Assembly (NCBI GenBank): GCA_961205875.1
Contig: OY540812.1
Span: 5,146,001 to 5,210,000 of the forward strand
Length of the DNA stretch: 64,000 nucleotides
Direction of reading: 5' to 3'
DNA from: Sialis fuliginosa
Taxonomy: Eukaryota > Arthropoda > Insecta > Megaloptera > Sialidae
Both the position numbers and the translations under genes were made by a program. The notes beneath the pieces were generated by a model that saw only the letters and a program-made list of their open reading frames with translations, was not told where the DNA came from and searched no databases. Numbering within the stretch: the first letter of the stretch is position 1; the number at the start of each line of letters is the position of its first letter. Below, one piece after another: positions 1-64,000 of this stretch.

Positions 1-95
1 ATAACACGAACAAATCAACGCGGCTTACACAGAAGCTAAGATCTATACCAAGATCACCGCGGAAGCCTCAAGACTTAATACAGTAGGTAACATAA
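1..95 (+). repeat. Dispersed repeat fragment, family A
   Basis: The segment matches 8480-8565 closely (shared 'gcggcttacac', 'agaagc', 'aagatc') and, in reverse, 10338-10410. A shorter piece occurs near 45775-45825. It looks like one end of an unclassified interspersed repeat that runs in from outside the window. I see no open frame or terminal repeat. Confidence 0.5.
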
Positions 96-511
96 TAATG
101 TTACTGTGAATAAAAAAGAAAAAAATGCCTTTTTGCTAATAAATCGTAAAATGACCGAAATCATTTTTAGAAATTTTGGGATTAAATATATCGAAAATCT
201 GGGGGTAATTTGGGCAACAGATTCAGTTTCAGTACGCCAAAAACTTTCAAGATGTCTCTGGTGTAGAAAAAAGTATTTCTTTTTTAATTTTCTTGTAACT
301 TATTGTTAATCCCACTTTGATTTTTTTTGAATACATGTATCTACCTCATACATACCACAAAGATTGAATTTTCCGGTATCTTGAATTCTCAATACAATGA
401 ATTGTATACATACATACTTATAATATGAGTTCATGTTTACGGGTGCCTCTGAGGCAAGCAGATTTAACAATAAAATAAAAGGTAACTGTATCTGGATTCT
501 GTTTGAATTAC

Positions 512-584
512 TAATTGATTTAAGTTGACGCACTCGTCCAAACATCTGTCGGGCTCGTGTCAAACCTTCCAGAAGATCCTCCAT
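512..584 (-). CDS. Candidate first coding exon, unrecognised protein
   Basis: On the minus strand an ATG in good start context (A at -3, G at +4) opens a frame beginning MEDLLEGLTRARQMF, with an in-frame stop just upstream. The 24 codons are charged and amphipathic, and codon use looks more like coding than the AT-rich surroundings. A possible splice donor (GTAATT) follows the first base of codon 25. The sequence 5' of the ATG (585-715) is GC-richer and could be a 5' leader. Past the donor the frame soon turns AT-rich and hydrophobic, as an intron read in frame would. I do not recognise the protein and see no partner exon. A chance frame is possible. Confidence 0.3.
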
Positions 585-719
585 GATGAGATATTACCCT
601 AAGGATTTGTTTGGAAAACACTTTCCGTGTAAATGTGGAGTGGAGGCACTTATGGATGTGCAGCAGGCGATGTTTGCATTCGAGTAGTCGTGGCCGCCTG
701 CGCGCCCTCAAGCTGCAAA

Positions 720-1033
720 TTGCCTAAACTGCGTTCGCTAATTTACTTGTTTTTGTAAAGATTTTGGTGTCGTGTTTCGGGGTTATTAATTCTGCTGTAA
801 ACAGAATATTTTGATGGAAGATATTGTGTAATTAAATGCTGGTAATTAAATGATCTTCTGTTAGTTTATATAGTTGATATTCAGTGTTAATACTTATTAA
901 AATGATATGTTAATACTAACTAAATTAATAGTTATATACTTATTATAAATATGTCATCATTTTTATATCAATAGTTATTTTATTTTTCTTAATACGGTCC
1001 TGCTGTAATTCAAGTATTGTATAGTTTAAACTA
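720..1033. other. AT-rich DNA, nothing recognised
   Basis: Unique-looking AT-rich sequence without frames, repeats or structured sites that I could support. Confidence 0.5.
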
Positions 1034-1036
1034 TTA

Positions 1037-1150
1037 GGTCAGGTATTATAAATTAGCTCGCAAAATTTGCTAGCTTGCAAGCACTCTCAAATGGGGTATT
1101 AATTTTGTATGGATTAGCTATGGAATTTAGAGCAGTGACACTTCAACTAA
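1037..1150 (+). mobile_element. Truncated Harbinger-like MITE, family T2
   Basis: The left end resembles the family T2 end (consensus TGTCCGGTATTATAAA) and is preceded by TTA, the 3-bp target motif seen at other copies. It keeps the inner 'ttgctagcttgcaagca' palindrome and breaks off at about 1150, where a fragment of family T1 begins. A TTA duplication suggests PIF/Harbinger, but no transposase supports this. Confidence 0.55.
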
Positions 1151-1291
1151 TATCGTGCAGTTCAAATGACGTAAGTATTTAAAATGGTTATTCATAATCT
1201 AGTAGAAAAAATTAAAGTATGAATTTGTATCGTTAACTGTCAAAAAATATGAAAGATTTGTATTTTGTTTCACTTTTACCCCAGTTAACCC
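1151..1291 (+). mobile_element. 3' fragment of TA-target MITE, family T1
   Basis: The last about 140 bp match the ends of the T1 copies at 6536-7089 and 12616-13175, including 'cacttttaccccagtt' and a terminal TA at 1292-1293. The fragment abuts a broken T2 element, so the two probably met by deletion or nested insertion. Confidence 0.6.
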
Positions 1292-1293
1292 TA

Positions 1294-2757
1294 CCTACAT
1301 AGTAAATGAGATAGTTTTGATAAGATAACAAAACACATGAAATGTTTAGTCATAAATTTTAACTAAATATTTATAATAAATTAATACCTAAATAAAATCA
1401 TTCGGATTGGGAAAACAGAATATCACTAAATAATTCAGAGCATTTGCATACCTATGTAATGTTATTAATAATTTTCTTGTATTTTATATAAAATGTTAAC
1501 TAAAATAGGAACAAAATTAAAAATAACTAATATTTAGATTAAACTAACATTGAATATAGTAATTTTACTTGTTTTGCATATCCAATAATTATGCATAAAA
1601 CAATTTCTTTACCGTTCTAAAGGGTAGATTGACTTGTCTAAATATTCATTTTGTACGGCATTATAATATTTTTGTACGATAAATAGCTTTAAAGATTAAG
1701 ATATTCAAAATATACTGAAAATATCTCTACGCGAGCGTACCAAATAGTTCAGCGTTTCTCCATCAGTGGCTCATTTAAAAAATATCATTGCTCGTGTAAA
1801 TTTTTGTTCAAAGAACTTTACAAAATAGTTGATCATGTATTTTTTTTTGTGTATACAAACAATCGTTATATATTTTTATTTTTGATGGTTCTACTACTAT
1901 GGACCTAGGGCAGAATCTTAGTTATGACCCCCTTCCCACCCCTTCGGTTATACTCATTCGTATACTTTTTTTAACTTTTCAGTCTGACATTTTTTTTTGT
2001 ATAGATAGTAGGTACCATGCTGTACAGGACCCCCATACCACCTGGTGCCCGGGAAGGATCGTCCCCCCCCCCCTTATTTCTCTTAATTCCACTACTGCTG
2101 TTATGTGTATTATAAAATAATTAAATTATTAAAAATCTGGTTGCCGAATTAAAAATTAACAAAATCTTAATATTGTCCTAGGAACGTGTTTCGAACGAAA
2201 AAAAATGTTTGACAATACTTCCATATATAACCCATACTGTTGTTACCAACGTGTGTAGTTCCACAGGTGAATGAGCAATTTGTATTCATGGTGTGAGGTG
2301 TGTTATCTCAAGGCGGGGGTCGCACCTAAAACTCCCCGGGTTTAAATTCACTCCCGGAATATGGCGTTAATCGCGTACTATCTCGCATACATTTACTTAT
2401 GTTGTAATGATATACACGCGTTCAAAACGAAACTACCTGCGTGTTTGATTTAAAAAATATATATTAGCAATTATGTTGTGGTGTTTGAAATTAGGTTCTC
2501 GGAGAACAATTTGTTTACGAGATTTACAAACAGTACAGTTATGACAGCGTCGCCATTTTTATCCAAACCGGCGGTGATACGATTTATTCTAAAATTAACC
2601 CAATCGTGCCCAGCGTTTTTGTTAAGATTTTGCATTGCTGTAAGATTATTTTAATTCGAATGGGTTTGAAATCATACTTATTTTCGAGTATTGGACTGAA
2701 TACATCAACAATGCAATTACCAACGTTCTGGAGTTTTAGTATACTTATGTCCGGTAT
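1294..2757. other. AT-rich DNA with a C-rich patch, no gene seen
   Basis: Mostly AT-rich sequence. A pyrimidine-rich patch with a C run lies at about 1920-2080, and a GC-richer stretch at about 2285-2400. No coding frame could be supported. Confidence 0.5.
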
Positions 2758-3037
2758 TATAAAGGAGCTAGCAAAATTTGCTAGATAGCAAGCACTTTCA
2801 AATGGGATATTAATTCTGTACTAGTATCTATGGATTAGCTATAGAATTTAGAGCAGTGACACTTCAACTAATTGTAACACAGTTGGCATCTTTCACCGTA
2901 CAAAATAATGTTCATAATATCACCATTGTTTTAATACCGTTGGTATTTACCTACAACGCGTGCGTGAAACTTGTCAAAGTCTTCAACAAACTCCAAAAGA
3001 ACTGTCATATAAGTTTGATATCTCATTTGAAAGTGTA
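2758..3037 (+). mobile_element. Harbinger-like MITE, family T2, right end lost
   Basis: Begins TGTCCGGTATTATAAA after TTA (2755-2757) and aligns along its length with the complete copy at 32579-32859. The mirrored right terminal repeat is missing beyond 'tttgaaagtg'. Non-coding. Confidence 0.65.
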
Positions 3038-3692
3038 AAAACCGCTGCTTTAACCTATACATATAAAAAAGTGTTTATATTCGCTTCCTGGAATGAATGC
3101 TGAACCGATTTGGATGAGGTTTAAAATAATATACGATATTATATAAGACTACAAAGAAATGTGTCTTGAAGGTGTTAAATATAATAAATATACAAAAATA
3201 AAAATACAAATTTCATTTAAAAAGAATATTTTTTTATAAAATCTATACCAAGAATCAATCCAAAATTAATTATAGACGAGTTCTTGAATATTATAATATG
3301 CAAAACATTATGTTTACTGATGATATTTATCGGATAATACATCATAATGTATGCTATTTACCTAAATATGTTTACCTAAAGTTGAGCAGGTACCAATTTA
3401 TTAAATAGATTTAAAATAATTTTCTACTACGCCGTTTAAATGAGCCGCAACTAATGGACAGTAAGTAAAACCTTTAGCAAAGTGTACACAAACATTCTGA
3501 TAATAAAGAATTTAGTTAAATATTTAACACAAACTATACGTCTGTTACCGCCCGTTGTGTACATTAATGTTTTGTAAATGGAATTTGTCTACATGTCAGT
3601 AGTATAGTGAAACTTCGATGATTTGAATCTAAAAAATTAAATAATATATTAATTGTTCTAAATCAAAAATGATTACGTCTATGTACATTGTA

Positions 3693-4083
3693 CAGTCGCC
3701 TGCAGAACTCGTCTGGTACCATAAAGGCTAGAATCACTTACAACAGATTCCAAATTTATTGACAAAAATCATCGGTTATCTTTTTCTATCAAGTTTAATA
3801 TATTTAAATACTAAAATTCGGAATATCAAATATTTATTACCACAAAATTTACTTGTACAATTTTCAATAGATTACATAATAATTTAATTGCACAAATATA
3901 TATGAGTACTATAATGGAAGAGTAGTTCTTTATCTAGCAAATGAATTTCAAAATATCTGTCATAGTGTGATACATACATGGAGAAATGATTTAAATATTA
4001 TAATAATCAAATGGGAAGAGCCTACTAAGTTTGTGATAAACGAAAATGAATACAAACTGCAAGACCATTAATGCAGGCGACTG
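3693..4083 (+). mobile_element. 391-bp TA-target MITE (mariner/pogo-like), intact
   Basis: Perfect terminal inverted repeats CAGTCGCCTGCA / TGCAGGCGACTG are flanked by TA at 3691-3692 and 4084-4085. That pattern fits Tc1/mariner-pogo elements, although no transposase is present. A related copy at about 18150-18402 plus 26245-26413 is interrupted by the large hAT insertion. This copy preserves the uninterrupted target ('gagtactataatgg' near 3902-3916) and so serves as an empty site. Confidence 0.8.
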
Positions 4084-5861
4084 TACATGTATATTATAAA
4101 CAACCGAGTTAAATAATATTTTTAACCGACTTCACAAAGGAAAAGGTTTCAATTCAGCTGTATATATTTTTTATGTATGTTTGCATGAGCAGAACTTTGA
4201 CAAATATGCACCAATTTTTGTTTGTTTGAGAGATACTGCCTAGGTGGTTACATATAAAGAATATCAGAATCTAAATACGAACTTCGAAGATATGCCACTC
4301 AAAAGGAAAAATTAAAAAAACTTCAAAAAACCCCTAAAGAATTCAGATCGGTACATTTTTACATTAGTATCGTGAACGAAAGAAAATTCTACATCCAGAC
4401 ACACAGACACTATAATTTATTAAAGAAAAATAGAAAACCGACTAAATTATTAGGTATACTTTTCAACACTAACTTAATTAATAAAATTTAGAAAATTGAA
4501 AAATGGTTCGCTTGATTGATATCCAGGTTTTCGTATATACTGTAATTGTTCTTTGCTAATTAGTTTGTTTAAATTATCATTATTGTTAAAACTGTATTTT
4601 TGTTTTTTCCTGTGTACTATAAAAAGCAATCTTTAAATACTGTTTTGACTTTAGTATTGAATTTCTGTAAAAATCCTTCTCATTATATTTCATTATTATT
4701 AATTTGCTTTATTATTATGAAACATAATCATAAAATTTAAGATTCAGGTTAAAATTTACATATCAGAAACTAAATTCATATTGATAAGATCTTAAGAGAA
4801 AATATAATCAATATGAAAAATTAATATCATATTCTCGAATATTGTCAACGTATAAATATTGAAATTCTGTTATAATAAATGGTTCATGGGACTAATAGAG
4901 GTATGGAAAAGGAAGTCTTTTAAATAATTTCTTGTGGCTAATGTCAAAAGTAAATAAATAAGTTCATTGAACTAACTATTAATCAGTATTTTTCTTTTAT
5001 AATATATTTTCTTCATAATTATGTATTTTTGGCGGAAAAAAATTTCGACAATTTTCTGTTAAAAATATACGTACAAGAACCTTTATAAATTTTTTTAACC
5101 ATATTGCAATTTTAAAATCGATTCAAAATTAGTCGTTTTAGTTTGTAGTATCAATCAGTATCATAGCGTAAATTCCTCCTCCCCCTCCTCCCATTGAAAG
5201 AAAAATAATGAACCCCTTCAACATAGACATCGTCCAATTTTTTTCTAGAAAGAATTTTAAATTAAAAAATGGAGGACAATTAAAATATAGAACTTATTAC
5301 AAAGGATTTAGTTTTTTCTTTCTTTTCTAATGCATTAGGTATAAAATTTAAACTTTTTATTCATATAAATAAAATTGATAAATTAATTTAGACTTTTGTT
5401 TTGAACAAACACTTTACATAGGTCCAATACAGGCCCTCTAGCAGATGCAGGCCTTGCGGGCCTTACGCTTATACAGCTCTGGTTACAATAAGATCGAAGT
5501 TTCATAAATATAAATATCTTTTTATGACTCAACATTTAAAGTCTTGACCACGCATTTATATTGACAAATAAATACGTACTATTGAAAGATTATAACAGTT
5601 GTATTATAGAACTGATTATTTTTCTATTGTAATATGATCAAGATTACCAAACAATAAAAGTAAATTTGTTTTTGCTATTCTGTCAGATAAAAAGAAACCA
5701 TTTTTGTATTATAATCACGAGATTGTGACAAAAAACCATCATCATTCTACCTGCTGGTGTAGGTGATAGGGTATCTTTAAACCGAGAACCATCGAGTCTT
5801 GTGCCGTTATGCATTTTGGTACATACTCATCAAATCTATCATCATACATCACCCTTAAATA
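4084..5861. other. AT-rich DNA with a family R fragment
   Basis: A fragment of the repeat family described at 40881-41180 lies at about 4340-4420 in reverse orientation ('atcgtgaacgaaagaaaatt'). The remainder is AT-rich without supportable features. Confidence 0.5.
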
Positions 5862-7269
5862 CAGGGGTGTACTAAAACGATTTATATGCATCAAATAAAA
5901 TGCTTTAAATAAAATTATAATTCATCTATAAATCTGTATTGATTTATTTACATTAAAAGATTTAAAATATATTGTAGTGCATAATATACAGGTGTTCCGT
6001 AAGTCAGAATCCATAGGGAATTTTTATTTATTTTTTGACTATGTTGCAGATTATGTAATAAATGTAATTTTTATTATTTTTGCTTAAAATTCTTGTATTA
6101 GAATTTAACACTTTATATTATCGATAATAATCGATCCCAGAGTTTCTTTTATATAGATATAATCTTTAGAAATGCACTAATTAAAATTTACCAATTAGTT
6201 AGTCGTTTTGGCTTCTAAACCGCTTGTGAGTTTTTTCAATTAATAAAAATGACTATTTAATCGTAATGTGTAATAAGAAATATGCGCATTTGTGCCTGTT
6301 TCGACTTGTCCTAAATAAATTATTGGACTTCAAGGTTATTAGTAAATTGTGGATCGCAGTATTTAATGTTTTTGATTGGACTATAACAAATTACTGTTTT
6401 GTTGATATACAGTTTAGTAAGGAAAATAAATTACTATTACGGTTATAAAGTATACTCTTTGTTAACATATACATATAATGGTCAGTGTTCTTTATAAAAA
6501 ATTGTTTAATTACTGGTCGTTCTTACATATACTTAGGGTCAACTGGGGTAAAAGTGAAACAAAATACAAATCTTTAATGTTTTTTGAAAGTTAACGATAC
6601 AAATTCATACTTAAATTTTTTCTACTAGATGCGCTTATAAATAACCATTTTAAATACTTACGTCATTTGAACTGTACGATACAACACGGAATTTAAAAAT
6701 GAAAAAAGTGTGTTTCATTTTTAACCTCTAATTTGGGGAAAGTGAATGGAAAATATTTCTCGAAAAATTAAAAGAAAGCTACAAAGGCAGCTTTGATTTA
6801 TCTTCTTTGTGGAATATTAATGTGAAATTGTAACTTTAATTAATACAGAAAGTTATGTGCAAAGAATTAAAATTTAATTCACATATTTTGGCATCGACTA
6901 ACAGGGATGACAAAGGGAGGGGTGACACATCACTTATTAGGCGATTCATATTTTCAGGTCGCTTTAACAAACCTTTAATGATAATGTTAGTTTTTATAAT
7001 TATCCTATAAACAAATTAGTTTTTTAGTTGCAAGCTTGTTTCACTTTTACCCCATTTTTTTGGTGTTTCATATTTACCCCGCTCGACCCTAAACTTTTTT
7101 TCCTGCGAATAATTGTAATTTTTTTATAGATGGGGGTAATACTTATCTCCCAATCTCATTTTTGATTAGTTAAAAAAATAAGACGATTAAGTAATCCTTG
7201 ATTTTTTGTTGTTTACTTCATTACTTGAATTATTTTTGCAAATTTTTCAATTTTCGCAGCACACCCCTG
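5862..7269 (+). mobile_element. Possible hAT-like element with nested MITE
   Basis: CAGGGGTGT at 5862 is mirrored by ACACCCCTG ending at 7269, a hAT-type terminal pattern. The flanking octamers (cttaaata and tttacatc) do not match, so these may be ends of different copies. A complete T1 MITE (6536-7089) lies inside. Another left end of this family occurs at about 37000. No transposase frame is visible. Confidence 0.35.
6536..7089 (+). mobile_element. 554-bp TA-target MITE, family T1, complete
   Basis: Imperfect inverted ends GGGTCAACTGGGGTAAAAGTG and, reversed, GGGTCGAGCGGGGTAAATATG are flanked by TA at 6534-6535 and 7090-7091. A near full-length inverse copy is at 12616-13175 and a fragment at 1151-1291. 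The TA duplication fits the Tc1/mariner supergroup. It is non-coding and must have been moved in trans. Confidence 0.75.
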
Positions 7270-7867
7270 TTTACATCTCCCAGACACGGAGATGCTTAGC
7301 GTATCACAGCACGGGTCTTTCTTATGCAGATTATACGCCATTATTTTTATCTGATGTTAGCACAGGTGCTTAAATAATCTTTTTTGAGGTGTTTCTTGAG
7401 TAGTTACTAAAAGATAAATGTTCATTGCTAGATAGACCTAACGTGTTTTTGATTTTTGTGCTTACCAGTGAATTTAAAATTTTTTTATTATTATTTTCTT
7501 AGGAAAATTACATTAACTATTTAACAAATTATATAATAAAGAAACACAATACGAGATCTTAGACAGCAAGTTAGAAATTTATTTAATGGAATAAACTACT
7601 AGAAAGCGGAGAAATTGTCATTTCTTAGTAACATAAATAAATATGTATACACCTTAACCATAATAAAACAATGTCACTCGATTGAATAAGAATTCCTCGT
7701 CAGGAGCTTAATAGTTTCCAACTATGAAATTAAATTTAAAAAAAAATCAAATTTTATTACTAAAAAATATCGGTATGGAGAACCATCCATGTTCTTTTTA
7801 AATAGTTTTTAAATATACATTTTTTTAAATATTTTATTTATATAACCTACTACTATGTAGGTATATA
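7270..7867. other. AT-rich DNA, nothing recognised
   Basis: No frame, terminal repeat or structured motif could be supported here. Confidence 0.5.
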
Positions 7868-8127
7868 CATATATCGTAGTCTGGAGTTCTCACTGAGACA
7901 AACATTTTCCCCAAAAATAATTCAGATCGGTGCATTTTTATAGTAGTTATCGTGAACGAAAAAAATTATACATCCAGTCACACAGACACACGCACAGCCG
8001 CCATGCGGAAATTAACTTTTCGTTACGTTTTGAAGTTAGTACAATCAGAATTTGCCATTTTCTCGGACACGATTTTTCGATGGTATTACAATACTTCCAT
8101 TTCTTTCAGAACTTGGAAGTAATAATC
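7868..8127 (-). repeat. Dispersed repeat, family R
   Basis: Reverse copy of the family at 14355-14630, 14750-14960 and 40881-41180. Shared landmarks are 'atggcggctgtgcgtgtg', 'ttcgttcacgataact' and 'actccagac'. The length (about 260 bp), copy number and lack of a frame suggest a non-autonomous element, but I could not define its ends. Confidence 0.6.
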
Positions 8128-8232
8128 ATATGAAAAGAAATCAGAATCGAATTCATGCAGTGTAGGGTTAAACTTAACGATGTTTTCAATATTAACATTT
8201 GGTTCATTTTTCAGTAAACGTGGTGGCGGAAT

Positions 8233-8387
8233 TCACCCTCTGTTCCGTGTGTGTGTGTATGGCGGGGGTGTGGGGATGATTGCGACGCGAGGTAGAGGTA
8301 CCGTTGGTGCTGAGGCAGATGTGGCTGGCGTCTGCACAGCTGCCCGCACTTGGTCCGCGTAACTCACCGCAAGATTTAGTTAGGTGC
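8233..8387 (-). CDS. Candidate terminal exon in a GC-rich island
   Basis: This block is far richer in GC than its surroundings. On the minus strand one frame runs about 50 codons without ATG and reads YADQVRAAVQTPATS, then a Pro/Ala/Thr-rich stretch ending PTPPPYTHTRNRG and a stop at 8233-8235. PPPY would fit a WW-domain ligand, but that is inference from a short motif. The likely acceptor side has a branch-like 'ctaac' but a poor pyrimidine tract. Other frames, including a 60-codon plus-strand frame (8180-8362), are also open because of base composition, so the strand and even the coding nature are uncertain. Confidence 0.2.
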
Positions 8388-8479
8388 TGTTACTTACAGG
8401 GATGGCTTATATAATTAGATTTACAAAGTTTTACCGCCGTTACCAATATTTGGTATAGAGATGTCCAATGTGATGAAAG

Positions 8480-8565
8480 GTTGACTGATAACACGAGTAA
8501 ATTGACGCGGCTTACACCCAGAAGCCAAGATCCATATTATGATCATCGCGAAAGCCTTTAAACTT
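8480..8565 (+). repeat. Dispersed repeat fragment, family A
   Basis: Aligned with 1-95 and, reversed, with 10338-10410. Shared core 'gcggcttacac' and 'agaagccaagatcc'. Boundaries are not clear. Confidence 0.5.
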
Positions 8566-9184
8566 GGTTATAAATTATGATCTAGTTATAAATGTTTATG
8601 CTTATTTATTAATCACTTTCTCATTTTGAGTAGTCGAATAACCTAATAAAATTTTTTATTAATCTTCTAATTTTAATAAAGTCTACTTACAACTTTTCTG
8701 GAATCGGATAATAAACATTTTCGTATCTTCATTTTACTTCCTATTGCTTTTTTTATATTATTTTCTTTGTAAAACTTAAGCGTTTTGCGGTTTTTAAAAT
8801 ACTTTAGCTTTACATATATATTTTTTGTTTTTCTTACATTAAATATTAGAAACTCTTCACGGCTAAATTTATTTCGAAATAATTTTTTTTTATACATAAA
8901 AAAATATCATTTATAATTTTTTCTTGATACGTACCTGACCTAATTATTCAATATCAATTGTTGGTTTAATCACAACAATATTACAAATACCATTTTAATT
9001 ATACAAATAATAGAAAAATATATAATTTTAGGATCTTAGGCTTCTGAACAGTGGAAGTCTCATCAAAATCGATTCAGTAGTTCTCGTTTCAAGTCGGAAC
9101 AAATAAACAGACGGACAGATAGACACACCTTGGGTTGTATAAATGCAAAATCAATCATGATTAGTTAATCAGTTGTTGCGTGCT
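8566..9184. other. AT-rich DNA, no gene supported
   Basis: A 74-codon minus-strand frame (8673-8897) is Lys/Asn/Phe-rich, as expected from AT-rich noise. A short RTE-like tail ('acagacggacagatagac') occurs at about 9105-9125. Confidence 0.45.
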
Positions 9185-9402
9185 CATTACTGGTGTTACT
9201 TTTGCCATTACTGGAGAAAAACATGAACAAAATAAAAGGCTATAATTTAAAAAACAAACTATATTTGCAGACTTTGGTAATTAAATTGATTAAATAAAGA
9301 GTTACTTGTTTTATTAGTAACATGAGTTCATGAGAATTACAAAAAACAAGACCATTAATCCAAAAAAAGGAAAACTTACTCTTATAATGACCATAACTGG
9401 TA
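9185..9402 (-). mobile_element. Truncated MITE, family T4
   Basis: Reverse-orientation copy of the family complete at 29720-30251, with the terminal 'actggtacc' at 9396-9404 and internal 'taacatgagttcatgagaatt'. The other end is absent. Confidence 0.6.
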
Positions 9403-9655
9403 CCTTTACCTTATTCCCTAAAACGGATTTCTTTTACGCGTTGTTTTCTTGGAGCCAATTAACAGCGTAAATGGAGGGGTTACTGTATTTATAATATAAG
9501 AATTGATATATAAATGTTACATGATTAACTTAATAAGAATCGGCAAAGAAAACATAAATCTTTTATTGTAGTTTTACGAAGAGTTTCAAATATATTCACA
9601 TAATTTTAAATCGTACAATGTCCTGAAGCTAATCGAAAATAAATTAGCATCTAAC

Positions 9656-9830
9656 TCAGAAGTAATTAGTTAGTCCGTCTCTGTTAACTCTTAAAGCGTG
9701 CACGTTTTCTGCTAAGTGCAGTTTCGGAACCGGAAGTCGTGTCGGCAGCACGCGGCCGTTCCCTGCGCGTGCCTCGCGGGGGTAGATCGGCGTGATTTCA
9801 CATGCACATGCCCTCCTCCTTGAGTAGTTC
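9656..9830 (-). CDS. Candidate exon or promoter island
   Basis: A GC-rich island of about 170 bp. On the minus strand one frame reads ITPIYPREARAGNGR and continues to LRVNRDGLTNYF with a stop at 9656-9658, and its third codon positions are GC-rich. No convincing acceptor precedes it, and an overlapping minus-strand frame (9712-9930) is also open. A CpG-rich promoter would look the same. Confidence 0.2.
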
Positions 9831-9970
9831 TTGTTGTTTTGTAGCAGAGACACTTGTGATCGTAGATTAGCGACCGTTGTATGAAGTATTTTACTCGATG
9901 TAATAACGATCGTTTTTGTATTGGAAACACGTGTTAAGCTTGTTCCAGGGTTTTATTCTTGTCAATATTA

Positions 9971-10112
9971 TGCCGTGTTCAGACCGAAAAAACAAAACAG
10001 CAACATCGTGTCTTTTTGACAAAAGTGCAATAAAGCCTATGCATTTTTAAATACGACGTGTTTTCTTCAAACACCGTGTTGCTGTTTTGTTTTCTTTGGT
10101 GTGAACACCGCA
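9971..10112 (+). mobile_element. 142-bp Harbinger-like MITE, complete
   Basis: Near-inverted ends TGCCGTGTTCAGACCGAAAA and, reversed, TGCGGTGTTCACACCAAAGA lie between TTA copies at 9968-9970 and 10113-10115. It is a miniature relative of the 2.4 kb element at 35472-37914. The 3-bp TTA duplication is typical of PIF/Harbinger. Confidence 0.75.
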
Positions 10113-10337
10113 TTAGGTCAACTTTTTAATTACTACTTTAATTTATTAATTTACTTGTACATTATTTTCGGTTTTGGCTAAAGGTTAAGAAACTTACTTT
10201 GAAAACAATTTTTTTTTTCAATTTTTCCAAAATTTGAAATGATACTGAACTATTTGTCGCTGAAGCTCTACTACCATGAAGTTTTTAGATTTTTTTTTAT
10301 AAAATAAAAATAATTAAGACTATGTTATGAGTCTGGA

Positions 10338-10410
10338 GGCTTCTGGGTGTAAGCCGCGTCAATTCGGTCGTGTTATCGGCCAACGTTTCGTCACACATTA
10401 CAGTTTGCAC
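10338..10410 (-). repeat. Dispersed repeat fragment, family A
   Basis: Reverse complement of the segments at 1-95 and 8480-8565 ('ggcttctgggtgtaagccgc'). Confidence 0.5.
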
Positions 10411-12098
10411 TTTTAGAAGAGCCCTACCATTTTTTCAATAGTTTTATATCTTTGTCTGGATGTCATATTTTTGCGTATTTAGTTTAAAAACAAGCTTATA
10501 GCTTAAATAATTTACGAGATATTTTTACGTGACGGACGCACGGACGATAAAATGATACTTATTAATATGGAGACGTGCTTACAGATTATACAGTGTATTC
10601 CAAGTTGATTAAGACATAGGAAACTTAACATGGCGACAATTAGAAGTGTTGTAGTAGCCTTTGATCGAATTTAACGATATGTCATTGGTGCATTTTGAAT
10701 CCAAAATTATTAAATATTTGTAATATTGTAATCAAAATGGGTAATCACAAAATTTGTTACTCATTGGTGCAAGTAATCAACTTGGAATACACTGTATATA
10801 TTTTTTAAATTATTCTATACGACACATTTTTAAATCTGAATTATTTGGATCAAAATATATATACATATAGACACGTATTTTATTCTAGTTGTTACTTTGT
10901 TACTATGAAAAACTGCATTCCATAGATTTTTTGCGAAACACAATTCGATTGTCTGATGGAATGTTAAAACTCACATATTTCCCTGGATCAACAAAAACCT
11001 GTCGGCGAAGCACCTTACCCCCTGATAACATACTGTTTGACTTCACTCCATGGACATTGATGTATATGTCGAAGGGTATTTTACCAGTACATACACTCAT
11101 ACATACATTCATATGTCTGTCTGTATGTACAGAGAGAGGGTCGTGACTGACGAGCAGTTCTTGTTCTGTCGAATTATTGTTTATTACAAAAAAGAGACAA
11201 ATACGCACAGGGACTATATTTTTGTTGATTTTGGACCCCGCTCCCCTACGCAAGACAAATATGAATATCATTTACTCCCTACCGCCCTAAAGGATAACAC
11301 CAAGTTTTTTTTTCATTTAATTAATAATTTTATTTATTAATTTGACAGCAATAATTTTCTTTTATGAATAAAATAGAAAATAATTAGTAACCCATACTTT
11401 GTTTTCATAAATCCGATATAAAAAAATCTTACATAAGACTTTTTTACCCCCATTGAAATAAAAAAAATCGATACCAACCTAAACATACTTACGTTATACT
11501 TTAATGGCCCAACTATAATAAAATGATATTTAATTAGGTCGATTATAAGTATACACAATCATATGATAATTAGCTATTGTATTTAAGGGTTGAGAGATGG
11601 GGGTTGAAAACTTTTTGAAGTTATACTTTTTCAGGCGTGTTAAGGGTGAAATTTTAGTAATGCAACAGAAACAATTAACACCATGAAGTTGGGTTAGGTG
11701 TAGATAATGCAGATATCTGTTATGATAGTCGGTAAAACAGGGTTTTATTTTTGCAGGTGCGTATATGTGTGTACATTGTACATCCACCCACTTTTTTATT
11801 ATAAATTTGATTATCTATTGGTGGTTCTGGAGTTATAAGCTTTCAAAGTGTGACAGAAAAAACCGTCTGTTAAGCAATTTATTTTCTTGTTGGCATATTT
11901 GAAAGGAAAATAATTTTCTGCATTTTCACATACGTACTTTAAAAAATCCAATAACATAAACTAGGATCTTTAGAATCTATTGGAGATACAAATACGCCTG
12001 TGTGAAACACCCCTATGTAAAGCTCTCTATCACAACAAACGTCACGTTCTGTATCGTCAAGCCGCAGTAGTGTTGTTTATGTGTGACAAAACTGCACA
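10411..12098. other. AT-rich DNA, no gene supported
   Basis: Frames of up to 122 codons at 10889-11340 overlap on both strands and have no recognisable motif. A short palindromic pair, 'ccaagttgattaagacat' (10600-10617) and 'gtaatcaacttggaatac' (10773-10790), may mark the ends of a small element. Nothing else is supportable. Confidence 0.45.
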
Positions 12099-12150
12099 CA
12101 GGGTCGGCAACCTTTTGTGATAAAAATTAACTTCTTTAACGGACCCACCA
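12099..12150 (+). mobile_element. hAT-like left end, fragment
   Basis: CAGGGTCGGCAACCTTTTGTG resembles the common hAT terminus CAGGGGTCGGCAAAC. No matching right end was found nearby. Confidence 0.35.
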
Positions 12151-12462
12151 ACTAAAATAACAACGTTTAGAATCGCCAAATCGCGAACTCAAGTAGCAAA
12201 AACATTGTAAAAATAACAACGCATATAGAAAGCGCGGATTTCATTATAATTGTTAAATACGTTACAATTATTTTAATGAAAGCGTTGACATTATAATTTT
12301 ATAATAATATGATGCACTTTCACAGTGTAGTAAGTTTTAAACCAATAGATAAGATTTTATACGAAAAAAAAATCATTTTTTTATTTTTAATATATTCTAG
12401 AACTTCTTAAAATCCAGTACCTCAAATTAAAAAAAAAAAAACGGAACCTTTATTGGTTCATT

Positions 12463-12517
12463 TTTGAGAGTGCTTGCAAGCTAGCAAATTTTACGAGCTC
12501 CTTTATAATATCGGACA
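12463..12517 (-). mobile_element. T2 MITE end, fragment
   Basis: Reverse copy of one T2 terminal repeat, including 'gcttgcaagctagcaaatt' and the end ATATCGGACA followed by TTA (12518-12520). Confidence 0.6.
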
Positions 12518-12615
12518 TTAGACTTTTATCTATACATTGCTCTAATGATAGAATAACTTTAACTAAAAGTTATCTTGCATAATTGTAAGATTCAAAATTT
12601 AGAAACATTCTTATA

Positions 12616-13175
12616 GGGTCGAGCGGGGTAAATATGAACACCAAAAAAAGTGAAACATGCTTGCAACTAAAAAACTAATTTGTTTATAGGAGAATTATAA
12701 AAACTGACATCATCATTAGAGGTTTGTTAAAGCGACTTGAAAATGTGAATCGCCTAATAAGTGATGTGTCACCCATCCCTTTAGTCGATGTCAAAACGTG
12801 TGAATTAAATTTTAATTCTTTGCACATAACTTTCTGTATAGCTCAGATATTAATTAAAGTTACAATTTTACATTGATATGCCACAAAGAAGGTAAATCAA
12901 AGTTGCCTTTGTAGCTTTTCTTTTAATTTTTCGAGTAATATTTTCCATTAGAGGCCTGTTTCACTTTTTCCCAAATTAGAGGTTAAAAATGAAACACACT
13001 TTTTTCATTTTTAAAGTCCGTGTTGTATCGTACAGTTCAAATGACGTAAGTATTTAAAATGGTTATTCATAAGCGCATCTAGTAGAAAAAATTAAAGAAT
13101 GAAAATTTTGTATCGTTAACTGTCAAAAAAACATGAAAGATTTGTATTTTGTTTCTTTTTTACCCCAGTTGATTC
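12616..13175 (-). mobile_element. 560-bp TA-target MITE, family T1
   Basis: Inverse-orientation copy of 6536-7089, flanked by TA (12614-12615 and 13176-13177). The right-hand terminus has drifted (GATTC where GACCC is expected). Non-coding. Confidence 0.75.
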
Positions 13176-13177
13176 TA

Positions 13178-14117
13178 TATAATACATACAAATGCTATGT
13201 GTGTTATTTGAACAGTGTTATGTGTTTTATGTTTATAATTTTTATAAAGTACGAACAAGCAGTAAATCAACATAAACAAGAGTGTTTTAGCTACCATAAA
13301 GCAATAAACTAATAGAACAAAAAGCATGACTGTGTAGGACAACACCTTGCGGTTTTCAAACATCACCAAAAATAATAAACACACATATTTACTGATGTTT
13401 ACACACATTGTATAACATTTTATATAAACTTTAGTGGTTTGTTATCTCCATACAATGATAACTTTATTCATGTTGAGGTAGGAAAAATATTGTGTAGATA
13501 ATATTGGAGTAAGTGCAGGTGTACTGAAATAACATGTTTATTATTTATTTAATTTAAAGATTATTACATTGGTCACGTTCACGACTGACCAAAAACAGTG
13601 AAAAACGAGCTTTGATTGGTTGATTCATGGAATTTCTGGTGGAATGTACCAGAAATTTAAAGAATGTCATTTTTTAAGTGCGTTAGGAAGTGAGAAAGAA
13701 GTAACTCTTTATATAGAAGACAAATTTGTTACCTTTATTGACTACTATGTTACTTTAAAAAAGTAATTTTAAGTGAGATTTATTTCTTTTTATAAAAGAT
13801 GTTTATTAATACGGTGCTTTGTTTATTCATTCCAAAATATTATCTAAGTTTGAATGTAACTAATAAAAATCTTCTGAGACAAGTTAGGTTAGGTTTATCT
13901 GCAACAAATTTTGAAACGACCCACATACCAAAGTAATTGAAATTTTCGACCCCCCTTCCCTTGCAAGGATTGAAAAGTATGTGTTTTTGTTTATAATCTT
14001 ATATATATTTATGTAAACGTGTATTACTATATAAAATGTTTTGCATATAAAATGTGTATTCGTTTAATGTACAGTAGGTACACATATGTAAGCTGATAAA
14101 GTGTTTAGCGCGCGAGG
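13178..14117. other. AT-rich DNA, nothing recognised
   Basis: A 77-codon minus-strand frame (13175-13408) is hydrophobic and low in complexity. I do not consider it a gene. Confidence 0.45.
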
Positions 14118-14149
14118 ATGATGGCTGCTGTACCGGAAAAGGGCGCCAG
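14118..14149 (+). CDS. Candidate micro first exon (MMAAVPEKGA...)
   Basis: Tandem ATGs, both with A at -3, start a short frame MMAAVPEKGA that runs into a good donor (CAG|GTGATC at 14149/14150). The surrounding 130 bp are GC-richer than the flanks. Minus-strand frames (13999-14261) are also open over the same island, so strand is uncertain. No downstream exon was identified. Confidence 0.18.
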
Positions 14150-14354
14150 GTGATCTGTCTGAGGGATGTTTGCACAAAGTAGGGGGACATTCCGCATCGG
14201 CACAATGCTGGCCCAATTTTACGTTTCCTGTATCTCTGTTAGGGATGCACAACACAAGCAATATTTTATAAATAAATTATTAGATATATTTTATAGATTA
14301 CAGTTTTGTTTAAATTTATTAAATCTTATTCATTTGTTTTCGTTAAATAGCTCA

Positions 14355-14630
14355 TTACTTCCATGTTCCGAAGGAAATGGAAGTATTGTAATACCGTCGA
14401 AAAATGATGTCCGAGATAATGACAGATTTTGATTGTATTAACTTCAAAACGTTAATTTCCGCATGGCGGCTGTTCGTGTGTCTGTCTGGATGTAGAATTT
14501 TCTTTCGTTCATGATAACTATATTCTGAATTATTTGTGGGGAAAATGTTTGTCTCAGTGAGTACTCCAGACCTATTGATTTTGGTGCTAATCGGATTAGA
14601 GGTTTTGGAAATATTCGTAAGTTTGTAACT
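14355..14630 (+). repeat. Dispersed repeat, family R
   Basis: Near full-length member. Begins 'ttacttccatgttccgaag' and contains the landmarks 'gcatggcggctg' and 'gtgagtactccagacctatt', like 40881-41180. A second, shorter copy follows 120 bp downstream. Confidence 0.65.
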
Positions 14631-14749
14631 TTTTTTTATTTTTATTATCAACTTATATTACATTGGAGCAGTTCGATAAAAAAGTTGAAAACCTGAAAAT
14701 AATTAAAATTTAATTAATTTTAAGGATAACCTATCAAGAATTATTTATA

Positions 14750-14960
14750 TTAAGAGCAGATTCTGATTGTATTACCTCCAAAACGTAAATAAAAGTTAAT
14801 TTTAGCATGGCGGCTGTGCGTGTCTGTGCGTCTGGGTAGAATTTTCTTTCGTTCACGATAACTATACTGTAAAAATGCATCGATTTGAGTTATTTTTGGG
14901 AAAATGTTTGTCTCTGTGAGTACTCCAGACCTATTGATTTTGGTTTTAGAAATATTTGAA
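14750..14960 (+). repeat. Dispersed repeat, family R, second copy
   Basis: Starts at 'agagcagattctgattgta' and ends shortly after 'actccagacctattgatt'. It lacks the first part of the family. Tandem placement next to 14355-14630 suggests local duplication or a preferred target. Confidence 0.6.
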
Positions 14961-15339
14961 ATTTTGTACTATTGTTTATTAATAAATATAACCAACGAGA
15001 GAGAATCGTAATTTTTCATAAATGTAAGAGTTTACTTATTGAATGTGGTATTAAAAAATACAATTAAGTAATGAAATATAAAATAATATAGGTTTTTTTA
15101 GACAAAGTTTTGTGTTATTTAAAAAGTTAAATAAAAAATTATGGGGAGTCAGTAGTAGTTAGTACCATTTACATATTATCTCCTCTATCTAGTAATGTTA
15201 AATAAAAACAATTTTTTTTCATTGTCCGCCACTGACCATTGAGCCCGATATATACTTTACAATTGAGTCACAATCTATGTGTGTGGCATTATTGATTTAT
15301 ATATAATATAATATGTATTTATTATGGAGCGGGTTGACA

Positions 15340-15510
15340 CACTAATATGGGCACGGCGCGAGCTACGAATAGAAGGGAGGAAGGGGGGGGGGGCTAGTTG
15401 CTGCGCGCAGTTAATTGGTAATTAGTAATTAGGTATATTTGTATGCGATGCCGCCCCCGCGAGGTACATTGAGTCCGTGCGCGTGACCGTCGTAAGTAAT
15501 TATAGAGCCC
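15340..15510. promoter_or_regulatory. GC-rich island with TAATTA sites
   Basis: GC-rich island in AT-rich DNA. It holds a G run (about 15384-15393) and a tight cluster of homeodomain-type cores at 15411-15432 (TTAATTGG, TAATTAG, TAATTAG), plus another TAATTA near 15498. A related segment lies at 16640-16720. Candidate enhancer or promoter; the assignment rests only on motif clustering and composition. Confidence 0.3.
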
Positions 15511-16026
15511 GCGCTATGCTATTGTTTGAGTGTGTCTTATACCCTATGAATGGGAACAGACTTTGTTTTATGAATCTGTAGTTTTTAAGAAAAACCACAC
15601 AGAATTGGCAGTTTGGGTTCACGCGGAATATAATTGTTTTTTTTTAATTTCCTTTTTTTCATATGAATGTCGATGTCTTGTGTAGTCAAGCCTCCAAAAG
15701 TCAGACATTCAAGCGACAACTGATAAGTTTTCAAGAAAATAGTCGGCTGTGCCTAATTTACAAGTAATATTGCCTACATGTCGATGAAAATTCAAAAAAT
15801 GATTAATTTATTTAGTTGAACAAGATTTTATTATACTAAAAAGAGGATGAGTCGAGCTTGCGTATTAGTGTCTCGTACCATAAGCAAAGTTAAGAACCAA
15901 TTTAGATTAGTTAAATACACATTACACTCTAATTTATTATTATTTTTGATTTTTGCCCTACTTAAAAATTTCTAAAACTTAAAAGTATATTTTTATAACT
16001 CAGGTTTATTATTGGCCCAAAATCAT
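15511..16026. other. AT-rich DNA, nothing recognised
   Basis: No coding or repeat signal could be supported. Confidence 0.45.
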
Positions 16027-16225
16027 TACTAATGTTATAAGTACGAAAGTAACCCTATCTGTCTGTTTGTTAACTTTTCACGACTAAACCGCTGAACCGA
16101 TCTTGAAATTTGGCAGAGAGTTAATTTGCATCCTGAAGAATGACAGCTATTTTCTATCCCGAAAAACTACTAGATAAAAAAATACAAATTCCACGTGGAC
16201 AAAGTCGCGGGTAACTGCTAGTTTA
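16027..16225 (-). repeat. RTE-type LINE/SINE tail, reverse copy
   Basis: Reverse complement of the tail at 48579-48750. Recognisable parts are 'aaccgctgaaccgatctt', 'tttggcagagag', 'ttccacgtgg', 'aaagtcgcggg' and a closing 'taactgctagt'. Insects carry many such truncated RTE or SINE tails. No reverse transcriptase frame is attached. Confidence 0.65.
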
Positions 16226-16639
16226 CTATATTTATATCAAATCTTAGTTTTCTAGGTCGAACGGTTCAGTAGCTAAAATCCTGTGACAGACAGACAGACA
16301 GGCGGGTATAGTGATTACGGTGCGAAGCACTAAACATATTTTTTTCTTGTTGAATTTGGATTTAAGTTTTTTTTTAAATAGAATAAAAAAAGCGAAACAG
16401 TTACGAAAATCAATAATTTTGCATTCTTAAAAGTTCTTTCCCCGGTTATCAAAAAATTACTTTAGCTTCTGGATGATTCAATTTTTACGAAAGTTTTGAC
16501 GGGATTATTAATTCGAAAATGTAAAATCAACTTTAACAAACATTAAACGCGGTGTATCAAAGTAAGTACCACTTTATCCCAAATTCACCATATGTACGTA
16601 TAAAAACAAGCCAAATTGATTAAGTTAAAACAACAATAA

Positions 16640-16720
16640 TGGTTAATTATTAATTAGGTATTTGTATGCAGTACAGTTCAGTCTCCGCGCGTGACCATCC
16701 TCAGTAATTATAACTCGCGA
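16640..16720. promoter_or_regulatory. Second TAATTA-rich segment, paralogous to 15.4 kb
   Basis: Shares 'taattaggtat', 'tttgtatgc', 'cgcgcgtgacc' and 'agtaattata' in the same order as 15411-15505. The duplication includes the homeodomain-type cores. The next 200 bp (16790-16910) are also GC-richer. Confidence 0.3.
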
Positions 16721-17209
16721 AGTCATCGTTATTTATTGCTCTGTGTATAGTAAACAAGCTATCGGCTTACACTGACTCCAGAAGGGTGAAATAAGAGTGG
16801 GAGGGGTGGAAGAGTAACCATAACTCTTAGCTTTTATCGTGACGTTGCTATTTTTCGATAGCCGCTGGTGGCGGCGCTGTTTTTTTCGCGCCTGATTTGT
16901 GTTTTGACTGTATTTTGTTTATGAGTATCTTAACCTCTAGGATTATTTTTAACAGAGATTTATAATGTTGCAGTTCTGATTGTGGCGATTTGTTTGACGC
17001 ATTAAAAAGATATCAGTAAATGATTAAGTGTTATGTTTATTTGTGTTATTTTATTAACCCTTTCTTTAGTTAAGTTCTATCAATAGTTCTGATAATTATA
17101 TACATATAATGTCGTTGTAGAAAATTTATATATCTTTATTCCACACTGACTTGATGTTTGTTATGAGCAAATAATCATATAGGTTTTTTGATTTCCTGGG
17201 AATTTTTTT

Positions 17210-17515
17210 TAGATCTGAAATGATCAAATCAGATCTTGATAGATCTGTATTTTGAGACAAAATCATATTTTTTCACTGGTTCTTGATCTTTGGAGACCAG
17301 CAAAGATCTACAACAAAGATCTATCACGATCTTTAAAGATCTTTGTAGATCATGATAAAGATTGAAATCTTGAAAATTCATGAATTTTCAACGTTACAAT
17401 GATCGTAAGAGATCTTTATAGATCGTTGTAGATCTTTGCAGGTCTCCACAAATCAAAAACCAGTGAACAAATATGATATTGTCTCAAAATGCAGATCTAT
17501 CAAGATCTGAATTTT
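17210..17515. repeat. GATC-rich palindrome (foldback)
   Basis: Two arms of about 140 bp face each other around a centre near 17381 ('ttcatgaatt'). Mirrored landmarks include 'cagatcttgatagatctg' with 'cagatctatcaagatctg', 'ttttgagacaa' with 'ttgtctcaaaa', 'tcactggtt' with 'aaccagtga', and 'ggagacc' with 'ggtctcc'. I count about 16 GATC tetramers in 300 bp, mostly as AGATC. This is a foldback-type MITE or inverted duplication. Exact ends and target duplication are unclear. Confidence 0.7.
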
Positions 17516-18149
17516 TTTCGGGTTGTTTTAAAAACATTTTATTTCAGAAAGAGGAAGGGGAGGGTAAGATTTTCATCACTAATAATAATTTAAGCACAAA
17601 TTGTATCGTATTTTTAATGTTAAATATACATTTTTCGAGGGGGTGGGATGCATTATATCGAATGCCCTTACTTTTTCGTACCGACATTTTAATATCAAAA
17701 TATCACTAGAATAGAATTTAAAAAAAAATTATTTGTCATCAAATACTGAAAAATATTTTATCACCAGTAATTTTTTAATAGGACTTCATAGACAACAGTA
17801 CGAGTACAATGTATTTGTTAATTAAAATATCAAGCATGCTTAAATAATTACATTAATTAAGACGTAATTTGTATCTTTTTATAAATTTAATTTATTTTAC
17901 GACTACTTAAAAGTCATCAAAAAATTTAAATTTTATCTTTGTGAATTAATAAAAGTACCCATGTTGAATATAAAATAAATATTGTAATGTCTTTATATTA
18001 CGATGTAATATAAACATAATGCTTTTTTTAATTACTGTAGTTGTTTTATTAGATAATTCATGTAGTAATTAATTTTTATAAAGTCAATATGAGGGAAATA
18101 AAATTTTAAAATTTGTTTCACCATATTAGTACTTGTTTTTATAATGTAT
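17516..18149. other. AT-rich DNA, nothing recognised
   Basis: A 78-codon plus-strand frame (17473-17709) begins inside the palindrome and has no recognisable features. Confidence 0.45.
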
Positions 18150-18402
18150 GGGCTTCAGAAGTCTTCTGCTACCGTAAAGGTCAGAATCGCTTACAACAAT
18201 ATTAAGACAAACATCATCGGTTATTTTTTTCTAGGGTGGATCTTATAAAGGTACATCATTTTAAATAAAAGCACAAATATACGTCCATTTCATTAATTAA
18301 TTTTATATCAAGTTTAACATATTTAAATATACTAAAATTCGGAATATCAAATATTTATTGCCACATAATAATTTAAACGCTCAAATATATATGAGTACTA
18401 TA
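18150..18402 (+). mobile_element. Left half of a MITE split by the hAT composite
   Basis: Aligns with 3693-3911 of the intact mariner-like MITE ('aatcgcttacaac', 'atcatcggtta', 'cggaatatcaaatattta', 'atatatgagtacta'). Its continuation is 26245-26413, so the two halves form one element interrupted at GTACTATA. The outer left end is degraded. Confidence 0.75.
18395..18402 (+). repeat. 8-bp target duplication, left
   Basis: GTACTATA here is repeated exactly at 26237-26244. Eight bases is the duplication length of hAT transposases. Confidence 0.9.
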
Positions 18403-18654
18403 CAGGGCCGGCCGAACGGCCAGGCGACCCAGGCGACAGCCTGGGGCGCTAATTTCGTGGGGGCGCCAATTATTTTAAACTTTTTTTCTATGTTCTGTTC
18501 TAGGGCGCCAAATTTAAGCTATATATATTTTTTGAATAATAGTTTTGATTTTTTCTGCAAAATAATTCATTTTACTTAATAAAATGCTTAATATCAAAAA
18601 TAAATTATTTATTAAACATTTTTTTACAAAACTTGAAAAGCACAGTGCCAAATC

Positions 18655-18889
18655 TGTGGGTGGCTTTGCTAATTCTTGTAACAATTCCGGTTAGTGTAGC
18701 TAGTGGTGAAAGAAGTTTTAGTAAATTAAAATAATTCATAAAAACTTATTTGCAATCGGCTATGATAGAAGATAGGTTGAATAATTTGGCTATTCTTTCA
18801 ATTGAAAATAAGGTTGTAGCAAACCTCAATTTTGAGACAGCAATCGATAATTTTGCAGATATGAAAGCCAGGAAGAAATCTTTTATATA
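18655..18889 (+). pseudogene. hAT transposase C-terminal remnant, copy 1
   Basis: Frame from PNLWVALLILVTIP through VSVASGERSFSKLK, then FIKTYLQSAMIEDRL and LNNLAILSIENKV, to a stop after KARKKSFI. This is the C-terminal dimerisation region typical of hAT transposases, near the ZMYM/DUF4371-like group, where 'ASGERSFSKLK' is a familiar signature. A TAA interrupts the frame right after SKLK. The N-terminal zinc finger and catalytic core are missing, so it cannot make an active enzyme. Confidence 0.8.
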
Positions 18890-18965
18890 ATTTTAGTTAT
18901 ATTATATATTATTTATCAATTATATGTTATATTATATTATTATATTACACTAATGAATTAATAAC

Positions 18966-21900
18966 TCATACGCTAACAAAGAAGTAAATTGAATAGTTAA
19001 TATCTCAGCTTGGCGCGATCGAAGAGACTCCAGTTTTTTTTTTAAAATGTAGCTTACACTATTATCTTTAAGAACATCACGCACTTAAAGACCTTCGCGT
19101 GCTCCTTCCCTTTTTAAAAACAAGTTAAAACTAAAAAAACAAATTAAAACTCATACGCTAACAAAGAAGTAAATTGAATAGTTAATATCTCAGCTTGGCG
19201 CGATCGAAGAGACTCCAGTTTTTTTTTTAAATGTAGCTTACACTATTATCTTTAAGAGCATCACGCACTTAAAGACCTTCGCGTGCTCCTTCCCTTTTTA
19301 AAAACAAGTTAAAACTAAAAAAACAAATTAAAACTCATACGCTAACAAAGAAGTAAATTGAATAGTTAATATCTCAGCTTGGCGCGATCGAAGAGACTCC
19401 AGTTTTTTTTTAAAATGTAGCTTACACTATTATCTTTAAGAGCATCACGCACATAAAGACCTTCGCGTGCTACTTCCCTTTTTAAAAACAAGTTAAAACT
19501 AAAAAAACAAATAAAAACTCATACGCTAACAAAGAAGTAAATTGAATAGTTAATATCTCAGCTTGGTGCGATCGAGGAGACTCCAGTTTTTTTTTAAAAT
19601 GTAGCTTACACTATTATCTTTAAGAGCATCACGCACTTAAAGACCTTCGCGTGCTCCTTCCCTTTTTAAAAACAAGTTAAAACTAAAAAAAAACAAATTA
19701 AAACTCATACGCTAACAAAGAAGTAAATTGAATAGTTAATATCTCAGCTTGGCGCGATCGAAGAGACTCCAGTTTTTTTTTTAAATGTAGCTTACACTAT
19801 TATCTTTAAGAGCATCACGCACTTAAAGACCTTCGCGTGCTCCTTCCCTTTTTAAAAACAAGTTAAAACTAAAAAAACAAATTAAAACTCATACGCTAAC
19901 AAAGAAGTAAATTGAATAGTTAATATCTCAGCTTTGCGCGATCGAAGAGACTCCAGTTTTTTTTTAAAATGTAGCTTACACTATTATCTTTAAGAGCATC
20001 ACGCACTTAAAGACCTTCGCGTGCTCCTTCCCTTTTTAAAAACAAGTTAAAACTAAAAAAACAAATTAAAACTCATACGCTAACAAAGAAGTAAATTGAA
20101 TAGTTAATATCTCAGCTTTGCGCGATCGAAGAGACTCCAGGTTTTTTTTTTAAATGTAGCTTACACTATTATCTTTAAGAGCATCACGCACTTAAAGACC
20201 TTCGCGTGCTCCTTCCTTTTTTAAAAACAAGTTAAAACTAAAAAAACAAATTAAAACTCATACGCTAACAAAGAAGTAAATTGAATAGTTAATATCTCAG
20301 CTTGGCGCGATCGAAGAGACTCCAGTTTTTTTTTAAAATGTAGCTTACACTATTATCTTTAAGAGCATCACGCACTTAAAGACCTTCGCGTGCTCCTTCC
20401 CTTTTTAAAAACAAGTTAAAACTAAAAAAACAAATTAAAACTCATACGGTAACAAAGAAGTAAATTGAATAGTTAATATCTCAGCTTGGCGCGATCGAAG
20501 AGACTCCAGTTTTTTTTTAAAATGTAGCTTACACTATTATCTTTAAGAGCATCACGCACTTAAAGACCTTCGCGTGCTCCTTCCCTTTTTAAAAACAAGT
20601 TAAAACTAAAAAAACAAATTAAAACTCATACGCTAACAAAGAAGTAAATTGAATAGTTAATATCTCAGCTTGGCGCGATCGAAGAGACTCCAGTTTTTTT
20701 TTAAAATGTAGCTTACACTATTATCTTTAAGAGCATCACGCACTTAAAGACCTTCGCGTGCTCCTTCCCTTTTTAAAAACAAGTTAAAACTAAAAAAACA
20801 AATTAAAACTCATACGCTAACAAAGAAGTAAATTGAATAGTTAATATCTCAGCTTGGCGCGATCGAAGAGACTCCAGGTTTTTTTTTTAAATGTAGCTTA
20901 CACTATTATCTTTAAGAGCATCACGCACTTAAAGACCTTCGCGTGCTCCTTCCTTTTTTAAAAACAAGTTAAAACTAAAAAAACAAATTAAAACTCATAC
21001 GCTAACAAAGAAGTAAATTGAATAGTTAATATCTCAGCTTGGCGCGATCGAAGAGACTCCAGTTTTTTTTTAAAATGTAGCTTACACTATTATCTTTAAG
21101 AGCATCACGCACTTAAAGACCTTCGCGTGCTCCTTCCCTTTTTAAAAACAAGTTAAAACTAAAAAAACAAATTAAAACTCATACGGTAACAAAGAAGTAA
21201 ATTGAATAGTTAATATCTCAGCTTGGCGCGATCGAAGAGACTCCAGTTTTTTTTTTAAATGTAGCTTACACTATTATCTTTAAGAGCATCACGCACTTAA
21301 AGACCTTCGCGTGCTCCTTCCCTTTTTAAAAACAAGTTAAAACTAAAAAAACAAATTAAAACTCATACGCTAACAAAGAAGTAAATTGAATAGTTAATAT
21401 CTCAGCTTGGCGCGATCGAAGAGACTCCAGTTTTTTTTTAAAATGTAGCTTACACTATTATCTTTAAGAGCATCACGCACTTAAAGACCTTCGCGTGCTC
21501 CTTCCTTTTTTAAAAACAAGTTAAAACTAAAAAAACAAATTAAAACTCATACGCTAACAAAGAAGTAAATTGAATAGTTAATATCTCAGCTTGGCGCGAT
21601 CGAAGAGACTCCAGGTTTTTTTTTAAAATGTAGCTTACACTATTATCTTTAAGAGCATCACGCACTTAAAGACCTTCGCGTGCTCCTTCCCTTTTTAAAA
21701 ACAAGTTAAAACTAAAAAAACAAATTAAAACTCATACGGTAACAAAGAAGTAAATTGAATAGTTAATATCTCAGCTTGGCGCGATCGAAGAGACTCCAGT
21801 TTTTTTTTAAAATGTAGCTTACACTATTATCTTTAAGAGCATCACGCACTTAAAGACCTTCGCGTGCTCCTTCCCTTTTTAAAAACAAGTTAAAACTAAA

Positions 21901-24583
21901 AAAACAAATTAAAACTCATACGCTAACAAAGAAGTAAATTGAATAGTTAATATCTCAGCTTGGCGCGATCGAAGAGACTCCAGTTTTTTTTTAAAATGTA
22001 GCTTACACTATTATCTTTAAGAGCATCACGCACTTAAAGACCTTCGCGTGCTCCTTCCCTTTTTAAAAACAAGTTAAAACTAAAAAAACAAATAAAAACT
22101 CATACGCTAACAAAGAAGTAAATTGAATAGTTAATATCTCAGCTTGGCGCGATCGAAGAGACTCCAGTTTTTTTTTAAAATGTAGCTTACACTATTATCT
22201 TTAAGAGCATCACGCACTTAAAGACCTTCGCATGCTCCTTCCCTTTTTAAAAACAAGTTAAAACTAAAAAAACAAATTAAAACTCATACGCTAACAAAGA
22301 AGTAAATTGAATAGTTAATATCTCAGCTTGGCGCGATCGAAGAGACTCCAGTTTTTTTTTAAAATGTAGCTTACACTATTATCTTTAAGAGCATCACGCA
22401 CTTAAAGACCTTCGCGTGCTCCTTCCCTTTTTAAAAACAAGTTAAAACTAAAAAAACAAATTAAAACTCATACGCTAACAAAGAAGTAAATTGAATAGTT
22501 AATATCTCAGCTTGGCGCGATCGAAGAGACTCCAGTTTTTTTTTAAAATGTAGCTTACACTATTATCTTTAAGAGCATCACGCACTTAAAGACCTTCGCG
22601 TGCTCCTTCCCTTTTTAAAAACAAGTTAAAACTAAAAAAACAAATTAAAACTCATACGCTAACAAAGAAGTAAATTGAATAGTTAATATCTCAGCTTGGC
22701 GCGATCGAAGAGACTCCAGTTTTTTTTTAAAATGTAGCTTACACTATTATCTTTAAGAGCATCACGCACTTAAAGACCTTCGCGTGCTCCTTCCCTTTTT
22801 AAAAACAAGTTAAAACTAAAAAACAAATTAAAACTCATACGCTAACAAAGAAGTAAATTGAATAGTTAATATCTCAGCTTGGCGCGATCGAAGAGACTCC
22901 AGTTTTTTTTTAAAATGTAGCTTACACTATTATCTTTAAGAGCATCACGCACTTAAAGACCTTCGCGTGCTCCTTCCCTTTTTAAAAACAAGTTAAAACT
23001 AAAAAAACAAATTAAAACTCATACGCTAACAAAGAAGTAAATTGAATAGTTAATATCTCAGCTTGGTGCGATCGAGGAGACTCCAGTTTTTTTTTAAAAT
23101 GTAGCTTACACTATTATCTTTAAGAGCATCACGCACTTAAAGACCTTCGCGTGCTCCTTCCCTTTTTAAAAACAAGTTAAAACTAAAAAAACAAATTAAA
23201 ACTCATACGGTAACAAAGAAGTAAATTGAATAGTTAATATCTCAGCTTGGTGCGATCGAGGAGACTCCAGTTTTTTTTTAAATGTAGCTTACACTATTAT
23301 CTTTAAGAGCATCACGCACTTAAAGACCTTCGCGTGCTCCTTCCTATTTTAAAAACAAGTTAAAACTAAAAAAACAAATTAAAACTCATACGCTAACAAA
23401 GAAGTAAATTGAATAGTTAATATCTCAGCTTGGCGCGATCGAAGAGACTCCAGTTTTTTTTTAAAATGTAGCTTACACTATTATCTTTAAGAGCATCACG
23501 CACTTAAAGACCTTCGCGTGCTCCTTCCCTTTTTAAAAACAAGTTAAAACTAAAAAAACAAATTAAAACTCATACGCTAACAAAGAAGTAAATTGAATAG
23601 TTAATATCTCAGCTTGGCGCGATCGAAGAGACTCCAGTTTTTTTTTAAAATGTAGCTTACACTATTATCTTTAAGAACATCACGCACTTAAAGACCTTCG
23701 CGTGCTCCTTCCCTTTTTAAAAACAAGTTAAAACTAAAAAACAAATTAAAACTCATACGCTAACAAAGAAGTAAATTGAATAGTTAATATCTCAGCTTGG
23801 CGCGATCGAAGAGACTCCAGTTTTTTTTTAAAATGTAGCTTACACTATTATCTTTAAGAGCATCACGCACTTAAAGACCTTCGCGTGCTCCTTCCCTTTT
23901 TAAAAACAAGTTAAAACTAAAAAAACAAATTAAAACTCATACGCTAACAAAGAAGTAAATTGAATAGTTAATATCTCAGCTTTGCGCGATCGAAGAGACT
24001 CCAGTTTTTTTTTAAAATGTAGCTTACACTATTATCTTTAAGAGCATCACGCACTTAAAGACCTTCGCGTGCTCCTTCCCTTTTTAAAAACAAGTTAAAA
24101 CTAAAAAAACAAATTAAAACTCATACGGTAACAAAGAAGTAAATTGAATAGTTAATATCTCAGCTTGGTGCGATCGAGGAGACTCCAGTTTTTTTTTAAA
24201 TGTAGCTTACACTATTATCTTTAAGAGCATCACGCACTTAAAGACCTTCGCGTGCTCCTTCCTATTTTAAAAACAAGTTAAAACTAAAAAAACAAATTAA
24301 AACTCATACGCTAACAAAGAAGTAAATTGAATAGTTAATATCTCAGCTTGGCGCGATCGAAGAGACTCCAGTTTTTTTTTAAAATGTAGCTTACACTATT
24401 ATCTTTAAGAGCATCACGCACTTAAAGACCTTCGCGTGCTCCTTCCCTTTTTAAAAACAAGTTAAAACTAAAAAACAAATTAAAACTCATACGCTAACAA
24501 AGAAGTAAATTGAATAGTTAATATCTCAACTTGGCGCGATCGAGGAGACTCCAGTTTTTTTTTTAAATGTAGCTTACACTATT
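18966..24583 (+). repeat. Satellite array, about 30.5 units of 184 bp
   Basis: Tandem head-to-tail units begin 'tcatacgctaacaaagaag'. They contain 'tcagcttggcgcgatcgaag', a T tract, 'tagcttacactattatcttt', 'gcatcacgcac' and 'accttcgcgtgct'. Monomer starts are 184-185 bp apart and most monomers differ by only a few bases. Marker variants recur at multiples of the unit (for example the T-rich form at about 20139, 20876 and 21612, and 'catacggtaac' at 20448 and 21185), showing local multi-monomer duplications. The last unit is partial and ends in 'attattattattacac'. No frame is conserved, so this is non-coding. Confidence 0.95.
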
Positions 24584-25543
24584 ATTATTATTACACGAAA
24601 TATTAATTTTTTGAAGCAGAAGTAGGCTAGATTTAAGGGAAAAATAGTAAAAAAAATCTTTTTTTGAAAATAAAAGTTTATTTCATTTTTTTGACTTTGT
24701 AAACAAATGTTAACGTCATGCAATTTTATTATAATTCAAATGGTTCATAACAGAGGAGAAATATCTGCCATGAGTGTCATGGGACTTTCTTATACGTAGT
24801 ACAGAGATTAAACAGTGTGCTTGTTTGCCATAGGTACCATGGGACTTTCTTATACGTAATACTGATAGTGAACAGTGTAGGTGAATCTAAATAATTACAT
24901 AAAAAATTTCTTTCTGGCTAAATTATAAATGTTGGAAAAAAATGTATAGGGAATAAATTATAGATAATAACATACTCGACATTTTTTATCTAAAACATTT
25001 TTTCTTAATTCAAAAATAATTCGTTAATTCAAAAATTTACAAGAGTAAACATCTGATTTCAGTTATTACGTTGTTATATAATGGAGAGAATAATATTACC
25101 TTTTTTTTATTATTAAAATTATATTTTTATAAATTATATAATTATTATTAACTATAAACAATGAGGATATGTACATTCGTTAACAAAACTTAGTTTTATT
25201 GCTCTTTCGACAAGTGCATGATGTAAACATACGTTAACAAATAAAAACCATTACATAAATATCAGAACCGAAACAAAAAAATCAAATAAATAATATGAAT
25301 CACAATGTACATACCTGGTAAACACTATACAAAAAGTTAATTAGCAAAATCACGCGTATTATAAAAATTAGACGATAGTCGATACTTCTTCAGCGACAAT
25401 TCGCTCTAATTTAAAAAAACGGTTACTCTGATGAATGTAACAATATATTTTTTTTAATATGCCATCCGTTCATCATTATTGATAAATTTTCAATTTATTA
25501 GAATCTATAGATTGGTTTAATACTTGGATAAGTAAAAAAAAAA
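24584..25543. other. Spacer between satellite and second hAT copy
   Basis: AT-rich sequence with an internal repeat: 'catgggactttcttatacgta' occurs at about 24778-24798 and again at about 24838-24858. The same motif with related neighbours ('atagataataa', 'catttgaattataa' in inverse) occurs at about 43261-43520. This spacer therefore holds pieces of another interspersed repeat, not only hAT sequence. No frame found. Confidence 0.6.
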
Positions 25544-26236
25544 CAGGGCCGGCCGAACGGCCAGGCGACCCAGGCGACAGCCTGGGGCGCTAATTTCGTG
25601 GGGGCGCCAATTATTTTAAACTTTTTTTCTATGTTCTGTTCTAGGGCGCCAAATTTAAGCTATATATATTTTTTGAATAATAGTTTTGATTTTTTCTGCA
25701 AAATAATTCATTTTACTTAATAAAATGCTTAATATCAAAAATAAATTATTTATTAAACATTTTTTTACAAAACTTGAAAAGCACAGTGCCAAATCTGTGG
25801 GTGGCTTTGCTAATTCTTGTAACAATTCCGGTTAGTGTAGCTAGTGGTGAAAGAAGTTTTAGTAAATTAAAATAATTCATAAAAACTTATTTGCAATCGG
25901 CTATGATAGAAGATAGGTTGAATAATTTGGCTATTCTTTCAATTGAAAATAAGGTTGTAGCAAACCTCAATTTTGAGACAGCAATCGATAATTTTGCAGA
26001 TATGAAAGCCAGGAAGAAATCTTTTATATAATTTTAGTTATATTATATATTATTTATCAATTATATGTTATATTATATTATTATATTACACTAATGAATT
26101 AATAACAAGATAATTTTCTCACGCTTTTTTTTTTTGTGCGGATAATTTTTAATGATCGTCACTGTGGCGGTGGAAAGGGGGGGGGGCGTCAAAAAAAATC
26201 TCGCCTGGGGCGCCAGAATCGCAAAGGCCGGCTCTG
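25544..26236 (+). mobile_element. Second hAT copy, inner left end to outer right end
   Basis: Positions 25544-26106 repeat 18403-18965 with no net length change and, by eye, no differences (offset 7141). It then continues with about 130 bp containing a G run and 'cctggggcgccagaatcg' to the right terminus. On its own this would be a 693-bp deletion derivative with both ends. Confidence 0.85.
25796..26030 (+). pseudogene. hAT transposase C-terminal remnant, copy 2
   Basis: Same frame and the same internal TAA after SKLK as copy 1, so the defect predates the duplication. Only the dimerisation region survives. Confidence 0.8.
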
Positions 26237-26244
26237 GTACTATA
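26237..26244 (+). repeat. 8-bp target duplication, right
   Basis: GTACTATA, identical to 18395-18402. Confidence 0.9.
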
Positions 26245-26413
26245 AATGAAGAGTACTTCTTTATCTAGCAAATGAGTTTCAAAATATCTGTCTTTGTTTG
26301 GTGAATGGAGAAATGATTTAAATATTATAATAATCAAATTAGAGGAGCTTACTAAATTTGTGATAAGCGAATTTGAATGAAAACTGGACGACCACTTCTG
26401 CATTTCACTGTAC
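26245..26413 (+). mobile_element. Right half of the MITE split by the hAT composite
   Basis: Matches 3912-4083 ('gagtacttctttatctagc', 'gagaaatgatttaaatatt', 'tttgtgataagcg') and ends GCATTTCACTG before TA, a variant of the family terminus. Confidence 0.75.
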
Positions 26414-26614
26414 ATGATATGTAGTAATGTAGTTAAATGTAGATTTTCTTTTTTTGTACTAAAGTGCTTGATTAGTTAAGTAATTTTAAAAAAACTAAAA
26501 AAAATTGTTCAATATTTCATATATTTTCCAATAAATTCATAAATATTTTTTTTATTTCTCTAATTTAATTTTTAGACATTCATGTATCAAATTTAAAAAT
26601 CGATTGTAAGTGAA

Positions 26615-26697
26615 GTATCAAATTAGAGGAGCTTACTAAGTTTGTGATAAGCGGATTTGAATGAAAACTGTAAGACCACTTTTGCATTTCACTGTAC
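26615..26697 (+). mobile_element. Third copy of the same MITE, right end only
   Basis: Repeats 'aattagaggagcttactaa' and 'gcatttcactgtac' from 26338-26413. Confidence 0.65.
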
Positions 26698-29600
26698 ATT
26701 TTTACGTTATTTGTATAATTCATTTATGTAGTAGCAATAAATTTTGGCTTTATTTCTCATCATCAGTGTCAGAGTATATATTAATAGATAGATAGTTTCT
26801 ATTTTGATTTCAATAGAAAAGAAACACTAATTTTTTTTTCGCCGGCGTTAACACGAATAGAAAATAAATTGTACAGAAACGTATCGGGGTAGTTTATCTA
26901 GTTGATTAATTTGTGTAATTTTTATAACCTTATTAAAAAAATTACAACAGTAAACATAGTTTGAAGTAAGGTGCTACACGCACATTCTATTTATTATCAA
27001 ACTCTAATGACGTAGGTTCGGCCAGCTATAAGTTTATTAACACCTCCAAATTGTCTTTTTATCTACACTGCTTATTACTATTTTTAGACACATTGTTGTT
27101 ATAAATAGAAGAAAATTATCCGACTCGGACGTTACACCGATTTATCTTCATGATAAATTGTTTCTCTTTTCAGAACTTTTAGATTATTTTACTGATTTTA
27201 TATTTATTATTTTCCAAATTTATTTTTTACTTATCTGTACACCATAAAAAATTTACAAATATATCACTGTGTAATAGACGTTTCACAAGTTATTAATAAA
27301 ATATTTACGCGATATTTTAAGTTGATAAAAATTAACGTAATGAAGTTGAGTAATTAATAATAATAATTAGTTTATGAATTTCTTTATACATACTTTTCAT
27401 AACGAGTTATTTTATTCAGATTAATTTATTGATATATTATGATGTAATATAATATGTTAGGCACTGTTAGGTATATATTTATTAAGATATTTTGTTATAT
27501 CTAAATATGGAATAATACATTATAGAGCGTCCATTAATTATGTAATGTTTTGGGTAGAGGGAGGCTCCGTAAAACCTTACTTATCCTTACGTAAGTTTTT
27601 TTCTTCTAATTAATTATTTTAAAATACGTTAATTTAAACTAGCTTCATCTGTTGTAAAAGTTTTTTCGTATTACATTTTTTAACCAATGAATTTTGCTAC
27701 TAGGTACTTATAGATAAATATATTTAAAAAAAAAACGTATGGTTAGGGGGAAGGGGTCATCTTATACTTACAGATCCTTACAATGATTTTGAAATACTCT
27801 GAATTAGTATTTCGATTCAAATATAAGATTACTAAATAAAACATGTGTTATGCATGGGACAGACAGATAGACAGACACGGAACGAAAAGTATTTGTCTTG
27901 GCCTGAAACGGAAAGATCAAGTTAAAATTTTTTTTAAATCGGAGAGAAATTTTGTTTTTCATTATAAAACGATCAAAAAGCGTCTCGTATATATCTTCGA
28001 TATGGCGAGGAAGCAATAGATTTTTTAACTTTTAATTAATTGTAAGTCTGAAAGGCTTTTAACGTATGTTACTTTACACATTTGCAAATAATGTATAAAA
28101 CATTGAACTGTAATACATAATATACATATATATTAATTAATAGTCATAACACATATAAAAATGACCACGATTTAACCTTCAGACGTATTTTTTATGTAAG
28201 TATAAGCCGTGAATTAAATATAGATCTTATGTTTAAATGTTAAATTATTAGTATATTTACATTTTTATTATTGAAAGAAGTCAATAATTTTGAAAATAAC
28301 AGTTTTCAAAACAATATTTTCTATGATCTTGCATTATAAAAATATCAATCGCAGATTCATTTATTTGGTACATTTATGTAAAAAAAAATTATTCAGATAT
28401 CTGAGAATAACAAGTGCTATTTTTAGAATTGATAAAATATTCATTATTTATTTAATTTAAGATTTAGCATACATTGGTATTTCCAAAGAGTATACTTAAT
28501 AAAATATCTTATAGTAATGTGTAAGGTACTATCATTTTAAATTAGAAAATTAGTGTGAGGTCACTTTTTATTAGTTTGTGACGTAGCTACATTGTGCTAA
28601 TATTTGCAATAACATATGCCTCATATGGGAAGTGATACATTTATGCAATTACCTACTTTAAAATTATTATGACGAAAAATATAAACGTTTACTACAATTG
28701 ATAAATAGTATTTGTTTAAATCTGATGGCGTAATCGGTGTTTTTCCTTCATACAATTTTACTATTCATCCTTACTGCATTGTAGAGAATATGAATTCTTA
28801 TTTCATCAAATAAAAATACTTAATTTTACTTTAATATTACTATTGTTAATGTTGAATCTAGAAAATATGAATAATTTAATTTAATATAACGGGGTTGCAT
28901 TTAATATGTTATTAGGTAAAAATTTTAGAACTCATAAATCAAAATATTAAAATAAAACCAGGAAACAAATAATATAGGATTTGTTTAAGCCGGAAAATTC
29001 GATACACGAAGTATTTTTTCAAAATTATATATTATTTTGTAATAATAAAAGAAAACTTAATAATATAACCTGTAACATTTCTTTTATATTATTATATATT
29101 ACTTCACACATATGTTTTACTTTTGTGAGTAATATTTTATACATAGTGTTTAAGAAAGGGAATAGATTAACTAAACTGATATGTGGAATATAAATTATAT
29201 TAATATCAGTATATGTATACTGAATACAAAAAATTTCACAAAAGTTTGTATAAAATGACTTGTAATTTGAAATACAAATTAATCATTTCCGTTGGGTTAT
29301 TGTGTGACACTTCAAAAAGCGGATATTATATATTCAAATTGTGATTCGTTAGTTTATATTAACCCCTAAAATATTTAAAATACTTGCCAGGGCAGGAATA
29401 ATCACGATTTATTAAAACATATTTATTTAAAAATTCACTAGCCATGCAAAAATAGTAAAATTTAAGTTACAATATATAAGTTTAGAATGAGAAATTAAAA
29501 AGTCCTAGCTAAATCATCGAAGATAGAAGACCAAAAAAAGTTATAAGTTTGTTTCCGAAATTCATTTTAGATTATTATAATTAAAAACTGTAAATTTTTA

Positions 29601-29719
29601 TATTATTAAATACTGCATTTAATAATGCACTTTTTTTTAAATATTTGTTCTTAATTTCTGTTAATGGAGATAAATATAAAATAAATGATTGTATTGGACT
29701 TACAAAAAACTTTATAAGA
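26698..29719. other. AT-rich DNA, no gene supported
   Basis: About 3 kb of AT-rich sequence. A 70-codon frame at 27804-28016 (minus) and another at 28981-29193 (plus) have no recognisable motif. I see no terminal repeats or RNA genes. Confidence 0.45.
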
Positions 29720-30251
29720 TACTGGCACCAGTTCTGGCCGTTATAAGAGCAAGGTTTACTGTTTTTGTGATTGACGGGCTTCTTTTTTGCAATTCTCATA
29801 AACTCATGTTACTAATAAAACAACTCTTTTTAATCAATTTAATTACAAAAGTCCACAAATATAGTTTTTTTTTAATTATAGCCTTTTATTTTGTTTATGT
29901 TTTTTCTCCAGTAATGGTTTTACTTTATGGACACCTGTTAATGTTTACAAAATGATAAGTACTACGACACAAAAGATATAAAAGAAAGAATCGTCAAATT
30001 TGAAACAATGTAAAGCAGTTACTGTGATAATATAATAATTAATAAATAAATTATACTAATAATTAGTTTAAATATCCACCATTTTAACACCTATTGGCCG
30101 ATTATCATCAAATCACGCTATAAGACAGTTAAATGTATGCAGATTAATATTCAGAAATGGTAGTAATCAAATATCAATAAATATTTCTAATTCAGTACAT
30201 TTAATTAAAAAATAACCATTACTGGGGTCATATCCAAGACTGGTGCCAGTA
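29720..30251 (+). mobile_element. 532-bp MITE, family T4, complete
   Basis: Inverted ends TACTGGCACCAGT and ACTGGTGCCAGTA bound a non-coding body containing 'gtttactgtttttgtgattg' and 'acgacacaaaagatataaaa'. Relatives lie at 9185-9402, 55567-55945, 56735-57198, 59008-59182 and 63800-64000. The target duplication is unclear at this copy, so I leave the superfamily open. Confidence 0.7.
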
Positions 30252-32130
30252 CCTTACTTGATTTTTGGACTGGTGTCCACATTGACGTTTCGACTGTCAA
30301 GTCTTCATTAAAAAATGACTGAAATGAATAAGGGTTACGAAATACTGTAGAAGACTACTTTTTACATGGTTTGATCTTAATTCCGGTCCTGTATGCAGTG
30401 AGTTCAGGGACAATCTACGTGCGCCAATGTTTGGCGCGGCCCTGTTTCTGTGATTTGTGTTCCCGCAAAGGTGTCTTGCGTGTCCTTATACCGCCGCACG
30501 AGACCTGCTATATAGTCACTATAGCCACTACTGCTTCTGCAGAAGTTTATATTTCCGATCTTATTTCATAGTTTTTTCAGACTGTTTTTACTATTCAACT
30601 CCTTATTTTGTTTTTTATTTTATTTGGAAAACAGGATTTATTTCTAGTTGAATATGTAGATGTTTTTTTTTTAAATATGATGATTAATCAAAATTTTACA
30701 AAGTTAAAATGCTGTTTGTATTTTGATATAGGTATATAAAATTATGCTTTAACTGATTGTCATAGATAAATGGACGAAGAACCGGGAAAATCCTATTTAG
30801 GTAGTTGTTTGATGTTTTTCATGTTGTTCTGTATATATTTCAATCACTTCACCAATACATTTTTGTTTATTTATTGCTAAACTTCACATAGGTTGAAGAG
30901 ATATGTTATTTTTGTTGCCTAGACCGTACCTAAAAAAGGCCATTAAAATATTCCTGTGAATTTTTTTTCCTATTCAAAGACCTAAAAAGGTCATTCACAG
31001 GGGTTATTTTAAGAAAATTTTTCAACTGCAAATTTTTTTTTTTTTGCTTTTTTGTTCTACACTTACATTTTTTATATTTTTCTTTCTACTTGCAATTTTT
31101 CAATTACACAAATTAGCTTTTACAACTGCAGTTTTAATTTTCGGAACTGCAGAAGCAAGCTACAAATACACACTAAAATAACCCCTGGTCATTCAAACAT
31201 AGCGAAACAAATTTTTTTAAGGGGTCCGCTAAAATTTTCAGTATGGGGGCATGCGATATACGCTATTTTTAATCCATAATTTTATGAAATACGATTTATG
31301 AAACTTGACTCCAAAAATGTATCATTTACAAAGCTTTAGAAAAACGCTCATATTATATGTATATTTTTGATCAATGTACCACTCTTAAATAAAACAACAA
31401 TGTACATTTATACATTATACAAAAAGTGGTACGATATTGGCTACCTTCCCCTAATATTTCTTCCAATCTCAGCTTTAAGTTCTTTAAAATTAAAATTCCA
31501 AAGCAACCGCAGTAAAGTGGTAGGTATATTGGCATATTCACACCACTTAATCAAACTAGATTTAAAATGTTGGTAATTTAAAAGAAATAATATTCGTTTC
31601 GTGTTAGCTTCCATCACACAACAAACCAGTGTCTTGCGTGTTTCTTAAAACAGTTTATAGATTGTGTGTTTGTGGAGTGCCGCATTTCGGTTTCTAATTA
31701 AATTTCTGTGTTTCATAATTGTAATCATTTGTTGGATACTGAATATTTATTATATGGTACATAAGTCGTGAGTGTTTGTACGGATTTCGAGTTGTGACTA
31801 ACACTTCAAGGGTAAAATAATAATATAGCGAATAAAGATCAATGTTTTTGTATGAAATCACGTAAAACCGAGAGCAGGTGTATAGGCGATGATATAATAA
31901 TTTGCATTTTATGATTATATTATTGTTATCTTATGTTTATAATTTTACTTGACCTTTGGAAGAAAAATGTATTAGTCATAGCCGCACGAGTGTGTGTTAA
32001 TTAATTAATTAATTGCGAATATACAATACACATATATATGTAGATTTTAGGCTTATTATTAAATTACACAACGGTATAATAATTTATAATCGTTTATATG
32101 GACTTAGAAATTTGAAATTTCAGTGGTTGT
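30252..32130. other. Mostly AT-rich DNA, one GC-richer patch
   Basis: At 30370-30550 a GC-richer patch has open frames on both strands. The minus-strand frame contains 'RTRKTPLREHKSQK' and the plus-strand frame is 66 codons. I recognise neither. The rest is AT-rich and unremarkable. Confidence 0.4.
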
Positions 32131-32325
32131 TAAAGTTGATGTTAGTAGAGAAGGATGGTAGCATCCGGTTCGAAGGACCAAATGTTAAAGTTGATGTTAG
32201 TAGAGAAGGATAGTAGAAGCCGGGGAGATTGAAAAAATAAATCAAAGTATACAGCAGAAACAAAATTTGATATTCTTTCAATCTCCCTGGCTTCTACCAT
32301 CCTTCTCTACTAACATCAACTTTAA
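32131..32325 (+). repeat. Direct repeat plus long near-perfect hairpin
   Basis: Arms 32185-32234 and 32276-32325 are complementary over about 48 of 50 positions, with one of the two exceptions a possible G-U pair. The loop is 41 nt. An additional direct copy of the outer arm ('aagttgatgttagtagagaa') lies upstream at about 32132-32161, so the 3' arm could pair with either. This could be a young foldback element, a small-RNA hairpin precursor or simply an inverted duplication. No open frame of note. Confidence 0.75.
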
Positions 32326-32578
32326 TAGTGGTGTATTTATTTTATGGCATGGGTATACACCAAAAAGAAATTTTCTGAAATTTAACCCCTAAGGGGTTTA
32401 AGGGAGGGATGTTATTTTGATACGTTTATCTGCATAACTACTTATGTGTATCTTAATAAGGGCAACAAAATTGTTATAATTATATGTCAATACAAATTGT
32501 AACATTAATTAGTATAACTGATGCAGTATGGACATTTAAAACGTGTAGAAACATTCAAAAATATCTTATGTCCGGTAT

Positions 32579-32859
32579 TATAAAGGAGCTAACAAATTTA
32601 CTAGCTAGCAAACACTTTCATTTGGAATATTAATTCTGTGATAGTATCTATGGATTAAATTAAAGTTCAACTTATTGTTACACAGTTGGTGACTCTGACC
32701 GTACAAAAGAATTTTCATAATATCACCACTGTTTTAATATCGTTGGTGTTTATCTATCACTTCATGAAACTTCAAGAGAACTGTCAGATAGGTTTGAAAC
32801 TTTATTTGAAAGTGCTTGCACGCTAACAAATTTTGTTAGCTCGTTTATAATACCGCACA
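32579..32859 (+). mobile_element. 281-bp Harbinger-like MITE, family T2, complete
   Basis: Ends TGTCCGGTATTATAAA and TTTATAATACCGCACA lie between TTA copies (32576-32578 and 32860-32862). The inverted repeats extend about 50 bp with few mismatches. Partial copies are at 1037, 2758, 12463 and 38322. Confidence 0.75.
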
Positions 32860-33121
32860 TTATAGATCCTTAATATATTTTTTTGAACTTTTAAATGCTA
32901 CATTTTTTATCTTCTTCGCATTTAAATGTTAATGAAGATTTGAAATTTATTAAAATTTTGTTCTTTTACAATTCCTCCAGATATTGATAAAAGCATTTCC
33001 TCAGAGCTCACTCTTTTAAACTGAACCTACAAGACTGTATCAAGTATAAAATTTAAAAATAACCTCAAGACAGTTTCTATAAAGTACCTAATGCATATTA
33101 AAATGAAACCAATGTTATTAA

Positions 33122-33404
33122 TAGAGATTGGAAAAATAGTTGTTATTTTCAATGAAATAGTTACTATAGTTGAATTTTTTTTCGGAAAATAGTTGGTAAA
33201 TAGTTTTTTTTTACGATTTGATAATAATTAGTGCAAACGAAGCTGTAAAAAGTGTCGCAAATAGTTTAAAAATAGTTGGAAAGATAGTTGATTTCAAATC
33301 GTGTTCAATCAAACCAGTTTTCTGAAAACGGTGGAGATAAGTTATAAAAATTACAATAAATGCATTTTTACGCAATAGTTGAAAAACTATTTTTCCAATC
33401 TCTA
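33122..33404 (+). mobile_element. 283-bp hAT MITE with perfect 8-bp duplication
   Basis: Inverted ends TAGAGATTGGAAAAATAGTT (mirrored with few mismatches at the right) are flanked by GTTATTAA at 33114-33121 and 33405-33412. TAGAGAT-type termini with 8-bp duplications are typical of one hAT branch. The body repeats 'aatagttg' motifs and has no frame. Confidence 0.85.
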
Positions 33405-33654
33405 GTTATTAATTATAAAAAAACTAATTATTTATTAGATCATTCAATTAAAAATACCACCAAATCTTATTTGCATCTCTAGTTACAAAAGTATCAATAC
33501 ACAAACATAATAATGAATATTTTATTATGTTGATTATCGCAGTCTCTTATTGTTCGTTGACGCATTTGGTATTGCAGACAAAAATATATACATTAATCCA
33601 TTCAGTTTTGGGCTGATGAGAGACGAGACATGCATACATATATATGTACATGTT

Positions 33655-33656
<2 letters not shown>

Positions 33657-33710
<54 letters not shown>
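33657..33710 (+). repeat. (GT)n microsatellite
   Basis: About 24 consecutive GT units, then 'atgtgtg'. Confidence 0.95.
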
Positions 33711-33712
<2 letters not shown>

Positions 33713-33977
33713 ATGGCGCGGCCGACCTCAGAGTCGCGATGAATGAATGACATAGCGCACATCCGACTGAATTCCGCGAACTTTTGTTGTGTTGCTTGTT
33801 TACTATAGTAGCCACGGGTTTATATTTCGTGTGTCTATTGTGACCAATAACACCCTGTCCCCCCTCCCCCGTCACCCCTTCTTTTCCGGTTCTCTCGAAA
33901 TTTATTAATATTTCATATGTGTGATAATTTCGTGATGATTCTATTTTTATTTTTTGATGAATGATTTTTCAACTACA
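33711..33977. other. GC-richer unique DNA beside the microsatellite
   Basis: Contains 'atggcgcggccgacc' and a C-rich patch near 33855-33880. The open frames here come from the dinucleotide repeat. No gene supported. Confidence 0.4.
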
Positions 33978-33985
33978 GTCTACAC

Positions 33986-34194
33986 CACTGGTTTCCAAAC
34001 TGCTCCCTTGACGGTATTGGGTGGACCAAAAGGAAGCCCTGGATTATTATTTTTATTATATAATATAACATTAGATATGTATATGAAAAAATGTTCACTA
34101 CTAAAAATGTAAAATATCAGGGGAACTTTTAAATTTTTTATAGTTGAAAAGTGGGTAGTGGGCCTAGTGGGTCAGATAAGTTTGGGAACCTATA
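33986..34194 (+). mobile_element. 209-bp hAT-like MITE
   Basis: The left end CACTGGTTTCCAAAC and right end GTTTGGGAACCTATA are degenerate hAT termini (compare CAGTGGTTCCCAAAC). Flanking octamers GTCTACAC (33978-33985) and GTCTACGC (34195-34202) match at 7 of 8, so this is an older insertion. Confidence 0.65.
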
Positions 34195-34202
34195 GTCTAC
34201 GC

Positions 34203-35468
34203 ACTTACGTAGCAAGTAAGTCTCAGATTTATAATTGACAGTCCCATTGCGTCTTTATATTTTACAACCGTCTGAAAAAAATTTCGTGCGAATTCTCATT
34301 TTTTACATAAAAAACTATATTTTATACATAAAAGAGCGGCATGAAGGTTATCAAGCTAACAGGGCTCTAGCCTGGGGCTAAGGGGGCCCGACGTGGCGAC
34401 TCAACAAGCGATAAGATGTGGAGGCTATATGCAGGTCACTTATCAGCCAGTTATTTGAAATCGTTTAAAATACTAGATAAATGAATGTTGTTGTTATTAT
34501 TAATCGGAATTTCTTTACTTTTAGGGAATATAAAACATCCTTATCATTTATAGGTATTACTTATCAAACTATTGTATTTATGACGAAAATTTCCGTCGTG
34601 CATATTTTGCAGAATTAAATGTATTTAAAACTGCGAAGTCAAATGGAAGCAACTGAGTGTGAAACAAAATAATATTTAATAGACTTTTCTGAATCACAAA
34701 ATGAATGGCTGTTTCAAAAATATAAATATAAATGTTGGATAGATCATGAAGTGACGTAATATTCTGTTGTTAGACAAATTGTCGCTGGCGGAATATGATA
34801 ACAGCATGTTAATTTCATTTAATTATCAAGGTCTTTATCAGCAAGCGAAAGTTATGTGCTGATAAATTAACCTACATTGACAGGTAGTTTCATTATAAAT
34901 ATAATATTTTACTATTTATATTAATAAATTATTGGTGATATTCAAAAGTCAAAACATAAAATATCTTATTAACAATAATTCCATTGTGACTTTGTGACTC
35001 CATTTCCACTAAATATCTACTCTCGTATTATAGTTGATTATCTAAAATGATGAATTAAAATATTTAGATTTAGGCTCAAAACCTCTAATACTTTTATATA
35101 GGTAAGCTTTAATATTTTATTATTAAGTTTGCACATCGAGATTGCTTCAATTTTTTATGAGACGAGACTTTCCTTATTCTCGTCTCGTCTGCAGTCTTAT
35201 TTATGCTTTTGTGGTTCTGATCTTTTTTCATTACGAAATTAAAAACTGTGAGAAGAATTCGCTGTAAAGAATGTTACCTATCTCGTTATATTTAAAAATA
35301 GAAATTAAATTAGTATTTTAAACAACTACCTATCTAAAATGGCTGTGTCGACGCATTGTACTTCTCTTAATTATATCAAAATAAAAGTATTAAGTCGATG
35401 TCTCCAAAATAATCAGCCTAGTTCTGAATGGGTTATTTTTGGCCACGGATAATTAGATGCTGTACGCA
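34203..35468. other. AT-rich DNA, no gene supported
   Basis: A GC-richer patch at 34330-34435 ('agcctggggctaaggggg') may be a decayed hAT fragment. Nothing else stands out. Confidence 0.4.
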
Positions 35469-35471
35469 TTA

Positions 35472-37914
35472 TGGCGTGTTCACACCGAAAAAACAAAACA
35501 CGAACATCGTGTCTTTTAGACAAAATGTCTACAAATTTTAAAAACAGAGTGTTCACACCGAAAAAACACTCGAAAAACGACAAAACAGGAACATGTTTTC
35601 ACAGACAAAATTGCAACTTTTTACCAACATTTCGCCAACAAGACCTCATTAAGGGGATAACAAAATATAAACATGTCATTTTTGGCGTTTACACCAACAA
35701 AAACAAAACAGCAACATATTTTGATTGACATTTTAACAACATGTAATAAAACAGACCCTTAGTATCGGATAGATTTCTACAAAAAAGACACTGTTTTTGT
35801 TATCCATTTCATATGGAAAACAAATTGTTTTTTTTATTTTAGATTGGAGAAATACGTACTATTTTCAACCGTTGAGCTATCAGTTTTTTGATATTATCAA
35901 AATAAAACTAGTAATTACATTTTTAATAACTTATAAAATATAACGCAGTAACAAAATCCATCAACAAATTTTAATTATCTAATTCAGTAATTGATTAATT
36001 AATTAAATACTAAATAATAATAACCTTAACAATAGAAAACATTTCAAAGTTTATTATTATTAATAATTTAATAAAATATTTTCTATAAAGGAAATTTAAT
36101 ATATTATTGTATTATTTATATGTATATGTTGTATAAATATTTTATATAATTACTTATATTATATTTTAAATAATTATAATATATAATATTTAAGTACTAT
36201 AAAGTTTACCCGAGACTCACGAGTCTTTTATTATTATTAAACGGTGAGAGATATTTAAAAAAATGTATAAACAAATTTCATTTAAAAAAAATGATGTATA
36301 ATTTTAATTGATGTAAATAGTTCTAATAGATTTTCAAATAAAAATTTAACACTTTATAGGTGTCCTAAAATTCACTGTTAAGTACCTGCTACGTTTCCGA
36401 AATCGATTAGTTTTCAAATAGGAGTACAGATGGTTTATGATTTATTATTCATTTGTATGCATATACAAATAACATTTCCTTTAAATAGTATCCTCTCTAT
36501 ACCTAAAGTAATAATAGTACCATTATGGTATATACCTGTGTCTTACCAAATTTAAATATTTATAAAATCATATATCTCTATATGGATTATAAAATATTTT
36601 ATAAACTCCAAAACTATATTAAAGCTATAAAAAGAGCATTTAGTTAAACTTGGTAATACCGGGCGTAAGTATTCTGTTTTCTTAAGTTAGTTGGACAATT
36701 TGTATCCCTCTACAGGGCGAATCAATTTAATCAAAAATATAAAAATATGTCGATGTATGATATGAATCGATAAATTTGATTAATTTTAATTTATATAAGA
36801 TATTAAAAAAAAAAAGATATTCAAATTTTAAATATTGAAAAATCAAAACTAATTAACTAAATACTTTTTAAAATACTATAATATGTATATCATGCACGTG
36901 CAAAGTAAAGAAAAAATGTATTGTTAAAATGTTATTACACATAGGCAATAAATCAACCTTTTCTCAGTTTATATTTCTATAGATGTATATGACAATACAG
37001 GGGTGTACAATCAGTACAATAGACATGATGCCAGTAACAAAGTATCACTGAAATTATGATTTTAAATAATGAATTAGGTTAAAAAGATTCTAAAAAATGT
37101 ATTTATTTTTATATTAAAAGCGAGATTAATATAATTTTTTTTAAATAAAAACACAAAATACAGCAATCCGCCATGTTAAATGGAACACCAATCAGAGCGA
37201 ATGTCGTTACGCCTAAGTAAACATCATTTTGTTTCATTAATATAATTATTATTATAAATAATTTTATGATTTTAAATTAGCAGTTTGCTCAGTTTTGTGT
37301 TACCAAAATTAAAACCGAGAAACGTTAGCAATGGAAAAAGGATTTATTATTGTTGACAAAGAGTGTTTACATAGGCGTGACGTCAAAAATGCGCTATGAC
37401 ATTTGCAAGCGTTTTGGCGTCAAATTCAAAATTAGTTTTAAAAGGGTCAATTTTTTCTTTGGCAAAGGTTTCGTAATTACTATTCCTCCGTTGGTAATAA
37501 TAATACATTTTTACTGCATAGTATACGTTTAATAAAATTTATAAAAATCAAATAAAAAACATAAAACTTTTCATTTTTTTATAAAAATAGTGATATGTTT
37601 CTAATTTTGTGAAGATTGGTGAGTTTTATGTTTTGTTTTTAATTTTTATTATACTTCATATTACATTAAAATAAAATTAAAATAACATTCTAAATATTAT
37701 GTTGGACAACCCTGTATTCTTGTCAATAGAAACATGTTTTTTTTGGTGTGAACGCTCTAAAAACATTTGTCGAAATTTTGTTAAAATGACGTGTTTGTGT
37801 TTTGTTTTTTAAGAACAAAACACAAACTGTGTCAATAGAGACAAGTTGCAATTTTGTTGTAAAAATGTTCCTGTTTTGTCTTTTATCAACTGTTTTTTCG
37901 GTGTGAACACCACA
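35472..37914 (+). mobile_element. 2.4 kb Harbinger-like element, non-coding
   Basis: Ends TGGCGTGTTCACACCGAAAA and, reversed, TGTGGTGTTCACACCGAAAA lie between TTA copies (35469-35471 and 37915-37917). Subterminal zones on both sides are rich in 'aaaacaaaacagcaacat'-type motifs over about 280 and 190 bp. The middle is AT-rich, has no transposase frame and includes a hAT-like left end near 37000. A 142-bp relative is at 9971-10112. Confidence 0.7.
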
Positions 37915-37917
37915 TTA

Positions 37918-38321
37918 CAGTTACCAGGCGTCAGACGCCGCGTCAAGACCACGTCCGGTCTGTGCGTTTCCTGCGCGCGCTATTCAATTTGAATTTCACA
38001 CATTTATTGTGAATAAAATTCAAATTATAATAATAATAATATTTTTTATTGTCTTGGACCAAAGATTGGCATTACAATACGTCGATAACAGAACAAATCA
38101 TAAAAATAAATAATAAAATTACACTAAATAAAAATAAAATATATTAAAATATACAAAAATAAAAATAAATAAAATTTAAAATTACACAAATCATAGAAAT
38201 AAATAAATAAAATTACAATTACATGCACTCAGCAATGCTGTACGGTTCCCTGCTGATTATATATATTTTTTAAATTGTTTATTTGATTTTGAGATGGTTA
38301 TTAATTAATTTGGTTCAATTG
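37918..38321. other. Possible LINE-like 3' remnant
   Basis: After a short GC-rich patch (37925-37980), the A-rich stretch 38020-38220 with repeated 'aaaataaataaaa' blocks resembles the 3' end of a retroposon or a simple-sequence expansion. Classification is not possible by eye. Confidence 0.3.
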
Positions 38322-38430
38322 TGTCTGGTATTATAAACGCAATAACTATATTTGTTAACACTTTCAAATGGGGTATCAAACATATACGACAGTTCCCTTG
38401 AAGTTTAATCGAGTGTTTCACAAGTTTCTT
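38322..38430 (+). mobile_element. T2 MITE left end, degraded
   Basis: Starts TGTCTGGTATTATAAA and then diverges after 'actttcaaatggggtat'. Confidence 0.5.
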
Positions 38431-38666
38431 GCAAGCGTGGTAAGTACACACTAATAATATTAAAACAGTGGTGTTCATGGAAGCAGGGGAAGCAGTGTTT
38501 CCCTTACTTTATGGGCAAATTAATACAAAGTTATATTTTAAGTTAATAAATAATTTAAAAATATTATTAGAATATAAATCGTTATGCGCAAATCAAATAT
38601 TTTAAGCAAACATAAAAAATAGCATTTAATATTAATTTACACGCTCAATTATAAAACTATAATACC

Positions 38667-39236
38667 TCTACGTCTTATTTTCTTGTATTTTAGTCGATAT
38701 TTGTATGACGAGTTAAAGTTCACCGCAGGAAATTTTTCTAAAAAATTTAGACTTTTTGATTTCGTTAAAAGTGTGTTAATTATATAGAAAATGGCGTAAA
38801 AGTTGAAATTTTCAAACCGCAGGTCTGTATCTATAACCGTTCTCGAGATATAGCCTCTCGAAGTTTTAGTTTTTTAAAATTTTTGGAGAAAAATGGCCAT
38901 AACTTTTGAATAAGTGATCGGATTTGATTTTTGTCAACGAATTTGAAATTAGAGTGACAAAATCTATATAATTACATATAAAATACCTTAAAACTCGAAA
39001 AAAAATCGCGAAAAATTGAAATAAATCCAAGGGCTATACCTTAAAAAATATATCGATTTTCGGCCAAAAATTTTTTGTCAAATTTTCAAGTATTATACAT
39101 GTCATTGTATAGATTTTGACACGGTTTGAAAATTTCAACTTTTCTCGTCATTTTCTATACAATAAACAACGAAATCAAAAATTCGAAATTTTTTAGTGAA
39201 ATTTCTTGCAGTGGATTTCAACTCGTAAGACGTAGA
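38667..39236 (+). mobile_element. 570-bp terminal-inverted-repeat element, non-coding
   Basis: Outer ends TCTACGTCTTA and TAAGACGTAGA and an inner pair (acgagttaaagtt from 38708; tttcaactcgt to 39225) form long interrupted inverted repeats. The body has paired 'ttgaaattttcaaac' and 'gtttgaaaatttcaac' motifs. No frame; superfamily unknown. Confidence 0.6.
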
Positions 39237-39392
39237 ATCATTTATTTACTCATAGGACCTTGCAATCACATATGACGAAATGCTTACAACAAATGCATGT
39301 ACAGTAGATTATTCCTTTGTAATACAAATTCAACATAACCACTTTTACATGCACAGAAGAACACTGTTGTACAAGTGTATACACATGTATGT

Positions 39393-39534
39393 GTGAGATG
39401 CAGCCGCCCGAGGCATGTCGCGGGCCAGAGGCGGTGGTGGTCTCCGGGCAGGTGTATTTGTCGACAGACGCGCGCCATTTGGCACACAATCTCCTCCAGT
39501 TCAGCCAACAGCGGCGGTATAGTGTTATCTTCAC
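39393..39534. CDS. Candidate exon in a GC-rich island, strand ambiguous
   Basis: A sharply bounded GC-rich island. On the plus strand an ATG opens MQPPEACRGPEAVVV and runs 47 codons to a stop near 39540, with a good donor (CAG|GTGTAT) after VSGQ. On the minus strand one frame contains SESEDNTIPPLLAEL followed by EEIVCQMARV, which is acidic then helical and also looks coding, and another (39250-39534) is open too. Only one can be real, and high GC keeps all frames open. I recognise no family. I favour a genuine exon or a promoter here, but cannot choose the strand. Confidence 0.25.
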
Positions 39535-39540
39535 TTTCTG

Positions 39541-40880
39541 ATGCTTGTTAACTTGTTTGATATACCTACCTACCTCTACGCTATATTGCAGTGGTCATCA
39601 ACATGTTATAGATTTTAAATGCTGTAACTTATAAATCATATTTAATTTATAGGAAACAATATATCAACAAAATTGATAGCCATGACAAGAATTAATAATT
39701 AAATAACTACATTTTAATAATGACTTCATAGTCATTATTTGTCTATTAGATTATTAACACTAATAGAATATTCATCATATATAATATGCACGATACATAC
39801 TAATATAAATTAAAAATTTTTTCACATCTATTAACGCGAATAAAACCTAAATTTTATTGAGAACAAATAACACGCGCACTATTTTAAATGAAATATGAAA
39901 TTGCGAAGAGCATTAAATAAACTATTTTTTACTAACACTTTATAAACTATTATAGGATTTATACAATAATAATGAACGCAAATATTATTGCCCAAAACAA
40001 AATTTTAATGCTCAAAAGATTTTTTTTTTAATTTTCACACTTTCTGCTTAGTATATTGCTCAGAATTCAAAATGTTATTGCTCAAATATAATATATTTAA
40101 TGCTCAAAGTATATAAAATATTACATGCTTAAATATTACCCAATTTTATTAAACATTAATTTTAGGACTTTTTTCAGTTGTAGCAAAATAAATAAAAATG
40201 ATTATATTATTATTCGATAGCTACTTTTGCTTATTTAAAAAAATATACATTTTTATGTATGACGGGTCAAGAGAGTTTCAAAACTTTTGAGAATCGGGAA
40301 ACTGCATTTTTTTACAGTAAGTAGTTCATATATAATTCAATTTTAATTTTACTAATATTTATTAAATTATTAATTTGTTAAATGTACTTATATTGTTTAT
40401 TAAATGTGTATTTTTTCTGACCCGGATTCATGTTTGCGAACTATAATTTAAATATCTGTACTCGTTGCAAGTGTAAAATTCAAATTAATTACACATTTTC
40501 TCAGGTTATCTGTGAATTGTGTGAGAGGCGATATTTAAATATGAATAAAGTTTGGGTGTTAACTTCTTGTACATGTCTTTAGATTTGAGTTGGATGAACA
40601 TAAGTCATTACTCCTTTTGAATTGTGTCAGATTTTGTCGTAGCAGAACTGCTGTTAACAGTTGTATAGTAAAATAAATAATAGTTTAAATAAGTATTAAA
40701 AAAATGAAATGTATATATTTGGCAATACACTCACCTAGCGAGAGAACAGACTGAATTAAAAACGGTTGTTTAACTGATTCATTCTCAAGGATCGATATAG
40801 GACTCTTAACACGCTACCTAATACCATTTTGGGAAATAACATTGAATTTGACATTAGATAAAAGATGGCTACCATCGTTT
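39541..40880. other. AT-rich DNA, nothing recognised
   Basis: No frame, element end or RNA gene could be supported. Confidence 0.45.
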
Positions 40881-41180
40881 TACTTCCATGTTCTGAAAGA
40901 AATGGTAGTATTGTAATACCGTTGAAAAATCGTGTACGAGATAAGAGCAGATTCTGATTTTACTACCTTCAAAACGTAAAAAAGTTGATTTTCGCATGGC
41001 GGCTGTGCGTGTGTCTGGATGTAAAATTGTCTTTCGTTCACGATAACTACTGTAAAAATGCACCGATTGGAATTATTTTTGGGAAAAATATTTGTCTCTG
41101 TGAGTACTCCAGACCTATTGATTTTGGTGCTAATCGGATTAAGAGTTTTAGAAATATTCGGAATTTTGTAACTTTTATGC
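40881..41180 (+). repeat. Dispersed repeat, family R
   Basis: Fullest copy of the family. It begins 'ttacttccatgttctgaaag' and contains 'ttcgcatggcggctgtgcg', 'ttcgttcacgataactactg', 'gtaaaaatgcaccgatt' and 'agtactccagacctattg'. Other copies are at 7868, 14355 and 14750. Confidence 0.65.
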
Positions 41181-41699
41181 AGTGGTTGCCAGGGTTTTGA
41201 CGGTACGAATCATGCATTTTACTGTCAAAAACCACGGCAATCACTGCATTCTTAAATGAAATAGAGTACTCGTATAGTATTGCCTCAATAATTTTGATAA
41301 GACTTGGTACATTTGTAGTTCAATTGAATCTAAGGGACATAAAGGTGAGTTTTATTTCGGACAAATTTCATTAAAATTTTTCATATATTAAAAATTATTT
41401 AAAAATATATTAAAGGACGTGGAAGTCATGTATGGTTCTCCATTCCGATATTTTAGTAAAACTAGGTTGCTTGTTTTGAATCCTTAAACTTATTTCCCAA
41501 TTCCACGTCATCAGTGAATAAACATACCTATATTCCCCAGTGAATTAACAGTTTACTGATGAATCAGTAATTTTTTTTCACTGATTCAGATTAAGAAATC
41601 ATTGTCACGGGTGAAGCATTGTAGGAGGGTAAAAAAATAAAATCATCCTATTTTTTTTAAATCAGTTTCTGTATGAAAGTTAATTTTTACGGATATTGA

Positions 41700-41863
41700 A
41701 TCCCGGATACAAGCAGAAGTCATTATTTCGCCAACGACGCGAGAAATGGCGTTATTGTATCGACAGTGTTGCGAATTGGCGCGCGCCGTTCCGCGTCTCA
41801 CTTGATTTAGTGCAGGTCTCTTTGTGCTGATCGATGCACTGTGACTATTTGTGTTGCGGTAAA
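41700..41863 (+). promoter_or_regulatory. GC-rich island, possible non-coding first exon
   Basis: A GC-richer block in AT-rich DNA contains 'ggcgcgcgccgttccgcg' and ends at a good donor-like site (TTGCG|GTAAAT near 41863). A short frame MALLYRQCC within it ends quickly. A transcription start with an untranslated exon would fit, but only composition and one splice-like site support this. Confidence 0.2.
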
Positions 41864-42036
41864 TTGCAAACTAGATTTTTTCGCTGATTTTTTATTCGCG
41901 TTTAAATCTTTTTCGCTTTGTTTTTTTTTTTTGATTTCCTTTTACGGAGTATTTTACAATTTTGTACTTTCTTACATATAGTATAAGTAAAATATTGTTC
42001 TATTAATAGACTGCTCCTATTATACGTAGGGTAGTT

Positions 42037-42060
42037 GGAGGGGGGAGGGGGGTATTGAAT
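42037..42060 (+). repeat. G-rich tract
   Basis: 'gttggaggggggaggggggt' has closely spaced G runs that could form a quadruplex. Confidence 0.4.
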
Positions 42061-42462
42061 ATTTACGAATTCTTACAAAGGGGGAGTATTTGAGTAAGAA
42101 ATTGGCCAATGGAAAGCATTCTTTTATCTTTAACTACATATATGTAATGTACATTTATTAAATATCATTTTTCTCATCTGTTTAAAAATTAAACTTTTGG
42201 GTGTAATGTACTGTACATTCTTTTTTACACGGTATACACGAAAACCGTGTAAAAAGACATGCCACTTGGCTTTATTTTAATTAAGAAATCTGTTATCAGA
42301 TGCTGGTTTTTTGGTTTTTCAAGTTCGGAATTCGTGTTAGAACAAAAAATTCGTGTAAAAAAAGTATATTTGTTCTTCTTTATGGACCGTGTTATTTCAA
42401 AATCGTGTAAAAAAGAGTTGGGTATGTAACATATAACAAACTATGGTGGTTGCGACTTATTG

Positions 42463-42597
42463 AATACAAATCCCTTAACCATAAAAATTGTAAGAGTTTA
42501 GACTTAATGGTGTTTCAATAGTAATGCTATCATCCTCAGAGTCTTAAGGACACAAGTCTGAACTCTTACAATTTTTATGGTTAGTAGATTTGTATTT
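42463..42597 (+). repeat. 135-bp inverted repeat
   Basis: 'aaccataaaaattgtaagag' at 42477-42496 is mirrored by 'ctcttacaatttttatggtt' at 42563-42582. Complementarity extends outward through 'acaaatc' and inward through 'agacttaa' with few mismatches. Probably a small MITE; no target duplication is evident. Confidence 0.65.
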
Positions 42598-42858
42598 GAT
42601 ATGGGATATAACCAAAAAAATAATTAAGAATGTTTAATATTTTACAAAAAAAAAATGGAATTAAACTGGCTTTTGAGTTTTATTTTCTATTTACAAACTT
42701 CGTGAAACATTATCGATTGTATTCCCAAACTGAAAACTTACGTTACTATATACTACTACCATTATTAGTCTATGAAATATACATAAATATATTTAAAAAC
42801 ACGAAACAAAATCGGCATGACAGCTAAATTATTCACAAACCTTTCGTTATATTGTAAT

Positions 42859-42969
42859 ATGGAATCGATCCGACGTTTCGTACACGACAAGGTGGTGCTA
42901 GAGTATTATGTACGACTCGGTAGATCGATGCCACTTGGCACGCGGCCAGCTAATCATGGAAGCGAATAA
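42859..42969 (+). CDS. Small unrecognised frame in a GC-richer patch
   Basis: ATG opens MESIRRFVHDKVVLEY, then YVRLGRSMPLGTR and a stop at 42967-42969 (36 codons). Codon choice is less AT-biased than the flanks. A donor-like AAG|GTGGTG follows MESIRRFVHDK, so it could be a first exon. No homology is recognised, and chance remains likely. Confidence 0.18.
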   Translation: MESIRRFVHDKVVLEYYVRLGRSMPLGTRPANHGSE

Positions 42970-43010
42970 TCGAATGACATAAGGCACGTGGGGGCGCAGG
43001 TGATGCGAAA

Positions 43011-46000
43011 TTTTTGAGTAGATGCTGTGCATAAGAAAATGCATAATTGTATTTTTTAATTTTATCTGTCAAAGTACATTATGTAGTTAAAATATTACTT
43101 TTGACAATTCAAGAAAATCGATGTTTTTTTAGGGTTCCGTCAAAACGAAGATTTTTTGTAGAAATTATACAAAAAGTAATAAATTTTGATGCATATTTAA
43201 TATTGTATTAATAATATTATTATCATAGATGTAGTAAAGAACAAGTTACTAAATATACTACTGTATGAAAATATCTGCCATGGGACTTTCTTATACGTAA
43301 TCTTGACAGTGAACGGTGTACGTGATTCTTATTTTATTAAAACATATTTCTGACAAACTAATAAAAGATAGAATAAAATGAATGGGACATAAACTATAGA
43401 TTTATTCTCTGTTATGAACCATTTGAATTATAATTAATTTTTTTTCTTCAAAAATTTGTTTTTTCGAAAAAATGGATAGAACATAAACTATAGATAATAA
43501 TATTACTTACAATTTTTAACTTGACCATTTTTCTCTAATTCGCACGGTTTCAAAGTAATTTGAAAAATTCAAAAATCGAATAGGAGGTTTCCTACCCAGA
43601 TAAAAATTAATCTTAAATATAAAATTTCACCCTTTTGAGTTACAGCGCTTACAGATAGGCACACAGACATCATGACGAAAATAGTCATAATGGATTCAGG
43701 GAAGGTCAAAGTGGATAATTCCATCAAAATCAGGATTTCGAAAAAAAAAATCGGCTTCTAAATACTTATACTATATGTATTATGTATATTTTAAATACAC
43801 GGGTATAAGAAAGTAAAAATATGTTAAACAAACGTTAAGATATATTATACAAGTCCAAAAACAACAAGTTAATTAGTTATATTGTATATAGTGTAAGAAA
43901 CATGTCATGTGTTGGTTGAGGGGGGATTCTCATATTGTTAATTATCATTATGGACTCAAGTAATAACTTATACTTAATATAATAGTATGCCTTTTTGATT
44001 ATATAAAAAGATATGTTGGTTTTCTAAGTGCCACGCGTCTAGACAATACTATATGCAAGTATAAATTAAAATATGTAATTGTTCTGATTTCATTATAATT
44101 GTTAATTGATGCAACAAATTTGCATTTGTTGTTCGGAAACATTTAATTTGTTATTCTGTTTATACTATAATATTTTAAACTTATATCTTATCTAAAATAA
44201 TTTATTACTCTGGTCTCGTATTTAAATTATCAAGCATTGTCTTATGTTTAATTACATAAACGTTATTATATTGCTTTTTAACCTATGATTTTTTAAATAG
44301 ATTATAAATTATAAATTAACTGTAATTTTTCAAAAAACAAAATATTGTTTTAAATTAGTGAGTAAATTATTTTTTTTGGAATTTAAGACAACGCCTAAAA
44401 TTTTTAACTTATTTCAGGATTTTTTTTCGTATCAAAATAAAATATAATATAAATATAATTATACAAAAAACATTTTTTTAGTAAATTTTTTATGTTTTTT
44501 GGGGTCAAAGCGTACTCCTCGAAAAAAGGTAGGTGGGTGGTGGAAAGTAAATCTCCACTTGAAGTGATTTGAAACTAAAAATAATACTATTATCTAGAAT
44601 CAGACACTTATATTAATAAAAAACAGAATGGCGGACTTATAAAAAAAAATTCACAAATTGTTTTTTCTTAGTGTGTAGAACAACGTGTGTTAAAATTACA
44701 GCCCGATCGGTTGATTAGAATTTTGTTTCTGTTTCCCACCAACCGAAAAAAAGTGATTTCGAGAAAAACGCGTTTAAGGATTTAGTAACAGATGTTACAT
44801 TAACACGGTCCGTTGTTTTTTATATGCTATAACTTTGTAAATACTTTGAATGTCGATCTACAATTTTCACTTTTCTAAGTATTAAAAAATCGAAAATTTT
44901 AAATCGTCACATTGCAATACTGCTTTAAGACATGTAAAAGTTAATGATTTTTATTAAGATTAACTGCAACAAAAAATGTCCCTTGAGATGGTTTCTTTCT
45001 TTCGGAACGATCTAAAGCACATTACAATGATGTCTACGAAGAAATAATGCGTATATGAACAATCTAACATATAAATTCCAAACACACAAATAAAATAAGT
45101 GGCAAAGTCTATTATTGGGTAACCTTCCAGCTAGAAAATGGGGATTCAAATAGTATTTCTATATCTTTAATACCAAATATTTATTACAGAGCACGTACTG
45201 CTATTTCGTTTCTTCCTTGGGCACTTATTTTCTAAAGAAATGACAAAAATTTGGATGAATGTGTTTTTTATTGTAATCAGTTACTCTTATTGAATTTTTG
45301 TGAGTGATGAAATTATTTAGTTAAAATGGGGAATTCGTTATTAATATTCTATTATATGAGTTGAGCATTTATAGTACAGTAGAACTCTTTATAAGTTCTA
45401 AGCTATGGGACCTAAAATTCTCAGAATTAAGGGTACCCCTTCCACCAAAATACCGATCTAATGAAATGAAACGGAAATAGCTTTCTCTCACACACTTTAT
45501 TCAGAGCGATCTAACATAACCCCCGTGACACTCTGGTGGTAAAATTGAAAAGTTATCTGACAGTTCATCATTTGTAATATATGGCGTCTTCAAAAAAAGA
45601 TATAGTGACTATATTAGAGTTTTATTTGAATACTAATGTAGGTATTTGATTACATATTGTTTTTTTTTCGTCTGTTAAAAAATTCATATTTTGGATTTAA
45701 GTTTTATGCACGAAATCTTATTTTTTTTATAAAATAGGGACATTTATCAATAGTTATAAGTAAATCTTGACTTATATCCAGAAGCCAAGATCCATAGATG
45801 ACCGCGGAAGTTCAAGAGTTTTTTATTAATAAATTTAACATTTAATAAGTATTTATTTCCATCAGCTTTCTTTATTTGGTGTCCATAGCTGACATTACAT
45901 TGTAGTGAATATCTTGAACACTCTTTCAATGTTTATTTTGTGATATCACGTTGTTTGATTGAACTAAAAATGATGTGTATACATTTGAGATGAATGTAAT

Positions 46001-46860
46001 AACGAAATGAGTACATTCAACTGTATCGGTAAGTACGAGAACATAAATACCAATGCACTAACTCACTTGAAATGTATCACCCGACAAAAAGAAAATAGCG
46101 TTATGAGAATTCCAAATATTTTGCTAAGGCTTGAAGATATTTGTTCAACAGACAGTAGTCGTTGACATTTTTATCCAGTCAGTTGTCATAGAGAGCTACT
46201 ATTTTCTTCAAATAAAGTTAGGAATGTCCAATATTCAATAGAAATTTTGTAAAAAAATAACCAGCAGTGGCGCAAACAGAATTTTTTTTTAGAGGGAGGG
46301 AGAATTTAATTTTTTTTTGGTAATTGCGTTAAAAAATAAAATATATCTGGCTCCTTGACGGTTATACCACTGCAGGGGGAGGGGGGGGTGTCAGGCCACT
46401 ATACTTAATATTCTGTAGAGAATTAAGTGCTCAATTCATAAATCCAATAAATTTTAAGAAATGTTTGTTTAAAAATTATCATAAAAATTGGATTTTACTT
46501 TTTATAATGTTTAAACGAACATATCTTTAAAAATATTCGATCTATGAATTGAGCACTTCGGATATTTTTTGTAAGAAATTTAATTCTCTATGATATGCTG
46601 CTGTAAGAAATTAAAATAAATAAATTTTTCAACGAGATATTCACGCATAAATCAAAAAGTAATTTTTCCCATGTTAATCAAATAGGAAAAAGACTCGGTT
46701 TGCGCCGTCCACAGGTTTGATCTATGAGTCTGAAATTTTGGGACAATTAACTTTTGATCCAAAGCTAAAACATAGGCCTGCGGGACCGAAAAAAATAAAA
46801 TAAAATAAAAATAAATAAAACACCCTAATATATATGTATTTGTACATCCCTACACACAAT
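43011..46860. other. AT-rich DNA with repeat fragments
   Basis: 43261-43520 shares 'catgggactttcttatacgta' and neighbours with the spacer inside the hAT composite (24740-24960). 45770-45825 has a family A fragment. 46265-46372 begins CAGTGGCGC and ends ACCACTG, a possible hAT scrap without matching octamers. The rest is AT-rich with no supportable gene. Confidence 0.45.
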
Positions 46861-47036
46861 TGTTTATGGAATGTTATAGTCACGTGTGAAACGTGCCCGA
46901 ATCCCGGATAGTTTATTTAGTGAATTAGTTGTGACCATTAACAGAGCGTCCCGCGTTAAATGTCTCCTTTTGTCGTTGTGAGGTCCACAGCATTGTGCGA
47001 AAATATACACCTCATACACGTACAGAGTGTCACAAA

Positions 47037-47153
47037 ATGCACATACCTCAGAAGATGGATATGAAATCAAAGTGGACAGTGATATGCGTCAACTGGATGC
47101 TTGTTATTGCTTTTATCTCAACGGTCTGTCGTTTTTATTTAATGTTTTTGTAG
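47037..47153 (+). CDS. Candidate signal-peptide exon, unrecognised
   Basis: An ATG at 47037 opens MHIPQKMDMKSKWTV, and the second ATG (AAGATGG) has the better context. From there MDMKSK is followed by the hydrophobic stretch WTVICVNWMLVIAFISTVC, the shape of a signal peptide or membrane anchor. The frame stops at 47151-47153. The 170 bp upstream are GC-richer and free of known repeats, as a 5' leader would be. The only donor near the end of the hydrophobic part is weak (ACG|GTCTGT). On the minus strand a strong donor-like GAG|GTATGT overlaps, which argues for caution. Confidence 0.25.
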   Translation: MHIPQKMDMKSKWTVICVNWMLVIAFISTVCRFYLMFL

Positions 47154-47197
47154 TAATATACTTAATGGGTATAATAAAAAGGCAATTTTGAAGATAT

Positions 47198-47373
47198 GGG
47201 CAATGGCGGACTAAGGGGGAAGGGGGGTCATTCGGTTGTCCGTTCGAATTTTTTTTTATTTTGGTAATATTTTTTATTTGAAAATATTTTTTTTTATTTT
47301 TAGTAAAATGGTTTTAAAAAAAAGAGGGGGTTGCACAACTAACATTCCACCACCTTCCTTAGTTCACCACTGG
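47198..47373 (+). mobile_element. Degraded hAT-like MITE, about 175 bp
   Basis: The left end CAATGGCGGACTAAGG is mirrored by CCTTAGTTCACCACTG. Flanking octamers (gatatggg and gatgcagg) agree at only 5 of 8, so it is old or misbounded. The body is T-rich with G runs. Confidence 0.45.
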
Positions 47374-48578
47374 ATGCAGGTGTGATCTTCAGATAATATA
47401 TTTAAAAGAATATATCTGGAAATAGAATTTATAGATTTTCAGTTTTTTGAAACTTACCTGATAACCTATTCTAAATTTTCTGTTTAAAATTTAAAACTTT
47501 GTTCATTCGTCCAGAATTAAATTTGCATACTTTTATGTCAGGGTTCGAAATTGTTCGATAATTATTTGATAACTTTAAGCATTGTTTTATGATTATATTT
47601 CATTCATTTAATTTTTAAGAGCTGTGCGATGATTTTTAAATGTCGCTACTTCAAATATTATTTATGTTTTAGTACAGTTTGTTTATTTTTGTTTAAATTA
47701 TTTACTCTCTTACATTTTTATAAATATTTAAAGATATTTCAACACCTACATATATCTAAATTAAAATTTTAACATTATTTATTTAAATAAAAAAATTAAA
47801 AAGAGCCTATATTTTTTTAGATAAATTACATTTAAAAATCAAATTATACATATGTACTTACTTATATTTAAGTTATTCCATATGATTTAAACAAAATTCG
47901 AAATCACATGCTTCAGTTGGATAAAATATATTAGCATATAACATGCCTCTATTCATATACAAATAATTCGCAGCAATTAAAACACGTTTAAACACTCATG
48001 AAACTAATAACGTTAACAGATTTTGTTCGTTGTTCTGAATTTTTAAAGAAATATTGTGAATTAATACCCATAGAAAGCAACACGAATTATAAAATGAGGT
48101 GTACACAAGTGTGTACGGCGGGCGTTAATGGGTTAATACTTATAACGAATATAATAAATTGTTCAAATACCAAATCTACCAGCGGCGAGATAAGTAGCAC
48201 AATAAAATAATTATGCCATTTTTCATCATTATTTCGTCCATTATATGTTTAAATTTATAATTCATTTAGGAGATAAGTGTCGTTTTGCCAGCTCTTAGAA
48301 CCATACATCTGTATACAGAAAGGATGTGACACAAGTTGTGTATATACATCCATTTTCCTGCCGCTTTATTGAATTCATAAATGACCGTGAGTCACCGCCA
48401 AAGGATGTAATACGGCAGACGCCCACCTCGTCATTTGTGTTATGCAAATGTGTGTTTATTTTTCTTTTTTTTTCTGCGAGACTTGTCTCATCACATACAT
48501 ATGAAGTATTAGAGATGATATGATGGTTGAATTGTTTCTTTAATTTGTTTATTTATTCAGTTTCGTTTTTATACTAAA
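47374..48578. other. AT-rich DNA, no gene supported
   Basis: A 70-codon frame (47998-48210) and a 65-codon frame (48326-48523) have no recognisable domain and flat codon use. Confidence 0.4.
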
Positions 48579-48750
48579 CTAGCTGTTAGTCGCGACTTCG
48601 TCCGCGTGGAATTTATATTTTTTTATCTAATACATTTTCGGGGGGATAGAAAGCAGCCTATATTCTTCCTCAGGATGCAAGCTATCTCTCTACCAAATTT
48701 CATCAAGATCGGTTCAGCGATTTAGCCGTGAAAGTATAATATAATACTTG
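48579..48750 (+). repeat. RTE-type LINE/SINE tail
   Basis: 'actagctgttagtcgcgact', 'cgtccgcgtgga', 'aggatgcaagctatctctct', 'atcaagatcggttcagcg' and 'tagccgtgaaag' occur in the usual order of truncated RTE or SINE tails in insects. The same tail forms the spacers of the adjacent 5S genes and occurs reversed at 16027 and 52985. Confidence 0.7.
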
Positions 48751-49354
48751 CGAACGGCTTGTAACTTCACCCGTGTTCTAGTCGTTTTTATGAACATCCT
48801 ATAATTTATAAATATATTTGTACTAGTGTTAATTTGGAACAATTTTTTATCCCTATTAGGTTGGAAAAATAGTTTGCCTGAAAATCACGTTTATGATTTT
48901 AGAATTAGTTATGCAGATAAAATATAATGAATAAGATAAAATGAGTTTTGGAGAATTTCTTCTTAAAGGAAGACACCCCTTAAATTTTATGTTTCTATTA
49001 AATGGATCCAAATGTTTAGGCTTAGTGTTGATGAGTCAGTCACTTAGGACTCTCTTTATATATTGAAATTAATATCATTTTTATCTTATAAAATTTTATA
49101 TAATCAATACGAATTTTATGTGTAATATACGAATAGAATAAAATCATCATTAAATAAAAAATATTTCTTAATATGACTGAATTTTTTAATATAATCGAAC
49201 CATTGTTTTGAAATTGGCTGCGCTTATTTTTTTAAATCAACTATTGGCAATCGCTTGCATATTTTGGCTAAAAATATAAATACGTAGGTACCTAATTGAA
49301 ATTTATTAGAATGAAGTTGCATTTTTATAAAAAATCGTAGCAAATTATATTTTT

Positions 49355-49553
49355 CGTTCGCGTGGAATTTGTATTTTTTTTATCTAATCAATTTTCGGGA
49401 TATACAAAGGTATCAGGATGCAAGCTATCTCCTTGCCAAATATCATCAAGATCGGTTCAGCGATTTAAAGGTAACGAACAAATAAACAGATAGAGTTACT
49501 TTCGCATGGATCAAGTAGGCTTATATAAACCTTGTAACGTTCTTAAATATACA
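49355..49553 (+). repeat. RTE-type tail forming the 5S upstream spacer
   Basis: Starts 'cgttcgcgtggaatttgta', contains 'atcaagatcggttcagcg' and 'acagatagagttactttcg', and then runs into 'ttatataaaccttgtaacg' just before the 5S gene. Equivalent spacers occur between the later genes. Confidence 0.75.
49522..49528 (+). promoter_or_regulatory. TATA element of 5S copy 1
   Basis: TATATAA begins 32 bases before the first 5S base. Insect 5S genes commonly need such an element near -30 in addition to the internal promoter. Confidence 0.7.
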
Positions 49554-49671
49554 GACAACGGCCATACTATATTGAAAGCACCAGTTCTCGTCTGATCACT
49601 GAAGTTAAGCAATATCGGGCGCGGTTAGTACTTGGATGGGTGACCGCTTGGGAACACCGCGTGCCGTTGTC
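49554..49671 (+). rRNA. 5S rRNA, copy 1
   Basis: 118 nt starting GACAACGGCCATAC and ending GCCGTTGTC, whose ends pair perfectly as helix I. It contains the conserved internal promoter core ('agttaagcaatatcgggc', 'ggttagtacttggatggg'). A run of seven T follows as polymerase III terminator. It differs from the other copies at 'catactatattgaaagc'. It has an intact TATA at -32, so it could be functional. Confidence 0.85.
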
Positions 49672-49678
49672 TTTTTTT
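49672..49678 (+). terminator. Polymerase III terminator of 5S copy 1
   Basis: Seven consecutive T directly after the gene; similar runs follow the other copies. Confidence 0.75.
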
Positions 49679-49861
49679 GCTATTTTATTTATATTAGTAC
49701 TATAGAATTTATATTTTCTTATCTAATCAATTTTTCGCTATATACAAAGGTATCAGGATGCAAGCTATCTCCCTACCAAATATCATGAAGATCGGTTCAG
49801 CGATTTAAAGGTAACTAACAAATAGACAGATAGAGTTAATTTCGCATTGATCAAGTAGGCT

Positions 49862-49868
49862 TATATAA
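49862..49868 (+). promoter_or_regulatory. Orphaned 5S TATA element
   Basis: This TATATAA sits in the same spacer context as the others, but the 5S gene that should follow 32 bases later is displaced by a 967-bp insert. Confidence 0.65.
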
Positions 49869-49886
49869 ACCTTGTAACGTGCTTAA

Positions 49887-50853
49887 GAATGTATTGGATG
49901 TATTTAAAAATGCTACCAAATACATGAAAATTGGTTGGATTGTTCCCATTAGCATTCTTATGCAATAGACAAAATATTAAATTGATTCACTGAGCCGTTT
50001 AGGAATTATATTGATTTAAATTTAACATGTGTTCTTATGGGAAACTGATATTTTTCGGCATTTTTTAGGTAAAACACATTGATAAAATGCTACCGATTTT
50101 CTAATTTTTTGAGGGAGTGTAGTATTTGATTAGTTGAACAATTATGCAAAATATCATATGTTTTCACTAAACCGTTTCCGAGAAATAAATTATAATACAA
50201 CAAAATTTTAAATTTCCCGCTCTACGATTGTTATGCATGTAAATTTGATAACAATGTAAACAAAGTATTTTTTGAAAAAACGATTATAAAAGATCTTTGT
50301 TTTTTATAATTATGTCATATATTATGTTTCTTATAGAGAATTAAAGAAAAATTTAGTACATAGTGCAATTAAAAGTGCATAAATAATAAAATATCAAGAT
50401 ATTCTATTAGTGTTTGACAGCAATATTTACCAACCTGAAAATGACAATAGCGTAGTGAAAACTGATAATTAGAATGTGAAATATTTATGTTAATAATGAT
50501 AAATAACAATAATTGTTATATTTATAACACAGGATTGCGTATTTTTAATAATTATATAAACTATATTTATTAATTTGCAGCTATAAATAACGTAAATTAT
50601 GTTTAAAATATATTTTTGTTAGGTTCAATTTGCCGTATAGTCAGTGTCAAAATAATAAACTATCTTTATTAGAATTTGTACAAATTTAACAAAATAGTCA
50701 TTGGAGAGGAAAAATTAGCTTCATATATGTAAGTTAACGACTCTAGTTATAATTTGTATTATTTATAACATCTATTACGATATTTATAACGCAGATATTT
50801 GTATATTTCAAAATTTAGCTACTTTTGTATCTGATTGTCCGTCCATATAATCC
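49887..50853 (+). mobile_element. 967-bp insert splitting a 5S spacer, TTAA on both sides
   Basis: The repeating spacer is continuous up to 'cgtgcTTAA' (49883-49886) and resumes at 'TTAAatatacag' (50854-50857). The inserted AT-rich sequence has no frame and no clear terminal repeats. TTAA duplication is the mark of piggyBac-type elements, but the ends do not look like typical piggyBac termini, so a different origin is possible. Confidence 0.6.
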
Positions 50854-50864
50854 TTAAATATACA

Positions 50865-50982
50865 GACAACGGCCATACCATATTTAAAGCACCAGTTCTC
50901 GTCTGATCACTGAAGTTAAGCAATATCGGGCGCGGTTAGTACTTGGATGGGTGACCGCTTGGGAACACCGCGTGACGTTGTC
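50865..50982 (+). rRNA. 5S rRNA, copy 2, probably impaired
   Basis: Same length and core as copy 1. The end reads GACGTTGTC instead of GCCGTTGTC, breaking one pair of helix I, and the upstream insert has removed the TATA from -32 (a weaker TATAA lies at about -19). Internal promoter elements are intact. Likely a decaying copy. Confidence 0.75.
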
Positions 50983-51169
50983 TTTTTTTTTGCTATTTTA
51001 TTTAGTACTATAAAATTTCTATTTTCTTATCTAATCAATTTTTCGGGATATACAAAGGTATCAGGATGCAAGCTATTTCCCTGCCAAATATCATCAAGAT
51101 CGGTTCAGCGATTTAAAGGTAACGAACAAATAAACAGATAGAGTTATATTCGCATGGATCAAGTAGGCT

Positions 51170-51176
51170 TATATAA
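51170..51176 (+). promoter_or_regulatory. TATA element of 5S copy 3
   Basis: TATATAA at exactly -32, as in copies 1 and 4. Confidence 0.7.
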
Positions 51177-51201
51177 ACCTTGTAACATGCTTAAATGTAC
51201 A

Positions 51202-51319
51202 GACAACGGCCATACCATATTTAAAGCACCAGTTCTCGTCTGATCACTGAAGTTAAGCAATATCGGGCGCGGTTAGTACTTGGATGGGTGACCGCTTGGG
51301 AACACCGCGTGCCGTTGTC
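51202..51319 (+). rRNA. 5S rRNA, copy 3
   Basis: 118 nt with perfectly pairing ends GACAACGGC/GCCGTTGTC, complete internal promoter, TATA at -32 and a following T run. It starts 337 bp after copy 2 in the same orientation. Confidence 0.85.
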
Positions 51320-51509
51320 TTTTTTTGCGATTTTATTTATATTAGTATTATAGAATTTATATTTTCTTATCTAATCAATTTTTCGCTATATACAAAGATT
51401 TCAGGATGCAAGCTATCTCTCTGCCAAATATCATCAAGATCGGTTCAGCGATTTAAAGGTAACGAACAAATAGATAGATAGAGTTACTTTCGCATGGTTC
51501 AAGTAGGCT

Positions 51510-51516
51510 TATATAA
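51510..51516 (+). promoter_or_regulatory. TATA element of 5S copy 4
   Basis: TATATAA at -32 relative to the gene. Confidence 0.7.
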
Positions 51517-51541
51517 ACCATGTAACGTGCTTAAATATACA

Positions 51542-51659
51542 GACAACGGCCATACCATATTTAAAGCACCAGTTCTCGTCTGATCACTGAAGTTAAGCAA
51601 TATCGGGCGCGGTTAGTACTTGGATGGGTGACCGCTTGGGAACACCGCGTGCCGTTGTC
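51542..51659 (+). rRNA. 5S rRNA, copy 4
   Basis: Appears identical to copy 3 by eye. It starts 340 bp after copy 3. Downstream the spacer is a more divergent tail that finishes with 'catttataatattagtatgg', the usual RTE/SINE 3' end, after which the array stops. Confidence 0.85.
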
Positions 51660-51840
51660 TTTTTTTGCTATTTTATTTAGTGCTATAGAATTTCTATTTT
51701 CTTATCTAATCATTTTTTTGGAATACAAAGTAACTTATATTCTTCCCCAGAATCCAGATTATCTTCCTGTCAAACGCCATCGATTAGTTAAGTTAACTCA
51801 TAGACAGACAGAGTTATTTTCGCATTTATAATATTAGTAT

Positions 51841-52339
51841 GGATTTTTTAATGCCTAACAAAAATAATTCTTTGATACAATTTTAAAAGAAAATGTATGT
51901 CAATTAATATTGATTATATAGATGCCATAAATGCATTAAAAAATAAATTAAATATCAATAAATAAAGGTTTCATTCAATTAAAATATTTTAATACTACAA
52001 AATAAAATTTAGAAATATTTTTGATCGAATGAGACCAATTCAACTGTGACAGGGAACGAAATATTATAAAACCTAACAAATTATGGAACAAATTTTAAAA
52101 TTTATGTGCGGCCTTCGAAAAAGTTTAGGTGGTCAATGCGGCCCGTGGAGCAATTTGGGTTAGTCTATAAATGTTCATAAATTAAAAATAATTGAATATT
52201 TCAATGACATTGAGAAGCTTATGAACTGCTATATGTTTTTAAACTCTCCGAAAAGTTGCATCACAGTTAGTATTTAAATTCCTTGCCACCGGTAACTAAT
52301 TAAACACTCTACCCTTGAATTAAGCAAGCGGATAACTGT
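51841..52339. other. AT-rich DNA, possible hAT scrap
   Basis: 'aatgcggcccgtggagcaat' at about 52135-52155 resembles hAT-type terminal sequence. Nothing else recognised. Confidence 0.35.
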
Positions 52340-52369
52340 GTTTTTAACACATTGTGTTATGATTATGTA

Positions 52370-52570
52370 CCGGGTGCGCCCATCGCGGTGTTCTCACGGT
52401 CGCGACTGACTCACGGCCGAAGTGTTACATGTTAGCAATTATGTCATTCACACTCAATTATCTTATCAGCAGTGATAACGGGGACCGCCGGCGCCATCTA
52501 CAGCGCCGACCTCCCCCAGGTCTTAAATTGATCTGATTGAACGTGATCATGTGAGGTACTTCTCTCTATG
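52370..52570. promoter_or_regulatory. GC-richer island with clustered GATA sites
   Basis: Three GATA-type cores lie within about 21 bp (TTATC at 52458-52462 and 52463-52467, GATAA at 52474-52478). The block is GC-rich ('ggggaccgccggcgccatct') and apparently unique. This would suit an enhancer or promoter; the call rests on motif density alone. Confidence 0.3.
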
Positions 52571-52984
52571 CTGTAATCTAATCGTGTTACGAAATCATGT
52601 CACTCAATCTGACAATTGTTGTGCAAATTATATTATATTGTAGGTACTTAATTGGAGTTATTATATTATACTGTAGAGATTCTATACAGTAATAATATAT
52701 TCCGCAACAGTTAACTATGTCAACTCTATTATAGTTAAACAAATGTGATAGTTTAAATAATTTTTATTGATTTTTAAAATCATCCGAATAAATAATTTTT
52801 TCATGTTTTTTCTCTTAAAACATTTATTTAGTTGGTATGGGGTTCCCAAACTTTTCCAACCCTGGACTATAAGGTGTTCAGGGCCCTATTTATTCAGGTT
52901 TAAATCGCCTTCTTGAGATGAATATATTCAATTTTATACTAATTGTCAATCATTCTACATAGAAAACTATATTTTTAATTCATT
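52571..52984. other. AT-rich DNA with a possible hAT end
   Basis: 'ggggttcccaaacttttcca' at 52839-52858 looks like an internal-facing hAT terminus without a partner. Confidence 0.35.
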
Positions 52985-53230
52985 TTATTATTATAAATGC
53001 GAAAGTGTCTCTGTCTGTTACCTTTTCACAGTTAAACTGCTGAACCGATCTTGATGAAATTTGGTAGGAAGGACTTTGTGTGTGTGTACTTTTGTACGCG
53101 TGACAGGATATAATTTTTTGGCGTAGACATCTAGCGTGCAAATTCTAAATCAGTTTTATCGACTATCATAACAGAAATTTGTATTACCTAACCTGTATTT
53201 CACGTGGAAGTCGCGAGTAACAGCTATAGT
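52985..53230 (-). repeat. RTE-type tail, reverse copy
   Basis: Reversed order of the tail at 48579: 'ttattataaatgcgaaagtg', 'ctgaaccgatcttgatgaaa', 'tcacgtggaagtcgcg', 'agtaacagctatagt'. The middle differs ('gtgtgtgtgtacttttgt'). Confidence 0.6.
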
Positions 53231-53547
53231 AAGTAATATAAATGCTAGAATTCGACATATTTACTTATTGTGATATTTCTCATGTTAATTATATGCAAAT
53301 GCATATATTTTATTATATAAAATGAAAAGTATGTAGATTTCTTTTAGAATGTAAACTCGTCATTAAATCTATATTGATACAATGCGGCTATTAAAAACTC
53401 ATTGCCTTATCGTATTGCAATTATTTTGTAATTTAATATCGATTTTTCAAAGATACCTACTTAACATTGAATATTCATGTTACTTTCAAAATATGATGTT
53501 CTGATACTCTGCTATATTAAATATCTTGACTTGTGGGTATTACCTAT

Positions 53548-53890
53548 ACAGGGTGGCCCAACGAAAACGAAACGACCGCGGTTTTGGTCAGTTAAAATAA
53601 GATTTTGTAAAAAGAACACGTCGATTTTGCTTTCAAGGGGGACATTTTTTGCAAGAATCTTTTCAATCCTCTGCGCTATCAGCACAACCCTTAAAATTTT
53701 AAATAGCATGATAATGCAAGTGATACCTCATTTGAAAAGTTTTTTCATTCTAAACAAGGTGCTTTTTGTTTTTGTTTTTTTTCAAATCTGTAATTTTAGT
53801 AGAAAACGAAAAATCAAGTGGACATTTTGAAAACGGAGACAAAAATTTTACATAGCTTTCTACGATCCTTTGGAATATTTTGGATATTGT
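53548..53890 (+). mobile_element. Possible element with one end, next to satellite
   Basis: CAGGGTGGCCCAACGAAAACG has the look of a DNA-transposon terminus, and a 117-codon frame (53477-53830) crosses it. I find no mirrored end, and the frame has no recognisable domain. Confidence 0.25.
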
Positions 53891-53920
53891 GAGGAAACAA
53901 TAAATAAATACATTAATATG

Positions 53921-54885
53921 TCAGCTTGGTGCGATCGAGGAGACTCCAGTTTTTTTTTAAATATAGCTTACACTATTATCTTTAAGACTATCTAATGCCC
54001 GAAGACCTTCGTAACCTCCTTCGGCTATTATTATGAAATTTAAATTGAAAATTTAACAAATAAGTTGAATAGTTAATATGTCAGCTTGGGGCGATCGAGG
54101 AGACTCCAGTTTTTTTTTTAAATATAGCTTACACTATTATCTTTAAGACTATCTAATGCCCGAAGACCTTCGTAACCTCCTTCGGCTATTATTATGAAAT
54201 TTAAATTGAAAATTTAACAAATAAGTTGAATAGTTAATATGTCAGCTTGGCGCGATCGAGGAGACTCCAGTTTTTTTTTTAAATATAGCTTACACTATTA
54301 TCTTTAAGACTATCTAATGCCCGAAGACCTTCATAACCTCCTTCGGCTATTATTTAGAAATTTGAATTGAAAATTTAACAAATAAGTTGAATAGTTAATA
54401 TGTCAGCTTGGCGCGATCGAGGAGACTCCAGTTTTTTTTTTAAATATAGCTTACACTATTATCTTTAAGACTATCTAATGCCCGAAGACCTTCGTAACCT
54501 CCTTCGGCTATTATTATGAAATTTAAATTGAAAATTTAACAAATAAGTTGAATAGTTAATATGTCAGCTTGGCGCGATCGAGGAGACTCCAGTTTTTTTT
54601 TTAAATATAGCTTACACTATTATCTTTAAGACTATCTAATGCCCGAAGACCTTCGTAACCTCCTTCGGCTATTATTAAGAAATTTAAATTGAAAATTTAA
54701 CAAATAAGTTGAATAGTTAATATGTCAGCTTGGCGCGATCGAGGAGACTCCAGTATTTTTTTAAAATATAGTTTACACTATTATCTTTAAGACTATCTAA
54801 TGCCCGAAGACCTTCGTAACCTCCTTCGGCTATTTTTAAGAAATTTAAATTGAAAATTTAACAAATAAGTTGAATAGTTAATAGC
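53921..54885 (+). repeat. Second satellite array, six units of about 161 bp
   Basis: Units begin 'tcagcttggcgcgatcgagg' at about 53921, 54081, 54242, 54403, 54564 and 54725. The first about 85 bp (core, T tract and 'agcttacactattatcttta') match the 184-bp satellite at 18966-24583. The rest ('gcccgaagaccttcgtaacc') is a diverged version with a different linker. No hAT ends flank it that I can see. Confidence 0.9.
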
Positions 54886-55566
54886 AATGAAACCTGAAAA
54901 GTTAATAATTGCGTTCTATTTTTAGGCGACTCCTAAAAAATACGTAAAAAACTGAAATATTCTATCTTTCTAGCGAATTATGATTAAAATTATAAACAGA
55001 CAATCTATTACATGAATGGACAATAGTACCTACTATTATTACATAAATAATTACATTTATTTGATGCGTATCAACTTTAGAAGATATACAATTTAAAGAT
55101 GATGAATAGTTAACAAGCATTATTAAATTATGGACGGATGTGATTCGATAATATGATAATTATGTCTTCCAGTTAACACTGGCGACTATTTCATTAAAAT
55201 AAATTAGCAAATGTATACAAGTCGTATATAATATGTTGCAATTGCGCAGATGGACCATTGCTGTTTTGATTATACGTCTATTTGATGGACTTGATTATTA
55301 TGATCTTTGACAGTCTTTTCGGAACTGTAAAGTGTTTATGTATATATACACTTGTATATATTTATAAAGAACCTTTTAATGAAAATGTGAGGTTTGAAGC
55401 AACCTATACCCCCCTCCCCTTTCCTATACAAAACTCAATACAATGTATATGTAGTAAAAAAAAATTGTGAGTTGTGAGGCCCATGACAGTTACCCCTTCT
55501 GATAGGGCCTGGTTTTATATACCTACTTTAGGCTTCATTGCCGATATTTTGTATTAACTTATAAGG
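54886..55566. other. AT-rich DNA, nothing recognised
   Basis: A 62-codon frame at 55282-55470 has no recognisable motif. Confidence 0.4.
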
Positions 55567-57198
55567 TACTGGCACCAATTATGGCCGCTATAAGAGCAAG
55601 GTTTACTGTTTTTGTGATTGACGGGCTTCTTTTCTGTAATTCTCATGAACTCATGTTACTAATAAAATAAATAATTCTTTATTTAATCAATTTAATTACC
55701 AAAGTCTGCAAATATAGTTTATTTTTTCAATTATAGCCTTTTATTTTTTATTTCAGTAATAGATAAAGTAAAACCAGTAATGGATACCCAGTGATGGACC
55801 CTTGCTAATGATTACAAAATGATAAGTACTACGACACAAAAGATATAAAAGAATGAATCGTCAAATTTGAAACAATGTAAAGTAGTTTCTATGATAATAT
55901 AATAATTAATAAATAAATTATACTAATAATTAGTTTAAATGTCCATTTGATTTTATGTTAGTTTGTTAGGTTAATTACTATAAAAAGATTTAGATTTATT
56001 ATAATATAATGTTCATTATCTGAATCAGATGTGCGCTTAGGTAGGTACTTAACTATTTGTTTTATGCATAAACTTGAAATTCAAATCAATAAAAAGAGAA
56101 AGTTCAAAGTCTGTAATTATCACTTCCGGAGGAATGGCATGTGTGTAATTATTATTACATATGTACGTATGTTTGCAATAGAAAATTCCCAATGTTATCA
56201 GTTATTGATAAAACTACATATACCTATATACGCCAGCTAATGCATACAGTAATAATACTGTATTGGATCATGCCTTAATGGTAAATAGATGAGTTTACCT
56301 CGAAATTACTTTATTTTCTTAAAAATGAATAATGTTGTTAATTTTATTGTTTTTTCATGTATTCACTTTTCTCGTAATTTCTTAAGGGTTCTTATATATT
56401 GACAATTTATAATAAAGTTTAAACATACTAATTACACAATTAATTAAATATGATTACAATAAAAAAATCATAAATTTTATATGTTCTATTCTTTTTTTTT
56501 AGAAACAATACTAAATGGGAAAATTTTGTTCCATTCAGTAAAAAAGAATACGTATTCTTTTAGTCTTTTTTGATGATCACAATAGTACAAAAATAATGAT
56601 GCGGCATTATACTAGGAAAATTTACAGTAGCGTCCGACAAAATTAAAATAAAATGGGTGGTCTGTATTCCGAGGTGAGGCGCAAAATGAATCTGGCCCCC
56701 CCTCCCACCTAAATATTACTTTCATTTAAAATAAAACAAGTACCTCTTTATTAAATCAATTTAATTAAGTCCGCAAATATTTATATTTTTTAATTATAGC
56801 CTTTTATTTTATTTGTTTTTTTTTCCATTAATGGGTAAAGTAAAATCTGTAATGGTTACCCAGTGATGGACACTTGCTAATGATTACAAAATGATAAGTA
56901 ATACAACACAAAAGATATAAAATAAAGAATTATTGTCAAATTTGAAACAATGTAAAGCAGATGCTATGATAACATAATACTTAATAAATAGATTACGCTA
57001 ACAATTAGTTTAAATGTCCACCATTATAACATCCATTGGCCGAATGTTATGAAATGACACTTTTTTACAGTTAAGTGTCTATAGATTATGATTCAATAAT
57101 GGCAGTAATGAAATATCAACAAATATTTCTAATTAAATACATTTAGTTAAACAAGAATCCAACACTGGGGTATATATGATCCAGGACTGGTGCGAGTA
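55567..57198 (+). mobile_element. Composite T4 element, two partial copies
   Basis: A left part (55567-55945, starting TACTGGCACCAATTATGG) and a right part (56735-57198, ending GGTGCGAGTA) both belong to the 29720-30251 family and overlap in the family body. About 790 bp of other sequence lies between. CTTATAAG precedes the left end by one base and CTTATAAA follows the right end by one base, hinting at an 8-bp duplication around the whole. Confidence 0.55.
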
Positions 57199-57264
57199 TC
57201 TTATAAAGAATTTTTTTTGATAAAATTAATAGTTACGGTCGTTACTTTTGACTAATCCTGTATA

Positions 57265-57478
57265 CAGTGCCGGCCTTAGCAAGTCTGGCGCCCTGGGCGA
57301 GATTTATTTTTCCACCTTCTCTCCCCCTAAAAAAATGTTAAAAAATCACCGAAAATGTCAATTAAAATTGATAAATTAATAATTCATATCTCAACTTGGC
57401 GCGATCCTACAGACTCCACCTGGCCTGGCGCCCCTGGCGGCCATCCTGATTCCCCCCCCCCCCCTAAAGCCGGTACTG
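57265..57478 (+). mobile_element. 214-bp hAT MITE containing one satellite core
   Basis: Ends CAGTGCCGGCCTTAG and, reversed, CAGTACCGGCTTTAG lie between perfect CCTGTATA octamers (57257-57264 and 57479-57486), a clean hAT insertion. The inner part at about 57375-57420 reads 'catatctcaacttggcgcg' and 'agactccac', matching the satellite core. 'ctggcgccctgggcg' and a C run resemble the composite hAT element ends. Confidence 0.85.
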
Positions 57479-57486
57479 CCTGTATA

Positions 57487-58796
57487 TAAGTTTCTAGATC
57501 TAACTAATATACAATATGTTAAATAAAACACAACTGCAGTATGCAATATGTTGTCTTCAAATGTAGATATCATTGCATAAATTATTATTAATGCATTAAT
57601 GTGTGGCGCACACACACGCTCACATATGTACCTACCTGAAGTAGTAGTAAGTTACGAGAAACAACAAAAATTAACTCTAGCTTATTAACAGTCGTACCAG
57701 CATGCATTTTGTTGAACATTTGTACAATGTTGTTATGTGTTAAATGACGCATGCTCTACAAAGATTAAACCGTATTATAACAAACGTCATGGTTCTATAA
57801 TGTAAATATAAGTATATATGGATTGTTTACTTTCTTTAGTTGGTACCTGCGTGCGTTTAAAACAAATGTTTTTTAAGTTTATCATATGTGATACGATAAG
57901 CTATTATGTGGAAATCGATTTTTTTACTGTTTTTGCAGATAGGTATAATTATTTGAAAGTCTTGGCGGAAGTAAATTGTAATTATCTAGAATTATTTTCA
58001 ATAGTGACCCGTTCGTGGCTTCGCCCGCGTTGTTTTCATTTTTATGATACACGTATATTTTTATTTTTTTATTAATATAAGTAATTATATAAATGTATCA
58101 AAATAAAAATGAATTTTAAGAAAATCCCTTCTTGGTGGATGTTTACATTATAAAAGGAATGCACCCTGTTGGGCTGGGCGTTGATGAGTCAGTCACTCAG
58201 TACTCATTTTTTTTTTGAAAACCTGATTATAGGTAATTTACATAACCGACTTCGAAAATATGGTTTCGAGAAAAACGCGTTTAAAGTTTTGAGTACGATT
58301 TGCATGCAGATAAAAAATTTATTTTGGAACATACACTGAATCGTATATGGGCAGGACATTTATCTGAAATTTTTAGAGAATACTTTTGAAATATTCTACT
58401 TTGAGAAAATGCAAAAAAATAATGGATTTTTTCAAAATTCTTTGTGAGTCTGCCCCCTTAAAGCCTAGCATTTAACTAAATAATATGTTATATCATATGA
58501 TATTTACATTACGTTGGTAATACATGTTTACCTTAATTTTATAGTAAAATACAGAAATGTATTTTATATTTAATAAATATAATGAATGAGATTAGCGACA
58601 TAGTTAACAGGTTCAAACACGGACAAAACAAACAAGTATATTGTATGCAGATTCAATTAACACTTCTTGAAGAGTAAATGTTTGTAACGAGCGGAGTCGG
58701 TGAACTTTTCAACATTTCGAAATCCAACTGTTTCCGTAATATTTGGTCAACTCCTCCATAAATATTCCAATAATTAGACAATGATTATAGGTGTAC
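57487..58796. other. AT-rich DNA with a short RTE-like scrap
   Basis: 'gacccgttcgtggcttcgcc' at 58006-58025 resembles the 5' part of RTE/SINE tails. Two frames (57391-57615 minus, 57818-58075 plus) have no recognisable domain. Confidence 0.4.
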
Positions 58797-58909
58797 CTAT
58801 ATAGTACATCGGTGTACAGAAATCTGTTTCCAACTGCCGGTGCATTTCACGGGTAACGAACCCTTGGCTCCACGGTCGACAGCGTAAAGTTGCGATCACA
58901 CGCGACCGG
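58797..58909 (-). CDS. Candidate internal or terminal exon
   Basis: On the minus strand a good acceptor (T-rich tract ending 'ccaccgcag') precedes 113 bases that end at a good donor (ATAG|GTACAC). Two frames look coding. One reads RSRVIATLRCRPWSQ through to CTPMYYI with no stop, fitting an internal exon. The other reads PVACDRNFTLSTVEP and RVRYP, then stops at 58847-58849, fitting a last exon. GC content is well above the flanks and no repeat overlaps. I do not recognise the protein. It is the best splice-supported candidate in the window. Confidence 0.35.
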
Positions 58910-59007
58910 CTGCGGTGGATACGAAAATTATAAATTTGTGGAAAAAATGTATTCATTCGGTTTTTTTTTTGTTCTAAATTTGATTGAATTTATAAATAAT
59001 TATTAGA

Positions 59008-59182
59008 TACTGGCACCAGTCTTCGATAATACCCCAGTGTTGGACACTTGTTTAATTAAATGTACTAAATAAAAATAGAGGTACTACTTATTTTATTAGT
59101 ATTATATTAGAATTGCAAAAAAGAAGTCCATCAATCCTAAAAAAAACAGTATACCTTGCTCTTAAAACGGCCAAGATTGGTA
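59008..59182 (-). mobile_element. 175-bp internally deleted T4 MITE
   Basis: Keeps both termini (TACTGGCACCAGTC at left, AAGATTGGTA at right) but little of the body. Contains 'aataccccagtgttgga' from the family right end in reverse. Confidence 0.65.
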
Positions 59183-59963
59183 CCTTTAACTCACTTAAAC
59201 CGAACGTGTGTTCTATTTTTTTGCTTGTATCGTTGGCCGACGTTTTGTTAAATATTACTATTATTTTTTGGAAATATCTACACAAATATGGATTTTACCA
59301 CTTTCAAAATAACGGTTCGAAATTTAAAATGAGTGTTTAATCTTTTACTATACATAGTTGTCAATTAATACCCCAATGAATTCGTGTCTGCTATGATATC
59401 TATTTCAATACAAAGAAAATACATTGCCATAGAATGTCTTAAAATGCACTCCTTCCAATTAAAATCTAATATTTTTAAACGTCTGAAGTAATTATATTTC
59501 ACAGTGTAATTAACGTAAATTAAATTGCAGTGTAATCCACAAACAAGGTTTGAATTGCTTGCTTATAAATTCAAATGATTTCGCAATCATACAGTGAATG
59601 CAGCAATGAAGACTACGTAAGTCTAATGTGGTTGATTATATAAAGACTCCCTCTACATGTGTGTATGTATGGAGCTCATCTCCATATGGAGTCACGCGAG
59701 GCGACAATGTCTCTCTGTAAGAGGGTATAAACTGCATGGTGCTGTAATTCGTACAGAGTTGGATTTATGATGATTAAAGTATACATTTTTTATTTTATCA
59801 TTAAGATCGTTTGAATTACTTCTTAATTGAGGAATATGTTTTCTTAGATTGGGCTTGTTGAATTAATATCTCAAAAACTATTTGTCCAATTTCATCCTGG
59901 TTTGTTTTATTATAAAACAAGTGTATGTATTGAGGTATTTTTACAATTTTTTTAATGAATATA
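59183..59963. other. AT-rich DNA, no gene supported
   Basis: A 75-codon frame ends at 59340. At 59608-59622 'atgaagactacgtaagt' couples an ATG to a strong donor-like site, too short to call. Confidence 0.35.
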
Positions 59964-60243
59964 CAGTCGGGACTCGTTTATTCTAAGTCTCGTTTATCTG
60001 AAATGCCGAGTTTCGTTTATTCGTAATTTTTTCTCCTTCTTCACCTCTCACCACACTCGAGTCATGGCGTAAACGAATATATTTTTGAATTTTTTTGTAG
60101 AATGGATTAGAGCATTTGTATTCATCTCATTGACTGTACAATATTTTTCAAAAGATTTTAATTTTTTGATATTCATTGTATGCTACGAACGCAACGAAAA
60201 TCATATCTATAGATTTGACGTTAGGTCAGATAGAATACATACA

Positions 60244-60272
60244 TCCTTAATATATATAAAGCTCAACGTCTC

Positions 60273-60314
<42 letters not shown>

Positions 60315-61143
60315 CGTTAGTTACCTTATCACTCGAGAACCACTTATCCGATTTACGAGTTTTTTTTTTTAATTCATAGGTACGTTCTCTGGCCAGGTTA
60401 TAGGCTATATTTTTTTACGTTAGGTAACATAACAACAAAGCAGTGACGATAATAGTAAATCAAGTCGGAAAAAATTTTGCCGTCGGCGCGCTGTTTTGTA
60501 ATACGCTGCCTAAACCGTTCAATATAGAACAAAATAATGTATTAAAGAATTGTGTAGAATCAAAAGTTCTACAATTAAGTCAGCGACACGATATGTCTAA
60601 CTTTTATATTTAAGCCACAATGACTGCTTTTATGTTACAAAAAAAACATAAAATATTTGGGTTTTGTTTACATGGACTTATGACCTGCAAAACATTAATC
60701 CTTATCGAAATAAATGATTTCATCGTCATAAGTACTTAATGTAGATATAGTTTGCCATTTACAGCATCCAATTTGGTCGTATAGTTTAGAAAATATCTTA
60801 AAATATATTTATAAAGGTAACATTTTAAATGTATGGTGTCGTGCCGCATCGAAGCGATGTACATCAGACTGGATTCGCTTACGTTCGGTAGATATTCGGA
60901 GTCCCTCGGCTGACGTTTGAGTTAATTTTGTTTTCAATAATTAACATTTAAATTTAAACAGAACACAAATTATTTGTACTTATTTCTTCTGATTCGTTTT
61001 TGTTAGGTAATTTAGGTATTGATAAATTATTATTACAATAATAACTAATCGTGTTTGTACTTAATTAATTAAACTATATTTTTCAAAAATCCTAAACAAT
61101 AATTCCGTAGTCTACGCGAGCGAAGCCGCGTGGGCCCAGCTAG
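60244..61143 (+). mobile_element. 900-bp non-autonomous Helitron, copy 1
   Basis: Begins TCCTTAATATATATAAAG after A and ends with a GC hairpin (ACGCGAGC..GCCGCGT) and CTAG before T, so it sits between A and T without target duplication, the Helitron rule. Contains a (TCTG) tract near its start and no Rep/helicase. An inverted sister copy is at 62229-63112. Confidence 0.8.
60271..60316 (+). repeat. (TCTG)n microsatellite in Helitron copy 1
   Basis: About ten tetramers, roughly five more than in the sister copy, which accounts for most of the 16-bp length difference. It creates a spurious Val-Cys-Leu-Ser frame. Confidence 0.9.
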
Positions 61144-61638
61144 TATTACATATAATTTACACTTATCACCGTCGTCACTCGTCACCTTGCTCATATTTTG
61201 CCATATTCGAAATTAAAAGTAAAGTAAAATAATTTCACAATCACGATTAACTATTAACGATAAATATTAAATAACAAGGTATATAAAGTTTTCAAAACCA
61301 CAGCACGTATTGCCAACTTAAGAATAGTAAAAATGACACTTCCCGAATAGACAAAATTATCTGTGATAGCTTTTTCATGATTTTGCAATGTCGAATTTGT
61401 ACTTCTTTGATTGTATATGTTGTTAAAATATCAAAAAGGATTTCTTGTAATTGATATTCTATTATACATTTATAACATTTGAATATGTCTTCGTGGTGAC
61501 GTCAATTCCCGCGCCAACGCTGATTGGTCAAGGATCTATACATAACTTGGTGGGAGCCCCTCTCGACTTCGAATAAACGCAACTTTCTCGATTCAAAACG
61601 TTTCAGAAGGCTTAGAATAAACGAGTCCTATCGACTTA

Positions 61639-62228
61639 GAGTGCTGCTGTCGTGGCCGGCGTAAAACATGTCCCTCGATGCGGTTCCCAGAATTAGTAGC
61701 AATCGGTTGATCTGAAATTGAAACTTCAAAGTTTGGTTGAGGTATCATAAATTACCATTTACGTACTTTTATGTATTTTTTGAACGAAGACAGATACTAT
61801 TCACCAAAACAACCTAAGGCCATTTGTATTATTTAATACAATTATGTTAATAAATGTAAAAAAAATTGGAATTTGTATGAACGTGTCATTCGCAGTATTA
61901 ATAAAAGTGTGATTTTGAGTGACCGAGGGCGATTTTTTAATTGAAATGAATATTTTCAGTAATCATTAAAGAAAAATTAATTCTATACAGGTTTTTTGAA
62001 GATAAATATAATTAACGTTGAGAAATTTATATACTGAAAATAATATAATTTCTAGGAAAATATAAAATTTCATGTCTCAGGAAATTTCCAGTTTCAATGT
62101 CCAAGTTACTATTTATTTTTATTTTTCAGTGATTCGGTTGATGAATTCAGTGTTTTTAATCGTATAAATAAAAAATACGAGTGACATTACATAATCATAT
62201 TTTTAGGGTCGATCCATTTATAATTATA
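61639..62228. other. AT-rich DNA, nothing recognised
   Basis: No frame, end or RNA feature could be supported. Confidence 0.4.
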
Positions 62229-63112
62229 CTAGCTGGGCCCACGCGGCTTCGCTCGCGTAGACTACGGAATTATTGTTTAGGATTTTTGAAAAATATAGTT
62301 TAAATAATTAAGTACAAACACGATTAGTTATTATTGTAATAATAATTTATCAATACCTAAATTACCTAACAAAAACGAATCAGAAGAAAAAAGTACAAAT
62401 AATTTGTGTTCTGTTTAAATTTAAATGTTAATTATTGAAAACAAAATAAACACAAACGATCAGCCGAGGAACTCCGAATAACAACCGAGCGTACGCGAAT
62501 CCAGTCTGATGTACTTGCTTCGATGCGGCACGACACCATACATTTAAGATATTATCTTTATAAATATATTTTAAGATATTTTCTAAACTATACGACCAAA
62601 TTGGATGCTGTAAATGGCAAACTATATCTACATTAAGTACTTATGACGATGAAATCATTTATTTCGATATGGATTAATGTTTTGCAGGTCATAAGTCCAT
62701 GTAAACAAAACCCAAATATTTTATGTTTTCTTTGTAACATAAAAGCAGTCATTGTGGCTAAAATATAAAAGTTAGACATATGGTGTCGCGGACTTAATTG
62801 AAGAACTTTTGATTCTACACAATTCTTTATTACATTATTTTGTTCTATATTGAACGGTTTAGGCAGCGTATTACAAAACAGCGCGCCGACGGCAAAATTT
62901 TTTCCGACTTGATTTACTATTATCGTCACTGCTTTGTTGTTATGTTACCTAACGTAAAAAAATATAGCCTATAACCTGGCCAGAGAACGTACCTATGAAT
63001 TAAAAAAAAAAACTCGTAAATCGGATAAGTGGTTCTCGAGTGATAAGGTAACTAACGGACAGACAGACAGACAGACAGACAGAGAGACGTTGAGCTTTAT
63101 ATATATTAAGGA
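62229..63112 (-). mobile_element. 884-bp non-autonomous Helitron, copy 2 (inverted)
   Basis: Reverse orientation: CTAG with the adjacent GC hairpin is at 62229 and the 5' TCCTTAATATATATAAAG starts at 63112, again between A and T. It is very similar to copy 1 throughout. A 98-codon frame (62633-62929, minus, starting at GTG) is open here but interrupted in copy 1, and it has no recognised domain. Confidence 0.8.
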
Positions 63113-63799
63113 TATAAATATACAATAAACAATTAAATCATTCACACTATAGGTATCGCTCAGGTTTTCTCTTTAGTATTACTATACTGAATATTTGACT
63201 GGAACGAGACCGGCCCGAGACCGTCTTAATAGTCTGGATCGACCCTTATAAATAATATTGACTACAAAAACTTAAACGTTTGTAAGTATTTTAATTTAAA
63301 TAATATTTCTATAATTTTTATCGATGAAAGAAACTGAAAAAAAAAATTAGGTCAACATTGATGGAACCCGCACATGCTGACTTTTTTGATATATCAATAG
63401 CTGCTTACATATGTTTGACACACGTTAATTGCTTATGTTGAAATAGTACTATTACTAAACATTTTTATTATAGGTATCTAAGTTACCTTAAAAATTAAAT
63501 GTAATATAGTTTTTTGCTCTGTGATGATATTTATATAGCTATACTTTTTAATTTTATATACCCATTTAACAAAATAGTCCTAAACTGGGTTAATATTATT
63601 ATTACAATAATAATACATAATATTAAGTACGTGTATGTTATAATCTCAAAGCAAGTGATAATCTTCATAATAAATATTACAATAATCGATATGTTTGTAC
63701 AGTGAAGTCATAAAACTAATATAAAACACTGATAAAGTGTAATTACAAAATATCTCAACAACAAGAGTTCTTATAAGTCTCATTTCAAATAGAAAAAAT
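63113..63799. other. AT-rich DNA, nothing recognised
   Basis: A 63-codon Ile-rich frame at 63514-63705 reflects AT-rich composition. Confidence 0.4.
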
Positions 63800-64000
63800 T
63801 GAATATGAATAATATAAATAAATTTACAGTATTTATTCTTTTCTTTTTTAAATTATAGCTTTTTATTTTGTTTATATTTTTACTCCAGTCGTGGATAAAG
63901 TAAAACCAGTAATGAGCACGCAGTAATGAACACTTGCTAATGATTACAAAATGTTAAGTACAACGACACAAAATATATAAAAGAAAGAATCGTCAAATTT
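63800..64000 (+). mobile_element. T4 MITE, running off the window
   Basis: Matches the body of 29720-30251 ('aattatagctttttattttg', 'acgacacaaaatatataaaa', 'gaatcgtcaaattt') and continues past the end. Confidence 0.65.

Follow-up and report, generated by a model that had tools for sequence, protein, structure and literature searches.

With reference to the literature, the closest described counterparts of the locus reported here are the composite insertions produced by alternative transposition of maize Ac/Ds, in which transposon termini bordered by 8-bp target site duplications (TSDs) enclose flanking DNA, with microhomology joints of 4 and 9 bp in two of the alleles described (PMC4270019). 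The same account interprets McClintock's bz1-m4-D6856 as genomic DNA that lies, along with a truncated Ds, between TSDs (PMC4270019). In animals, a survey of 100 genomes counted 370 Pack-TIRs, 208 of them hAT, and its reported counts include none in insects (PMC8277862). Tandem repeats have been described inside transposons as well, such as Tetris of Drosophila virilis (PMC4079207) and the MITE-borne repeats of Xenopus, bivalves and others (PMC9659126), and double insertion into one TSD is known to give transposon dimers, for example of hobo (McGurk and Barbash 2018, as described in PMC7214746 and PMC12628747).

In this study, a satellite-like array lying between hAT ends was analysed within a 64-kb window, the whole stretch of DNA examined (Table 1). 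We consider, with a probability of roughly one half, that the locus is a composite hAT insertion formed by break repair with capture of donor DNA. It resembles the maize composites, as described in PMC4270019, in its hAT superfamily membership, outer ends with an 8-bp TSD, flanking DNA inside, a truncated beside a complete element, and a microhomology joint; it differs in its cargo, a satellite array in place of the ordinary genomic DNA of the maize cases, and in its donor, which is known in maize and putative here. With the gap-filled Pack-TIRs it shares captured DNA between hAT ends and microhomology at a breakpoint, but its cargo includes a second hAT copy, and the survey as reported offers no insect example (PMC8277862).

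Table 1. Coordinates of the features of the insertion and of related sequences in the window.
Feature	Position	Strand	Basis or remark
Relative of the insertion's host repeat (empty site)	3700-4094	+	Pieces 77.5-92.5% identical; GTACTATA once at 3906
Target site duplication GTACTATA, left copy	18395-18402		Adjoins hAT 5' end; single in paralogous empty site at 3906
hAT 5' fragment, first 563 bp of the 693-bp element, without the last 130 bp	18403-18965	+	100% identical to 25544-26106
AAC common to hAT and monomer, 3-base microhomology	18963-18965		Junction comparison
184-bp satellite-like array, 30 monomers and one partial	18966-24585	+	TRF and monomer comparison
958-bp spacer ending in A10	24586-25543	+	Partly related to dispersed repeat at 43271-43576
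Complete 693-bp non-autonomous hAT, putative remnant of transposase C-terminal dimerisation region	25544-26236	+	End and repeat comparison, peptide match
Target site duplication GTACTATA, right copy	26237-26244		Adjoins outer hAT 3' end
Related array of 6.0 copies of a 161-bp unit, no hAT ends recognisable	53913-54883	+	TRF and homology search
214-bp hAT-type MITE, TSD CCTGTATA, satellite core at 57372-57418	57265-57478	-	End scan and local alignment

Outer ends and target site

The insertion starts at 18403 with the hAT-type 5' end CAGGGCCGGCC, and the inverted partner GGCCGGCTCTG ends at 26236; the terminal inverted repeats CAGGGCCGGCC and CAGAGCCGGCC are identical at 10 of 11 positions and start with CAG, as hAT ends do. 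The octamer GTACTATA adjoins both outer ends in identical copies, forming the 8-bp duplication of a hAT insertion, which bears out the initial annotation of hAT-like ends with identical octamers outside them. A scan of the window with one consensus (CAGNGCCGGCC, at most three mismatches, pairs 60 bp to 15 kb apart) returned 71 hAT-end-like pairs, whose flanking octamers agreed at 8/8 positions in two (18403/26236 and 57265/57478), at 6/8 in one, and at four or fewer in 68. The chance agreement of random 8-mer pairs from the window is 1.3e-4, and GTACTATA itself is not rare there, being found at seven places on the plus strand and two on the minus strand. Since the outer 5' and 3' ends are compatible and share one TSD, they look like the product of a single integration event. 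The 7,834-bp unit between them retains both ends that a transposase would need, and the satellite block might be mobilised in trans.

In a relative of the host repeat, at about 3700-4094, GTACTATA occurs a single time, and the insertion flanks, when joined with one octamer kept, align through that copy at 3906. This repeat (3693-4083) had been annotated as a MITE related to the hAT and showing the target uninterrupted; the uninterrupted target stands, whereas the kinship is with the DNA that hosts the insertion and not with the hAT.

The two hAT copies and their joint with the array

Three hAT ends are present, two 5' and one 3', and the outer pair encloses a 5' fragment, the array, the spacer and a complete second hAT. 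The array is thus not housed inside one hAT insertion, as had been proposed; a truncated and a complete element lie together between transposon termini with a TSD, as in a composite insertion. The stretches 18402-18965 and 25543-26106 form a direct repeat of 564 bp with 100% identity, as expected if both copies derive from one element or its sister. Among three hAT peptide pieces, one resembles Dimer_Tnp_hAT at E 0.0016, although its 18.7 bits fall short of the 21.4 that Pfam sets as cut-off; of the other two, one matches nothing and the other matches DUF6104 at chance level. The enclosed 693-bp hAT has two ends of its own and might move alone.

The inner 5' end at 25544 adjoins AAAAAAAA (A10), which does not match GTACTATA, so that this end has no matching TSD; the contrast with the 8/8 outer duplication is counted for a composite insertion. 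Hobo-type dimers, as they are described, likewise have two hAT copies in direct orientation, but here no TSD copy lies between the hATs and the inner end adjoins A10. Double insertion into one TSD was rejected on these grounds, as no octamer is found between the copies and AAAAAAAA precedes the inner 5' end.

Macrotransposition as such is a known phenomenon, and the perfect outer TSD with none at the inner end would also suit a ready-made composite (5' fragment, array, spacer and whole hAT) that was cut and pasted into GTACTATA as a 7,834-bp unit, with the fragment supplying the 5' end and the complete copy the 3' end. For maize Ac, transposition with ends drawn from two neighbouring hAT elements, of which one is fractured, is described (PMC3744419, PMC4270019), but such a history requires two near-identical hATs around the array and the earlier loss of one 3' end, while a closer pair of ends is available in the enclosed 693-bp element, and we regard it as unlikely.

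Adding a single 7,141-bp loop, with the 564-bp repeat at its borders, to a solo hAT would give the same structure. Homologous recombination might have brought a 7,141-bp circle carrying the hAT 5' part, array and spacer into a solo 693-bp hAT at GTACTATA, and the fact that extrachromosomal circles often carry satellites counts for this; we hold it distinctly unlikely, as the circle must already contain the hAT-satellite junction, which adds one more step.

The structure needs just one illegitimate joint, that between the hAT fragment and the array, where both sides have AAC in common. At least three identical bases are expected by chance in 2.5% of hAT-position/monomer-phase combinations, and a 12-base gapped similarity at the junction has P 0.013. 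The AAC microhomology would correspond to the joint of a composite insertion, for which, being short, it is weak evidence.

The satellite array and its relatives

Tandem Repeats Finder (TRF) delimits the array at 18956-24585 (about 5.6 kb), with a 184-bp period, 30.6 copies and 98% matches, in agreement with the approximately 30.5 monomers first annotated. The 30 full monomers have a mean identity of 98.5%, making this a long, homogeneous tandem array of the satellite kind. Variants occur in 22 of the 30 and are scattered along the array; a search for a higher-order repeat found no fixed period, mean differences being flat by lag (2.2-3.1 over lags 1-19), and there are locally identical blocks, the longest of 481 bp at a distance of 918. 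The exact identity of the two hAT copies and the loop topology would also arise if the assembler had treated the 564-bp repeat as one graph node and threaded a separate circle or tandem 7.1-kb unit into a solo hAT locus. We consider such an artefact quite improbable, since the resolution of about 30 monomers, with variants in 22 of 30, suggests long reads, and the locus would fit within a single read of more than 8 kb.

The array begins and ends out of phase, and its left-edge monomer has just two changes from the consensus, as could be the case had a longer array been broken internally. At the right edge, the partial monomer shows three changes in its first 95 alignment columns; as 4 of 31 monomers reach at least three there, edge decay decides nothing about a native array edge. 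Between the array and the second hAT copy lies a non-satellite spacer of 958 bp.

A Pack-TIR would have a parental copy of its captured sequence elsewhere; the window contains only a related 161-bp array. Transposon ends bounding it were rejected: the one-consensus scan (CAGNGCCGGCC) found no hAT-like pair with octamers of at least 6/8 around it, its flanks (53300-53912 and 54884-55500) have no copy elsewhere in the window, and 53500-53912 and 54884-55500 have just two 9-mers in common. In Rfam, 20256-20700 of the 184-bp array matched nothing at E of 1 or less, and 53850-54400 of the 161-bp array gave a single match (E 0.48) far under the gathering score; hence no known RNA gene is present there. 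Exact matches numbered zero for the satellite core in viral_contigs and genome_contigs and for the hAT end in viral_contigs, viral and prokaryote collections that are uninformative for an insect.

No monomer homology was detectable in the 693-bp hAT, where local scores were 20 and 21 on the two strands, versus 59 for the MITE at 57 kb; the array therefore probably did not grow from this element. The earlier proposal that it grew within the hAT is not sustained, given this result, the related array outside hAT ends and the second complete hAT enclosed. Local growth of the array from a seed within the hAT would be favoured by the related MITE with one satellite-core copy in its interior, but it leaves the second hAT and the spacer unexplained in addition to the missing homology, and we judge it very improbable.

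The MITE at 57265-57478 is the sole further hAT-end pair with an 8/8 duplication in the one-consensus scan of the window, and the satellite core inside it was unexpected. Upstream of the 48-bp core its homology to the monomer is marginal, being reached by 39 of 1000 shuffles with the 184-bp unit and by 353 of 1000 with the 161-bp unit; nhmmer does align MITE positions 50-155 (E 8e-6), although the bias is high and the upstream part has a low posterior. Tetris and the MITE-borne repeats, as reported (PMC4079207, PMC9659126), similarly place satellite-like repeats between transposon ends, but there the repeat is native to the element, whereas it is absent from the 693-bp hAT; the MITE at 57 kb may be such a case. 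Both perfect-TSD hAT-end pairs found in the window carry the satellite, which bears on the further possibility that the family travels as a hAT passenger, having begun as the interior of a MITE like this one and then amplified, with hAT ends continuing to capture and move it and whole blocks being seeded by transposition; we hold this only tentatively, as an unlikely reading. The motif TTGGCGC occurs in most monomers and also twice near the hAT 5' end on the other strand; it is perhaps a transposase site, a mere lead, as the motif was picked after seeing the data.

A proposed route by break repair, and the spread of satellites

In the composite insertion that we favour, the outer 5' and 3' hAT ends, together with the GTACTATA duplication, would mark one integration, and the most likely route would be repair of a break in or at a hAT, whether from excision, aberrant transposition or a stalled fork. 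One side of the break would have contributed the first 563 bp of the hAT; the other would have come, presumably by copying, from a donor locus ordered as array, spacer and complete copy of the same hAT, and the AAC microhomology would have served to join the two, in the manner of the maize Ac composites and of gap-filled Pack-TIRs. Because the 693-bp hAT is without monomer homology and the related array at 53.9 kb lies outside hAT ends, the satellite would have pre-existed and been captured, not born in the 693-bp element. Several points speak against this account: the maize cases begin with two elements whose ends are reversed, a start that may not apply here; the breakpoints in the Pack-TIR survey favoured breaks inside elements over excision gaps, against a transposase role (PMC8277862); and identical anatomy also follows from circle recombination or an assembly-graph loop.

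Circles, transposons and unequal exchange have all been proposed for the spread of satellite arrays to scattered sites. The event at this locus looks recent and its joints can be read: there are one TSD, a single joint with microhomology, and a 564-bp repeat without any difference, and this repeat predicts its own reversal, by which array loss would leave a solo hAT and release a 7.1-kb circle. Composite insertions, known from maize hAT elements, would be extended to a satellite of an animal. With the satellite core also lying within a separate hAT MITE, the idea of a transposon as seed and carrier of a satellite can be tested directly in one genome. The locus offers a hint of the way in which satellite DNA may be acquired by a transposon, which could then move it.

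Boundaries and anatomy of the insertion

With up to three mismatches allowed, 71 left-right pairs of hAT-end-like sites lying 60 bp to 15 kb apart were counted in the window; their flanking octamers were identical in two pairs, agreed at 6/8 positions in one, and at 4/8 or fewer in the remaining 68. When all 340 left-right combinations were taken in any order and at any distance, the agreement was 8/8 in two, 7/8 in one, 6/8 in one and 5/8 in 13. One identical pair consists of a hAT-type 5' end at 18403 and a 3' end at 26236, each adjoining GTACTATA, just as the initial annotation had described. This octamer occurs seven times on the plus strand and twice on the minus strand of the window, and hence is no rare word here. 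The insertion lies in repetitive DNA, a relative of which is found at about 3700-4094, in pieces 77.5-92.5% identical. This relative had been proposed as the uninterrupted target, and its only copy of GTACTATA, at 3906, indeed falls where the two flanks of the insertion, once joined, align to it. The outer octamers and this single copy therefore give good support to one integration event that duplicated 8 bp of target. In the right flank, an 83-bp direct repeat (94% identical) was also observed.

Between the outer ends, TRF delimited 30.6 copies of a 184-bp satellite unit, in agreement with the approximately 30.5 monomers counted earlier; the 30 monomers show a mean difference of 2.8 columns, and eight of them match the consensus exactly. 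Strong strand asymmetry was noticed within the array at 20001-24000 (GC skew -0.19, AT skew +0.11). The claim that this satellite sits inside one single hAT did not hold, as the structure is more complex: self-comparison revealed 564 identical bases between 18402-18965 and 25543-26106, the left hAT copy ending after 563 bases, where the array follows, and the right copy running on to 26236 as an enclosed, complete 693-bp element. This element harbors an apparent remnant of a hAT transposase C-terminus interrupted by an in-frame stop, with a weak Dimer_Tnp_hAT match, below the Pfam cut-off, from one of the three peptide pieces searched. The 958 bp separating the array from the right copy are in part 67-77% similar to a dispersed repeat at 43271-43576. 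The structure is real and well bounded, and goes beyond one hAT carrying a satellite; it appears to work like a composite insertion or a Pack-hAT. Passages in the literature already describe satellite-like repeats within transposons, such as Tetris (PMC4079207) and several MITEs (PMC9659126; a coral MITE, PMC2872659), and a satellite array in a composite hAT insertion is unnamed in the titles and abstract openings of the open-licence hAT and satellite literature among the matches listed.

Relatives of the satellite and setting in the window

Features of the window discussed in the text
Feature	Position	Remarks
184-bp satellite array	18956-24585	
83-bp direct repeat	26333-26415 / 26617-26699	
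5S rRNA genes, n=4	49554-51660	units ~340 bp; roughly 1 kb of other DNA separates unit 1 from the other three
Related 161-bp array, six copies	53913-54883	same satellite family as the 184-bp array
hAT-type MITE, 214 bp	57265-57478	perfect TSD CCTGTATA
Inverted repeat, 907/891 bp	60240-61146 / 62226-63116	95.7% identical

No monomer homology was detected in the 693-bp hAT (score 20 on one strand and 21 on the other). Over the first 76 bases of their alignment, the 184-bp and 161-bp consensus sequences share 72, and they diverge elsewhere; no hAT-like ends were found around the 161-bp array. The left end of the MITE matches the reverse complement of the 3' end of the 693-bp element at 39 of 46 bases, and its positions 108-154 correspond to the satellite core, present once and in diverged form (score 59, against a maximum of 26 in 500 shuffles); further upstream, its homology to the monomer is marginal: in sets of 1000 shuffles, it was reached 39 times for the 184-bp unit and 353 times for the 161-bp unit. 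Satellite sequence is present in both hAT-end pairs with a perfect TSD found in the window, and was either born in a MITE such as this one or captured twice by hAT elements. The motif TTGGCGC, picked post hoc from data already inspected, was counted on both strands 24 times in the 184-bp array, four times in the 161-bp array, four in the two hAT copies, once in the MITE, and four in the remaining 55.9 kb.

The window has a G+C content of 29.6%, and its longest stop-to-stop frame does not exceed 122 codons. A dispersed repeat (73-81% identity) is common to the 5S unit spacers (49353-49886, 51014-51534) and to 16044-16230 and 48570-48733, as if, judging from sequence, a mobile repeat were travelling together with the 5S units. 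GTCT/GACA runs, of a kind attributed to lepidopteran MITEs in a passage of the review PMC9659126, are also present, including near the outer ends of the inverted repeat, whose layout resembles that of a large foldback or of two elements in inverted orientation. Together with other repeat types, such runs suggested that the DNA comes from an insect, probably of the moths and butterflies.

Joints, route of formation and consequences

At the left joint, AAC (18963-18965) is common to the hAT and the monomer and is preceded by near-matching AT-rich bases; by chance, at least three shared bases arise in 2.5% of the hAT-position/monomer-phase combinations, and the gapped 12-base similarity has a P of 0.013. 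On the right side, the array ends mid-monomer and the spacer follows; where the spacer meets the right hAT copy, the 5' end of that copy is clean and abuts an A tract, which is what an ordinary insertion at a donor locus would give. The stretch from the array through 26236 can thus be read as one piece of donor DNA, so that only one illegitimate joint would be required.

Three routes give the same product. We favour break repair with template switching, or alternative transposition, which would join the 5' part of a hAT to array-bearing donor DNA through a single illegitimate joint closed by microhomology, and which would account for the exact identity of the two hAT copies if they derive from one element. 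The one microhomology joint, this account of the identity, and precedent in the hAT superfamily all speak for it. As PMC4270019 relates in part, composite insertions in maize have Ac ends, 8-bp TSDs and flanking DNA; in two alleles the joints show microhomology, of 4 and 9 bp, and others were closed by homologous recombination. The maize progenitors, however, had a pair of elements whose ends were in reversed orientation, whereas here only the product is seen. According to sections of a survey of 100 animal genomes (PMC8277862), 370 Pack-TIRs, including 208 of hAT, were recovered, and 190 (67.6%) showed microhomology at a breakpoint, its median length being 2 bp. These sections report zero Pack-TIRs from insects and favour breaks inside elements over excision gaps, which argues against the process having been started by a gap that transposase made. 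Macrotransposition, in which the composite was assembled elsewhere and then moved, would yield the same product as break repair or alternative transposition, as would a 7,141-bp circle that entered a solo hAT by homologous recombination; an assembly loop would give the same string. Double insertion producing a transposon dimer, as related in parts of PMC7214746 and PMC12628747, was set aside, as no octamer lies between the two hAT copies; the inner 5' end (25544) is preceded by AAAAAAAA, which differs from GTACTATA.

Given the anatomy of the insertion, recombination between the 564-bp direct repeats can remove 7,141 bp, so that only a solo hAT remains; the inner complete element could move alone, and the full 7,834 bp could be mobilized through the outer ends, as had been proposed initially.
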